Shown piece by piece: positions 1 to 64,000 of a stretch of 64,000 nucleotides of DNA. Origin of the DNA: Brachionus manjavacas (taxonomy: Eukaryota; Rotifera; Eurotatoria; Ploima; Brachionidae); NCBI GenBank assembly GCA_019054805.1, contig JAHQIY010000003.1:2728001-2792000 (forward strand), in the 5' to 3' direction. Under the pieces are notes generated by a model that was given only the letters and a program-made list of their open reading frames with translations, was not told the DNA's origin and did no database searches. The translations under genes were made by a program, and so were the position numbers. Within the stretch, counting starts at the first letter, position 1, and each line of letters opens with the position of its first letter.

Positions 1-45
1 CCGATATATGTATTCCGGATTTTCTTTCTACAACTCGGAAGGGAG

Positions 46-500
46 AAAACTTTCATTTTTACGACTCCGGAAACGATAGTCATGATCGTTTTTTCATGTT
101 TTCGACCATGAGTAATTTAAAAAATTTAGTATTGAAATATTAAATGGACATTTTTTTATTGACAAAAACTGATTTTTTTTAAAATAGTAATCAATTAGTA
201 ATTTCGAACTTGTAAATAAAAATTAGCTTTTCTGACTTAGCTATTTTTAATTAATCAATTAGTAATTTTAGGTTTGGCTATTTTGATTTTAGCTTATTTA
301 ATTTAGCTGTTTTGAATAGTTCTATTTTTATTTTTAGCTAATTTAATTTAGCTATTTTAATTGATGCTATTTTGATCTACTCCCATTTTCCCATCAACAA
401 ATATATGTGCATTCTCTAAACTTTTTAAATTACTCATGGTCGAAAACATGAAAAAACGATCAGGACTATCGTTTCCGGAGACGTAAAAATGAAAGTTTCT
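46..500. mobile_element. Foldback MITE with ~75-bp TIRs
   Basis: Positions about 48-125 and 421-498 are inverted copies of each other with only a few mismatches. Both arms contain TCCGGAAACGATAG and TTTTCGACCATGAGT. The ~295 bp between them is AT-rich with repeated 'tagctattttgat'-like words and no open frame. It is a non-autonomous inverted-repeat element. The superfamily is unknown because no clean target duplication is visible. Confidence 0.75.
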
Positions 501-526
501 AAAATGAAAATTTAGCCATTTTAAAC

Positions 527-718
527 TTAGCTATTTTGATACGGAGCCGCTGTTTTGCTATGCCGAGTTTTTTGTAACACTGCTTTTTTACATTTTGAAC
601 AAAAATTTGTCGCTTTATAATTATCACATAAACGAATTTGACACGATACACGTTTAGTGGATAAATTCTCTTGATTTTCTTGACTCAAGACCCTTTTACG
701 AGCGCTTTGGGTAGTCAG
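527..718 (-). pseudogene. Cys-rich C-terminus, possibly piggyBac-like
   Basis: A short minus-strand frame ends in a region with C-x4-C, a Thr-rich spacer and FCSKCKKAV. This recalls the RING-like Cys-rich C-terminal domain of piggyBac transposases (C-x2-C ... T-x3-C-x2-C). It is cut off at about 718, where the 5' end of the neighbouring LINE begins. The upstream residues of this reading frame come from LINE sequence and are not part of it. The family call is an inference from a few cysteines only. Confidence 0.3.
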
Positions 719-729
719 TGGGTTCAAGT

Positions 730-1237
730 TGTAAAACAAGGGACAAAAAATGCAAAAAAACCAGCCGACCAGATAGCTGTAGCAAATGCAACCATCAGCG
801 AAATGAATGAAAGAATCAAAAGAAAAAAAAATGTGATCATTTATGGTGTGCCAGAATCAAAGAAAGAGATTCTAACAGACAGGAGGGCAGAAGATGAAGA
901 AAAAATCAAACAAATTTTGACCACTATTGGAAAAGGTGATGTCAAGCCAGCGTATTCAAGACGCTTGAGATCGATAGACCAAAGTAAACCAGGCCCAATT
1001 CTAGTAGAACTCAAAGAAGAAGCATACAGAAATCCACGACTCCTAGCGGCCAAAAAGTTGCGAGATTCAAATAATTTCAAATCTATTTATCTTAGTCAAG
1101 ATTTGACCGAAACCGAAAGAGCTTTAGACTATGAATTGAGGAAACAAAGAAACGAAGCAAATAAGGGTCTTTCGCAAGACTCGCCCTTTCGATATGGCAT
1201 CCGTGGAAATCAGATCGTCAAATTCAAGAAGCAATAA
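730..1237 (+). CDS. LINE ORF1-like nucleic-acid-binding protein
   Basis: This is an open frame of about 170 residues. It contains the block KKNVIIYGVPES, then a charged stretch and the block LSQDLTETERALDYELRKQR. Such blocks are typical of ORF1-like proteins of invertebrate LINEs, which bind the element RNA. It is Lys/Arg rich and ends 48 bp before the endonuclease frame. Related pieces lie at 20360-21028 (minus), 32098-32430 (minus) and 37652-38566 (plus). The frame is open further upstream to 671, but those residues lie outside the LINE. Function is inferred from similarity only. Confidence 0.7.
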
Positions 1238-1284
1238 TCGTTCATCAATAGCGTCATCACGTGTGGATAATCTCGAATCTTTAA

Positions 1285-2681
1285 AATGTATGTATTTAAA
1301 TGCTACTTCCTTGGACAATAAACTTGATGAATACAGTGTTGTTATTGAAACATAAAGCCCACAAATTGTGGCAGTTAGTGAGACTTGGTTTAAGAGCAAC
1401 TCAAATGCAAACATTAAAGGATACAATTTGTACAGAAAGGACAGAAGTGATGGTCGCAGAGGCGGGGGTGTATGTCTCTACATTGATGAAAATATCGATT
1501 CATTTGAATTAAATGATGCAGGTTTTAATTTAAGTAAAATAGAACAAATTTGGGTAGTTGTTAACTTTAACTGTGAAAATTATTTAGTAGGCTGTCTTTA
1601 TAGGCCAAACGATTTTGTTGATATGAACGATTTTGCTTTAGTCTTCAAACAAGCTAAAGACTATGTGGATGAAAGAGGTTTTAAGGATATTCTAATAATG
1701 GGTGACTTTAACTTTCCATCAATCATCTGGTCAAATGGCTGTGTTTCAGAAATCTTAAACGAAAATAGCATCGAACATAAATTCAGCGAGACTCTAAGCG
1801 ACACTTTTTTATATCAGCATGTAAATGTTCCAACATTTCAAATGTCAAACGAAAAAGCTGTCAACACTTTGGATTTGATTTTCACGACTCAGTCTGGCAG
1901 TGTGTATGCAATCGATACAAAATTTGTGCTTGGTAACATTAATAAAGGACATCTGGTTATCTTTTACAATTTTGTACTCAAAAACAAGGTTAGTAAGGAA
2001 TCATATACTATTGAAAAATTTATTTATAGTAAAGCTGACTTTGAAAAAATTTCTGATTTTATATCAAATATTGATTGGGTGCACTTATTTGAGAATTTAA
2101 ATATTCAGGAAATGTACAATGAGTTTATTTTCTATGTCAGCGAAGCTAGTAATCGATTCATTCCAGTGACGGATGGCTCTAAAAAGAAAAGTCAAAGAAA
2201 AATCTCAAAACCTTGGATAAAAGATGATCTCAAGATCTTAATTAGGAATAAGAAAAATCTTAGATACAGGAACTGTTCATGTAACTGGAAGGATATGAAT
2301 CTTTATAATGATTACAAAAGTACCTGTAAATTAGTTTCTTCGGAAATAAAAAGAGCCAGACTAACTTATGAACAAAATTTAGTAGATAAAGCTAAGAAGA
2401 ATCCAAAATTATTATACAAATATCTAAATGATCAACAAGTAATCAGAGAATCAATCAAAGCATTAAAGAAGTCAAATAATGAATTAACACAAGAACCGAA
2501 AGAGATATCAAATCTACTAAATAAATGTTTTCAAGATGTTTTTGTTATTGAACAAGATGGGGAGCTTCCACCTTTTGTAGCTGAACTAAATGAAAACTGT
2601 TCAGAATATATTGGCATTGAACCAAATGATATTAGTTATGAAGTGGTTTATAAAAAATTTCAAAACCTTAATCAAAATTAA
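1285..2681 (+). pseudogene. LINE ORF2, endonuclease part
   Basis: The frame encodes an apurinic/apyrimidinic-like endonuclease. It starts with a LNATSL motif, continues with AVSETWF, then GGGVCLYI, and has the catalytic LIMGDFNFPSIIW block and TLDLIFT near its end. The linker to the reverse transcriptase follows (residues rich in Lys, KYLNDQQ). An in-frame stop lies near 1353 and another at 2679, after which the same frame continues directly into the reverse transcriptase. It nicks target DNA in target-primed reverse transcription when intact. Confidence 0.85.
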
Positions 2682-2684
2682 TCA

Positions 2685-3290
2685 TGTGGTGTAGACAAGC
2701 TTCATCCGCTATTGCTAAAAAACTGTGCAGACGCCTATACTGTTCCTTTAACTTTAATTTTCAGAAAGTCTTTATCTAATAGTCAGCTTCCAATACAATT
2801 CAGATCAGCAAATATTACTCCTTTGTTTAAAAAAGGTGATAAATCGACGGCCAGCAATTATCGTCCCGTATCTTTAACTTCAATTCCGTGCAAAATAATG
2901 GAAAGCATAATAAGAACCAAAATGGAAGACTATCTTTATAAGAACAATATTATATCTAAAGAACAGCATGGATTTGTCAGGAAAAAGTCATGTACATCTA
3001 ATCTTATGGAAACTCTAGATTTCATCTCAATGAGTCTAGACAAAAGTATTCCTGTTGATGTAAATCTGCTAGATTTTGCGAAAGCATTTGATACTGTTCC
3101 GCACAGACGACTAATAGCTAAATTGAAAGCGTATGGCTTTGATGGTCTGACACTAAAATGGATTGAAGCTTTCTTGAAAAATAGTAGACAACGAGTTGTT
3201 CAAGGTGAAATTTTGTCGGATTGGGTGGAGATTTTTAGCGGTGTACCACAAGGATCAGTGATTGGTCCACTTTTGTTCGTTTTGTAATTC
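2685..3290 (+). pseudogene. LINE ORF2, reverse transcriptase part
   Basis: Reverse transcriptase motifs appear in order: NYRPVSLTSIPCKIMES, EQHGFVRKKSC, LLDFAKAFDTVPHR (catalytic Asp region) and SGVPQGSVIGPLLF. A stop at about 3284 interrupts the frame. The catalytic YADD box follows in the same frame at about 3328-3340 (MYADDTKIFSQ), showing that the stop is a lesion inside the domain. This part synthesises cDNA from the element RNA. Confidence 0.88.
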
Positions 3291-4085
3291 AATGATCTAC
3301 CAAAAGGAATAGAGAATATTGTCAAAATGTATGCAGATGATACAAAAATATTCTCGCAAACGGTTTCAGAAATATGCGCAGTGAAACTTTAATCAGATTT
3401 AGATTTAATTTTCAAGTGGACTCAAGATTGGCTTCTTCTCTTCAACACATCAAAATGTGTGGTTATGCATTACGGTCATAAAAACAAAGAATTCACTTAT
3501 TCTATTAATGGTAAACAGTTATTAACGTCTGAAACCGAAAGAGATCTTGGAGTTATCTTCAATACAAATCTCAAATGGAAAAATCAAGTGATAGAGTGAT
3601 ACAAACAAAGCAAATCAAATGTTGGGTCGCATCAGGAAATCATTCGCTCGTTTTGATTGTAAGTTATTTAGATCATTGTATTTAACTTTTGTTCGTCCTC
3701 TTTTGGAATTTGCTGTGCCTGTATGGTCTCCATTTCTTAAGTCGGATTGTGAGAATCTTGAGAGGATTCAACGCAGAGCTACGAAATTTGTTTCTTCAAT
3801 TAGAAACAAACCGTATGAAAGCAGATTGAAGGCTTTAAACATTCCAAATCTGGTGGAAAGAAGAAAAAGAGGTGATCTAATTCAATTATACAAGTTCATG
3901 CATGGAATAGAATTGGTTGAAAAAAGCAACAATTTTAATGTCACCAAAATCCAAGGAAGAGGTCACTGCTTCAAATATCACAAAGAAATTTCGAGGCTCC
4001 AACATAGAGATAACTTTTTTTCAACAGAACCGCTAACATATGGAACTCACTGCCAAATCAATTAGTTGAAGCCCCTAATGTTAAC
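3291..4085 (+). pseudogene. LINE ORF2, YADD box and C-terminal region
   Basis: After the YADD box, the thumb and C-terminal parts typical of CR1-like elements follow: ERDLGVIF, then FVRPLLEFAVPVWSP, LERIQRRATKF and RRKRGDLIQLYKF. The frame has a stop near 3390 and shifts near 3600. The C-terminal 148 residues are open at 3619-4065. The 3' untranslated part (4066-4205) has a short hairpin-rich end followed by (TAC)n. The same C-terminal block recurs at 12948, 21747 and 54640 in related families. Confidence 0.82.
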
Positions 4086-4359
4086 AGCTTTAAAGCAGGC
4101 ATTGATTGCTGGATGAGCAGCAATCAATCACATCAGCTGTCATAGTGTGCCTTATCAGCACACTCGCTGGCTAGCCAGCTACAGTCAAAACTACTACTAC
4201 TACTACTACCTTGATAAATTGCATTTATTCACATTTTTGTATAGAATCAAGCTATTGATGCAAGCTAGATTAATGATATTATAAAAAACTTGTATTGGCC
4301 AGCGTCTTGTTGGAGCCTTTACCGAATAAAACTTAGCCATTTGATCAATAAGATCAACT

Positions 4360-4810
4360 CCAACTTTTTTGAATTGTAGTCATGGACAACATTTTTTTTT
4401 TTGAGTCAAAAGTAGTCTTCTGGTTCTACATAGACTGTGTCGTGAAACGAACTGATCAATGAAACATTTTTTTCATGCTTGCCTTGGTAAATATTAAGTA
4501 AAACATCAAATTTGTTTTTTTCTTCAAAAGATCGACTAAAAAACAAAATTTTATCCCAAATTTGTCGGGTTTCCTTGCAATAAATTGTATAAATGGAACG
4601 GAGAAATTTTCCATTTTTTTAAACCTAAGTATGAAAGAGTAAACAAAGCTTGATGTACTTTTTTAAATGACTTATAAAGCTTGATGTACTACTGACTGCA
4701 ACATTGTGGAAATTAAAATCATTTGGGATATCAACTCCTAAATATTTAATTCTTTTTACTTTTGTCTTTAAGGGGTTAGGGGTCGAAAACGCATTTGGGA
4801 AAAGCATCAA
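4360..4810 (-). pseudogene. Possible non-LTR RT C-terminal remnant
   Basis: Read on the minus strand, a short frame from 4810 contains KVKRIKYLGVDI, a motif like the post-catalytic YLG block of non-LTR reverse transcriptases. Broken frames downstream keep a protein-like composition to about 4360. There is no catalytic box. A LINE origin is likely, but the family cannot be named. Confidence 0.4.
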
Positions 4811-6051
4811 AATTAATTAAATTTAAATTAATTCGAATGATGAATAACATATTAAAAATCTAACACTGCTGAGAATCCTTTACTTGCTTTAGCTAGATTT
4901 TAAGATTTGTTTTTATTCAAAAAATTTCTAAAAATTCTGATAATGACCAAAAATCATTGAAAAATTAAATATCCAGTAAAAAAAATATTTTTTTACTTTT
5001 TAAAGTAAAATTTCATAAATGATTTCAAATATGATCAAAGTATTTTAGATTTTTTATTAGTTTTTATAAAGCCGGATGGTTTGTATATTGCTGATTTGTT
5101 GTGAGGAAATAGTCTAACTGCTTACGTGCTAAAATTATTCTAAAAAGCATTAAATCCAAATATTTGTTTATAATTATTCAATACATTATTTATTTATTTG
5201 AAAAATTACGCTAGATTCGGCGAAGTTAAATTTTAAAGTAAAAAATTTTAAAGATTCAAAAAAAAATTTAATAGAAATTAAGAAAATTTTTTGTTCATTT
5301 TTTAGAATTCAAGATGACATGCTTAAAAAAAATCTTTGATAATTTCTATTCATACAATTATAAATAATTTAATTTTCAACTTATTATGTTTGATTTTTTC
5401 GAAAATTTTTTTTTCAATGTTGTTTTTTTTGAAGGCTTTCTAAACAGTATTTTATAGATTCACAAAATCTTTATTTACTGTTTTTCCTATTCTCAAACTT
5501 GATTTCTCTAAATTTCTCGTCTTTATTTAAAAACTCTCACGATCCTTACAAATTTCTTATTTCTTTAATGAATTTATTGTGTATATTAATTTTGTTTTCA
5601 TTGTTTTTGAGTTGCTTAAATTTAAATTCATTTTCAAGGAGTCTCTTAAAAAAATCAGTTTAGATTTGCTTATTTTTGAGTTAACTGGTTTTTAGTTGAG
5701 TGCATGGTTGGTCGAATTTGATCTTTTCCCAAGCATCTTCTTTATCATTAAGCCTTCCATTTTCTGGATATTTTTTCTCACATTTTTACTGTTATTATAT
5801 TTTTAACAATTATTTAAACTTTAATGACCTTACGTAAGCTTTAAACAAGTGAACTTTCAGTAGGTTTTGTTGCTTACTTTTTACACCAACGGCACCGCAA
5901 AAAATGCGTATTTTTAAGATTTTTTGATTCTATTTTTAAAAAACTTCTATAATTAAGTCCTTAAAAGAAGCTTTTTTTAAAATTAATATAATAAATCTGA
6001 TCTGAATGTGAAAATTTACCGTATCAAAACCATTAAGGCTCTAAACATGTT
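4811..6051. other. Intergenic, no gene seen
   Basis: AT-rich sequence with homopolymer runs and no frame over 60 codons. No inverted repeat or motif was recognised. Confidence 0.6.
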
Positions 6052-6160
6052 CAATCATTTTTTGGCAATGTGAAATTTTAGTACAAAAAGTAAATAAATT
6101 ATATTTTTTTTCTAATTGTGCAAAAATAGTTCTGTAAACAGTACAATTTGGTACAAATTT

Positions 6161-6275
6161 GTACAATCGAATACCAAGCTCAGCAAAAACTCTGCATGTT
6201 TCTGTATACCATCAAAAAATATTTAATTTGCATTAAATTGCAGAGTTTTTGCAGAGCTTGGTATTCGATTGTACT
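6161..6275. mobile_element. Small palindromic MITE
   Basis: Inverted arms of 36 bp (6161-6196 and 6240-6275) begin GTACAATCGAATACCAAGCT and differ at about one position. The loop is 43 bp. It sits directly inside the left arm of the larger inverted-repeat composite, so it probably inserted later. Confidence 0.7.
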
Positions 6276-6466
6276 TTTTTTTCTTTTCCAATGTGTTCAG
6301 AACAGACATTTGTCTTTTATGCGAACATGGTGAACACACTCATTTATTAAAAATAAAAAATTAAATACATTTTTAATATAAATCAAACTGTTTTAATTTA
6401 TAAATTTAAATAAATAGTACAAAAAAGAATAAGAAGAAAAAAAGGAGAGAGAAAGGTGATTTGACA

Positions 6467-7096
6467 TTATTTTAGGTTATTATTTTTTTTGTATTTCATA
6501 TAATTAAGAAAATTATAGATGCAATCTATGTCAAATTTGGGAAACATTTTAATAAACTCAATAAAGTGTAGATTTACATTATTAATTTTTCTTTGTCTAA
6601 AAAGAGATAAATTTAAATCTAGATCTTTCAGTGTAAAAGAGTTGATAAATTTAGAAAAAAAGAAGGAAAATGTTAATTCACCAAAAGAATTGAACCCTAG
6701 ACTTCCTGGAGTATAAAATTTATTGCTGTTTCTTAAATTATATGGTTTGTTAAGTGATTTGTTCACAATAAGTTGAGTTTTAAGTGGAAGAGGCAATTCT
6801 GGGTTCTTAAAAATCTTATAAGAAAAACAGCAAAGCTTAATGACCAGCCTATGTTGAAATCCGTAAAGACCTAGAATTTCAAGATTATTATTTATTGTAT
6901 TGAAATCATTAGGATACTTGACTTGGGCTTTGAAGTGAATCAATTTGAAAAGTGAAATATAATATGAATTGGATAGAGATTGAATAGCTGGTTTGGAGAA
7001 ATAGATGGTAAGTGATAAACAATAATCAAAGTGGGACAAGATGAACGTTTTAAATTTGTACCAAATTGTACTGTTTACAGAACTATTTTTGCACAA
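6467..7096 (-). pseudogene. LINE reverse-transcriptase C-terminal fragment
   Basis: A 209-residue open frame contains FKTFILSHFDYCLSLTIYF, the conserved HFDYC block that follows the reverse transcriptase core in jockey/CR1-like LINEs. Further on, PYNLRNSNKFYTP resembles their C-terminal tail. No polymerase core is present, so this is a 5'-truncated copy. The first ~20 residues lie in the right inverted arm of the 6052-7160 composite. The intact frame suggests a fairly recent event. Confidence 0.7.
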
Positions 7097-7534
7097 TTAG
7101 AAATAAAATATAATTTATTTACTTTTTGTACTAAAATTTCACATTGCCAAAAAATGATTGTCATAAAAAATTAAACGGGGTCTAAGGTTTAGGAATTTTT
7201 GTATTTTTGTATTAAAATTTCACGTTGGCCATTTTTTTTTATATGACGATTTAATCATTGACATGAAGGCTTAATATTTTACCATTTCAAACAGACAATT
7301 TAATTTTCTAATTCTTAATCTAATATTGAGTATTTTGGTGAAAACTTGAAGCTTGAAAAATTACCAAGATTTTAAAGCCATTGCAAAAAGCCAAAGCCTT
7401 AGCCTCGAACATTATTTTACTAAGCAAAATCGGGTTTTCATAATAATTTTTGTTAATCAAAAAAATTGAAAGTTTTTCTAAAAAATTTATTAAATTCTAA
7501 AAAAATACTAAACTGTGTTAAGACAAAGTTTTGT

Positions 7535-10500
7535 TTAAAGTGAATCAATTAAAAACCAATTTTCCACAACTTTATCCCAATTTCTTCCCAACTCTAAACT
7601 ATCACATACATCTGGATGTTTGAGCTTTAAAAAGCGAGCCCTTTGGCAAAATGAGCGCACATGTTCCACAAACTCAAAGCCATAGGCAGCGTCAGATGAC
7701 TGAATTGTTTTCTCAATGGCTTCATTCAACTGCTCAAAACACATTATTTGAATTCTATCAGTGCTAAAAACTCTCACAACTAAAACCATTATTATCAAGT
7801 GAATCACTAGTTCTTTTATTTCGTCAGCTACTTGCTTGCCCAACGAATTCAGTCCCATAGAGACCAAAAAATTCATCAAAGGCATACAATCTAATTCACA
7901 TTTGTTGATTTTAATTTTAAAGTTTGATATCTCAATTTTGTCAAACGCTGGTAAGTTGGAACATAGCTCAAAAACGTTCACTTTTAAAAACTCGCGCAGA
8001 GTTTTTGTGTCAACAACTTTTATTTTTTTGTTGCTTTTGCTTGAATCTAAATCAGTCTTGTTTGTTACACAAGCTTCTATCGTAATTGATTCTTTTTTTC
8101 CTCTCAAAATTGGGCCCGATTGCTTATTAGAGCTAAATCGAGGCTTAATCGCGTTTAAATTAGTAGAACTTTTTTCTACTATTTGAGTAATTTTATTTTT
8201 AGCTAATTTATCCTTTTCTGTCCCAAGAGGCACAATATTTATTCTAGATGAAGATCCTTCAAAAAAATCAAATCCTACTTCAGCATCTTCTTCTTCTTCG
8301 AATTTTGTATCGCTTTTTTGTGGAAGGGCTGGTGAAAATAATGGCTTAGACTCTGTCTTAGTGAAAAAAAAATTTTCTCTATTGTATTCTTTTTTCTTTT
8401 TCTCCATCATATTTATAGAGCCAAAAGAAAATGACTTTTGATCCTTGCCAATGACCCTTGCCATTTGTTGTATTGGGGCTGCTTTGTTTCCTCTTGTTCC
8501 ACTATTGTATCCTCTCGTCTGAGAACCAAATGAAAATGAATCAGCTGAAGAAGATTCCATTGCCGTCATTTCTAAAGAATCTGCCCTTGCCATTTGTTGT
8601 AATGGGGCTGCTCTGGGTTGTTTCTGAATGACTGAGAAATCTGAACCACCTGATCTGCTTGAAAAGTAACGGAATCCAGGACCTGATTGACATGATGGGG
8701 CACCATAGATACTTTGTTTATCATTTTTATCAGTTTTATTTGTCTCAATTTCTTTAAAGTTCTCCTTTAGATCTACTGAGGCCTGTGAATTTTGCTCAAT
8801 TGAATTTGAAACCGGCACTTTAAGCGACTCTTCATTTTCAAGCTTCAATTCATGACACTCGTCAAAATCATCAGCATCAAAAGCTGCCAATTCATTTTCA
8901 TCGCTCTCATTTGAATGCACATCTGGAATAGAATAGTCCTCAGAGCTTTCTGTGTCGATTGATCTTGAGCTTGATTTTCTCCTTGAATTATTCTTAGCAT
9001 CATCATTCCTAATCTCAATAGGTCCTCCTCTGAGTCTTAGAACCAAATGAACTATTGAATTGTCCGTGATTCCATAGTCATATAACAAGCCTTTGTCTAG
9101 ATGCCTTGCTGATGCTACCAATGTTTGCTGTTCTAGTGGTATTCCCTCTTTATCGTGGATAACAGTTTTCAGATCATCAACTGTTTTAATTTCATTAAGT
9201 TGAACAGAGATGGTTCTACCAGTTAAAGTTTTGACGTAAATTTCCGGTCTAAAATTTCTAAGCTCATTGATGGCCTGGTCGATTTCAGAACTTTTTTGGC
9301 ACAATTCATAGCATTTGATCGCTTTGTCAATCATTGACCGCTTTTTATATTCATTAGCCATGAAGACTTTCATTTTGTGCGAGCTAATCAAGTCCTCGTT
9401 GTGTGAGTAGAAATTGAAAAGTCTGATTTGATCAGTCAAACTAATGTCATCAAGTGGAATGTCTTCTTTTTGTATCAGACTTTCTTGGTAGGCCATGTAG
9501 GGGAGTAAATCAATGGACGCGTCATCTTTTTTCAACAAGTCGTCGACCTCAACTTGCTCGCCCATCGACTCATTTGGCTCCCGGTCTTCAATGGCAATAA
9601 AACTTGTGTAATCACTGATTATACTAAATTTTTGGCTCAATTTAATTATTTTTTCCCTTAACTTTTGTTTGAGCAAATCATTTTGGATTTTGTCATCGGA
9701 GCACAAGATTCCGTGTTGCCAGTCATCTATCAAAGCCTTGGCTGTTAGTTTGTGTATTAGGTCTCCGTTTGTTATCATCAATTCAGGACAAGAGACCACA
9801 GTCTCGAATTCGTAGCCATTTATGGACGCTCTGAGCAATGCTTGTTGACAATTAGGCATGAAACCATAGGCTAGAACTCGACGCCCATTAAACAAACAAT
9901 TGATTTGTTTCGGAGCATAATCGTAATCAAAAGTCTCTTGGTCAAGATTGGTCTGGTCAAAATTTTGCCACTCAATGCGTATGTCACTCAAGGCTGCTGG
10001 CTGCCCAATTTTGTCCATTAGGTCATCGATTTTTTCTCTCCACTTTGACTGATTTTTCTCATCGTAAAAGTCATAATGAGATTTGGTCAAATTGGCTATT
10101 GATTTTAACAAATGATTGTTGTTTGTCAGATTGCCAATGCTGCATGCAAAGATTCTGCCATTGCTGTGTCCAGATAGGTAGGCGATTAGTTCATTGGGCC
10201 TGGTCATGTGACCGTCTGAAATCAGAACATAATTTTTGGACCGGTTTAGTCTGTCTTCTTTTTGAATAAAGTTGAGTAAGTCTGTGTTTCCTTTGCTGGC
10301 AGTTGCTTGCTCCATAATGAACTGGGTTGCTTGTTTCACCGTTTGAGAAGTGTTCGGAAGAGGATAAGGAAATAGATTGTGATAGTCTGTTCCAAAAATT
10401 GTCACATTGAATATGGAGTCTTTGGGCATGTAATTTAGCATCAAAAGAATTAGTTTTTTTGAAAGTCGAATCAAATTATTCTCGCTGAGAGAATTCGAGC

Positions 10501-10579
10501 AGTCAAGGATGAAATTTATCACTGGTTTTTCTTGTTTGGCTAACCGATCATCATTGCCAAATTCAGGATAAAATGAAAC
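7535..10579 (-). CDS. PARP4: PARP4 exon 4: vWA, ubiquitin, MVP-binding region
   Basis: The 3045-bp last exon begins VSFYPEFGND and runs into the vWA domain (NFILDCSNS, then VLISDGHMTRP and FACSIGN). A conserved IRDY/LPYMAYQ-type region follows. Next come a tetratricopeptide-like helix pair (AIKCYELCQKSSEIDQAI), the ubiquitin domain, an acidic Ser-rich linker and two copies of an AAP-x-QQMAR ... SFSFGS motif. The C-terminal vault-interaction region ends LELGRNWDKVVENW, aligning with LELGNDWD in human PARP4. It could be mistaken for a separate vWA-ubiquitin gene, but the acceptor, phase and colinearity tie it to exon 3. Confidence 0.92.
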   Translation of the reverse strand, partial: VSFYPEFGNDDRLAKQEKPVINFILDCSNSLSENNLIRLSKKLILLMLNYMPKDSIFNVTIFGTDYHNLFPYPLPNTSQTVKQATQFIMEQATASKGNTDLLNFIQKEDRLNRSKNYVLISDGHMTRPNELIAYLSGHSNGRIFACSIGNLTNNNHLLKSIANLTKSHYDFYDEKNQSKWREKIDDLMDKIGQPAALSDIRIEWQNFDQTNLDQETFDYDYAPKQINCLFNGRRVLAYGFMPNCQQALLRASINGYEFETVVSCPELMITNGDLIHKLTAKALIDDWQHGILCSDDKIQNDLLKQKLREKIIKLSQKFSIISDYTSFIAIEDREPNESMGEQVEVDDLLKKDDASIDLLPYMAYQESLIQKEDIPLDDISLTDQIRLFNFYSHNEDLISSHKMKVFMANEYKKRSMIDKAIKCYELCQKSSEIDQAINELRNFRPEIYVKTLTGRTISVQLNEIKTVDDLKTVIHDKEGIPLEQQTLVASARHLDKGLLYDYGITDNSIVHLVLRLRGGPIEIRNDDAKNNSRRKSSSRSIDTESSEDYSIPDVHSNESDENELAAFDADDFDECHELKLENEESLKVPVSNSIEQNSQASVDLKENFKEIETNKTDKNDKQSIYGAPSCQSGPGFRYFSSRSGGSDFSVIQKQPRAAPLQQMARADSLEMTAMESSSADSFSFGSQTRGYNSGTRGNKAAPIQQMARVIGKDQKSFSFGSINMMEKKKKEYNRENFFFTKTESKPLFSPALPQKSDTKFEEEEDAEVGFDFFEGSSSRINIVPLGTEKDKLAKNKITQIVEKSSTNLNAIKPRFSSNKQSGPILRGKKESITIEACVTNKTDLDSSKSNKKIKVVDTKTLREFLKVNVFELCSNLPAFDKIEISNFKIKINKCELDCMPLMNFLVSMGLNSLGKQVADEIKELVIHLIIMVLVVRVFSTDRIQIMCFEQLNEAIEKTIQSSDAAYGFEFVEHVRSFCQRARFLKLKHPDVCDSLELGRNWDKVVENWFLIDSL

Positions 10580-13500
10580 CTGAAAATACCAAATTAAAAT
10601 GGATTTTAATTTTTTTTTTTTAATTATTTATAAAAATTTTATCCAACTATTAGTGCTTTTAGCTTTTTTGGATTACAAACAAAAATTTTTAAATTCAAAT
10701 TGTCAAAAATTTTTAAAATTTAATAAAACAAAAGAATTTATTTTAATCGCTTTTGAAAATATCAAATTTGAACTATTTTAAATAAGGAATAAATTTAACT
10801 GATTTTAATATTTAAATAAGTTTAAATTTTAATTTTGTAAAATTTATCTATAAATTTAAATTACCGAAAATCGAATTTGTTATCTTAAAAAAAAATTTCA
10901 TATCTGATATTTTTATTTTTTTTACAATTTTCACCATTATTTATTTCGGCTAAAGTAAAATTGAATGCCCTTTTAGAAAAGATACTTTTTGTGGTAAACT
11001 GGATGGGGTCCGCATTGCCACGCAATTATAAAATGAATGTTTATAATAAAGAATAATATAAAGGACTATGAGGCCATAATCGAGTGACTTCAGACTTTCT
11101 TGGTAGACTTTTCAGTAAATTTAAGCTGATATCATGATAAAATATCAGCTTAAATTCACTTTTCGAGAAAATAAAATTAAATGGATTTTATGGGCTTGTA
11201 CCTAGCACTATATTCTAATTTTATTTTATTTTATTTTTTGTGAATAATACAAAATTATTATTAAAATTGTATAATAATAATTTTGCTCTTTTTTCAAAAA
11301 AGAGCACTAATTCAACACTAATTCAATTAAATCATCACTTTGTTCTAATGATCTTCACTAATTTAGTAAAATAAAAAAGAAATAAACAAAACTTAAAACA
11401 AAATATTAAACGAAATAAATAACTTAATTATCCGAATTTAGTTACATGTTACTAAATCAAATAATGACATGTCACTAAAAAATGAATAAATTTGACCCAT
11501 GGTAATAAAAAACATCCAACTTTAACATAGTTAATTCAATTTTTATTTTAAAAAGGATTTTATGTAAGCTTTAACAATTTTTAATATTTTTTAAAATGTT
11601 CACTTTTTGTCAACTTAATAAAGGATAATTAGTTGCAAAAAATAATTAATTAGCTGGAAATTGGTTTTCCTTAAAAAAGATTTAAATTTAACCTTTTTAT
11701 TGATTTAATATTTAACTTTTTTAATCTGTAATTCTATAAACATTATTTGAATAGATTTTATAACAAATTTATTAAAATTTTTTTTCACCACAAAAAAATT
11801 GCGTTGACCAGATATTTGATTAAATATGCAAAAATTATTTTTTTATTTTATTGAATTCGGCACAAAAATTGTGTTTTGTAGTGATTTGTGTTTAAAAGTT
11901 TTTGGTTTATGGGGAACCATTTATCTCTTTTTTTAAATGAAAAACTGATTCAATTACTGAATTATTGATGATTTATCTAAATTTGTGGTGAGGTTTACTG
12001 ACGTCCAAATAAAAATGTCATAAAAAGATCATGAAAAAACGGGTGTAGAATAAAAAATGGCATAAAGTTTAATTTACTATAAGAGTGGACAAGACCTTTC
12101 TCAATATTTTTCAAAATTTAAAATCAGGCTGATCCAAGCTTTAAAATAAATAAAAATTATATCGTAAGTTGAATTTTCAATAAGTTGTTAGCAATAGTTG
12201 TACGAAACCATCAAAAAAGATTTGTACAAGTTTTTAAAAAGCAACCAAAATTTGCCAAAAGCTGAACTTGTAAGGCGGTTCACTTTATAGAAGTACTGTT
12301 AGCAAGACGCTGGAGAGTGTAAAGAACAAGTACGTAAAAAAATTGAAGAAAAATTAGTGGTCTAGTTGGCTTTTTCACAACGCGGAATAAGCGAACCATA
12401 TTTTGTATCTAGTGGTTTAGCGGTCAATCAACATGTCTACCACTACAACTAAGAAACGACTTGAAACAATGATTAAAGGATATTATCAGGATGGCAATTG
12501 AGTATTTGGATCCGACTTAGCATTATCTCATTAAAGTACAGAATGTTGCCAAAGAAGTGAATCCAGCAAACGTACCAAAATCACGACCAATAGAAGAAAT
12601 CTGGATGATAAAGTTTATGAAGGGTATTAGAAGGCCAAAAATCTTATGCAATTCGGAAACAAAATTCGCACTTGCCTGAGGAATATGGACTCAAAGGTTG
12701 TACAGGAGCAAGCCAAGACTGTTCGCTCTAGGCTCGATATCATACGTCGTCATAGAGCTCAATACCTTAACTGATATTATTTTTTCAAAATAGGAGGGTT
12801 CAGTTTTAATTTAAAAAAAAAATAAAGCCTTTGTTAAATAAAAAATTTCTAATGATTAAAATAATTTTGTGCCATTTTTTATTCTACACCCGTTATACAG
12901 TGCCGGAAATTAACCTGTCACATCATATGATTTGAAATCAACTACCAATGAGTCAAACAACTATTGAACGAGATCTTGGAATTTATCTGACTGACGACTT
13001 AAAATGGGCACACCAGGCGACACAGGCAGCAAATAAAGCGAATGCAGTGTTGGGACAGCTCAAACAAGCCTTCAAGTGCTGGTTCATAAATACTTTTAAG
13101 CAGCTGTATGTCTCATTTTTTAGACCTCATTTAGAATATGCTGCAGAAGCTTGGAGTCCATGTACTAAAAAGGACTCGAACATTTTGGAACGAGTGCAAA
13201 GACGAGCTACGAAATTAATATTTAGTTTAAGAAATCTGGATTATGATAAAAGACTTACTATGTTAGGGTTGACGACACTCAAGACAAGACGAGATCGTGG
13301 AGACTTAATTGAAACCTTCAAAATAATGAATTGTTTTAGCGTAGTCAAATGGCAGAATCCGTACATTAAAAGTCATGCACAAACAAGCAATGGTCCAGCC
13401 GGTGGAATCCGAGGAAATCATAAAAGATTGACCAAGCAAATGTCAAGGATCAAAGTGAGAGAGAACTTTCTAACAAACAGAGTGGTGAATGCGTGGAACG

Positions 13501-16500
13501 AGTTACCGATAGAGGTTGTAAATGCAAAATCTAACATAATCTTTTTAAGACATATTTTAAAATCAGACAGCTACCATAGCAAGGCTAGATATAGTATTGC
13601 TCCGCAGTTAGTCTGCTGTAGCTTTTATTATTATTATTATTATTATTATTAACTAATACCAGAAAAAAAAATATTTTCATGCTTTTACATATAAAAGTTC
13701 AAATTTTAATTCACCTGATATTTTCTGATATCAAATGATAATAGCTGATATCTGCTGATATGAAGAAAGTTTAAAAAAATTATTTTAAATGATATTAGAT
13801 GATATGATGTGACAAGTTAATTTCCGGCCCTGTATTTATTTTTAAAATTAAGCTTTATTTAAAAAAAAATTGAAAAGTTTCTCCTGTGCATGGATAGAGA
13901 ATTCCAAAGGTGAGAACCAAATTAATTGGGTTTTTAAGGTACTTATCTTCGAGGCCTATATATATAGAATTTTTAGTTAGCTCTGATCGCATTCAACGCT
14001 AGTTTCAAAAGACGTGGTCTACGAATTTAAATTCAAAGACTAGAAATTCAGATAGCACTTTAGTTTTGAATTTCTGGAAATTTAATTTCAATTTTTACTT
14101 CGCTTTTCTATTTTTTGTTGTTGTTTTTTAGATTCACATTTTATAATTTTTTTCGTATAAAAAATTCAGAAAAAAATTTCAAATTTATTTTTTGTATCAA
14201 CGTGCCGGTATTCTTTAAATTTTTGTTTTTGCTATTTGTTTCAAAATTCACTACACTTCTGATTGACAGAAAAGTCAATTTTTGCAAGACAAATCTTCCA
14301 TCTTACATAGCAATACATTCCACTGAATTAACCCTTTGATATCAAGTCAAAAAATATGAAGCAATACATTTTTTGAATTAAAATTATTTTGAAAATCATG
14401 ATGAAATAAAAGCTTAAATTTACTTTTCGAGAAAAAAAATTAAATGGATTGTATGGGCTTGTACCTAGCACTATATTCTAATTTTATTTTATTTTATTTT
14501 TTGTGAATAAATCAAGTCCGGAACAAAACAAACTAATATTTCTATTCCAGTCCACCTATCTAATGATATTAAGAAAATAAAAATCTCCTTGTACTTACCA
14601 TACAAGCCCGACGGGTTTTATTTTCTTCTCTATCAAAGTATTCTTCAACAAACATTCTGGGCATGTGTATAGTAGCTATTTGAATAGCTATGATCAATGT
14701 GTCATCCTCGCTGTCTCCCAATTTTTTCTCCATTTCCAAAACAGCTTGACAAGCTGTCTTCTTAATCTTGATCGCATGAGTATAGCTCTGAATTGATCTT
14801 ATTTCAAAAGGCATTAGAACACATGCCTTAAATGATGACTTTTTAACAGCGCCCATTCGATTTATGTGTCTTGATACCACACTGTCTTGCAGATTCTCTC
14901 GCTCTTCAAAAGCCTTCCATTGACATATATTGCTGGGCAGCCTAAAATAAATCTGCTCATTTTGAATGTCCATCTCGGACACATAGGTTATCTTGATGAC
15001 ACATTTGGCCTTGGATGGCAAATTGCCCACATTCACTTTAAAAATTTCGTTTGTTTCTTGGTCTATTAGATAAGCGCCTTTGCCTTGCCGAATCGCTTCC
15101 TTGTACTCCTTTCTGGCCACTTCTTTTCTTTTACAAACACCGATCACATGCTTGTCATTTATAAACGCCTCAAAGTTACACACAGTTGCCGTGTCGACCA
15201 GCGGAAATAGATACTCTGCCTCAATGGGTCTATTTTCATTGTTCTCATACTCTTGATAAATAGTCACCTTGGACACCATGTCAATTATTTGGGCCCGAAC
15301 ATGAACCGACTTGAGGGGCAAATTTTTTCCATCTGATGTTTTTAAAGTTGTCTGGGCCTGGATGAATTTAGGCTCAGTGAAATCAATTTTATCAACTAGA
15401 GGCTCGCATTGCTCACTATTCTCATTGCACAGCAAATAATCAATTTTCGGAATGCTGACTGACACAGGCTTAACTTCAACCAAATATTTTATTCTACACT
15501 GATCAGGCCTGTACACACAGTACTCGCTGTCTTCAAATACCGACCCATTGTCAGCTGTCATCTTGACACCGTGAACACTGTCGTAGCCTTGCGGAGCCTC
15601 GCTCAAATTGTAGCTACACTCATAGAGCTCTTTACATTTTCCCAAAGCCACTTCGCATATTAGAACAAGGTGAGTGTGTTTGTTGCTGCTAGCTTTGGAA
15701 TACTTGACACTTGTTTTAAAACTATCCGAAAAGTAAATTCCGAAGCCGAGCATTTCAAGTGGATCTGGACCGTCAGGAGTGTCTGGCGAAAGAATGTTTT
15801 TGGGTGTTAAAAGACCACGTGATAAAATTCCAACAAAATTCGACACTTTACTACCATGAAAAAGCAATTGAACATTTTTTATGTTTTTATTAAAATTTAG
15901 CACTTCATTAGGCCTGTTAACTGCGTAAATGCTAAGTATTTCTAAGCTAGAGTCGAATTCAGAGGACATTTTTATCTGCTCGCTGATTGTGTTAAATTCC
16001 TGGTTTGAAAGAGAAGAAATGTGGCAACCAATGGAACGATAAATGGACTGGACAGAAGTCCTTGGACTCCAGTTGGTCTCTTCAGCTATGTTTAGCATGT
16101 CACGCAAAACTTGCATCAATTCAAATTGATCATTTAAATTTTTTTTGTTCAAAAGTGACTTTTTTTCATAAGAATGCCTAAATGGCAGAGAAGAAAAGTA
16201 GCTATTTGTGAAATTGGTTCTCTTTTCTCTGGGCTTGACAAACTCGTCTCGTTGATTGTACAAAATAAGCTCTGCTTTGTCCAGCATTGAGTTGGTTAAA
16301 CCAAAATTTTTTTCGTTCAGTTTGAATATGGTTTCAAGTTCACCAACAGATTCGGTCCAAATGTAGTTCAAAAAATTGGCCAGGTCATCAGAAACTTGCT
16401 TAGAATTGACCATTGAAGAAAAATAGTTGCTCTGCAATAGTAAAGAGCCAGCATTTTCTGGCAAAATTTGGTCGTAGTGAAAACGTTCTGTCATGTATCC

Positions 16501-19500
16501 CTTGGCTAAATGTTCAAATAATTCCTGTGCTTCAGGTCCTTCACTTGCGTAATAAGTTTTGACTGTGCGATCTGATTTTTTGATGTTTTCAATCCGAAGA
16601 CGGAATTGTTTATTGTTTGTATGAATTTCAAATATTACATGGCTTGTTCCGCTATTCTCCTTAAAAAATATAAATTTCAAATGATTATTATTTTTGATCA
16701 CAAAAATAATTAAAGAATTAATTAATGAAAATATATTAAAGTGTCATTTATTTTGATTAAACGTCAACTCAGACTTGTTTTTAAGTCACAGTTTTAAGTC
16801 TAAGTCACAAAAATTTAAGTCAAAGTTATGACTTGACTTAAATTTTTTTTTTTTTTTAAGTCAAAGTCATGACTTAAATTTTTTTTTTTTTTTTTTAAGT
16901 CAAGTCAATGACTTAAAATTTTTTTTTTTTTTTTTTAAGTCAAAGTCATGACTTAAAATTTTTTTTTTTTTTTTTAAGTCAAAGTCATGACTTAACTTAA
17001 ATTTTTTTTTTTTTTTAAGTCAAAGTCATGACTTAAATTTTTTTTTTCTTTTTTTAAGTCAAAGTCATGACTTAAAATTTTTTTTTTTTTTTTTTAAGTC
17101 AAGTCATGAGTTAGATTAGAAATACTTTTAATTATTTATTTCATTAAAATTGAGTATTATTGGTAGTGGATGATTGACCGTAACTTTGACTTGCCGCTTT
17201 TTTTTTAACGATTTTTTAAACTTAAAAATTTTTAAGTCATTGACTTGACTTAAAAAAAAAAAAATTTTTAAGTCATTGACTTGACTTAAAAAAAAAAAAA
17301 TTTTAAGTCATTGACTTGACTTAAAAAAAAAAAAATTTTAAGTCATTGACTTGACTTAAAAAAAAAAAAAAAATTTTAAGTCATTGACTTGACTTAAAAA
17401 AAAAAAAAAATAATTTTAAGTCATTGACTTGACTTAAAAAAAAAAAAAAAAAAAATCTAAGTCAAGTCATTGACTTGACTTGACTTAAGACTTGTGACTT
17501 AAAAACAACTCTGCGTCAACTAAAAAAAGATCAAATCGTCATTTATTTATATTAATTAGTCAACATAAAAATTAGTCTAGTGAATGTATGAATCGTAAAT
17601 TAAAAGTAATAGTTGTGATTTTAAGTAATTAGTTATCACATAATAAAATTAAATGTTATAAAGTAAAAAGTCAAAAAAAAAATTTTAATCATAAAAAAAT
17701 TAAGAAAATATTTTCAATTATTTCATTGCTTATAATTCCTTTTTTGGTCGTCCTACTCCTCTTTATTTTCCTAAAGGTATGTCGCAAGCTTCAGCTGGAA
17801 AGGACTCGAATAATCCTTGGCTTTAATCAACACCAATTATATGCTTCCACATTATTAAATGGGATAACAGCGTTATTGTAGGAATTTGCTGCTAGGGTAG
17901 TCTCATTATTACCTTCTTCTACCTCAGTTTCAATTAAAGTGTTCCTTAAGTTGTCTTGAGCTTCAATTTATTCATCGAAAGCCTCATGAATATCTTCATA
18001 ACCCCCCGATTCCGAATAAAATTATTTATTGGGGTCGTAAGATTCGAGCCATGGTTCATTGAAATAAGTTACCATTTTGACTTTGACAATTAATACATTT
18101 AATTTACATTTATTTTATTGACGTTTAATCAAAGTAAATGACGCTTTAATATGCGGTCCTAATTAATTTGGTGCCATCTGAATTAGATTAAAGATTTTAA
18201 ATCTCTAGAAACTAAGAATCCAATTTTTAAATTTTCATAGAATTTCAATCTAATGAATCAAAATAAATATTTTGAATCAAAAAAAATTTCGATGATTTTA
18301 TTAAAAAAAAACTTTATTTTCAAGAACAAAAAATTTTTAAGAAAAAACTTTTACTACTTGAAAATTCTAAATTGAAATAAGAAATGTGATCCTTTTTACA
18401 ATTTTCACTTTTTTTGATTAAAGCCAATTTTTTTTTGAATTTAAAATATATATATTTTTTTTCTTGAAATTATTCCTCTCTAAAAGAAAAATACACGAAT
18501 CTTGATCAGGTTGTTAAATAATTTTTGTTTAATTTATTATTGAATTATGAGAAATTGTTTTGTAAGGTTAGAATTTTTTTAGATCAAGACTAAAAAGGGT
18601 AGCAATATATTCAATTATGACATATTCAAACAGAATTCAAAAGTAAATTCAAACATTAAAAAAAATGGATACAAATTATTTAAATTTTACACAAATTTCA
18701 ATTTAAAAGTAAATTTTCAATCGAAATTGAATATTGTATTTTAATTTTCTTTATATTAAATTTTAAAATTTTAATCTTTTTAATTTTCGAATTTAAAACT
18801 TTTTTTGAGTTATATTTTAATATGCCATATAAAATTAAAAACGTAGTTAAAAACTGTCAAAAATCATTTTAAAAATAAATATTTATAAATAAAGTTTTAT
18901 TCGAAAAATTGGAAGCAAGTAATTCTATTTCGGTTAAATGATCAACTAGAATTCTTTTGTATCAAAAGGTACTTAAAAAGCTGATTTAAATTTAATCACA
19001 AATTTTAAATTGTTAAAAAAAAGGTCATATTAAAAAATTAGAGAGAAATGTTTGCTATTGAAAAAAATACTGCCAATGTAGTAAAGTGGCATGATCACAC
19101 TATAATTAATTTATACAGATTTAACTTATTTTTGAATAGAACTGCATTTTTCTAGCTAATTTAAATAAAAAGATTAAACCAAAATCTAAGCTTATCATTC
19201 ACATAGTTGGACTGTTTTATAATGATATCAAATTTAATGTAAATTTACATGAAAGACAATCCATTTTAGTATTTGATAACCACTTGATTCAAATTCACCT
19301 GAATACGGATCATTATCTGCGCTAAAGGACCTGAATTTACTCAAGTCAAATCTGTTCGATATTCTCTTTTCATTATCTAAATAAAACAAATTTAAAACAT
19401 TTATAAGATAACCAAAACAATTTTTTTTAACTTTCTGTGAAGATTATTCCTTTCTTAAAATTATTTTCAATTGATTTGTCTTTGATGATGAAATCTTCGA

Positions 19501-19765
19501 CCTTAAGCTCTTGATTTGCCTCCAGAATTGACTTGTAAAAAAAGTCAATATGTATTATTGGAATTTTGAGTTTAAAAGCGGTCCGACATTTGTATGTTTC
19601 AATATTTGATTTATCATCAATCACTAAGTACTTTGATTTTTTATTCAAAATAAACGAAACTGTTGCACCATTTGACGTAAGAAAATCAATGATAGATTTT
19701 TTTTTCTTGTAAGGAGTTTTAACACTCAAATCCAAACTAATCATACCATCAAGTTTTAGTTGCAT
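7535..19765 (-). CDS. PARP4: Vault PARP (PARP4-like), with internal ubiquitin
   Basis: Four minus-strand exons join in frame: 19765-19432, 19376-19249, 16659-14599 and 10579-7535, giving 1855 residues (human PARP4 is ~1724). The domain order matches PARP4: BRCT (~1-110), helical regulatory region (~200-400), PARP catalytic (~400-560), VIT (~600-730), vWA (~855-1040) and C-terminal vault-protein interaction region (~1690-1855). PARP4 adds ADP-ribose to proteins and rides in the vault ribonucleoprotein by binding MVP. The H-Y-E triad is kept (His422, Tyr463, Glu533), as is the vWA metal site DCSNS. A ubiquitin domain at residues 1287-1360 is absent from human PARP4. All splice sites are GT-AG. 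Exon joins and phases were checked by hand; expression is not shown. Confidence 0.93.
9023..9244 (-). other. Ubiquitin domain embedded in PARP4
   Basis: 74 codons align end to end with ubiquitin: IYVKTLTGRTISV at the start, DKEGIPLEQQTLV in the middle and HLVLRLRGG at the end, with one residue deleted near position 54. More than half of the positions match by eye. Lys6, Lys27 and Lys33 are kept; Lys11 and Lys48 are Arg, Lys29 is Val and Lys63 is Asp. The Ile44 patch residue is Val. The terminal Gly-Gly is followed by Pro and more protein, so it is not a free C-terminus unless cleaved. Confidence 0.93.
10580..11139. other. PARP4 intron 3, distal part
   Basis: AT-rich intron sequence with no gene or repeat recognised until the 11140 direct repeat. 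Confidence 0.6.
11140..11245. repeat. Direct repeat copy A in PARP4 intron
   Basis: About 105 bp that recurs in the same orientation at 14403-14508 with roughly 93% identity by eye. It contains GGGCTTGTACCTAGCACTAT and ends in a TTTTATTTTATTTTATTTTT run. The 3.2 kb between the copies holds a mariner relic and a MITE. It may be the end of a repeated element. Confidence 0.75.
12038..12894 (+). mobile_element. Decayed mariner/Tc1-type element
   Basis: Perfect 24-bp terminal inverted repeats lie at 12038-12061 and 12871-12894, beginning AACGGGTGTAGAATAAAAAA. The 857-bp element carries broken plus-strand frames reading SQRGISEPYFVSSGLAVNQ and later FGSDLALSH and RTKITTNRRNLD. These recall the DDE transposase blocks of the Tc1/mariner group (ISKPYF..SG.AINQ, ..DLA.SH). 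Several stops and frameshifts make it inactive. It lies in PARP4 intron 3, antisense to the gene. Confidence 0.8.
12898..13832. mobile_element. CAG-ended TIR element carrying a LINE 3' end
   Basis: TIRs of about 31 bp at 12898-12928 and 13802-13832 (CAGTGCCGGAAATTAAC on the left, CAGGGCCGGAAATTAAC on the right) are flanked by TA on both sides (12896-12897, 13833-13834). This is the pattern of Tc1/mariner-type MITEs. Most of the interior is the C-terminal part of a LINE with its (TTA)n tail. It begins 3 bp after the mariner relic ends. Confidence 0.8.
12940..13652 (+). pseudogene. 5'-truncated LINE, C-terminal region
   Basis: A 234-residue open frame has the CR1-like C-terminal blocks ERDLGIYLTDDLKW, FFRPHLEYAAEAWSP, LERVQRRATKLIF, TRRDRGDLIETFKI and ENFLTNRVVNAWNELP. 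The translated tail of tyrosines is just the (TTA)n microsatellite end at 13627-13650. The endonuclease and polymerase core are missing. A related copy of the same family lies at 54640-54968. It sits inside a TIR element in PARP4 intron 3. Confidence 0.85.
14403..14508. repeat. Direct repeat copy B in PARP4 intron
   Basis: Second copy of the 11140-11245 repeat, ending 90 bp from the PARP4 exon 3 donor. Same orientation and same TTTTATTTTATTTTATTTTT end. Confidence 0.75.
14599..16659 (-). CDS. PARP4: PARP4 exon 3: PARP and VIT domains
   Basis: The exon encodes 687 residues. The PARP catalytic fold shows LLFHGSKVSNFVGILSRGLL, FGIYFSDSFKTSVKYS, ALGKCKELYE, APQGYDSVHG and FEDSEYCVYRPDQ, giving an H-Y-E triad as in PARPs able to make chains. 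The VIT domain follows: YLFPLVDTATVCNFEAFIND, GKGAYLIDQE and VGNLPSKAKCVIKITYV, close to human PARP4. The acceptor is TTTTTTAAG at 16660; the donor GTAAGT is at 14598. Reading past the donor gives a short non-homologous tail, so splicing is required. Confidence 0.93.
16770..17105. repeat. Tandem array, (T)n + AAGTCAAAGTCATGACTTAA
   Basis: About eight ~33-40-bp units, each a T-run of 9-18 followed by AAGTCAAAGTCATGACTTAA. Each unit core is itself palindromic (AAGTCATGACTT). It forms the left arm of a large inverted structure. Confidence 0.9.
17220..17510. repeat. Tandem array, AAGTCATTGACTTGACTT + (A)n
   Basis: About seven units of AAGTCATTGACTTGACTT followed by an A-run of 11-19. It is the reverse-oriented counterpart of the 16770-17105 array. 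The outer edges (GTTTTTAAGTCACA and its complement) also pair. Confidence 0.9.
18153..19248. other. PARP4 intron 2 remainder
   Basis: AT-rich, with no gene, repeat or element recognised. Confidence 0.6.
19249..19376 (-). CDS. PARP4: PARP4 exon 2: linker
   Basis: This 128-bp exon is too short to stand out by length. It is bounded by TTTATTTAG acceptor and GTAAAT donor sequences and encodes a Ser/Asp-rich linker ending SGYQILKWIVFH. It restores phase between exons 1 and 3 exactly (1 + 128 = 3n), and its end aligns with the KYNTLEKVG segment of human PARP4. Supported by phase and position rather than strong similarity. Confidence 0.7.
19432..19765 (-). CDS. PARP4: PARP4 exon 1: BRCT domain
   Basis: The exon starts with an ATG (MQLKLDGMISL) and encodes one BRCT repeat: SIIDFLTSNGATVSF, then KYLVIDD and IPIIHIDFFYKSI, aligning with the N-terminal BRCT of human PARP4. 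It ends in phase 1 at a GTTAAA donor. A 55-bp intron follows. No upstream exon is needed, because human PARP4 also starts directly with BRCT. Confidence 0.85.
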
Positions 19766-20359
19766 TTTTAAAATTCTAAAAAAAAATTTAAAAAATGTTA
19801 GTTTTTATAGAAATTTGTGGTGCAATTAATATTATTCATCTTCAAACTCAGTAGTAATAATAATAATAAAAACTAAAACATTATGCAAAATAAAAAAGAA
19901 ATTTACTATAAGTATTTATAAATTTTGATATTAAAAAAAGGTGTACTTAGGAAATTTCGAAATATTTTCTTCATAAAATATATCAGCATTTTTTTATAAG
20001 TTGCTTTATCTTGACAAGGACTCGAAATTTATCAATGACAAGAATGACAAACTAATAATAAAGTATTGAGATATCAATTTTTAAAACAGAATTGATTCCC
20101 TTTTCTTTTTATAAATATAATCAAAACAATGCGAATTTGAAATAAACTTTAAATGAAATTAAAATTGTAATTGTAATTGTAATTTAAATAAACTGATCCA
20201 TTATTCTGATGACATACTCTGAAGTTTTTCTCTAAATCTCAATTAATTGATCAAATAAAAAATAAATCATTAGTAAAAATTTCAATTTTGTCTTGAGATC
20301 TCAAACGTCTTTAGTACGCTGGGTTGAAATCACTTTTAGTGGTCAGAATTTCTTGGATT
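19766..20359. other. PARP4 5' flank
   Basis: AT-rich upstream region of the PARP4 gene, which should hold its promoter and 5' UTR. A short (AAT)n-like run lies near 19855. No promoter motif can be assigned with confidence. Confidence 0.4.
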
Positions 20360-21028
20360 TTTTATTCTGAAGAAGGAATCTTCAGCTCTTTTCGAAGAAG
20401 GAATCTTCGTCTGTTAAGATTTCGTTCTTTGATTCTGGCACACCATTAATAATCAAATTTTTTCTTCTTTTCTTTCTTTCATTACAGTACATCCTAAAAC
20501 TAACTTCATCGCTTTCCTCTTCCTTTCCTCTTCCTTTCTTCTTCCTCACTTCTTCCTCACTTCTTCCTCACTTCTTCCTCACTTCTTCCTCACTTCTTCC
20601 TCACTTCTTCCTCACTTCTTCCTCACTTCTTCCTCACTTCTTCATTTCCTCTTCCTCACTTCTTCCTTTCCTCTTCCTCACTTCTTCCTTTCCTCTTCCT
20701 CACTTCTTCCTCTTCTTTCCTCTAAGAAAAAGGAAAGGAAGAGGAAAGGAAGAGGAAAGGAAGAGGAAAGGAAGAGGAAAGGAAGAGGAAAGGAAGAGGA
20801 AAGGAAGAGGAAAGGAAGAGGAAAGGAAGAGGAAAGGAAGAGGAAAGGAAGAGGAAAGGAAGAGGAAAGGAAGAGGAAAGGAAGAGGAAAGGAAGAGGAA
20901 AGGAAGAGGAAAGGAAAGAAATCGATGAAGTTTGTTTTAGGATGTACTGTAATTTGGTTGATGGTTGCATTTGCTACTGCTATCTGATTAGCTGGTTTAT
21001 TTGCATTTTTCGATCCATGTTTTACCAC
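20360..21028 (-). pseudogene. LINE ORF1 fragment split by a MITE
   Basis: On the minus strand, VKHGSKNANKPANQIAVANA from 21028 matches the start of the LINE ORF1 at 730 (VKQGTKNAKKPADQIAVANA). The next matching part resumes only at about 20482 as ERKKRRKNLIINGVPESK-like sequence and runs to about 20360. The 465-bp gap is exactly the CAGT-ended element at 20485-20949. Confidence 0.8.
20485..20949. mobile_element. CAGT-ended MITE filled with Pu/Py satellite
   Basis: TIRs of 27 bp (CAGTACATCCTAAAAC...) with one mismatch are flanked by TA dinucleotides (20483-20484, 20950-20951), as in Tc1/mariner-type MITEs. The interior has a pyrimidine array of CTTCCTCACTT units (about 20512-20723) and a purine array of AAAGGAAGAGG units (about 20728-20918). 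They are complementary, so one strand can fold into a long hairpin. The long Leu/Phe/Ser reading frames across it are satellite artefacts. Confidence 0.88.
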
Positions 21029-21029
21029 T

Positions 21030-21770
21030 TAAACCCATTAGTAGTAGTAGTAGTAGTAGTAAATATAACTGCGACCCGACTTAAGTCGAGTTAAGCCATT
21101 AGGCTGTGGCAGTTCTTTGTCTTAACACCATTTGAACGTTCATTCGTTCTAAACCAGTCATCAAGCTACGCTTTGAACGAATTTAATAAAGTTGCTTGCA
21201 CTACCCTCTCTGGTAAGCTGTTCCAATCGTTGACCACTCTGTTTGAAATGTAGTTGAATCGTACTGGGCAATTTTTAATAAGTTCTCTTGAAATCACTTT
21301 CGAGTGACCTCTTAAGTTATAATTATTTTTTGCTGACATATGCTTAATACCATTCGTGAAGTTGACAGCTTCTAACCCATTAACGATCTTGTGAAATTGG
21401 ATTAAATCGCCCCTTCTTCTTCTTGTATCAAGTGACATAAGATCCATCCTCTCTAACCGCTCTTTATATTCAATTTTTTTAAAACCCGGAATCATTCTCA
21501 TCGCTCTACGTTGAACTTTTTCCAATTGATTCTTTTCACCTTCAAAAAATGGAGTCCAGACACTAATCCCGTATTCTTTTAGCGGTCTCACTAATGATGT
21601 GTAAAGGAGCTTAACCAAATTTACATCAAAATACTCAAAATTCTTCCATATCATACCCAGTATCTTGTTTGCTCTGCCAGAAGAGTAGTCAACCTGTGCC
21701 CTCCATTTAAGATCGCTCTGAAAATAGACACCAAGATCCTTTTCCAAACTGGTTGTATTTAAGGACTTTT
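21030..21770 (-). pseudogene. 5'-truncated LINE with (TAC)n tail
   Basis: A 193-residue open frame (21747-21166) carries the CR1-like C-terminal blocks EKDLGVYFQSDLKW, SLVRPLKEYGISVWTP, LEKVQRRAMRMIP and RRGDLIQFHKIV, ending NRVVNDWNSLPERVV. The 3' untranslated part ends in (TAC)n at about 21037-21060. This is directly followed on the same strand by the 5' end of the ORF1 copy at 21028, giving a head-to-tail LINE junction. Confidence 0.85.
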
Positions 21771-22868
21771 GATGTTGTTTTTTATTTTAGATCAAAAAGG
21801 GTGTACAGTAAAATTCAGATAAAAAGGAATAAATGAATCAAAAAAAAATTTAATTTTTATTAAAATTTTGGTGATTGACACCCGGTGTTGTTTTTTTACA
21901 GTTTTGATGGGCGTAGGTTTAAGAAATAGGCCTTTAACACAAAAAATTTTTTTAATCTTAATAAATTTAATTTTAGAAAATTAATAAATCAACTTTTTGG
22001 AAAAATATTTAATAATTTTATTGAAAAATAAACCAAAAGAACCAAGATTTATGAAAGAAACATTAAATATATATATTTCAATTTTGGGATAAAGGGTCAA
22101 TTCCGATGTAGTTTCTATTTCCAATTTTGATTGCAATTAAAAATTAAATAAAATGAGCAATAAATTTTTATGCCAATTATTTTCAGAATTAAAAAATAGA
22201 CAAAACTTTTAATTTTTAAAATAAATAAAAAATCGATTAAAAAAGTCTTATTTTCATCCCTTTTATTCCTTTTCTTTTTAGTTAGTGCAAAGAAATCTTG
22301 AATTGAATGCTACTTAAATTATGTTTGTTCTTGGGATTTCGGTTTCGATTCCTCCTAAAAAAACAAAAAAATTAATTTAGAAATAAAATTTTTAAAATAA
22401 AATAAATAATTGATTTATATCTCTGAAAAGTTATTTGGCTGTTTTAGCCTTGGAAATGTCAAATACAAGCAAAAACTTTTTTTCCTATAAAATTTTTTGA
22501 ATAAGAAAAATCGGCATTTAGTCGACGCTTACAAACCAAATTGTTCCAAGATTAACAGTAATTTTTTTTTGTCTCAATCTTTTTGTTCTGACACACTATT
22601 TTTTACTCGGATCCGCTTGAACACCATGTAGAAATCATTTTAATACAGAAAAGTTAAACATTTTACTTTTTAAAATGAAGCAAAGAGATTACATCTCATT
22701 TTTTATTAAATTTAACAAGTGTATGAGTAATAAAACAAATTTGTAACCTTTTTTAGACATTTTTATATACCTCAAATTGAATATTCATTTTGTTTATTAG
22801 CTTAAATAAATTAATATAAAATAGAATTGGTTTAAAACTGAATAAAATTTAATCTTTAGAACAAAATA
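21771..22868. other. Intergenic, upstream of serine protease
   Basis: AT-rich, with no gene or element recognised. It should contain the protease promoter, but no motif can be assigned. Confidence 0.5.
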
Positions 22869-23879
22869 ATGAATTTTCTGATCATTTTTTCATTTCAATT
22901 TCTCTTGATCGAGCATGCTTATTCAACTTGCCAAATTGGAAAGTTTTGTGGCGAATGCGGCTTGAATTTTGGCTACCAGCAAAACCGCATAGTAGGAGGC
23001 AGCGAAGCAGTGCCACACAGCTGGCCTTCAATGGTTCGCATAGTATTTAAATATTTTTTTACTCTTGGAACAAAAGTGCGCGTCTATTCAGCAGTTTGTG
23101 GTGGAACTTTAATAGATAATGACACAATAATTACTGCTGGTCACTGTTTTTTAAAATATGTATATTTTGAAAATTTAATGATTAAAGTTGTCCCCAACAA
23201 ATTTCATTTAACATACGGTTCAATGTACAAAGTATATGCAGGTGTTCATGATATAAAAGAAAAATCAATTGCATTAGAAGTTTTCTCTTTTACTCAGGTA
23301 TTTTTTTTCTTAAAATTTAATTAATTCAATTTGAATTAAGATATAACAGCATCCGAATTATGACGAACAAGAATATCTCAATGATATTGGTGTAATAAGA
23401 CTAAAAGATGAGATTGTCTTTTCGACAAAAATCCAGCCATCATGTTTACCAACCAAAAGCGAATTGGGTGAGCCGAATTTGCCAAATGTGGATGCATGGA
23501 CAATTGGATGGGGCTTAAATAATGAAAATGAAATGTCTGACAAGCTTATAAATGTAAAGTTGACATTGTACGATTTTCAAGAATGTCGTTTGTTTAAGAA
23601 ACAAATGAACCCATCTCTTCAATTGTGTGCAGGCAAGAAATTTAAAATTAAAAAAAAAAAATTTAAATACAAAAATTGATAGGAGACAAGTATGGCGGAA
23701 AAGATAGTTGCGTTGGAGATTCAGGAGGTCCATTGTTCATCAAAGACATTCTCAAAGGAAAAGAGAAATTTATTTTGAAAGGAATTGTTTCGTACGGTTT
23801 AACTGATTGCGGGTCAAATTATCCTGCGTATAAATTAAATTTAAAAAAAACTTACATGTATCACATAAACCAAGGTTAA
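22869..23879 (+). CDS. Trypsin-like S1 serine protease
   Basis: Three exons: 22869-23297, 23350-23632 and 23683-23879. The first ~19 residues (MNFLIIFSFQFLLIEHAYS) are a signal peptide, so the enzyme is secreted. The activation site is NR|IVGG. The catalytic triad is present: TAGHC, NDIGVI and GDSGGP. Asp in KDSCVGDSGGP is the base-of-pocket residue giving Arg/Lys preference. Intron 1 (52 bp) is GT-AG; intron 2 has a GC donor (CAG|GCAAG), a known minor class. The C-terminus is odd: after DCGSNYPA the frame reads KLNLKKTYMYHINQG and stops, without the usual VYTRVS...W helix. A further exon after a donor near 23828 is possible; none was found. Real gene or recent pseudogene. Confidence 0.85.
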
Positions 23880-24410
23880 ATCTTAAATTCGAAATAAGTC
23901 TCCTTCATTTATGTACTCAAAATAGTTATTCAAAGAAAAATTATTTTAAATTTTCTAGACCTCCGAAGAATTATGAAAAAAAAAAGCTGATTGAATGTTT
24001 TAAATGACTTAAAAAAAAACATTTAAATTTCTTGAGGCTTAGAACAATAAAGAAGTGATTGCTTAAAGACCTTAATGGGTTGTTTCAGAGTTTTATATTC
24101 GATTCACAAATCTTTAGGGTAATTAATTATCCCTACTTGGAGATTAATTACTTTTTATTGAAAAAATAAAAATCATAGAGTTCCAGAAATTCAAAACTTA
24201 AGTGCTTTCTGAATTTTTAATTTTTGACTTGAAATTCGTACTCTACGTCCTGTGAAACCCAAACTTTCAAATTTTTTTAAAGGTTCAAATAGAATTAAAT
24301 TCTATATTCCGAGGTGTATAAAAACTAGTTTTTTAAAATGTTGTAGTTATTTCAGACCAAGATATTCATTGGTAAAATTAAAATATTTTTTAAAATTAAT
24401 CTGAAAGAGA
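23880..24410. other. Intergenic, protease 3' flank
   Basis: AT-rich. A possible acceptor (TTTTCTAG) near 23960 was inspected as a source of the missing protease C-terminus but encodes nothing trypsin-like. Confidence 0.5.
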
Positions 24411-25105
24411 ATAAAATTTTCTACACTTTGGTATATAGTTTTAAAAAAAAAATGGGTATGCCAATTTTTATTATTGAAAATTAGCCAAAAATAACGCTTT
24501 TTTTCACTTAAATCATCTGTAGTCCCAGAGATCATTTAAGAAAAAAAATTTTTCTTTTAAATTTTAGCTTTATTTTATACAAATAAATTCACAAAATCAT
24601 TTGCAAAAAATTGGGTCTTAAGTAGTGTTAGATACGGCCAAAACAAACATAAAAAATACGGCCAGCAAAAAACGGGCGGTCCGAAAAACCGCCTAAAAAA
24701 TACGGACAGTCAAAAATACGGCCAAATTTTTGGCGGTTAACCACTTAAATTGATATTTTTTACGAAACAATGTTTTAAATTTAAAAAAAATAACTTATTA
24801 GGATGATAAAAAAAGAAAAAAAAATTTCTTAATTTTTTTCAAAAAGTTTTTTGGCCGCCCGTTTTTTTTAGATGGTTTATTTTGGCAGTCCAAAAATTAG
24901 ACCGCCCGCCAAAAAAGCTAATGCTAATGCCGAAACGGTCACGGTCTCTGAAAATTTTAGTATAGTGTCCACTTGTACGGATCCCAACACTAGTCTTAAG
25001 TGATTCCTGGGTCTAAAGCGATATTTTTTGCTAATTTTCAATAATAAAAATTGGCACATCCAATTTTTTTATTAAACTATATACCAAAGTGTAGAAAATT
25101 TTATA
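24411..25105. mobile_element. Outer MITE with ~85-bp TIRs
   Basis: Positions about 24411-24495 and 25020-25105 are inverted copies containing TTTTCTACACTTTGGTATAT and CCAATTTTTATTATTGAAAA. A younger hAT-type element (24623-24992) interrupts it. With that removed the MITE is about 320 bp. Confidence 0.8.
24623..24992. mobile_element. Non-autonomous hAT-type element
   Basis: The 370-bp insert is bounded by a perfect 8-bp target duplication GTCTTAAG (24615-24622 and 24993-25000). Its ends are TAGTGTTAGATAC and, inverted, TAGTGTTGGGATCC, the T/CAGTGTTGGG style of hAT ends. Its interior is rich in CGGCC/GGCGG words, unlike the AT-rich surroundings. Confidence 0.85.
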
Positions 25106-25620
25106 TTACTCTGAAGATCCTAAATTTAAAGCGTCTTCAAGACTTGATTGTTAAGGAAAAAAATAAAAAAATTTTTTTTTTGCATTTAGTGCAGCACCAA
25201 AAATTATGAAAAAAATATTGGAAAAATTAATTTTGTATTTTTTATCTTTTGTCTTTTGTCTATGATTAATTCATTATTAATCAAATAGTTAATAATGAAT
25301 TTCGACTTAAAATAAATATTTTCTAAATATACTAATTATTTACATTAAGTAATTATAAACAGCAAAAACTGAAGATTCTTTTGTTATGAATTTAACAAGA
25401 TACTTCATTAACTAATTTAAAATATCAGAATAGAGATTTGGCCAAAAATTTTATTATTTTTATTTATTTCATATTTTAAAATTGAATGATTTCGATTGAA
25501 ATTATTTTAGGTTAAAACAGTTTTTTTTATTAATTATCATTTTTTTCACAATTTTTGTATTTAATGAAATCTTAATCCCAATGTTAAAGTCATATTTAGG
25601 CCTTTGACTAATGACCGACT
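25106..25620. other. Intergenic, no gene seen
   Basis: AT-rich. A short local palindrome (TTCATTATTAA...) lies near 25270; nothing else was recognised. Confidence 0.5.
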
Positions 25621-25713
25621 CTAGTAGTAGTAGTAGTTTTGACTGTAGCTGGCTAGCCAGCGAGTGTGCTGATAAGGCACACTATGACAGCTGATGTGAT
25701 TGATTGCTGCTCA
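25621..25713 (-). mobile_element. LINE 3' end only, (TAC)n tail
   Basis: 93 bp almost identical to the 3' end of the 719-4210 LINE (4113-4205), in reverse orientation, ending in the (TAC)n tail. It is an extremely 5'-truncated, fairly recent copy. Confidence 0.9.
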
Positions 25714-26974
25714 AAATTAAGTTTGATTTTAAGTTTGTAGTATCAGAAATAAAAAAAGAACTAAAATATGAGATCAATAAAAGTAAGCTTTCAAATTTTT
25801 CAGTAAGAATATTCTTTAAATTTATTTTTGACGCAAATTTCTACTTTTTGCAAAAAAAGTCAATATTTACTTGAATTACAAATTTCTTTATATATTTCTT
25901 TAAAAAAATAGCGAATCTGAAATTATTTTACCAATTTTTTTTTAATTATTCTAAAATACCTTTTGGATAAGTAAATAAAAAATATAATTAAAAAAAAGTG
26001 AAGAAGAGATCTTACAATTTTATATATTTAATATTCTGAGTTAAATTTAATTTGGCAGTATTATTTGACAAGTTTTTTTTCAAAGAAAAATATTCACTTT
26101 CTTCAAATTTCTTCAATTAAAACTTTTACCTAAAAAATAGAAATATAAGCCATAGCATATGAAGAATTAAAGAAGTACATCAACGTTTTCGGAACTAACA
26201 AATTATTTAAAAACAATGAAAAAAATAAAGAAAATTTATAGAAATTTAGCAAATTAAAAACTTAAACCTAAGTTTATTCGATACATGTTTCTTAAATTTT
26301 GCAAAATAAAATTTAATAATTAATTCAAGTATATACACCAAGGTAAATTCTTATTTGGATTGGATTGATTTATTATCAAAACAAGAAAAAGTAATGAAAT
26401 TCGGTTTCAACAACTGCTTTAAATTAGAACCAAACATATTGTTAATAGTTTCCATTTTTTGGACAAAAACATTTATTGAATATTTTAAATAAATTTAAAA
26501 AAGAAGTTTGTTGATTCTTCACCATTAAAAAACTTTTAGGGAAGCATCAATAAAAAGAGCCTAAAACACAGCCGCATAAACAAAAATTAAAATTTTAAAC
26601 AATTTTATGGTTGAACATAGATATTCGGAATCTTGAAGTTTTAATAATCAGAATTGGTCACACTTCCAAAATCTCCTTCAATAGAACCAAGCTCTGAACA
26701 AAAATCAGATGATATTTAAGTTAAATCTGGATCGTTGGAATTAAAGTCAGGCATTTTTTGCGAAAAAAAATTCTCATTAACAGAAGATCTTAATTTTTAA
26801 AAATGTATTATTATAAGAAAATGGCTACGTTCAGATAATTTATCTTACCGTAGAAAGATCTTAAAAGCGATAATTACTTGTCCGTAAGAAAAAATTAAAT
26901 TCAAGATAAATTATCTTCGATTAGGTGTTCCTAATTTATTAAATTGGTAAAGGAATGACCAACCGAGCGAAGAA
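25714..26974. other. Intergenic, no gene seen
   Basis: AT-rich with no recognised frame, element or repeat. Confidence 0.5.
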
Positions 26975-27270
26975 TATCAAATAACTTCAAGTGTTCCTCG
27001 AGAAACAAGTGATCGTTCACATTGACCTTAAATGTCCTAGTGTCTAAAAAGGATCTAATCCAGTTTGTCAAGTAATGAGGTGGATTCATTTTAATCAATT
27101 TAAAAAGTAAACCTTCATGTCAAACCTTATCAAAGGCTTTAAAAATATAAAAAAACAGGCCGCAAACTCTTTTTTTTCTACTAAATGATCCCACAATTTT
27201 TTGAATTTAAAAGAAAAGACTATCTGATGTTCGCCAGTGTTTCCTAAATCCAGATTGCTCCTGGCTAAGG
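26975..27270 (-). pseudogene. LINE reverse-transcriptase fragment
   Basis: Broken minus-strand frames read SQEQSGFRKHW, then ECGLFFYIFKAFDKVWHEGL and LFKLIKMNPPHYLTNWIRSFL, the finger and catalytic regions of a non-LTR reverse transcriptase. They closely match the LINE at 39531-40665 (LFKLTKMNSPHYLTNWIR). It is heavily decayed and lacks the YADD part. Confidence 0.8.
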
Positions 27271-27672
27271 ACTGAATGACAAAAATGAAGAAATAGAAAT
27301 GAAGAAATATTGGATGACAAAGATGAAGAAATAGAAATAGAAGAAGATTATGTATTTAAATATAAAAAAAAAGTGTTTTGAAAGGAACTGTAAAATTATT
27401 AGGGACTAAAGAAAAGTGTGAATCTGAATTAAAAAAGCTGTATGAAAAATCAAATTTACCAGTTGGTAAAAATCAAAAAAGATGAAAAATGTCAGTATTG
27501 AATGTACCAAAAAAGTTTAAAAAAAAATTTATCAATGATCAAAAAAAGAATGTCAGATAAATCTATATTTTGAAGTATCCAGAACCCAAAAAGATATCGA
27601 TGATCAGGAAAAAGATAGATACATAGAAAGAAATTGGTTCGAAAGAGACTCTTTAATAGAACCACATAAGAG
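27271..27672. other. Decayed sequence, origin unclear
   Basis: Plus-strand frames with protein-like words (LLGTKEKCESELKKLYEKS) are broken by stops. The same composition resumes beyond the MULE at 30631, suggesting that the MULE inserted into an older decayed element. I do not recognise the family. Confidence 0.35.
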
Positions 27673-27681
27673 ATGGAAAAG
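27673..27681. repeat. 9-bp target duplication, left
   Basis: ATGGAAAAG, repeated exactly at 30622-30630. Mutator-like elements make 8-11-bp duplications, usually 9. Confidence 0.85.
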
Positions 27682-28012
27682 GTTAGGGTCAAAATTGTCA
27701 GTATCAGTGCAGTGCAAAATTGTCATAAAAAATTGTCATAGGAAAAAAAAACAAAATAGTCATCGTAAAATTGTCAAACCAATTAAAAAATAAATTGAAT
27801 GTCAAATCTGATTGGCGATTAATTTCAAAGAAAATTTATCTTTGAATTAAATAAGAAGAATATTAAAAGAAGCTAAGATAAAAATGAAACAATTAGAAGA
27901 AAAATTTTAATTAATTAATTTAAAAAGTAGTTGAGTCATATAAATATAAATTGAAAATGAAAATAAATAACTTATCTACTCATACTGTTAATCAAAATCT
28001 TAAAATCAAAAA

Positions 28013-29453
28013 ATGGAACAAGAAATATTATATCTTGACACCGAATACAAACAAATTATTTTCGAAAAGCACCGTTATCAAAAAAACGAAAAAAAATCAA
28101 GTTGGTACAGATGCGTCAATAGAAAATGCAGTGCACTTTATAACTTAGAGGCAAGAAAAAGAAATAATGTAGAACATTACCATCCACCTTTATCCAACTG
28201 TGAAATTGATTGCATTATGTTTTTCAAGCAACTTATCCAAAATGTCATAAAAGATCATGACGTTCCTCTCATGGATGCATACAACCGTCAGTACCAAAAA
28301 CTAACCGAGAAATATTCATATAATGAAATAGCCGAATATTGGAAACCATTCACCACTGTTAAGTCAAATTTGAGATATCACAGGAACCAGACTAAACCAA
28401 ACAATCCAAAACAAACAAAAGATATACAAATCAACGAAATATACTCAACCATTAACTGCGAACAATTTTTACAATTTGATAACAAAGACAATAAAAATCG
28501 AATATTGATCTTCATGTCTCCTATTGGAATGAAAATATTGTGTAATTCAGTAAGATGGCATTTTGACGGGACTTTCAAAACGTGCCCAACTCATTTTCTC
28601 CAAATTTTCTCCGTTCATGGTTATTATCAGAACCAAATGTACCCAGCATGTTATATTCTTTTACAGAACAAAGAGCGTGAGACTTATGTCGAAGCTTTAT
28701 CTAACCTTAAAGAAATTTTCACTCGTAATAATTGTTCAATCGTTTTACAAGAAACGCTTTCTGATTTCGAGCTAGCCATGATTCAAGCAATCAGCCTCGA
28801 ATTCGAAAATGTAAAAATTTATGGATGTTGGTTTCACTTTAATCAAGCCATTATACGTTATCTATTCAATAAATGTAATAAACAAGCACTTTATTACAAC
28901 GATTACAATTTTAAACAATGGATACGAAAATTTAGCGCGTTAGCACTTGTCCCACTCAATGATGTCCAAACTGGCTGGAACATTATTTTGAGCACAGTTC
29001 CAGTTATTCTTGACAGTGATATATTAAAATTTATTAAGTATTTTGTCAATACTTGGTTACAAGGCAAGTATGGATTTTCATGGAATCATTTCGACAACAA
29101 TGGTCCACGAACAAATAACCACCTCGAAGGTTATCATTCAAAATTATCGTCAATTCCATCATCAAAATCAAATAATGTGTTAACATTTATCAATATGATC
29201 AAAAAGTCGGCGTCTCAAGTTCACAGCGAATTCCATGCAAACGAGCGTAATCCAATCGCAGAGCCAAAGCAATTATCAAAAAACAAAAAAAGATCAAGTT
29301 TTTGTTACATTACAAGAACAATTCAGTAAGCAGATTCTCACATTTGAACAATATTTTGACAAATTATCTGCACACATTATGGAACCATATGGTACAAGTC
29401 TGATGAAATTTGACCAAGATGAAGAAGAACTGAATGTCGAGAAAGTTGGTTAA
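28013..29453 (+). CDS. FLYWCH + MULE transposase
   Basis: The frame from the ATG at 28013 is open for 438 codons (to 29329). The N-terminus is a FLYWCH-type zinc finger (SWYRCVNRKCSALYNL, then EHYHPP). The DDE core shows WHFDGTFKTCP (Asp185), LSDFELAM (Asp251), then YGCWFHFNQAI, the CWxHF-type signature of MULEs, and TNNHLEGYH (Glu372). Near 29290, in an A-rich tract, protein-like sequence shifts to another frame (QVFVTLQEQFSKQILTFEQYF) and continues to a TAA at 29451. The same frame then runs straight on into the protease. So there is one apparent frameshift near the end of the transposase; the catalytic domain itself is uninterrupted. Confidence 0.9.
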
Positions 29454-30410
29454 AAGAGAAAAAGGAAGATCGCTTTCGATAACCCTCTAAAAAACTTAGA
29501 TTTTTTAAAAACAATCGATTTTGTGAATCTAACAATCAAGCTAGATCAACCAAATAATGAACAAGCAAGTGAATTATTTTCAAAAGAACTCTTCACAATA
29601 CTTAAGAGTCAGATTCACATTTACAAAACATTTGTTCTTAATAATCAACCGGTTCGTCAAGATCTATTCGACGCTCTTATCAATTTTTCAAGTGAACGTT
29701 TAGTCAAAACAGAGCCAATATTAGTATCAGAGCCGTGCAAGAAGAGACAAAAATTAGAAGATTCATCTGAAGTTCAATTCTTGGAAGTCCGCTCATACAC
29801 TAATTACGAGAGAGTGCCTATTTCTTTACAATTTTTAAAACTAGAAAAAAATCAAGAGTTGACCAATTTTTATATTACTGAGTTCCAGAATTTGATTTAC
29901 AAGAAATATGATGTCCAAGGATTATTCAGGCCTGATTATTATACTCTCAAAAATGCACCTTTTAATCCTGAAACAATACACGAGTCAATTTTTATTCAAG
30001 TTTTACATGCTGAAAACCACTGGATTGTTTTGGCTAATTTGCATCCTTCATACGAAGATCCTGACAGTTTTAATAATTGGTTCATTTATGATAGTCTTAA
30101 TAACCCTAAACACTATCTCAATCTTATTAAAACGGTCTTAAAAAGATTCTCGGGTGGCTCTAGATTTTTTGACGTTGTCCATGTCAATGTTACAAAACAA
30201 AAAGGTAACAAAGACTGTGGCTTATTTGCCCTTGGATATGCATTATCTTTAGCTATGAATCTAGATCCTGGTAAATTAGTCTTTGATCAAACAAAAATCA
30301 GAGATGAGTTTAATACTATAATAAAATGTACTGATTTTTTTTTGTTTACTCATTATTCTGTTGAAAATTATTCCCCAAAATTTTCTAAACTCTGTATTGA
30401 TTTAGAATAA
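29454..30410 (+). CDS. ULP1-like C48 cysteine protease of MULE
   Basis: A frame of about 318 codons follows the TAA at 29451 and is in phase with the transposase tail before it. No ATG is obvious near its start; a GTG lies at 29523. The first residues (KRKRKIAFDNPLKN) look like a nuclear localisation signal. The C-terminal half has the C48 peptidase signature: ENHWIVLAN (His), WFIYDSLN (Asp) and KQKGNKDCGLFALGYAL (Gln and catalytic Cys). C48 proteases cleave SUMO or similar isopeptide or precursor bonds. Similar protease genes ride in plant MULEs (Kaonashi type) and other DNA transposons. It could be a separate gene, the second half of a fusion, or reached by splicing. Confidence 0.88.
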   Translation, partial: KRKRKIAFDNPLKNLDFLKTIDFVNLTIKLDQPNNEQASELFSKELFTILKSQIHIYKTFVLNNQPVRQDLFDALINFSSERLVKTEPILVSEPCKKRQKLEDSSEVQFLEVRSYTNYERVPISLQFLKLEKNQELTNFYITEFQNLIYKKYDVQGLFRPDYYTLKNAPFNPETIHESIFIQVLHAENHWIVLANLHPSYEDPDSFNNWFIYDSLNNPKHYLNLIKTVLKRFSGGSRFFDVVHVNVTKQKGNKDCGLFALGYALSLAMNLDPGKLVFDQTKIRDEFNTIIKCTDFFLFTHYSVENYSPKFSKLCIDLE

Positions 30411-30621
30411 ACAATTAAAACTGTTTTGTCATGGATTTAAATTCTTTTTCTAAAATTCTTTTTTAAATAAAAAATTCTAACAATCAACCAATCATTTGTT
30501 TTTTCATTTTTCCTTGTTTATTTTGTCATATATGACAAATGACAACACATGACAATTTTCTTATGACAATTTTGCTTTTTTTTTTATGACTTTTTTTTTT
30601 ATGACAATTTTGACTATCTCC

Positions 30622-30630
30622 ATGGAAAAG
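30622..30630. repeat. 9-bp target duplication, right
   Basis: ATGGAAAAG, matching 27673-27681. Confidence 0.85.
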
Positions 30631-31002
30631 AACAAAATTTAAACCTGGAAAAACAAATTCAAAACAAATTCAAATTCTAAAAGAATTTTCAAGTAAATTT
30701 TTAATATTTTAAGAAATATAAGAAAGATTTTAAATTTTGAGTTAAGTAGATTTAAACATTTATATTTTTAAATCAGCGAGGAATTTATTTATTTAAAGGG
30801 AAATTTTTCAAGTTAACTTTATTGATAAAATTTATTTAGGAAATATAAAAATCTTATTTCTTTACCTTTTTCTGTTATTAATTAACATTTTTTTTAATAA
30901 GCAAAGAATTTTTTGTAAAAATTAAAACAAAAAAAATTTGAAAATTGTAAAAAAATAAAATTATTAAAATGTAAATTATTCATTTTTTAGTCAATTTATT
31001 TT
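30631..31002. other. Intergenic between two elements
   Basis: AT-rich; nothing recognised. Confidence 0.5.
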
Positions 31003-31206
31003 ATTCTGAAAACCAAGTGTTAACCTGTTCTATTACTGACTATGTTCTTTTGCGCAACACTTTTATTAAATCTAGTCGCACAAACTAGCCGGGAAAACGA
31101 ATATTCCAAAATCAATCAAAAAATAAGGTAATTTTGGAAAAACGTTCATGCTCATCAAAATTGGTTCATTTCCTTGAAAACAAATTACTACAAACGGTAA
31201 ACCAAA

Positions 31207-31293
31207 ATTTAGTGTAATTCTTGGTGTTCAAACAAGATGGATTTCCATACGTGAAATGTTAAAACATGCATTAAAATTGGCAAGTTTTTTTTT
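31207..31293 (+). pseudogene. hAT-like transposase scrap
   Basis: A short frame reads GVQTRWISIREMLKHALKLAS, like the conserved TRWNS...ML...L block of hAT transposases. Only this block is recognisable. Confidence 0.5.
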
Positions 31294-32097
31294 CTATTTA
31301 GCTTTTTTGAAATTTTAAAATTACGTTGTTTCATTAAAACTCAATACTTAAGCATGCTAAAATTAGAAATATAATCATGCAATTATTTTTAGAAATGTAA
31401 AAATGAAAAAAAAACTTGTAGAAGTTACTTCAGTTCACATAAAAGCCGAGAAAGAAACTTCTTTTCGGAAAATTGAATTTTTCGATTGAAAAAATGCCGA
31501 AAAGGTATGTGAATTTCTAAACTTGTTTAATCAAGGGATTTAAAAAAAAAAAGTAAACAAAAAAAAACGATAAATTTATGAGAGACTGATGATATCTCCT
31601 TTACAAAAAAAGTTGTTTCCTCTGATTTGTTCCTTTGTTTCAAATTAATCAAGGATCATTTATCATTGGTCCATGTTTTAATTTTATTCTTTATTAATTT
31701 CACTTACCATTTTCTTTAACAACAAATCAATGTAAACGGTCTTAAATGATAAATATTGATCTGGCGGTTTGCCTATTTTCAGTATTATTTTGATGGTTGA
31801 AAATTTCCAAATTTAAAATATTATGGCCTAATGTAAAAGATAAATTAAAAAGAGACAAAAATTTGGAGAGATTCTTTGTAAGAAAGTGTTTGAGAGCTTT
31901 GTTTTTTGAACCGTCTCATCTGGTCGATTTTTTGTTATCAAAGGTATTTATTGAGTCTATTAACTCTTTGTTTGTTTTGTTCAGTGCGAGAATTAAAATG
32001 GAGACGTTGTCGCTAAAATTGGATTCTAAGTCGTTTCGGCATGGTTAAAAAATCCGTACAAATTTGGAGGAGGATTTTAGCAAAATCACCAAACAAA

Positions 32098-32430
32098 TAA
32101 GGTTTAACGCTTGTATTTGAGATGCTCTTAAACCAAGTCTCACTAACTGCCACAATTTGTGGGCTTTATGTTTCAATAACAACACTGAATTCATTAAGTT
32201 TATTGTTCAAAAAACTAGTACTTAAATGAATACATTTTAAAGATTCGAGTGATGACGCTTTTAATGAACGATTATTGCTTCTTGAATTTGACGATCTGAT
32301 TTCCACGGATGCCAAATGGAAAGGGCGAGTCTTGTGAAAGACCATTATTTGCTTCGTTTCTTTGTTTTTTCAATTCATAGTCTAAAGCTCTTTCGGTTTC
32401 AGTCAAATAATGACTTAGATAAATAGATTT
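32098..32430 (-). pseudogene. LINE ORF1/ORF2 junction fragment
   Basis: The complement of this stretch matches positions ~1085-1430 of the 719-4210 LINE: the end of ORF1 (Arg-rich) and the start of the endonuclease (QIVAVSETWFKSI). Identity is roughly 80-85% by eye, with small indels. It is an internal fragment lying inside the 31003-33386 element. Confidence 0.85.
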
Positions 32431-33539
32431 GAAAAAAAATGTAAAATAGAAAAAAAACTCGCCATTTGATAAAACTCAATGTCTCGAACAAGTTTGCAAA
32501 GAATACTTTTTGATTCTTTTTGTATAAAACAAATGAATTTAAAAGATATCACAGTGTATTTGAATCGAATTGTGGAAAGCTCTTGTTTAATTCCTTAAAA
32601 TATATTGATAATTTAGATAGACTAAATAATTATCTAAAAATTTTTCTTTAAGATCTATTTCATGTGATTTTAATTTTTGCCCTTATTGTACAGAAATTGG
32701 AAATTTTTAATACATAAAATGCAGTTCTGTTTGGAAAACGGTCCTTTCAATTGTATGTATTCAGTAAAATTTTGTCAAAATTGTAAGCTCAAGAACTATT
32801 TGAATTTTCAATCGAATGGTATTAAATTTTGTAAAATTAAAGATTATTGGAAAGTTTTGAGCATTTATGGAAACTACTGAAATCTGAATATCTGAAATCA
32901 TTTTGGATTACAGAAAAACAAACTCCAAAAAGTTTTCTTAAAAAGTTGAATGAAAAAAATTGGAAAAAGTAATGAATGTTTAACATTTAAAAAAGTTCGC
33001 TCTTCCTTGCAATAAAAAATTTTATATTTAGGGAATTTTTAGCGGTTTTTAACAGAGGATTGATATGTGGTTTTTAAAGAATGGTTGATGAAAGCTTAAT
33101 TCATTCAACTAATTTTTTCTAGATTTCTATGAAAATTTAATAATAAGTTCCGAATTTAAAAATGTGAAGCATGTCATTTAAATAAATTTATTGATAAAAA
33201 AAGCATTAGAACTACCAAAAAGCTAGAACTTTGAGGAAAAGAAAAATAGTAATTGATAGATTCTATTATCAATGTCATAATGAAAGAAGATTTAATGCAT
33301 AATATTTTGTAATCCAGCAAAATAGCCAGAACAAAATGTACTAAATTCGTCAGTAATAGAACAGGTTAACACTTGGTTTTCAGAATCTAACCAAATGGTG
33401 AAAAAAAAAGAATCAATCAAGAAGTAAGTTTTTTAAATACATGATTTGCGATTAATTAAATAATGCTCGTTTAAAATCTTTTGAATTACCTAATAATTTC
33501 TAATAGAATATTAAAAATTTAATATATTTTATTTCAAAA

Positions 33540-33930
33540 GTAAAAAACCAAAACAAGGGATTTTTAAGTCAAGAAGAATTCTTAATAAGATATTTTTGGA
33601 TAAAGAACAATAAATTACCAAAAAGAACAAAATTTTCCTTAGAATAACCAAAAAGAACCCAATAAAAACCAAAAACAAATTAAAACGATTCATTACACAG
33701 AAGAAAAAAAAGCCGAAGATTCTTAGAAAATTCTTAGAAGAGTATAAATCACCATTAATAACCAAAAATAACAATTAAGGACTAAAGTATCAAAAAATCA
33801 AAAAGAACCAAAAAAACTTAAACGAAGCAAAAAGAATTCAAAAAACAAACAATAAGAATCATTAAGAACCAGAAAAGGACTTCAAAGAATCTAAAAAGAA
33901 CCCAGAAAAAGTAAAAAAAAACTCAAAAAA
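33540..33930. repeat. Degenerate AAAAAGAACC repeat
   Basis: Low-complexity, purine-rich tract with many imperfect copies of AAAAAGAACCAA and similar words. Not coding. Confidence 0.6.
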
Positions 33931-34179
33931 AAAAGTTTCTCATTAAAAAAACCTGTAATATTCATTGGTTTCTTTTCTCATCATCTATGTATCAATTATT
34001 TTCCTTTTTGTCTTGTAATTTCAATACATGGCTAAAGAATGTGTCTAAAATAAAAAATAAAAAATAAAAACAAATTTATTCAGTATTCCATAGATTAATC
34101 GAGGGTGTTATCATTTAAATAAAAGGATTTAAAAAAAATAAATATAAAACAAAAATTTATTTGAATTAATTTACTTGAA

Positions 34180-36095
34180 TTAATTTCTTTTACAGAAGCA
34201 AAATCTTCTCAAATCTTTTGTAATATGTAGTTTCTTACTGAATTCAGGAACACAAGCAGGCCATCCATATGAATTCAGACGGCTAGTCGAAGATATCGGA
34301 TCAAATATGTATGTCCAACTATCAAAATAAAAAATTGTTGCTTCATATATTCCGTCATTTGGTTTGGTAATAAATTTCACTCTTATAATTGTTCCTTTAT
34401 TTGTTTCATAAGCACTTGTTTTTTTTATTTTTTTTAAAACTAAATTTTCGCAGTATTTCTCTAAACCAATAAATAACTTGTTTATTTCCTTTAAAACATC
34501 TTTAACTGCTCTATGTGACATAATATCATTTTCTTTTAAATCTTGAGCTTGAGAAAAGCAAAAGCAATAATGAAAACTCGCACCTACATGTTCACACGAT
34601 CGATTCGACGGAATTTTCTGAAGTAAACTAATAGATCGTAAATTGTGTTGTTTATTTAGCTCTAAACATGTTAATTCTCTTAAAGTTTGATGTACATCAA
34701 ACGGACTTGTATAAAGATAAGAGTTCTTGTTAAGATTAGAGACCTTCTCCAAATTGTTTCTCTTAAAATCTTTTGGCAAATAAACCGAAAAAAATGGAAA
34801 CATCTCTTCGAGATCTCCCTGTTCACTTAGCCTATCTATGCCAATTCTTTCACCGTGATCGGAAAAGAGAAACAAAGCAGTATTGATTAAATTTCCATTT
34901 TCGTTATTTGTTCTAAGGAAATTGTACAAATCGTCATCTAAATTATTTGCTTTTGAATTATCACCATGTGAATTTTCGCCAAAATGCATTATTCCGATGT
35001 AGTTTGCTTTCTTTTTGTACATATCAATAAATTCAGTTAACAAATCTAAAGCTTTTTTTGATCTCTTAACCGATCCAATGCAATAATCATCATTTTTTGC
35101 TTTTTTTTTTCGGTGTATAGCTAAATTATATGCTCTCATATAGTGATGCGCAGTATTGTTAAAAAAACCTCTATGAAAACGGGTAAATGGGCTAAAGTGT
35201 GGATTGTCTTCAAAATGATATGACATAAAACCTTTTAGGGAAAAATTATTTAAGGAAAAGTATATTCTTAAGATCAACCTTTGTTATGCAGTTCTTTCCA
35301 AATCATCGGAAATACGTCGTCAACAAACTTTCCATTTGGATCGTCTTTGAAAGCACTTGGGAGTTCATTTGGAAAATATCCAGTATATAAAGGGGTGAGA
35401 TTATTAAAAGTTCCATCTCCAACTATCGTGTATCCCATCAAAATTTTTGACTCTAAAACAGTCTTTAAATAATCAGTGGTTTTTGGCAGTCTCTTAATCC
35501 ATGAAACTCTTGATAATGAATCATAACTTAAAAATAAAATATTCATTGGTTTACATTTTTCGTTTTTTATCTTTGGATTAATTATTTTTTTGTCAATTTT
35601 GTTAGAAATTTGTGCATGAATATTATTGTATTGGTGACTTCTTAAAAAATTGTCTACAGCTTTACAATTTACTTCAATAACTTCTTCGCTTATTTTTGTT
35701 CCCATTGACAAGTTTCTAAAACTAGACATTTCAACTTTAAAGTCGTTTATAAAACTAATTGACCTAAATGAACAGTTAATTTCTTTAAAATTTTGAAAAG
35801 TCAAATTATTGAAAAACCATCTTGATTTCTTTATAAAACCCCAGTCTATTTTTACAAAGCATGATGGAAATATTTTTTTTAATTCATGACCCTTTATTAT
35901 TAATTTTGGAATTTTGCACAAATAATCTTTTTGAAATGATTGATTTGGTTGTTTATGATTTTCGATTGTTATTGGAATGTTTGCATCCATCAATTTATAA
36001 AAGAAATTCATATTGTACATTAAAGTTATAAATAAAATAACTGTCGTAATAATTATTTTGATAAAAAAATTTTTTTCTGACATTTCAAAACTCAA
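34180..36095 (-). CDS. DUF229 phosphatase/sulfatase-like membrane protein
   Basis: Two exons, 36095-35279 and 35231-34180, join across a 47-bp GT-AG intron to give 622 residues. Residues ~11-30 (FIKIIITTVILFITLMYNM) are one membrane anchor, so this is probably a type II protein with an extracellular or lumenal domain. DUF229 proteins have the alkaline-phosphatase-like fold. Visible motifs are LFLSYDSLSRVSW (metal/nucleophile region, ~188-199), GDGTFNNLTPLYTGYFP, and FSDHGERIG (metal-binding Asp-His, ~396-403). The C-terminal Cys-containing region ends FCFCKRN. The join restores NKGFMSYHFEDNP, the conserved GY..x.xEDxP segment of the family. The substrate is unknown. The start is the first ATG upstream of the membrane segment. 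Confidence 0.9.
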
Positions 36096-36597
36096 GAATT
36101 ATAAAACATAAATTAAATAAAAAACTATGAACAAGCAAACATACAAAATAGTTTTTCAATCCACAAATTATTTTGATAGTCATGGATACTTACAAATTTA
36201 GGAACTTGAGTTCATAAAAAAAAAATCTGTAACTAAAGAATATTTGTTCAGATTATTATGAAAAAAAAATCTTTAGAATAAAGACTAAATTGAAAAAATC
36301 AGGTTCAAGTTTGATTTTTTTGTAAAAAAATAAATTTCGAACAATTTTCTATGATCATTTTATTTAAATTTTATTTTTTTTTTATTTCTAAAATTTAAAA
36401 AAAAAATATTTTTTTCCTCCAACTAAATTAGTACATCATTCATAATTAGCCTAGACTTTCAAAGTTAGCTTATTCGTCTTAACTCTTTAGAGTTATATTT
36501 ATATTTATCTTATATTTTATATTAAAGTTTTAGATATTTTTTGACAATATTTTATTTACAAATAATTTTTACATCTTATAAATAAATTTTTTATTTT
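36096..36597. other. DUF229 gene 5' flank
   Basis: AT-rich; no specific motif recognised. Confidence 0.4.
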
Positions 36598-36840
36598 TGA
36601 CCGTGAGGTTGCCGGCCACTTAACGGCCGGTCCGTCACTTGGCCCGCCACTAAACGACCGGTTTTAATTTTGGCCGATAGTCGACCGGCCACCACGCGGT
36701 CTTTTAAAATTAGGCCGGCCATTTAACAGTTGATCTTTTTTTTGGCCGCTGCTTCGCCGGCTAGCCACGGTCTTTGACCGTTTAATCGACCGGCCGTGAT
36801 TTGGCCGCTTCCATGATAGGCCACGGTCTCGGTATTTTTT
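36598..36840. repeat. GC-rich GGCCG/CGGTC island
   Basis: About 240 bp packed with GGCCG, CCGGCC and ACGGTC words in both orientations, far above the local GC content. The ends (GACCGTGAGG... and ...CCACGGTCTCGG) are roughly complementary. It resembles the CGGCC-rich interior of the hAT-type element at 24623-24992, so it may be a relative of it. Not coding. Confidence 0.6.
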
Positions 36841-37651
36841 TTTCTGTCCGGTAACTAATTTCTAGATAACTTGGGTCAAAAAAAGTGCATTTCTCTAGAT
36901 GAATGTTATGGAAGTGGAACTCTTTGAGAACCAAGTCACAATCACGCATTTGAGTCAACAAATAAAGTTCCTAAAACCAAGTGAATCTTGAAAAATTGGC
37001 GGTTGGACTTTAAATACAAATTTTAGAAATTAAATGGATAAAAAAATTTTAATGAAAGAAACCCTCATCAATTAAATTATACAAATTTTTATACCGAACA
37101 TTATATAAAAATACGACATGGTGAATTAATAATAATAAGACAGAAGACTTCACAATTGATCATGAATGGAATATTATAGAAAAAATTTCAATTATTTGGT
37201 TTCTGTTTTTTAATTTGCCAATTCAAAAATCTTATTATGAAAAAGATAAGATAAGAAACGAGTAAGATAAAAAAAACACTTTTCTAAATTATAAGAAATT
37301 AAAAACATCTTTTAATCAATAAATCGTTTATACAGTGCTGGTACGATAGCTTGAATTCACCATATTTTACGTAAATTATGGTAATCTAAAAAAGGGAATT
37401 TTTCGTAAAATACCGATAATTATTGTAAAATTCAGTGAAAAAAAAATTTCCAAAATTTCTAGAAAAAAAACGATTTCCATGAAAAAAAAATTTTTTTATT
37501 AATTTTTGAAAGGCAAAGTTTTTCGTTAGTAGATAAATGTTTTTTTTAGTAGATAATTTTATTTAAATAAATAGTAGATAAAAGAAGATAAAATAAATAG
37601 TAGATAAATAATTTTTGTAATAAGATAAAAATAGTATAGCAGAAATGTTGC

Positions 37652-38566
37652 ATGTTGCAGAAATGGTCTCTTGACCGAGACGTCGAATTTACGACGACAA
37701 AAAAATTTGAGTTAAAGCCGATCATTTCAACTAGAGAATGGACATTCGGTTACAATCGGGTCAAATTGAGAAAACGAATAGTCAAATATTTGCACGAAGG
37801 CACTCAGTTCTACATGTGTACAACTTCTGAATCGACGTCCGATATTACAAAGGCACAGTGCAAAAAGTTTTGGATAAAAGAAGTTGTAACCCAATTGTTT
37901 TTGATCGGCTTTAACTCTTTAGGAAGAGAACATCGAGAAATAGACATCGTACTCAATGCTCTGAATATAGATTGGATCAAAACCGTCAAGCGACAAAGGC
38001 GCATCAAGAGTAGCAATAGCGGAGATAACACGTCTAAGAAGGTATTGGATATGATTGTAGTGAAGTTAACGGACGACGCTGCGAGATTAAAGGCGCTTCG
38101 AAATGCTAGGACTCTCAGAGGCACTGAGCATAAGGACATCTATATTAACCCGGACAAGACAGCAAGCGAGAGAGCATTAGAACGCAAACTCAGAAAGAGA
38201 CGAAACGAGTTAAACGGGAAATTTCCGCTAAACCAGGTGAGGATAGATTCTGAAGGGAGGCATCGCTACGGCATCAAACCTGATGGTGATCCAAACGCTG
38301 GAAAAAAGTTTTTTACGGGATCAGATGGAACAAAATCAAAGAGATCTACTTCGAACGTGGCTAATCGCACTTTCTCTCCCACCAGCAAAGTCTTCCCCGG
38401 TAAAAACTTAAACTCTTTAATTTTTTTTCACGCTAATGCCACTTCTCTAGTCAACAAATGGAGCGACTTCAATTCCCTAGTCTTTTTCTACACTATCCCC
38501 AATGTCGGGAAACTTTTGAGCAAAAAAATTAACTTAATAATATTTGTACAAAGTCTCGAAGTATAA
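37652..38566 (+). pseudogene. LINE ORF1 and start of ORF2
   Basis: The open frame (304 codons) has the LINE ORF1 blocks seen at 730-1237: IVLNALNIDWIKTVKRQRRI, then DIYINPDKTASERALERKL and RKRRNELN. It ends in a Ser/Thr-rich tail. It then continues into NSLIFFHANATSLVNKWSDF, the usual start of the endonuclease frame (N-A-T-S-L). The endonuclease itself is missing. It belongs to a different LINE subfamily from the 719 copy. Confidence 0.78.
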
Positions 38567-38756
38567 AGACTCCAAGTAATTCCTAGTTGAAATCTTCTGG
38601 GAGATAGTGAAACCTAATTATCGAGTATATTCTTGTCACTGGCAATTTGTTTGCATCTTCAATCTTAAAAAATTCAACATTAATTTCGATTGAACGTTCA
38701 AAGACTTTCGATGCGGTAAAGGCGTGTTCGAACTTTATAATACATATTTTATTTTT

Positions 38757-38850
38757 AGATTTATTGATACTCGTTGGGCTTCAAAAAATCATGCGTTAAG
38801 AGCAATAAACGAAAACTATGAAGTAATACTAAACGCTTTACAAGTAAATT
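38757..38850 (+). pseudogene. hAT-like (ZMYM/DUF4371-type) transposase scrap
   Basis: A short frame reads FIDTRWASKNHALRAINENY then EVILNALQ. This fits the DTRW.SR..A..A...NY..I...L block of hAT-derived transposases. It is flanked by TTTTTAG and GTAAAT, so it may be an old exon. Nothing else of the element is visible. Confidence 0.55.
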
Positions 38851-39059
38851 TTACTAAATTTATTTTCTAAAATTAGAAAATTGACAAAATTGATAAAGAC
38901 TGTATGGCCTTATAATTGTCCCTTTTCTATCCTAGTTGATAATTTAAACAATCAAATTGTCAAATTTAAAAAAATTATCACTTTTATGAAGATAGCTTAA
39001 ATAATTTAGAAACAAAATTTATCAAAATCTATTAATTATATAAAATAAAGTCTGTTCTG

Positions 39060-39200
39060 GCGTTAAAGGAAGAGCTATCAAAACTCATGAAGGAAATAGG
39101 ATTATAAAAAGAGATATTCTATCTAATGCCTGTTTTTTGATATTTCTAAAGCCTTTAATAGGGTTTGGCAAGGTCTACTTTTTAAATTAAGCTAAACATA
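39060..39200 (+). pseudogene. LINE RT scrap (duplicate of 39550)
   Basis: Contains a segment nearly identical to 39550-39606 (GATATTTCTAAAGCCTTT, GGGTTTGGCAAGG) encoding FDISKAFNRVWQGLLFKL. It is a second, shorter copy of the same reverse-transcriptase block. Confidence 0.75.
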
Positions 39201-39249
39201 TATGACTTTTCATTGAATTATACTTTGAAAAAAAAAATAAACTAAAACT

Positions 39250-39530
39250 CGCCTAAACTAAATAATGTCTGAAGCTTCCTCAACATCTGTGCTCTTATCA
39301 GTCAATAATCAGGAAAATCAACTTGATAATACTCATAATGATGTTGAAGACATAGAAGAAATTCAAAATAAGCGCGGAACTAACACTGTTTACGACGAAT
39401 ACGCAACTTATGCTCACATTGCCGAACTTCAGGACACAATGGATGAGCGAGAACACTTTTGGCCGGTATGAGACTTACGCGCAAGGTTGTCCGAGTACCA
39501 ATAATGGGTTAGAGTCTACAAACAAGGTGA
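39250..39530 (+). pseudogene. Internally deleted MULE transposase
   Basis: An ATG at 39265 begins MSEASSTSVLL, with an acidic region and NKRGTNTVYDEYATYAHIAE, resembling MULE N-termini. In another frame, at about 39472-39526, CPSTNNGLESTNKV follows directly, the conserved TNN.LE..N block near the end of MULE catalytic domains. The two DDE aspartates in between are missing, so most of the transposase is deleted. Confidence 0.55.
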
Positions 39531-40665
39531 GAAGAAAAGAGTTTGTGGCCTTTTTTTTTGATATTTCTAAAGCCTTTGATAGGGTTTGGCAAGGTTTACT
39601 TTTTAAATTGACTAAAATGAATTCACCTCATTACTTGACTAACTGGATTAGATAGTAGGACATTTAAGGTAAATATGAATGACTACTTGAGCGACGAATA
39701 TCAAATAACTGCAGGTGTTCCTCAAGGCTCAGTAATTAGTCCTCTTTTATTTAGTATATATATTAATGACATTCACAAGAGAAACAAAACAAACGAATAC
39801 TCTCTGCTTTTCGCAGATGATCTAGTTACATTCTTCATTTATAACAAAAAGGGGAACTTAGAAAATAAGATAAATAATTACACCAACGAACTAGAACAAT
39901 TAAATGGAAAATGAAGATATCAGTTGAAAAGTCGTGTAATCTAAACTTAAAAATTTATGAAAACAGAATAGTGGGCCAAAAAATCAAGTTTCTTGGTATT
40001 AAAATCTGATTCAATGTTAAATTTTAATATACTTTTAGACGAAATTAAAGAACGCTGCAATAAAAGATTAAATATTATCAAGATATTGTCAAATAAAAAA
40101 TGGGATCTTACTTAAAACACACTAGGAAATTTATATAAATCTTTAGTCGGATCGATTTTAAGCTTTCTTTTCCTTGCTTGAATTCATTTTCAGAAAATAA
40201 TATCATTAAATTACAAGCAATTCAGAATACAGCAGTTAGATCTATCCTTAAGTTAAAATTTGATAGTCCCTGCAACATCGTGCATTATGAATCTTTTAAT
40301 AAACTAAAATTACTAACAGTCTCGAATCGTCTTTTTGAGTTGAGTGAGAGATATGTTGGGACAGGACTGACTCATTCTATTCCATTGATTGTAAGACTGG
40401 TGGAGGAATACAATGAAGGTTTCGAATCGAGATATTTTGAATACCCAACTCCATTGTGTAATTGCTCTCTTACTATTTCCTCCTTTTTTCCTGAAACCTG
40501 AACTATGTAAACATGTGCCACAGGTAACAATCTATGTCTTATAAACTTTCATATTTTTTTAGCTTATTTACTTTACTTTAATTTTTTTTTTTGATTTTGT
40601 TTTTTTCAATTTATTCTGAAGGAGCCCTAGATCGGTACAGAAAACAAATAAATGAAAAAATAAAC
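39531..40665 (+). pseudogene. LINE reverse transcriptase to 3' end
   Basis: Broken frames in order: FFDISKAFDRVWQG, ITAGVPQGSVISPLLFSIYI, LLFADDLVTFFIY (catalytic FADD), KIKFLGIKI, RCNKRLNIIKILS and [20 protein letters not shown] with LSERYVGTGLTHSIPLIVRL. The 3' end has GAAGGAGC...CGGTACAGAAAAC followed by AAATAAATG-type repeats. Copies of this family also lie at 26975 (minus), 45526, 51345 (minus) and 57660. At least three frame changes or stops are present. Confidence 0.88.
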
Positions 40666-40924
40666 AATAATGTTTTTTTATTTTCGATAAACCCTTTTTT
40701 TATCCGCTCATATCTGAGGCACCATCATAACAAATTATCCGGTGTTTTTTTATGAATTCTGACTTTAGGTTTGTGATATGATGATCCTTAAGATAATATT
40801 TGTAGTTAAAAATACTATCTACGCTCTGTTTTCCATTTTTATATCAATTGAGTATTTGTTAAAAAGCACCAAACGAAATTCACCTAAGTCAAAATTTTAT
40901 AAGATGAAAACAAAGTTTTTCGGG

Positions 40925-41513
40925 TTTTGTCAGTGAGGTAAACTATGGTTCACCTGTTACTGGAACGATTCTTGTTCTCAGGCTTTATGAACTATTAGTT
41001 GACCTAATTTAAAAAAGCTAATGTAATGATAAAAAATAAGATAGAAAAGATAATTACATAGAAATTTAAAGTTGGGCGGAGTAGGAAAATTTTGCGAAAT
41101 AAATGAATCTATGTTCCCCAAAGTCAAAAACTTGAAGGGTGAACAATTTATTTTAATTTTCTTTAATTTTTATTATTTATGCTGAAAGGTAAAGATTTAA
41201 GAAGAGAGCGCATTTGGGTATTTGGGATTATTGAAAGAGTAATACCAAGTCAACCAGATCATAGCAAATTTCTAGAGCTCTTCCAAAAAAAAACCCAAAA
41301 AACTATTAACTAATTTTTATATCAGTTTCGAGAATAAGGCATTCTATTAAATTTTGAGCTTTATTCAATTTGTTCGCATAATCTAAAAATCTTTCGTCTA
41401 ATTCTATTAAAAAAAAAAAAAATTATGTGAACCTATAGTTCACAAAACCTGAGAACAAAATATTTCGGATAATAAGTGAACTATGGTTCACCTAACCGAC
41501 TAGATCCTGTTTT
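40925..41513 (-). mobile_element. Merlin-like (IS1595-type) relic with ~80-bp TIRs
   Basis: Ends at 40925-41008 and 41432-41513 are inverted copies built around GTGAACTATGGTTCACCT. The interior keeps a plus-strand word KDLRRERIWVFGIIERVIPS, like the R.WVFG..ER block of Merlin/IS1595-type DDE transposases. The listed strand is arbitrary for the TIRs. About 180 bp on its left (40745-40924) also recurs in the inverted copy at 44820-45432, so the repeated unit is larger than the TIR element. Confidence 0.55.
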
Positions 41514-42668
41514 TAAATGATTGAAAATTTAATCAAAATGAATTATTTTTCTATTTCTTTTTTATGCTCATTTTTATTCTTTTTATTTATTTAATTTTAT
41601 ATTATTTAATTATATTTTTAGTTCTTTCAAATTTTTCTAATCTGAATGAGCATTAAATAAATAAATGAATTATTAATATATCTAATTTTTCTAAATTAAA
41701 AAATTCTATGTTAATGTTCAAATTTTTTCTTTTTTAATATTCGACATTAAATTTGTTTTTTTTCTATAAAGAATTTTTCGAAGTTGCTCCTTTACAAATA
41801 CCTTTTTGAGCATCGACTCTGATCTGACACAGAGGCTACTGCATTGAGTTGATCATCTACACCGCAATTATTATTACCCAGTCGAAACTGGTTCCCCTAA
41901 TTTTATGATGAAAGAGGTTTAAACATTCGTCCCTTATTGCAGAAATATTTAAGTTTTCCAACTTTAAAATTTTATTTAAATTGCAACTTAATTTTTTAAT
42001 AGATCCCAACGATGACTGTGTAACAATTTAGGATCAGAATAATTTATTGAATATTAAATATTTTATTCTCCCATTTTTAAATAAAAGTAAATTTTTTTTT
42101 ACTCATTGTTGTCTCTTGTTATCTATAATTTTTCTATATAAAATCCGAATCCTGCTTAACGGGCTTATTTTTATTTTTCTATTTTTTATACTTCTTCTGA
42201 TATTTTTTTTATTAAATTTATGATTATTGTGATCAAATTATGGTTTAAAATAAAATAACATTCGTCAGAAAGAGATTGATTTTATTGAATTTTGTATTAG
42301 GTCTCAAATAAAACAAGATAAAAATTTTATTTTCATTTTTTATTATGCCATTGAAAATTGTGTAACAACAATCACTTAAGAGTATAAAACAAAACTATTT
42401 AATTTGACCATACACATTTCCAAAAACCAGGAAGATAAATACTTAAAATGATACAAAATACATTACCATGAAAATTTTAGAAAATAAAAATTTGCAAACG
42501 ACCGAATGAGATTAGAACTTTTTTTAGTAAAGATTCTTTGATAAAAAAGAGCTTATGACTAGATGAAAAAATTGTCATTTGTTCATATTTACATTGAATA
42601 AATTTATGTGTACTAATGCTCAATTTGAAATAATACAATGATTGCATTGAATCCAATTTTCGACATTT

Positions 42669-42728
42669 CTAATTGTTGTTGAGTATTGGCCTCACAATGG
42701 ACATCCTGCTAGTTGAGATTGTCTTTTG
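42669..42728 (-). CDS. RGS7: RGS7 exon 7: C-terminal tail (predicted)
   Basis: A 60-bp exon after a TTTTTTTTTAG acceptor encodes [19 protein letters not shown] and a TAG stop, in phase with exon 6. The tail is shorter than the vertebrate one and has no clear similarity, so this exon is a prediction. Confidence 0.5.
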   Translation of the reverse strand, partial: QKTISTSRMSIVRPILNNN

Positions 42729-45700
42729 CTAAAAAAAAATAAACAATAAATTAGAACGAGTGAGAATATTTTTTTAAAGAAAAATAAAATAATAAACTTT
42801 AAATTATTTACACAAACCGACCAAAATTTAAAAAATAAATTTTGAAGTCTAAATCTTTTAAAAAATGCACCAAGATTTAAAGACGTCAAATTTTGTTGCC
42901 ACAGATTTAAAAGAAAAATCATAAAAAATCAACAATATTGCAAAATAATAATTTAAAACCAAAAACTTAAAAATTGTCAATGAATTTTATTACCGTGCAA
43001 TTAAAATCAAAGGTATTTTAAATTGTGCTTTTTGAGTTAAAAAAGTCATTTGAATTTACATGATAAAATAAATAAAAAATAGACATGGGCATCATTTAAA
43101 TAAATTTCAGTTTTAGTATGATGCAAGGTCTATTAAGTGTCTAACAAAGCCGTTTAAAGAGTCAATTAGCAAAAGCCGTAGCATATTGGTGACCAAATAA
43201 ATCTAATCATGGTCGCCAAATATGCTGAGTAACCTTGCCAAGCAAGATGCAGCACGCATCCGGGATGGGGTTAGTTGTTTCAGCAAGGCAAATATAAAGT
43301 CAGGCAGCAGCTAATTCTGTTTAGTTTAATTACTTATTTGTAGGTATATTTTTAATCGGCCTTGGATTCAGGTTGATTCGGATTTTAGAATTTTTTCGAT
43401 GGCTGGTTTTAATAAAAATGATTTAGATTAAGGATAAAAACCATAGTCCCAGAATGTTCTGTTGAATAAAACTTTTTAAAAAAATACCTTCTTTTTAGCA
43501 CTTGCCAAACAATCTCTGTACGTGTCGGAACGCAAGAAGCGATTGTATGAATCCCTAGTCATTAAATTAAATATGTGTTCCTAAAAGTAAATAAAAATAA
43601 AGATTTGAAAGCAGAATTTGTTAAGGCTTACCCTTGCTTCGTCGTACGTATACCGGTCTGGATTTTCCATTTTTGTTTTTGTGATCGCCATGACTCTTGA
43701 GTCTATGTTAATAGGACAACTTGCCACCGGAGCGAGAAATTCACTTAAAATTTTAGTCAGATTAAAATGAAAAATTTAAATTACGAAAATATAATCATTT
43801 TGGCTCTCATTTTTCCACAAAAAAAAAATTTGGTCATCACAATGAAAATTTTTCAGCACAAAATGCCATCAACTAAAAAGACAAAAACTGCTGACCACAA
43901 ATATAAAAATAAGTAGGAGATAAATTAAGAAAATTAATAAGTCTAAAGTTGAAAAAATATGGTCTGGCATGAGAAAACAATTTTTAAGGAAATCGAAGTG
44001 CAAGAATATCGAGAGTTTCACCGATCTCCGAAAAATGCATTAAATATAAAAAATACTATAAATTATCTATTGTTACATTATTTAACAATATTTTGTGTAA
44101 AATTATGTAATTAAATGTACAATTTCAAGTTGCGAAAAAATTTTTTTAGAACTGAAAAAATTTATTAAAAATCAAATCAACTTTAACAATTTTGAAACGG
44201 TAAAATTCAGTAAAATTTAGAAAATTTTAGTAAAAATGAGTAAAAATTTGAAAAAAGTTAATAATCTGAGTAAACGGTGATATTAATATTCTAAAATTAT
44301 TAAATTTTTATAAATTTTATTTAGAAAACAAAATTGTTTTTTTTTAATTTGTTTTATTTTTTTTAACCTAGATACTTATCCGTGAATTTTTTTTGCGGTA
44401 AAAAGCAATTGTCTCATTTAAATTATCTAGGAATTTTTTTCGTAATTTATTTTGTAATTCTTGAGTGTTCTTGAAAAAAATAAAAAAAAATCTAATGATA
44501 AGATGTTTTGTTTTTAATTTTTTTAAAAGGTGATACCGTTTGTTATTCAAAAAAATGGAGGCTGAACTAACTATTTAAAACCAATTATTTAAAATATAAA
44601 TTTAAAATATTTTATTGAACTGTTTAAATTTTTGATAAATATTTTAATTTTTTTTTAAAACACTTTTACCAGAATTTTCTAAATTTTACTGAATTTTAGC
44701 GTTTAAAAATTGACATTTTACGTAAATTTAAGTAAAAATCAGTGATTTTTTTTTGGTTTAATTTTTTGTGTTGAATTACAAAATGTATCCAATATTGAAA
44801 TTACATTGAAAAAGTGCGATGTTTCAAATTAAATCTGAAAGAGCCTTAGAAATTGCTATGATCTGTTTAACCTGGTATTACCCTTTCAACAATCCCAAGT
44901 ACCCAAATGCGCTCTATACTAAAATCTTTGCCTTTAAACAAACATTAAAAAAATTTAAGATAACTAAAATTAATTGTAAACCCTTCGAGTGGTTTAATTT
45001 CGGGAACAAATATACATTTATTTGGCAAATTTTACCTACTCCGCCCGACTTTGAATTTTTTTTTGTAATCATTTTTTTTATACCTTATTTATGAATATTA
45101 CATTTAACTCTTTTCTAAATTGATGAAAAAAATTCAAAATAGGAAAACAATTTTTAGATTTGGTGAACTAATAGTTCATAAAATCTGAGAACAACAATTG
45201 TTCCAGTAACAGGTTAACCATAGTTCACCTAACCGACTAGACCCGAAAAACTTTTCTCTACAAATTTTGACTTTAGTGATAATTGACGTTCATTTGATGA
45301 ATTGTAACAAAAACTCAATTTATAAAATATGCAAAACAGAATGTAGATAGTTTTTAAACAAATATTATCTTAAGGATCATCATATCACAAACTCAAAGTC
45401 AAAATTTATAAACAAAACACAAAGTTTTTCATGCTTGCAATATAAAATTAAAATTAGTTTTTTATTTGAGACTGAAAAATTTTACGTAATTTTACATAAT
45501 TTTACGTAAGCTTACATTTAATTGCATGCTTTATTTTTTTCAATTAGTTGAAAAGTCTTGTTTGATGGTCTTTTCAAATTATAACAAGGAAAAGGCTAAT
45601 CTAAACTTAAGAATCTTCGGAAATAAAATCATTAGACTAAAAGAGACAAAGTTTTTTGGTATAAAATTCGATTCTGAATTAAATTTTAATCCAATGTTCG

Positions 45701-48700
45701 GTTTAATTAAGAACTTTGTATTTTAAGGCTCAATTTAATGAAGATTTTGTCGAATAAAATATTAGGTCTAAATTATAAAACTTTAGAAAACCTTTATAAA
45801 TATTTAGTTGGATGCATTTTGGATTATACGTTCCCATGTCTTAACTCATTCTCAAAAACTTTTTTTAAAAGAATACAGGTAATTCAAAATTCAGCAGTTC
45901 TAAATCAAATTTTAGCTTTTTTCTATTTCTTTGACTCGAAGAGCATTTTTTGAAGGTAAAATTTAAATTTTTTTTTGGAATTTGAGCTTAAAATCTACCG
46001 AATAGAAATCAAATGTAAAATGAAGCTCTTCCTTCCTCTTTTGTTTTACTTTTTTTAAAACAAAACAAAATATTAAAAATGCCAAAGTTTAAGTTCTGAA
46101 GAAGCAAAACATTGTCTATAAATTTTAAGCAACTGATACATCCTTTGAACTACCAATATTAGTCGGGGTCAAAAAAATAGAAAAAAGCTAAAATTTGAAT
46201 TATTTTTTTATTTAGAAATTAACTTTAAAATTTTTTAAATTTTTAATGAGAGTAGAGACAATTTTAAATTTATTGAATTTTAAAAAATAATTCTTAACAA
46301 TTATTTTTTTCTGAAAATCTGAGTAGCACACTACAAAAAATATTTTTTCCATGTAGTCAACAGTTTTAAGTTTGTTTTTAAGAAATATGTGTTTGTTAGT
46401 TTTCTTTATATATTATTGAATATTGATGATAGTATGCTATTTTTTTAATAATGGGATCAAAAATATTTAAAAAAATAAAATTGTTTAAAAAAATCTTTAA
46501 CTTGATTTAGATGACCAATTTATTATTAATAATTAATTAACTAGTTAAGGTAAAAAAGCAAGATTTTTGCCAAATATGAGTTAAAATTTTGGTGTAAATA
46601 AAAAAAAGCTTAGCTAAGTAAAAATGAGGTAAGTTTTTCCAGAGGAATTGAGCCTTATTGACATTTTTTTTTGAATTTAATTCGATTAATCTGATTGTAT
46701 AAATAGGATAATTAAGAGATTTTAAATTAATTCAGAAAAAAAAGCGGACAGAAGCAAAGAAAATGCTCTATCTAGTGAGACCTTGATGATTGATCAAAAA
46801 TTTAAGATCAAAGATAGTAAAAATAAATATTTTTTTTTTAAAAAAATTTTTAAATTTTAAAAAGCTTTTAATAAAAAAACAAAAATTCTATTTACTTGTA
46901 GATGTCTTCAACCTTGGCCACGATGTCTTTGTTGGTAGCATAGCGTAACTCGGTGCACACTTCATAGAACCTTAAATTTTCACTGCTGAACTCGCGTTCA
47001 AGGAATCTTCGGAACATCTCGCGTCCACACGGGTCCTTAAGCAGCTCGTAAATCGAAAATCCCCAACGACGAACACGTCTTTGTGGAATGTCTTTGCTAA
47101 TTTTTAGAATTAAGAAAGTTAAATTTAGATTAAAAAAAAAAAAAATTTACGGTGACTTTTCCATGTCCCAGAACTCGGTCGATTCACTGATCCAAGGATT
47201 AGACGGATCGGCCGGAGTTATAAAAGGATCAAACTCGGTGTATTGGTCGAAATAGTTGGTGTAATTTTCGCTCACTCTGGACACCTTGACGTACCTTCTT
47301 TCTAGACGCCTTTTCAAAAAATCTTTTTCTTTTTTTAAATTCTCCAGCGTGGTCACTTCATCTTGTTCGCACAATTTCTGGTTGTAAGTTGAGTTTATCT
47401 GTGAGCTAGTGGTTGGCTGAGATGAAGCGAGAGGCGAATGTGGAAGAAGCGGGGACTGTACGATCTTGTTTGCTTTAGGCTTAGATCGGAAAAATCCCAA
47501 ATTCGGGTGATCTGTTCGCCGCATTCGCATTGTTTTGCGGATATCTTCTTCAGTGGTGTTCACACATCCTGGCGTTGGTCGGTAAACATCCCAAAATGCC
47601 CTCTCTTGACTATCCAGTATTTTTCGCTCCATTTTATCTCGCTTTTTGTCCACTTTTATCTGTGCCTCGGCTTGCATGTAAATAAGCTCCCATTTTTTGG
47701 AAAGCAACTTCTGTAGTTTTGCCAAATTTTCGGCCTCGTAGTCTGCTAGTTCGAGGCGCGTTTTGTTTTGCATTGTTCTTTTACATAAATAAACAGCTTG
47801 AATTGGGAGAAAAAAATTAAAAGTCTATAGAAAAATGTCATTCAAGTTAACAATAAATTTAAATACTAATTTTAATAAACCCTGACCCTACATAAACGAT
47901 CTGCCGGACAAAGTCAAAAATTATTTTGAAATGAATGCAGATGACAATAAGGTGATCACTCAGGTTGGGGCCACGGATGAATCCAGTCTGCCATTGGACA
48001 TAAATGAGATAGAGGAATGGTGCACGAGATGGTCGAAAAATCTGAGAAAGAATTAAGATGTTAAGCAGGACTTGGGGGTTATGGACTCCCTTGATGGGAA
48101 GAACAACAAGCAAGGGGAAGTAGCTGTGTCAAAGGCAACCAGGGCACTTGGTAGGATGAGGAAAACCCAAACCCCTTAATTCAATACCATTTTTGTTACC
48201 CTTTCTAAATGCCCTTCAATTTAGATTTGTCGTTCTTCGAAATTGAGTTCCAGATAAGGTTCGCGCGTAGCAAAACTGCTATCTGAATTTCAGAAAACCG
48301 ACTTTAAAATATTAATCTGCATACTTGAAAACCTTGAAAAATAATTTTTTAGGTTTTGTCAAAAAAAAAAAAAATTTGATCCCATCCCCCTTAAAGATAA
48401 AAATAAACAAAATTTAGTTGCCTTTGAGCTAAAATATCTCATGTTCTAATAGACATAATCTTATTAATATGTATGTATTCTGAAAGCACACAGTCTCATC
48501 TACAAAATGGTGTATCAATTTAATCTATTATTTTACCAATAGATCGATATTTTGGCAAAAAATGGTATTTTTTCACTATTTTTGTATCTAGGTTCCTACT
48601 TTTACTTTTTAATTACTATTAATTCTAATTTTACCCCTACTTTTTTATACAGATTCGCAAAAAATCAAAATCAAATTACTTTAATAAAGCCAAAATAAAA

Positions 48701-51700
48701 ACGTGTAGATACAAAACTTATTTCTGATATAATAGAGTTTAAACGGGAAATCAAGTTTAGCAAAATTAATACACTCAAGGATCTTCGAGTAGAATTCCCG
48801 TTTAAAATAAACCCTATTATATCAGAAATAAGTTTTGTATCTACACGTGTTTATTCTGGATTATTTGATGTTAAAAAATTTAAAAGTTTTCCTCATCCTT
48901 ATCTGGAACTCAATGTCGAAGAATGACAAATCTTAATTGAAGGGCATTTAGAAAGGGTAACAAAAATGGTATTGAATTAAGGGGTTTGGATTATGAGGAA
49001 AGGTTAAAAGCATTAGGGCTGACAAATCTCGAGATTAGAAAAGGAGACGACTTAATACAAAATGTCGAAGGGTTTCGAAGAGGAGGAATTGTGGCTAGGA
49101 AATTCAGGAGCAACACAGGGGATAATTAGTAGACACAACAGTCAGATAGTAAGGGAGAAATGTGTACATGTGAAGGATAATTTTTCAAATTAACCGTAAT
49201 GCCACTACCTGGAATATGTTACCCTCAGAGATAGCGGAGGCGGATACGATTAACCAATTTAAAGCCATAATCGATTTATCGAAGCTGAAATTGATGAACA
49301 TAGGAAGTATGTGGCCATAATCAAAACTACCAGCTGACAAAGTGCAGCGTTATAAAATACATTCACACATTCGTGTATTTTTTTCTCACACAACTACAAC
49401 TACTAAGTACAAAAAGGAAAGAAAGGAAAACATTTTTTTTGCAGTAAAATCTCATTTTTTATCCATGGAATTAATCTATTTAAATTCAAAAATCGATTTA
49501 ATCAGTCGACTGAGAAAATTTTTTATTTAAAAATTTAAACATTTAGTTTTTTTATGGTTATTTTAGGTGAATCTGTTTCTATGAATAGTATTAATTAAAA
49601 AATAAAACTTACCGTAGTCGGTATTTTCTGGTTCAGCATTGTTTGATGGCCAATAATATGGGGTCTATTAAAAATAAATATTTTAGTTTATTTAATCAGA
49701 AAAATAAAACATGTTAGATAAATGAATTTAAATTTATTTAAAAGCTTAAATATTTGATCGGTAAATTAAAACTAGTGAATTATCTCAGTTAAATTAATTT
49801 CCAAAATCATATCATGATACTATACGAACATCTTGACCAAAAGTAAAAACATTTTTACCAGAAAATTATAAATTTTTATTTTTTTTCTGGTTAGTTGAAG
49901 TTTATGAATACATTAATTAGTGATGAAATAAAATTCACTTTTAAATGACATTAAAATATTTATATTGAATACAAAAAATAAAAGTTAAATTATAAAAAGA
50001 ATTACAGTGCTGATCCAAATGAGATATACAAATTCTGAAACTAGAGAAAATTTTAAACAAATTTTGTGTTTTACTTAATTATTTTCTCTTTTATTTCTCC
50101 TAAAAAAAGTGTTCAAAATGGGGCATTTTTAAAAAAATCGAAAATAATAAAGTTTTTTGAAGTTTTTAATAAAAATATGTAAATTTAATTGTAAATTTTG
50201 ATAAAACGTAAATATCATAATTAACTGATCAATTAGTAAATCTTGAAAAAATATTCATTTTTTCTTATTATCAAATTTTACTAAGTTAGTTTTGATATTT
50301 ACTGATGCAACCGTAAATGTAAAAAATAAACTTGCTACAATTAAAAAATAAATTAACTTTTCAGTAAATTTTAATATCAGTTATTTCTAAATTAAAATTA
50401 TGCAAAAAAAATTAAACAAAATAATTCAATAAAATGTCAATTGGTGGTGGTCAAGGAATGATAAGATGCAATTGTACATCTCAATGTATTCCAGATCGAT
50501 GCGGTTGTAGAAAATCGAACCTCTTGTGTAATTCCAGATGTAATGGATCAAATAAAATTTGCTACAATAAATAAACTTTTTATCAATATTCACGCTTTAT
50601 TTCATTTATTTCAGACTATTACTATATTATCTTTTTAATTTCAGTTAATTACGAGAAAAATATAAAAAACAGGAAAAATTGATAATTTTATTTATTTGAA
50701 AATTAACGTCTAGTAACGTTATTATTGATATTTACGTTTTATCAAAAAAAACGATAACATGTCTTACTTTTAAAAAAAATAAATGACAATTCAAATTCTA
50801 CACATGATCCTTCTAAATAATCTATCCCATTGTCGTCAAAAAGCGAATGATATTTTTAACTGCTTCTTCCTATTCATTTTCAGAAAGAGTAAAAAAAGCT
50901 GAAGAAGGGTGAGATATCAAAAAATCTGAGCACATTAAGCTCTTTCCTCTCCTTTAATAAAAAAAATCAAATTCTATTTCAAGTCTTATTTTTTATTCAA
51001 TCTACCCATTGCTTATAAAAGTTTCTTTTCCTTCCATTATCCACCTTGAGTGAAACTGTTCGCCACTTCGAAATGTTTGTTCTTCATGGAATATTAAAAC
51101 TGCTGGTTTTTCGATTGGATTAATCCATTAATTCGATCTTTTACAACATCCTCTCGTTCATGACCTTCAAAATAGGGCCTCTTCGATTTTTTTTTGTATC
51201 AGGTGGATATGCCTTGTTTCGACAAAACAATTTTCGACGCATAATATTTTGACAAGTTTATTTCGACAAAGCAATTTTCAGATAATTAATACTTTGACAT
51301 GAAATTTTTATTTTAAGAAAATATATATTCGACAGAAAAAAAAAACTTGACATGTAGTGTTTCGACAAATTTATTTATTTATTTGTTTTCTGTACCGAGC
51401 TAGAGCTCCTTCAGAATATTCACACTTTTTTATTTCTTTTTTTTTATTTTATATTCTAATGGATTCATTGAAACTTAAGCTTAAACTTAATTGTTTCATC
51501 AAGAAAAAAGATGGAAAAAACCGGTTTATGCTAAACTAGAAGAACAAATCAATCAAATTATTTCTGATTTTTCTTCTAATTTATTTTTTATTTATTTGTT
51601 TTCTGTACCGAGCAAAAGCTCCTTCAGATTAACAAAAAAAAAAAATCAAAATAAAGTTAAAAAAGATAGAATAAAAATTTAAAAAAATAAAATGTAATAA

Positions 51701-53527
51701 AATGGTTTAAAATAGAGGAAAATTAATGAAATTGAACTAGAGAGTGAAAGGAAACATATTTTAAAAAAATAGATTGTTCGGGGAAAAAAGAAGAAATAGT
51801 AAGCTAGCAATTACACAATGGAGTTGGGTATTCAATATATCTTGATTCGAAACCTTCTTTGTATTCCTCCACCAGTCTAACAACCAATGGAATAGAATGT
51901 CTCAGTCCAGTCCCAAAATATCTCTCACTCAACTCACAAAACCGATTTGAGACTGTTATTAATTTAAGTTTATTAAAAGCCTCATGATGCACGATGTTGG
52001 AGGGAGTATCATATTTTAACTTGAGGATAGCTCTGACTGCTGTATTCTGAATTGCTTGTAGTCTAATCAATTACTTGATTTTTTATATAATTTATATTTA
52101 TTAATTGAATATTAATTCTTTTAATGAATTATTTTTTTATTATGTCTAATCTTGTCTAATTAATACATGTCTAATTTTTTATTTGTCAAATTAATGTAAT
52201 GTCGAAATAAAATTTTTTTTAACAAACACGTGTCGAAATTTACCTCTATGAAATTTACCTGTCTAATTCTAGCATGTCGAAAATTGTTTGTCGAAATAAT
52301 GATATACCGTAGTAGGCCATTAATCAACATTCGATGAGAAATGTCCCCTCATCGAGCTGATTATTATTTAACTCGCAATATTTTTCAGTAATCTACTTAG
52401 CAAGCTCTTAGCAATTAAAAGTACATTCTTTTTTTTTCGTCTCATTTTCAAAAAAAATTTTGCTTCAATTTCGAGCTCAGGAAAATATTCGTAAAAAGTA
52501 GAAACTTGCGTTCCTTCATTTAAACTTTTTTTATTAACTTCAAAAAACTTTTTTTTTTCAATTTTTTTAAATATGCCTCATTTGAACACTTTTTTTAAGA
52601 GAAATAAATGAAAAAATAAAAAAAGTAAAACCTAAAATTTGTTCACAATTTTCTCTTTATTCAATTTTCAACTCATACAGCAAAAACTTAACTTAACTTT
52701 TGTGCTGGTTTGTAAAATTTGTACCTTCAGTTTCTGCAAAAATTTGGCTAATTTAAAGTTTGGATCAGCTGATGAATTTTATCAGGGGAGTTTTGGACCT
52801 AACCAAAAAAAATTATTCTATTTTTTGTACCAAATTCCTAGCATTTGAACACATTTTTAATTTTTTTATCATTGTGAATTGCAAAATGTTTAGAACCCTT
52901 TTACCGTAAATATTTTTTAAAAACTTTTTTTTTTATAAATTCCTTTAAATTTTTTTATTGATGATTGATTTTATTTTCATTGATTTTCTCATCCATCTAA
53001 ATGCATGTTGTTTAATAAAGCAGCAAGCTTACTTGAAATCGGTAAAATGTGCCATCGTTTTTCACTGTCAAAATGTGATCATCAATGGGAAAAAGATAAC
53101 CATGTGATGAGATTAAATGGGCTAAATGCAAGGCTTCAATGGCGTCCTCAACGTCAAGTTTTCGCACTATCCATTGGATCAAATCAGTGCCGGTGAAAAC
53201 ACTCGGAATCTTGGACATGAAACTTTTGACTGTTCGGATGGTTACACCGGAGCCCGAGTCGTCTTGCATTTTTTCGATTATGATCTCGATTTTTTTGTAG
53301 AGCAATTTGTTTGGTGTTTCATCAATGCTGACCCAAGGACTGACTCCGTTGAGATAGAGCAAAGGCGCTGGCACTGATATGGTGTTGATCAGACTCGACG
53401 ATTGAGCTTCAAAGTTCGACGTTGAATTATTAGTCGAGCCGAGCTTGGTCTGAGTCAATTTGATCGAATCATTATTTTGAGTCAAACCGCTTTTAAGCGT
53501 ATTCTGATTCAAACGACTCGAACTCAT
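42669..53527 (-). CDS. RGS7: R7-family RGS protein (RGS7-like)
   Basis: Seven minus-strand exons join in frame to 552 residues: 53527-53033, 49664-49613, 47796-47151, 47096-46896, 43743-43632, 43580-43488 and 42728-42669. Domain order is DEP/DHEX (~65-250), GGL (~330-390) and RGS (~400-535), as in RGS6/7/9/11. Matches to human RGS7 include IRTVKSF(M)[53 protein letters not shown] and [10 protein letters not shown]7 RGS proteins bind Gbeta5 through GGL, the R7BP adaptor through DEP, and speed GTP hydrolysis on Gi/o alpha subunits. All introns are GT-AG and phases fit exactly. The last exon is supported only by phase, splice sites and a stop. Confidence 0.92.
43080..43330. other. Unexplained GC-richer patch in RGS7 intron 6
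   Basis: A ~250-bp patch with more GC than its surroundings (GCAGCACGCATCCGGGATGG) and a GGTGACCA...TGGTCGCC inverted pair. It was checked for tRNA boxes and coding frames, and neither is convincing. It might be a SINE or other short repeat. Confidence 0.3.
43488..43580 (-). CDS. RGS7: RGS7 exon 6: RGS domain, end
   Basis: A 93-bp exon, 31 codons in phase 0: [20 protein letters not shown] then [11 protein letters not shown], matching EHIYKLMKSDSYPRFIRSSAY in human RGS7. Confidence 0.92.
43632..43743 (-). CDS. RGS7: RGS7 exon 5: RGS domain, middle
   Basis: A 112-bp exon encoding [19 protein letters not shown] and [19 protein letters not shown], matching the EFLAPGA..INLDSKSYD region of human RGS7, which contacts G-alpha switch regions. 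Confidence 0.9.
44190..44705. repeat. Inverted pair of ~40-bp repeats
   Basis: About 44197-44240 (TAAAATTCAGTAAAATTTAG) recurs inverted at about 44663-44705. A low-complexity AT MITE-like structure in RGS7 intron 4. Confidence 0.5.
44820..45432. repeat. Inverted copy of the 40745-41290 repeat
   Basis: The reverse complement of this region aligns with 40745-41290, at roughly 75-80% by eye. Shared words include GTTTGTGATATGATGATCCT, AACCTGTTACTGGAAC and GGGCGGAGTAGG, and the Merlin-like [10 protein letters not shown] block is kept on the minus strand. The two copies bracket the last three coding exons of RGS7. Confidence 0.75.
45526..45956 (+). pseudogene. LINE post-RT fragment
   Basis: Two broken frames read [12 protein letters not shown], then [15 protein letters not shown] and [20 protein letters not shown] with [14 protein letters not shown] and [10 protein letters not shown]. 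This is the region after the reverse transcriptase core in the same LINE family as 39531-40665 and 57660-58675. It lies in RGS7 intron 4, antisense. Confidence 0.75.
45957..46895. other. RGS7 intron 4, no element seen
   Basis: AT-rich, with no frame or repeat recognised. Confidence 0.5.
46896..47096 (-). CDS. RGS7: RGS7 exon 4: RGS domain, first part
   Basis: A 201-bp exon encoding [53 protein letters not shown] and KVEDIY, the first helices of the RGS box. Acceptor AAAAATTAG, donor GTAAAT in phase 2. Confidence 0.92.
47151..47796 (-). CDS. RGS7: RGS7 exon 3: DHEX end and GGL domain
   Basis: Begins in phase with [18 protein letters not shown] and ends WDMEKS. It includes [19 protein letters not shown], a Ser/Pro-rich variable loop ([14 protein letters not shown]), the GGL helix ([20 protein letters not shown]) and [14 protein letters not shown], the Gbeta5-binding signature. 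Confidence 0.93.
48172..48988. mobile_element. TIR element with ~88-bp TIRs inside a LINE
   Basis: Positions 48172-48261 and about 48900-48988 are inverted copies with few mismatches (CCCCTTAATTCAATACCATT, TTGTTACCCTTTCTAAATGC). The interior has no coding frame but has a second nested palindrome at 48699-48851. Confidence 0.88.
48699..48851. repeat. Nested palindrome
   Basis: Arms of about 57 bp (48699-48761, inverted at 48795-48851) share ACGTGTAGATACAAAACTTA and TTTCTGATATAATAG, with a 33-bp spacer. It could form a strong hairpin. Confidence 0.85.
49613..49664 (-). CDS. RGS7: RGS7 exon 2
   Basis: A 52-bp exon encoding [17 protein letters not shown], matching the TPYFWPSN..EPENTDYA segment of human RGS7. 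Acceptor TTTTTAATAG, donor GTAAGT. Confidence 0.9.
50433..50573 (+). CDS. Small Cys-rich ORF, transposon-type CxC motif
   Basis: An ATG-to-TAA frame of 46 codons contains IRCNCTSQC, then [15 protein letters not shown] and ICYNK. The repeated C-x-C pattern with CRK is like the tesmin/TSO1-type CxC module found at the ends of several transposases and in CXC proteins. It is isolated in RGS7 intron 1, antisense to the gene. It probably is the last exon or tail of a lost transposase rather than a gene. It lies near a decayed DDE remnant (50765-51190) on the other strand. Confidence 0.5.
50765..51190 (-). pseudogene. Decayed DDE transposase remnant
   Basis: Broken minus-strand frames read [20 protein letters not shown], then [39 protein letters not shown] and [17 protein letters not shown]. 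This order (Y.GHER.DVV.R, then FHDE.TF, then the S-P-x(2)-F/F region) is a pattern I associate with a group of DDE endonuclease transposases found in fungi and some invertebrates. At least two frameshifts and several stops break it. Confidence 0.6.
51207..52310. mobile_element. Element with subterminal TTTCGACA repeats
   Basis: The left flank (51207-51366) carries repeated TTTCGACA words; the right flank (52150-52310) carries the complement TGTCGAAA. The outer ~50 bp (GATATGCC..., TTTCGACAAAACAATTTTCGAC) pair as imperfect TIRs. A minus-strand LINE copy fills the middle. The architecture recalls MULEs, but no transposase is present, so the superfamily is unproven. Confidence 0.6.
51345..52075 (-). 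pseudogene. LINE 3' end, two tandem tails
   Basis: A minus-strand frame (52070-51804) reads [20 protein letters not shown] and [20 protein letters not shown], near-identical to 40200-40470. It is followed by two copies of the family 3' end, GAAGGAGCT...CGGTACAGAAAAC plus AAATAAATAA, at about 51590-51632 and 51365-51410. The doubled end suggests a 3' truncated copy next to, or inside, a second. Confidence 0.8.
52311..53032. other. RGS7 intron 1 remainder
   Basis: AT-rich. Short frames here (e.g. near 52640) look random. Confidence 0.5.
53033..53527 (-). CDS. RGS7: RGS7 exon 1: DEP domain
   Basis: The exon begins [11 protein letters not shown], a Ser/Asn-rich leader, and carries the DEP domain: [58 protein letters not shown] and DGTFYRFQ. 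It ends in phase 0 at a GTAAGC donor. The leader is longer than in vertebrate RGS7. A separate upstream 5' UTR exon is possible. Confidence 0.92.
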
Positions 53528-54639
53528 TTAAAAATTAAGACAACAAAAGAGAATGAAAAAAAATTGTTTTTGATAGTTTGATGATGAGATACTTTAAAAA
53601 ATGATATGATTCGATTGTTCACTTTTTGAGATCTTTAGTCTATTTTTTGGACGCATTCTATACAAAAAATTAAAATTTTAATTTATTTTTTTACATTTAA
53701 GTTATTTATTTATTAGGGAAATAAATTGCGTTTCATTTAATTATCGAAATTGGTTTCCTTTTCTCTCTCTCTCTTTCTTTCTCTCATTTATTTTTAATCT
53801 AATTTAAAATGATTTTGGAAAAAAACGCGCACGTACTATCTAGATATGCTTGTGAACAGAAGCAAATAAATTTTGAACAAAATAACACTGCTTATGCTCG
53901 TGTCATTATTAGGCTTCTAAATGAGCCATTTTTTTTACTAATAGATCCCAAAATGTCTTTTAAATTTGCATTTGCATTATTTTTGGACTTCAAAATTACC
54001 ATAAATGAGAGAAAGTTTTAATGTAACAACTTTTTTTTTAATGATTTCCAAACAATTTGGCGCAAATTAAAATTTATGCTCAAATTTTTGTGATCATGCC
54101 CAAAAATAATCAGGAATTAAAGCATGTTTAACTAAGAAAATTTTTTAAAAATAATTTTTTTTTAAATACGATAGACGATCGAAAATAATTGGAATTTATT
54201 TTTTTTTTAACTTTATAAAAAATAAAAACCATATTTTGGTAAACGAATACAACATTTTTTAAAAAGAAGTATTTATATTATTTTAATAGAAACAAGAGTT
54301 TTTATATATTCAATTTTTGGTATTTTTTTATTTAAAATTTGAATTTGAAACTTTAGAAAAATGCTTATTAGTCTAAATTTGAACATAAAAACTATGATCT
54401 ATGTCCAATAACTCCTTATTTTTCAATTTAAACTTTCTATTTTAGAAATTTACAGCAATTTTTTGATGAGCTTGATTATTCACTTTTACCATTTTACTAT
54501 TTGAGTAAAATTTTCTCTCAGATCAATTTTACTTTAATACCTTTTTAGAAAAATTCCCAAAAAGTTCATTATTACTGTTTAACTATTATCTAAAGAAATA
54601 ATATATAAATTTGATTTTAATTATATTTATATTATATTT
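53528..54639. other. RGS7 5' flank
   Basis: Should hold the RGS7 promoter and 5' UTR. A (CTCTTT)-like pyrimidine microsatellite lies at 53760-53787. A 70-codon frame at 53809 has no recognised similarity and is probably chance. Confidence 0.4.
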
Positions 54640-54968
54640 AATTATGGATATCGAAGAAGATTGACCAAGCAATTGACAAGAATAAAGAACAGGGAGAGCT
54701 TTTTGACAAATAGAGTGGTTAACGCGTGGAACAAATTACCGACTTAAGTTGTTAATGCAAAATCTAAAAATGATTTCAAAAATAAACTTGATAATTATCT
54801 AAAACAAAACAATTAATTAATTAATTTTTTTTTTTATTATTTATATTTACATAAGTGTGTCATTATGATGGATTATGTTTAAATCAGATAGCTAACATAG
54901 CAAGCCTATAAATAGCCTTGCTCCGCAGCTAGTCTGCTGTAGCTTTTATTATTATTATTATAATTATT
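54640..54968 (+). pseudogene. LINE 3' end, (TTA)n tail
   Basis: Frame words RLTKQLTRIKNRESFLTNRV and VNAWNKLPT match the LINE at 12940-13652. The shared 3' end reads GCTCCGCAGCTAGTCTGCTG and ends in (TTA)n. It is 5'-truncated and has one internal stop. Confidence 0.85.
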
Positions 54969-56119
54969 AAAAAGACCCTAATTTTCTGCTCACCCGAAAC
55001 CATAAACCAGGACCCCTTTGATCTAAGTCCCTATTCCCTGAACCGATGCTCTGCCTCGGACCCCGACGCGTTGAACCCGCTTCTATTTTAGATGGCTTTT
55101 TACTTAAAAAACGTTTTTTTTGTTTAAAAATATCGATATTGTTATTTATATCATTTAATTCATAATTTTTCTTTTCATTTAATTAACACGATTCCCTTAA
55201 CCAGAGTTGCGTTCTGGACAGTCAGGACAGTTTCGATAAGTTAAGACATTTCATTTTGAACTCTTCATAATATCCACAACTCCAGTAGATTCACAACTTT
55301 ATTTGGTTTAAAATAGAATTCAATATCTAAATTTTAAATAAAAAATTTTTCATCAAAAAACTAAGTGTGATTTTCTAGCTTAAAATTCAAAATCAAAAGG
55401 GAATCCAAATTTTGATCCAGTTTATTTACCAGTAAGAACTTTCTTTCTGTAAATCAGTTTCATTTTTTATTTAAAAAAATATCAATTCAAATCACTGGCC
55501 CCCAATTTTTTTTGGCAAAGCAAAAATATTTTCAAAAGTTTTAATATATCATTTAGTTTGAATTTTTCTCTAATTTTTGAAAATTAAATTAGTTTTTCTT
55601 CCAAATTTTTTTTTTGTGAAAATTGAATATTTTTATATTTTTAAAAACCTGACCCCTTTTTTTCTTGCAGAAAATTTAACGAGCTTTCTAAAAATGTGTC
55701 TAGTTTTTTTTCCAGGAACTATCGCTTTCGAGATATTTTGATTATAATAAAAGAGCCTAATTATTTTGAAATCGGGTTTCAAAGTTTTAAAACGATATAC
55801 TACTCGATCAAGAATTTTTAAGCTTTTTGACTGTCATATTTGTTTTCTTAATTTCAATATTATTTTTTAAGAAAAAACAATAATGTACTTTTAAAGAAAC
55901 CTGACACCCTACTGACCCCCCAATTTCCTTGAAGAGAATTTAACGAGCCTTTTAAAAATGTTTTAGTAGGACCCCTTTAAATGCATTCTAAAAAAAAACA
56001 TAAATTTAAAAATAAAAACAGTTATTTAATGAATAATTCCCTAAAAAACATTTTATGACCTTCTAAACCAAAAAATTGAAAAACTAGAATTGCAAATTCA
56101 AGACCCTGACAAAAAAGAA
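54969..56119. other. Intergenic with weak repeated words
   Basis: Mostly AT-rich. A segment with ACCTGACCCC..., then GAAAATTTAACGAGC near 55640-55700, recurs loosely at 55900-55970, suggesting an old tandem duplication. A GC-richer piece lies at 54985-55080. No gene was recognised. Confidence 0.4.
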
Positions 56120-56402
56120 AAGCGTACACTTATTCGAGATTAATGAGTACCAAGATTCCACACAAATATTAGATGTTAAGAGACTACGATGCAATAACTT
56201 TTAGCGAAACAACAGGATACATTGGCCTGAGACATTGTCAAATTCTGACCTATACACAAGAACAAATTCAGAGCCATTAATTCACTGTATTAAAAATAAA
56301 AGACTACGATGGCTTGGGCATGTACCTAGAATGAAAGAAACACGGATATCAAAAAGAGCCTCTCAATCGACACCTCAAGGGCGACGTAAGGTAGAACAAA
56401 AT
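56120..56402 (+). pseudogene. RTE-like LINE C-terminal fragment
   Basis: A frame reads HCIKNKRLRWLGHVPRMKET then RISKRASQSTPQGRRKV. This is the LRWLGH..RM ... P.G.R..GRP tail common to RTE-like LINEs. It matches the minus-strand copy at 58859-59297. Confidence 0.75.
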
Positions 56403-56611
56403 TAAATTAGGAATCTGAAAATTTTAATTTCATATTTAAATTTACTGTTATTTTAATCAACAATCATAGAATTCTTTAAAAAAGAGACAATTGTTACCAT
56501 GATCTACAATCCTTAAAATCAAAAGATTAGCTAATTATTAAGAGTACAAAAGAACAGAAAATAGTGTAAAAAAATTGAATAATTTTTTTTTCTAAAAGTT
56601 TAAAATTAGTT

Positions 56612-56762
56612 CTGTGAATGTGGCATGGTGTAACATTCAAAGTTGCATCAACTGTAAAAGTATGCCAAAGGTGTGCAAAATCTCTGCAAAATTTAATACG
56701 CTCGATTATATTGAAAATTATTTTCAACTTTAAATGTTGCACTATGTTGCATTCACATTCAC
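56612..56762. mobile_element. Small inverted-repeat MITE
   Basis: Arms of about 34 bp, 56612-56645 and 56728-56762, share TGAATGTG...CAACATT..AAGTTG. The spacer is ~80 bp. Confidence 0.6.
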
Positions 56763-56978
56763 TAATTTCAAGCTTTCAGTGAAAAAATAATTCAATTTTT
56801 AAAATTTCTTTGGTTTTTTTTTTATCATTTTGTACTGAATTTCACAAAACCATCTTGATATTTTAATTAAATTAATATCAAGCGTCATCGTTATTTTAAT
56901 GACCACTGTTTGCAATCTTTCTTGATTTTAATCTTTCAATCGATATTATCTTGATTTCTGACTGACGTATTTTAATTA

Positions 56979-57633
56979 CAGTTGCACCCCGGTTATATCA
57001 TCCTATTTGTCCGAGGGGGTCAAACATGATATAATTGAGGCATGATAAAAATGAAAAATTTTATTCAAAAAAAAGATTAAAAAATCTATGTATATTTCAT
57101 ACAAATAAAGTCTAGTTCTTTAGTTTAAAGTGGTCTACAATTGTTTTTTGATTTAATTTCAATAATTTTTCTTTTTCAATCTTATCCCCTAACCCGTTAA
57201 TAAAACTTATTTCATCAGCCGTAGCACAGTCAAATTGCCTATAATTTAGAAATACATGATTTTAAGAAATATTGTTTTTAAGAATTTTTGAAATACATGC
57301 TGGATCACAGCCATATTTTGTTGCGATCTCTTCATTAGTAATTGTTTGTATTTGTTTAATTTCAATTATGTATAATTTATCTTGAAATGCTTTTCTACAT
57401 TTACGGCCGATTATTTTTTCACTCATTTTTTTTCTTTGTTTAAAAAAACCTCACTTGTCAATGACTAATAGTTTATAAAAAAAACAAATGCAAGCCAAAA
57501 ATGATATAAGTGAACTTGATATAAATGGATAAAAAAACAATGTAAAAGTATTGATGTCCGTTTGACTTTTAAAGGTGATTGATATAAATGAGGCTTGATA
57601 TAAGTGCATGTTGATTTAACCGAGGTACGACTG
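56979..57633. mobile_element. pogo/Tigger-type element
   Basis: Ends CAGTTGCACCCCGGTTATAT and, inverted, CAGTCGTACCTCGGTTAAAT pair as imperfect TIRs and are flanked by TA (56977-56978, 57634-57635). CAGT[T/C]G[C/T]ACC[C/T]CGGTTA termini with TA duplications are a hallmark of pogo/Tigger elements. At 655 bp it is an internally deleted copy that keeps only the 5' coding part. Confidence 0.85.
57262..57426 (-). pseudogene. CENP-B/pogo-type HTH N-terminus
   Basis: A 54-codon frame from an ATG reads MSEKIIGRKCRKAFQDKLYI, then TNEEIATKYGCDPACISKIL. This is the N-terminal psq/CENP-B helix-turn-helix of pogo transposases, which binds the TIRs. The DDE domain is deleted. Confidence 0.75.
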
Positions 57634-57659
57634 TATTTCTCCTACTATAAAAACAAATT

Positions 57660-58675
57660 TATGTTGTACTTCAAGTTAATCTGAATGGCCTCTTAAGTAA
57701 ATTGTTTTATATCAAGGCTGGTGTTCCCCAGGGTTCAGTAATTAGCCCCTTACTTTTCAGTATTTATATTAACGAAGATTACCACAGTTACTCTTTGCAG
57801 ACGATCTTGTAACTTTCTTCATATACAAAAAACCTGGTAGTATTCAAGCCTCAATAAATAATTATCTGAAGGAATTAGAACCATGGCTAATAAAATGGAA
57901 AATGAATGTTTCAGTGACCAAATCCTCGTACACAATTTTCTATAAAAGCAAAAAAAACTTAGCCTAAAAGTGAATTTATTTAACCATAATCTCCCGTGTA
58001 CCAATACAATTAGATTCTTGGGTATAATTTTGGACAATAAACTTTCCTTTAAGAACTACATTGATGAAATAAAGGAGAAATGTAACTCTAGATTAAACTT
58101 AGTTAAAATATTATCAAACAAAAGTTGGGGACTTAGCCTAAGTCCTACTGACGGTCAGTACACTTTAAGTACACTTTATAAAACCCTAATCGGATCAATC
58201 ATTGACTACTCATTTCCATGCTTAAATCTACTTTCAAATGAGTCTAATAGGAAACTTCAAGTTATTCAAAATAGAGCTATTCGTTCAATATTGAAACTGA
58301 AAATGGACACTTCCCTAGAACAACTCCACCATCTAGCCTTAGATAAACTTAAAACTAATAGGATAGACAATCGTCTTTTTGATCTCAGTGAGAATTATAT
58401 CAGGTGTGGTCTAAAAAACTCAGTACCTCTGGTAATTAGACTAGTAAAAGAATATATAGCTGTAATTAGCCCCAAAGAAATATGCAATCTTGCAACACCA
58501 TTGTGTGGTTTATACCTCCTAATTGATGAATTTTTTCAAAAACTAATTATTAACATTTGTTAACTGATCATGTATTCAAAATATGTAAAACTAACGGAAA
58601 CTTTTTATTAATTTTTTTTTCTGAAGGAGCTTGGCTCGAAAAGAATTTTCCTTAATAAATAAAATAAATAAAAAA
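57660..58675 (+). pseudogene. LINE reverse transcriptase to 3' end
   Basis: Frames in order: YIKAGVPQGSVISPLLFSIY, SLQTILLDV-type remains of the catalytic box, KWKMNVSVTKSS and then a 197-codon open frame (57970-58563) with TIRFLGIILDNKLSFKNYID, LQVIQNRAIRSILKLKMDT and LSENYIRCGLKNSVPLVIRL. The 3' end has GAAGGAGCTTGGCTCG and AAATAAATAAA. It is 5'-truncated and broken around the catalytic box. Confidence 0.88.
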
Positions 58676-58734
58676 TACTTAATACTTGTATTAACATTCG
58701 CGATTGAGATCTGTTTCACTCTCAAACAAATTCA

Positions 58735-59840
58735 GAGAAATTCAAGACTCTTAATAAGGTCAATAGAGCTGCCAAGTATAAAGTAGCACAAGAAACATAC
58801 AGCGATAGGAGCAGATACAGTACTACTTGCGGCGAGAAAACTAGACCCTAAATAGGATTTTTTTTTCCTTATTCACTCCTTGTGTAGCATAGGGTCATTA
58901 CTTTTGATTTCCACTCAAGTCGATCTTTTGCTTGATCTTTTACCCCTGCTTCTCCCTATGTCATTTCTATTTCGATGAGCTCATTCGTGATTGTTGACCT
59001 CCATGTTACTTCTGGTCGTCCTACCTTACGTCGTCATTGAGGTGTCCATTGAAGGGCTCTTTTTGGTATCCGTGTTTCTTTCATTCTAAGTAAATGCCCG
59101 AGCCACCGCAGTCTTCTGTTCTTAATGCATTGACTTAATGGCTCTGAATTTGTTCTTCTTTATAGGCCAGCATTCGACAATGTCTCAGGCCAGTGTATCC
59201 TTCCATCCTGGTTTGAGTCTTGCGAAGACACTCTTTGCTTTAGCAAGTCTATTCTTAATGTATCTGCGTGTTCCCAGCGTTGTACTGATTGTGCTACCCC
59301 TAAATAGGATGATACCGAAGAATTTAAACAAAAAAAGATACATTTAAAAATCTTATCTAACGCGCTATTGAAATATAAGAGAGCTGTTAGAGGAAATAAT
59401 GAAGATACTTTTTGTTTCTCAAACTTTAGAGATTCGCCTAAGAATCAGAGTCAGGGAGTTTCAATAATTACTAAAAAGCTCAAGTCTAAGCTGTATTTAG
59501 AAAGAAGAGTCGCTCTTGGCTGGAGTTCACTTGAAGACAGGCGTAGAAGTAGAGATTGCATACGGCTACACAACATGAATCATGGCTATGATAGAGAGCA
59601 GCTAATTCATGGATATCAGTTTCTTGCTTCAAATAAATTAGACAGTTCTGCAAGTGGTACAGGATGAGGCTAACTCTCTATTGAGAGACAGCTTGTGAGA
59701 AATTGAGGAATCCCCTAAAACTTTTTAGCAATCGCACAGCAGGTAAATGGAACGCTTTAGACATTAACACTCGAAAAGTAAAAAATAAAAATACTCTTAA
59801 AAATAGAACAGATAATTTACCTGATTTTATTTGAACAACC
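58735..59840 (+). pseudogene. LINE C-terminal region, split by RTE insertion
   Basis: Right part (59311-59840) carries an open frame to 59667 with KLKSKLYLERRVALGWSSLE and DRRRSRDCIRLHNMNHGYD, then, after breaks, NRTAGKWNALDINTRKVKNK. This is the tail of a LINE related to those above. The left part (58735-58858) is heavily decayed. They are separated by the 58859-59297 insertion and its 13-bp duplication. Confidence 0.7.
58859..59297 (-). mobile_element. 5'-truncated RTE-like LINE with 13-bp TSD
   Basis: The insert is bounded by an exact direct repeat CCCTAAATAGGAT (58846-58858 and 59298-59310). On the minus strand it reads RYIKNRLAKAKSVFARLKPG, RRLRWLGHLLRMKETRIPKR and RKVGRPEVTWRSTI, and ends in a short A-rich tail next to the left duplication. 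Tail orientation and duplication fit target-primed reverse transcription. Confidence 0.88.
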
Positions 59841-62800
59841 AATCTGGACAAACAAACGAATAACTAAACATTTAGCATTTAGAATATAAATAGATTGAAG
59901 GTCACATGTTCTCATAGCAGAGCATTTACTAATACCGATGCCTGGGACTACTTTATCCCAACAGTTTTTACTACCACTTCTACTAATTTGCAAAGCTTTT
60001 AAAATTACTGTAAATATGATATCTTGGCTTAAATGTCGGTTGTATTATCTTACAAGAAAAGTTAGTTCAAGCGTAAAACAAATTCCATTTAAATATAAAG
60101 AGGCTTTTTGCACTTTTTTAAATTTTTCATCCCTCAAACTTTCATAAAAATAAAAATCACATTTCTGCTCAAAAAATAACTTGATATTACGAGTTATAAA
60201 AGTTATATCTGTTGACAGTTAATTAATTATTTCTAAATCTGGCAAAATGTAAATAATTTTCCATTTTTTACATTTTCATTTTTTTAACTTTAATGCGAAG
60301 GTTCAAAAAATTTGAAAAAAGCATATTATCGAACATCTGAATTAAAATTTTTCTGAAATATATCACAAAAATATTGGAAAATATAAAAATAAAAAGTGTA
60401 AAAAATGTAAAATAATTTAAATTTTGCCTTAAATTTCTATTAACAAAATCTAAAAAATTTTAACTAAAAAATCACATAAAAATAATGATCATGAGATCAA
60501 CCTTTTTTTCTAAATTAAAAAGAATCCGTCCTTTTTTAACAATATAATTTTTTAATTTTTTTTCAATTTTCATTTTAATTTTCATTACCCAAGAGGTGTT
60601 TTTTGAAAAAATAAATATCCGTTAATTAGTTCCTTGATTATAAAACATATACTAAATAAATACTTGAAAATTAATAATTATTGTTTATTAAAAAATTAAA
60701 ACAAATCAAACTATTTTAAGAATTAAAAAATATATTAATAATTCTGTTTCTTTCAATATTCGATTTATTTTCCAAATTTATTTAATTTTTCGCTTTTTGT
60801 TTACGTTTAACAAATTTGGCTCAAAAACGTTAATTTTTATTAATAAACAATCATCAATAAAATAAAATTGAAACAAAACTAGGATTCAATCAAATAAAAT
60901 ATATTAAGCTTCAGTTTTTACTCTAACTTTAACACCGCAGACAAATTTGAATGGACATTTAGTGTTACCCTCTTTAAGTCAAGAAAGAAAATATAAAAAA
61001 GACACTGAAAAATTCAAAACTGACAACGTTAATTCTTCTACTGAAAAAAATTTTTTTAATATTTTTATTTTAATTAATTTTAATTAATAAAAATTAATAA
61101 ATGCTTCTGTTTACCACCTAAATAGTTCGTTCTATTGAAGATTGACTGAACACCCATTTTTGAAATGTTAATGACAATATTTTGTTCATCAAAATGTTTT
61201 AATTACGACTGAAAATCTTAAAAAATTTCAATGTAATTGATATCATTCTTTTTGGCAAAAAATTTACCAACGCCTCTTACTCTCAAAATTTTTAAACGTT
61301 TATGAGAATTGTTTAAAATAAGACCTTTTCATAACATAACTAAAAATTTTGAAACTATTCAATTAAATATTCGTCTACACCATCGAATTTAATTATTTAA
61401 CATCTCAATTTTTTCAAATTTATTTCCGCTAATTTAAATGAGCTAAACAAATGAGTAAAACTTGTAGTGTTTCTGTTCGAGAAAATGAAAATAGTTTTGT
61501 GCAATTCTTTCTTTTTTTCTATTTCTTTTTTTATGTGACCTTAATCTAATTTTTAATTTTATTTCTTCCCAGAGGAGTTTTAATTAAAAAAAATACATTT
61601 GCTTTTAGATTATTTAAGTGAGAAAGAAAAAATTTGCTCGGCAAAATTGATCCTATTTCTTCTGCATATTTGACTAAAATATTCCATTATATTTTATTCA
61701 TAAATATTTTAATATAACATTATTACTGCAACTTCACATAACATCCATCACATCATTTTAAACAAAATTGTATCACCGTGAATGAATCCAGATGGTTTGA
61801 ATAAGAGAATTACAAAAATAAAACACCATAAAAATTTTAAATAAAAATTATTTTTAATCTCTGTCTATGAAATAAATTAAATCTAAACTCATCAATCATT
61901 AGTATCTTTTACTAACTGAAATCTTATAATTTTTATTAGATATTCATCAATTTAAAAAGATGTTTTAATTAATAAAAAAATCATCAAAATTTGAAATTTT
62001 TTTGTCCAACGTTGATTTAATTCAAACTTTATTGAAAATAAATTGTTAGAATGCTCAATTAAATGATAGATAAAACTACTTATTTGATTAGAGTTCCTTG
62101 AGCATGAGAAACTGAACGATTCCTAAAATCCTCTCCAACTCAAGATCCATCTAATTATCGATCAATTATTATGACAAGCTGTCTTTTGTAAGCTACTTGA
62201 GCCTTTAATTTATTTTATAATAAATAGTTTTTTTGAATTAAACTCTTTAAATGTGCTCTTTTTATTAAAAATGATCAATAGTAAAAATTTAGCAATCCTA
62301 AATTTTGGTATTGTTAGAAAATCAATCATTATTGAAGAAAACTAACCAAAAATATTGTCATACCCATAATTTAAAAAAAAAAATTTAAAACTTAAAAGAA
62401 TTGAAAAAAAAATAATTTTATTTTATTATGGAAAGATATCACTCTTTTATATTTTAATTATGCAAAATTTTAAATTTGTTAAAAAAAATATTTTGAATTT
62501 CATTACTATAAATAATACAACCTAACTAATGTTTAGACATAAAGTATTTAAGTGTATGACATGGTTAAATGAAAGCTAATCTTTTTATAAATTAACGCGC
62601 TGTAGTGAGCGTGACAATATCATCATAATACTTAACGATTAATTAAGTTAACAGGTGATCAGTATTTAAAAATTGAAGTTTAGACGTAAATTTTTTTGAA
62701 AAGGCGTCATGGAGCAAAATAAAAAAAGCAATTTGACGGTCAATCTTCTTTAAAAAAATTAATGGAAATAAAAAAAAACAAATTTTTTCATTTTATAATG

Positions 62801-64000
62801 CTTTGAAAAATTCAAAAGAATTTATTTATTTTTTTTTTAAATATAAGAACCTTTGTAAAATTTAATTTAATTAAAAAATAGAGCATTAATAATTGTTCAG
62901 TTGCTTTTAAATCCAATAAAGGCACAGGTTTGCTATTAAATTTAGAAAAAATTAATATGTTTCATAGCAATTTAAAAAATATCTAAACAGTTTTTAAATA
63001 AATTTAAATTTATCTCACTTTATTTAAGAGCTGATGCCAAATATGACCAAAGTCTATTGAAATCTAAAATAAGACACGCAGCTTGAGGAGTCTGCTCATT
63101 TCTTTACATGTGTTAAGATGCCTTGTCTTCTTATTCAAAAAGTCTGAAAATGGAGCAATTGTTTTAATTAATAAATATATTTTTTTTTTAATTTCTTAAT
63201 GAATTGAAATATTAAAAACTTAAGTAAAACTGAAAATTGAAAAAATAGACCAAGGAAGTAGGGAACGAAAAAAATAAAATCTCTAAGTTGATGACTCAAA
63301 TAGCCTAAGAACAGAATAAGTTTTAAAATGATAAACAGGAATTAAAAAACACTTCTTAATCTACTAATAAAGCAATGCTAAATAGTTAAGTTACTAGATT
63401 TAAAACTTGAATGAATTAATTTATAAATTTACTTTTTTAATGAATTTTATGCTAAAATTGATTGTTGTGTAGTATTTTTTTTTAATATTTACATTTTTCT
63501 TTGAAATAAATTATCTAAATTATCTAAATTCTAAATTTGTATTCACTTGATAATTTTCTTTTAATTTCTCGAGTAAAAAAATAGGAAAAAAATTTTGTCA
63601 AAGCTTTATTTTTTTCGTGTTTTCTTGAGTTTCAATTCTCCATGAGAAAAAAAAATAATAAATTTAAATTTCGAAACCCTTTTTTAATCTCAGTTAAATT
63701 TTTACTTATGTACTATTTTTTATTTTTACGTAAGTATTCTCATTTAAGCCTTAGTTATGAAAAAATTTATTTAAGGGAAAATTAAAATTCTCTAGTGCTG
63801 CAAATCAAAGTCAAGTTGTTGCCCGACTAAAGAGATTAAAATATTTCTCGTTTTCGAAACAAAGTTTGAATTTTTCATTATAAAATTATTGAATTTTTCA
63901 AATCTTTATATTACTTTAAGATTGATATGTAACACACTTATCTATTTATAAGTTGTCTATTTTTAAACAATAATCTTGAAATAATTTATTTTTAGACACC
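59841..64000. other. Intergenic, no gene or element recognised
   Basis: Over 4 kb of AT-rich sequence with no frame over 70 codons that looks like protein, no clear inverted repeat and no tail of any of the repeat families above. It may hold distal regulatory sequence or old decayed repeats. Confidence 0.5.

What the first reader, a model, noticed from the sequence alone, without database searches (positions are those of the whole stretch)
9023..9244. Ubiquitin domain fused inside a vault PARP
The PARP4-like protein has a full ubiquitin fold between its vWA region and its vault-interaction region, ending in LRLRGG followed by Pro. Human PARP4 has no such domain (established knowledge), and I know of no described PARP4 with one. 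Lys48 and Lys63 are both replaced, so it could not seed those chains, while the C-terminal tail and most surface patches are kept. It could dock ubiquitin-binding proteins on vaults, be cut after Gly-Gly, or itself be ADP-ribosylated. ADP-ribosylation of ubiquitin by some PARPs is known, which makes the in-cis pairing striking.
Basis: partly seen in the sequence, partly recalled or inferred. Interest (0 to 1): 0.88.

Follow-up and report, generated by a model that had tools for sequence, protein, structure and literature searches.

The report
Built-in ubiquitin in a vault enzyme
A rotifer enzyme that belongs to the mysterious cell particles called vaults carries a built-in copy of ubiquitin, and many other animals without backbones carry the same kind of insert, sometimes next to pieces of actin and 14-3-3, which hints at what this part of the vault enzyme is for.

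The parts
19432..19765 (-). PARP4 exon 1; BRCT match at 19526-19705
   Evidence: model; Pfam BRCT E 1.6e-7; coordinates checked
19249..19376 (-). PARP4 exon 2 (small; donor chosen by frame and GT)
   Evidence: sequence; least certain junctions
14599..16659 (-). PARP4 exon 3
   Evidence: GT-AG
15469..16002 (-). PARP catalytic domain; H422, Y463, E533 of the model fit the H-Y-E triad (motif recalled)
   Evidence: Pfam E 1.2e-34; positions
14983..15315 (-). VIT domain
   Evidence: Pfam E 2e-35; the only VIT match in the genome
7535..10579 (-). PARP4 exon 4, last and largest: vWA, helical linker, ubiquitin, tether, MVP-interacting domain
10073..10516 (-). vWA domain
   Evidence: Pfam VWA_3 E 2.7e-11; model's best fold match is ITIH1 6fpy
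9257..9439 (-). four-helix linker before the ubiquitin; in some related rotifer-like proteins this place is a 14-3-3 C-half, not detectable here (E 0.17)
9023..9244 (-). ubiquitin domain, residues 1287-1360
9023..9040 (-). LRLRGG tail of the ubiquitin
9020..9022 (-). Pro 1361 directly after Gly-Gly
7889..9022 (-). low-complexity tether between ubiquitin and MVP-interacting domain (only residues up to 1400 modelled, pLDDT under 50 there)
7562..7888 (-). MVP-interacting (MINT/MVPID) domain, matches human PARP4 1600-1701
   Evidence: E 0.0054

Best explanation
The segment is a folded ubiquitin built permanently into PARP4, one module of an old cassette of hub-protein pieces (14-3-3 C-half, ubiquitin, actin N-terminal piece, and in places Hsp70, SNARE, Snf7 or calmodulin-like pieces). 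The cassette sits on the tether that joins the ADP-ribosyltransferase/ITIH-like body to the MVP-binding domain. Shown here: fold (by prediction), place, order, distribution, and selective preservation of the tail. Inferred: it cannot be conjugated (its C-terminus is inside the chain), is poorly released by deubiquitinases (Pro after Gly-Gly), cannot seed K48 or K63 chains, and works as a fixed in-cis mono-ubiquitin whose tail and neighbouring hydrophobic patch dock ubiquitin-reading proteins (deubiquitinase-like enzymes or ubiquitin-binding domains), bringing them to the vault and to the PARP active site.
For: Fold and place. A ubiquitin of over 60 residues in 37 of 228 entries, each starting 32-166 residues after the VIT-vWA core, 0 of 99 vertebrate entries; cassette order kept in 15 of 15 proteins with two or more of the three modules. 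Preservation in 34 domains (3 same-gene rows dropped from 37): tail 71-76 83% against body 49% (Wilcoxon p 2.3e-5); tail residues 72, 74-76 85%, I44 face 75%, I36 patch 74%, against other exposed 28%, F4 face 28%, D58 face 39%. GG kept 28/34 against 4/20 other ubiquitin-like matches of this genome (Fisher p 9.5e-6). K63 kept 1/34, K48 19/34; Pro after GG 18/28. The parallel in the actin pieces: D-loop 37-51 98% identical to actin, the rest 55%, 28 sequences. MVP-binding region and MVP repeats present.
Against: This copy itself keeps only 3/8 of the I44 face (R42T, I44V, G47A, K48R, Q49H), so binding through that face may be weak here. Part of the I44-face excess is general to ubiquitin-like folds (39% against 18% of aligned cells in the 20 controls). 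Where a control's tail aligns at all, 57% of its 23 cells match ubiquitin (16% of all cells), so the tail contrast depends on counting missing tails, and exon-wise cutting may hide some. Rows are related, so the tests overstate independence. Six of 34 copies lack GG; in three of them (P0005, P0318, P0294) the tail as a whole is gone. The actin control is weak: only two distinct diverged actin relatives of this genome align through the D-loop (47% and 27% there, rest 13% and 41%). No binding, expression or localisation data. The face definitions are recalled, not computed.
Confidence: 0.5

Rival explanations
1. Integrated decoy: the cassette is bait for factors of parasites or viruses that handle ubiquitin, actin or 14-3-3. 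The vault PARP displays look-alikes so that such factors are caught, modified or sensed. This is a special case of docking, with foreign rather than host partners.
For: The tether is the variable part: two Dysidea PARP4 entries are 91-99% identical over residues 1-1300, then 59% in the next hundred and 21-40% of aligned residues (with gaps) from 1401 to 2100, then 64% in 2101-2200. Modules turn over repeatedly: at least 9 (ubiquitin), 16 (actin) and 13 (14-3-3) changes on a tree of 118 rows. A disordered region of PARP4 of over 300 residues evolves rapidly in several mammalian lineages, under recurrent positive selection in primates, and was proposed as a host-pathogen interface (PMC4038475, abstract and passages); it links the ITIH-like region to MVPID (PMC10450202, passages). 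Preserved determinants are identical to the parent protein, as mimicry needs.
Against: No pathogen partner known; no immune phenotype tested; ordinary disordered linkers also evolve fast; docking of host partners would preserve the same residues. The two Dysidea entries are called isoforms X2 and X3 by their source, and their gene structure was not seen.
Confidence: 0.25
2. Processing or tripwire site: a protease reading LRLRGG cuts the tether after (or within) the tail and frees the catalytic body from the vault.
For: The tail is among the best kept parts of the domain, and it lies between catalytic body and MVP-binding domain.
Against: Pro follows Gly-Gly in 18 of 28, including this one, and Pro at that place strongly slows deubiquitinases (recalled). 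Another internal ubiquitin-like domain of this genome, ZFAND4-like by recall, also ends GG-Pro (L012).
Confidence: 0.12
3. Passenger: a chance capture of abundant-transcript sequence (ubiquitin, actin, Hsp70) in a tolerant disordered tether, kept without a specific partner.
For: The recurrent modules come from abundant, conserved genes (recalled); many gains or losses.
Against: A passenger would not keep the tail at 83% while the body falls to 49%, nor the D-loop at 98% against 55%, in entries from Capsaspora (actin) or sponges (ubiquitin) to molluscs.
Confidence: 0.08
4. Substrate in cis: the ubiquitin is ADP-ribosylated by its own PARP domain.
For: ADP-ribosylation of ubiquitin at Gly76 by PARP9/DTX3L is known (recalled; papers seen only as a search listing). 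The PARP triad is present by sequence.
Against: Gly76 is in a peptide bond here, so a reaction at its carboxyl is unavailable; Thr66 is kept in only 12/34, and Arg42 is T here.
Confidence: 0.04
5. Assembly or gene-model artefact.
For: No transcript data available here.
Against: One long open frame, the same arrangement in B. calyciflorus and other entries.
Confidence: 0.01

Closest known systems
Animal PARP4 / vault PARP (human)
   Same: BRCT, PARP, VIT, vWA and MVP-interacting C-terminus in the same order
   Different: None of the 99 vertebrate entries examined shows a ubiquitin, 14-3-3, actin or other cassette piece; in human the stretch is a disordered link (PMC10450202, passages)
PARP4-like proteins with 14-3-3 or actin pieces, and two Acanthamoeba clade-5 PARPs with ubiquitin-related domains (Perina 2014, PMC4245714, section 9 read)
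   Same: Extra hub-protein domains on a clade-5 PARP
   Different: That section names no ubiquitin in animal PARP4, no fixed order, no preserved tail or D-loop; kind and place of the Acanthamoeba domains not seen
ZFAND4/ANUBL1-type protein (name recalled; L012 in this genome)
   Same: Internal ubiquitin-like domain ending RGG-Pro
   Different: Different host protein
Ubiquitin-ribosomal protein fusions and polyubiquitin
   Same: Ubiquitin encoded in frame with another protein
   Different: Those are released by cleavage after GG and conjugated (recalled); here Pro follows GG, the domain is internal, and K48 and K63 are gone
Integrated decoys of plant NLR receptors (recalled)
   Same: Copies of attacked host proteins fused to a fast-evolving protein, varying between relatives
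   Different: No immune receptor role shown for PARP4; no attacker known

Membership tests
PARP4 / clade-5 vault PARP | PARP catalytic domain followed by VIT and vWA | tested here: met
   Pfam E 1.2e-34, 2e-35, 2.7e-11
PARP4 / clade-5 vault PARP | N-terminal BRCT | tested here: met
   Pfam E 1.6e-7
PARP4 / clade-5 vault PARP | C-terminal MVP-interacting domain | tested here: met
   matches human PARP4 1600-1701, E 0.0054, modest
PARP4 / clade-5 vault PARP | resides in vaults | not testable with these tools
   MVP repeats present in the genome; localisation unknown
Ubiquitin family (fold) | ubiquitin profile and beta-grasp fold | tested here: met
Conjugable ubiquitin | free or releasable Gly-Gly C-terminus | tested here: inconclusive
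   GG present but internal and followed by Pro; release not assayed
Conjugable ubiquitin | K48 and K63 for chains | tested here: not met
   R and D
Integrated decoy | copies of frequently attacked host proteins, turning over between relatives | tested here: inconclusive
   cassette and turnover seen; attack not shown
Integrated decoy | fused to an immune receptor or effector | not tested
   PARP4 role in host-virus conflict only suggested in print (PMC4038475, abstract and passages)

The most novel reading that the evidence does not exclude
Animal vault PARP carries an ancient multi-target bait: look-alike determinants of much-attacked hub proteins (ubiquitin tail, actin D-loop, 14-3-3 C-half, and others by lineage) strung along the tether inside the vault, so that the vault works as a trap or sensor for enzymes that attack those hubs, with PARP4 marking what is caught. 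Vertebrates kept a fast-evolving tether but lost the recognisable modules.
Probability: 0.25. Interest if true: 0.95.

Novelty: new variant of a known kind. Interest (0 to 1): 0.8.

Why it matters
What vaults do has been open for decades. A recurrent set of built-in hub-protein look-alikes, on the tether that holds an enzyme to the vault wall and in the segment that is under positive selection in primates, gives concrete binding partners to look for and a testable idea (docking or bait). It also offers natural examples of ubiquitin stripped to what is kept when conjugation no longer matters.

Tried and rejected
Artefact: rejected by the single open frame and by the same arrangement in other species. 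A one-species novelty: rejected. A second PARP4 in this genome: not found, a single VIT match. A 14-3-3 remnant in the linker of this copy: not detectable (E 0.17), though P0003 and P0006 have it. Single against repeated origin of the ubiquitin: not settled. The FastTree tree of 118 rows needs at least 9 changes, warns of long branches, and gain cannot be told from loss; among the sponges only Dysidea has the ubiquitin. A short motif at positions 24-26 shared by sponge, rotifer and mollusc copies (seen) may be convergence and is not used. The diverged-actin control came out weak: most rows break off before the D-loop, and two distinct stretches align through it. Protein search 2 was mostly wasted: polyubiquitins filled the list; it gave P0196. 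The structure look-up by VIA covers residues 70-146 of the model (ubiquitin); the four helices before it are barely tested. Ribosomal P-stalk, RNA polymerase II CTD-like and RS-like repeats in some tethers were not pursued, since low complexity can mimic them.

Limits and dropped rows: protein lists are capped (120 shown of 245, of 598, of 914). The 228 are the window's protein and 227 database entries; P0011 and the polyubiquitins were left out. I assigned 99 to vertebrates by source name (P0073 is unnamed, assigned by its Pfam column). The profiles were seeded with members of the set, including the window's ubiquitin. Some 14-3-3 matches are weak (down to E 1e-3). P0283, P0300 and P0023 (same-gene rows) were dropped from 37 ubiquitins, leaving 34; 8 near-duplicates from 36 actin pieces of over 45 residues, leaving 28; 7 of 140 entries without a clean core and 15 near-duplicates before the tree.

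Full report
WHAT IS THERE. The window lies in a 114-Mb genome of 61 contigs; the nearest protein to its PARP4 is from the rotifer Brachionus calyciflorus (66% identity over the searched part), so it is Brachionus-like. On the minus strand a four-exon gene (19765-19432, 19376-19249, 16659-14599, 10579-7535) encodes 1855 residues with BRCT, PARP, VIT, vWA and ubiquitin matches and a C-terminus that matches the MVP-interacting part of human PARP4, residues 1600-1701, at a modest E of 0.0054. It holds the only VIT match of the genome, and MVP repeats are present elsewhere. Residues fitting the H-Y-E triad of an active PARP (motif recalled) are at 422, 463 and 533.

NOT ALONE. The three protein searches (capped lists, mostly useless) put 228 PARP4 proteins in hand with the window's own, 99 of them assigned to vertebrates by name. 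Profiles built from Pfam-scanned pieces were run on all of them. Counts: 37 hold a ubiquitin of over 60 residues (6 rotifer-like entries with the window's own, 2 of the sponge Dysidea, and the rest from 26 mollusc species); 37 hold an actin N-terminal piece, 31 a 14-3-3 C-half (some weak), 14 an Hsp70 substrate-binding piece, 8 a SNARE piece, 6 a calmodulin-like, 4 a Snf7 and 1 a PDZ piece. 99 of 129 non-vertebrate entries hold at least one, and 0 of 99 vertebrate entries. Each of the 37 ubiquitins starts 32-166 residues after the VIT-vWA core. Where two or three of 14-3-3, ubiquitin and actin occur together, the order is 14-3-3, ubiquitin, actin in 15 of 15. The pieces are real: a Dysidea piece aligns to actin residues 10-74 of chain 4cbw_A (E 1.9e-30), an Owenia piece to 14-3-3 zeta 135-229 (E 8.3e-28), a Dreissena piece to the Hsp70 substrate-binding domain (E 6.2e-32). 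Capsaspora has 14-3-3 and actin pieces. Many entries are unnamed or are isoforms, so species counts are smaller than entry counts. The unnamed P0003-P0016 rows used in the tree (P0011 is not a PARP4) group with the window and B. calyciflorus (15 rows, local support 100), but a FastTree tree with long branches is weak.

WHAT SELECTION KEEPS. In 34 ubiquitin domains (37 less three same-gene rows) the body is 49% identical to ubiquitin but the last six residues 83% (Wilcoxon p 2.3e-5; rows are related). By surface (faces as recalled): tail residues 72 and 74-76 85%, I44 face 75%, I36 patch 74%, core 54%, D58 face 39%, F4 face 28%, other exposed 28%; random draws of exposed positions reach the clade-balanced values in 0.3% (I44), 0.7% (tail) and 3% (I36) of 20000. 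K63 survives in 1/34, K48 in 19/34. GG survives in 28/34, and the next residue is P 18, G 7, L 2, H 1. Controls: 20 other ubiquitin-like matches of this genome keep GG in 4/20 (Fisher p 9.5e-6). Limits of that control: exon-wise cutting may hide some tails, one of the four looks like SUMO, and where a tail aligns 57% of its 23 cells match. The controls too keep the I44 face better than other exposed residues (39% against 18% of aligned cells), so that part is partly general. The actin pieces tell a similar story: in 28 pieces the D-loop 37-51 is 98% identical to actin and the rest 55%. The matching control is weak: of the diverged actin relatives in this genome most break off before the D-loop, and the two distinct stretches that align through it have 47% and 27% there, with 13% and 41% in the rest. 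So in two unrelated modules the piece erodes while one determinant stays identical to the parent.

HOW IT MAY WORK. The domain cannot be a normal ubiquitin: its Gly-Gly is internal and K48 and K63 are gone. A plain spacer would not be expected to keep RLRGG. The simplest reading is a fixed in-cis ubiquitin that is read, not transferred, by proteins that hold the tail and the neighbouring patch; Pro after Gly-Gly would keep deubiquitinases from cutting it (recalled biochemistry). Its place on the tether between the transferase and the vault wall would bring such proteins to the enzyme. Against this, the window's own copy has lost most of the I44 face (3/8 identical) while the tail and I36 patch are whole, so here the tail must do most of the work; six of 34 copies lack GG, three of them the whole tail.

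DECOY. The tether is the variable part of PARP4. Two Dysidea entries are 91-99% identical over 1300 residues, then 59% in the next hundred and 21-40% of aligned residues from 1401 to 2100, with different modules (ubiquitin-actin-SNARE against ubiquitin-Snf7), and 64% in 2101-2200. The window's protein and B. calyciflorus also diverge most after the ubiquitin. In mammals a disordered region of over 300 residues, encoded by the largest exon, is under recurrent positive selection in primates and was proposed as a host-pathogen interface (PMC4038475, abstract and passages); it lies between the ITIH-like region and MVPID (PMC10450202, passages). A preprint reports NADase activity of the vault protein TEP1 and an antiphage role for bacterial relatives of its domain (PMC13174449, start of abstract and passages). 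Together these allow, but do not show, that the cassette is bait.

PRIOR WORK. Perina 2014 (PMC4245714, section 9 read) reported 14-3-3 in some PARP4-like proteins, actin in others, and 'ubiquitin-related domains' in two Acanthamoeba clade-5 PARPs. Citarelli 2010 (PMC2964712, 12 of 22 passages seen) names BRCT, VIT and vWA for the vPARP clade and, in those passages, no ubiquitin domain. The listings of searches of the held open-access library (titles and starts of abstracts) showed no description of a ubiquitin domain in an animal PARP4 or of preserved tails or D-loops; subscription papers are mostly not held. The Pfam columns of the databases do carry the ubiquitin label.

Noticed in passing
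L012 (G000:C1:1643427-1643800): A second internal ubiquitin-like domain of this genome ends IRGGP; it looks like ZFAND4/ANUBL1 (name recalled). GG-Pro may be a repeated way of making ubiquitin uncleavable.
   Followed up: partly
PARP4 entries with actin pieces, e.g. P0018 1448-1514, P0340 1701-1769: Actin D-loop 37-51 is 98% identical to actin in 28 PARP4 pieces while the rest of the piece is 55% identical.
   Followed up: yes
P0018 and P0196 (Dysidea avara): Two PARP4 entries 91-99% identical to residue 1300, then with largely different tethers and modules.
   Followed up: partly
P0317 (Mytilus edulis) 1240-1570: A PARP4 whose tether holds two EF-hand pairs (calmodulin-like) followed by a nearly whole Snf7/ESCRT-III domain.
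   Followed up: no
P0020, P0022 (oysters); P0247 (Antedon): Tethers with long RS repeats and, by eye, YSPTSPS-like heptads reminiscent of SR proteins and the RNA polymerase II CTD; Pfam lists the CTD repeat in P0247.
   Followed up: no
window 28004-30410 +: MULE transposase frame followed by a C48 (Ulp1-type) protease frame.
   Followed up: partly
window 1356-4065 +, 12936-13652 +, 21166-21786 -: Non-LTR retrotransposon pieces; the first holds an endonuclease match, the others look like reverse-transcriptase ends by eye, one of them inside the third PARP4 intron.
   Followed up: partly
window 16780-17500: By eye, AAGTCA-rich tandem repeats in both orientations inside the second PARP4 intron.
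   Followed up: no
G000:C5:5424100-5431014: MVP repeats in two copies with identical profile scores about 6 kb apart: a recent tandem duplicate of the vault shell gene or an assembly repeat.
   Followed up: no
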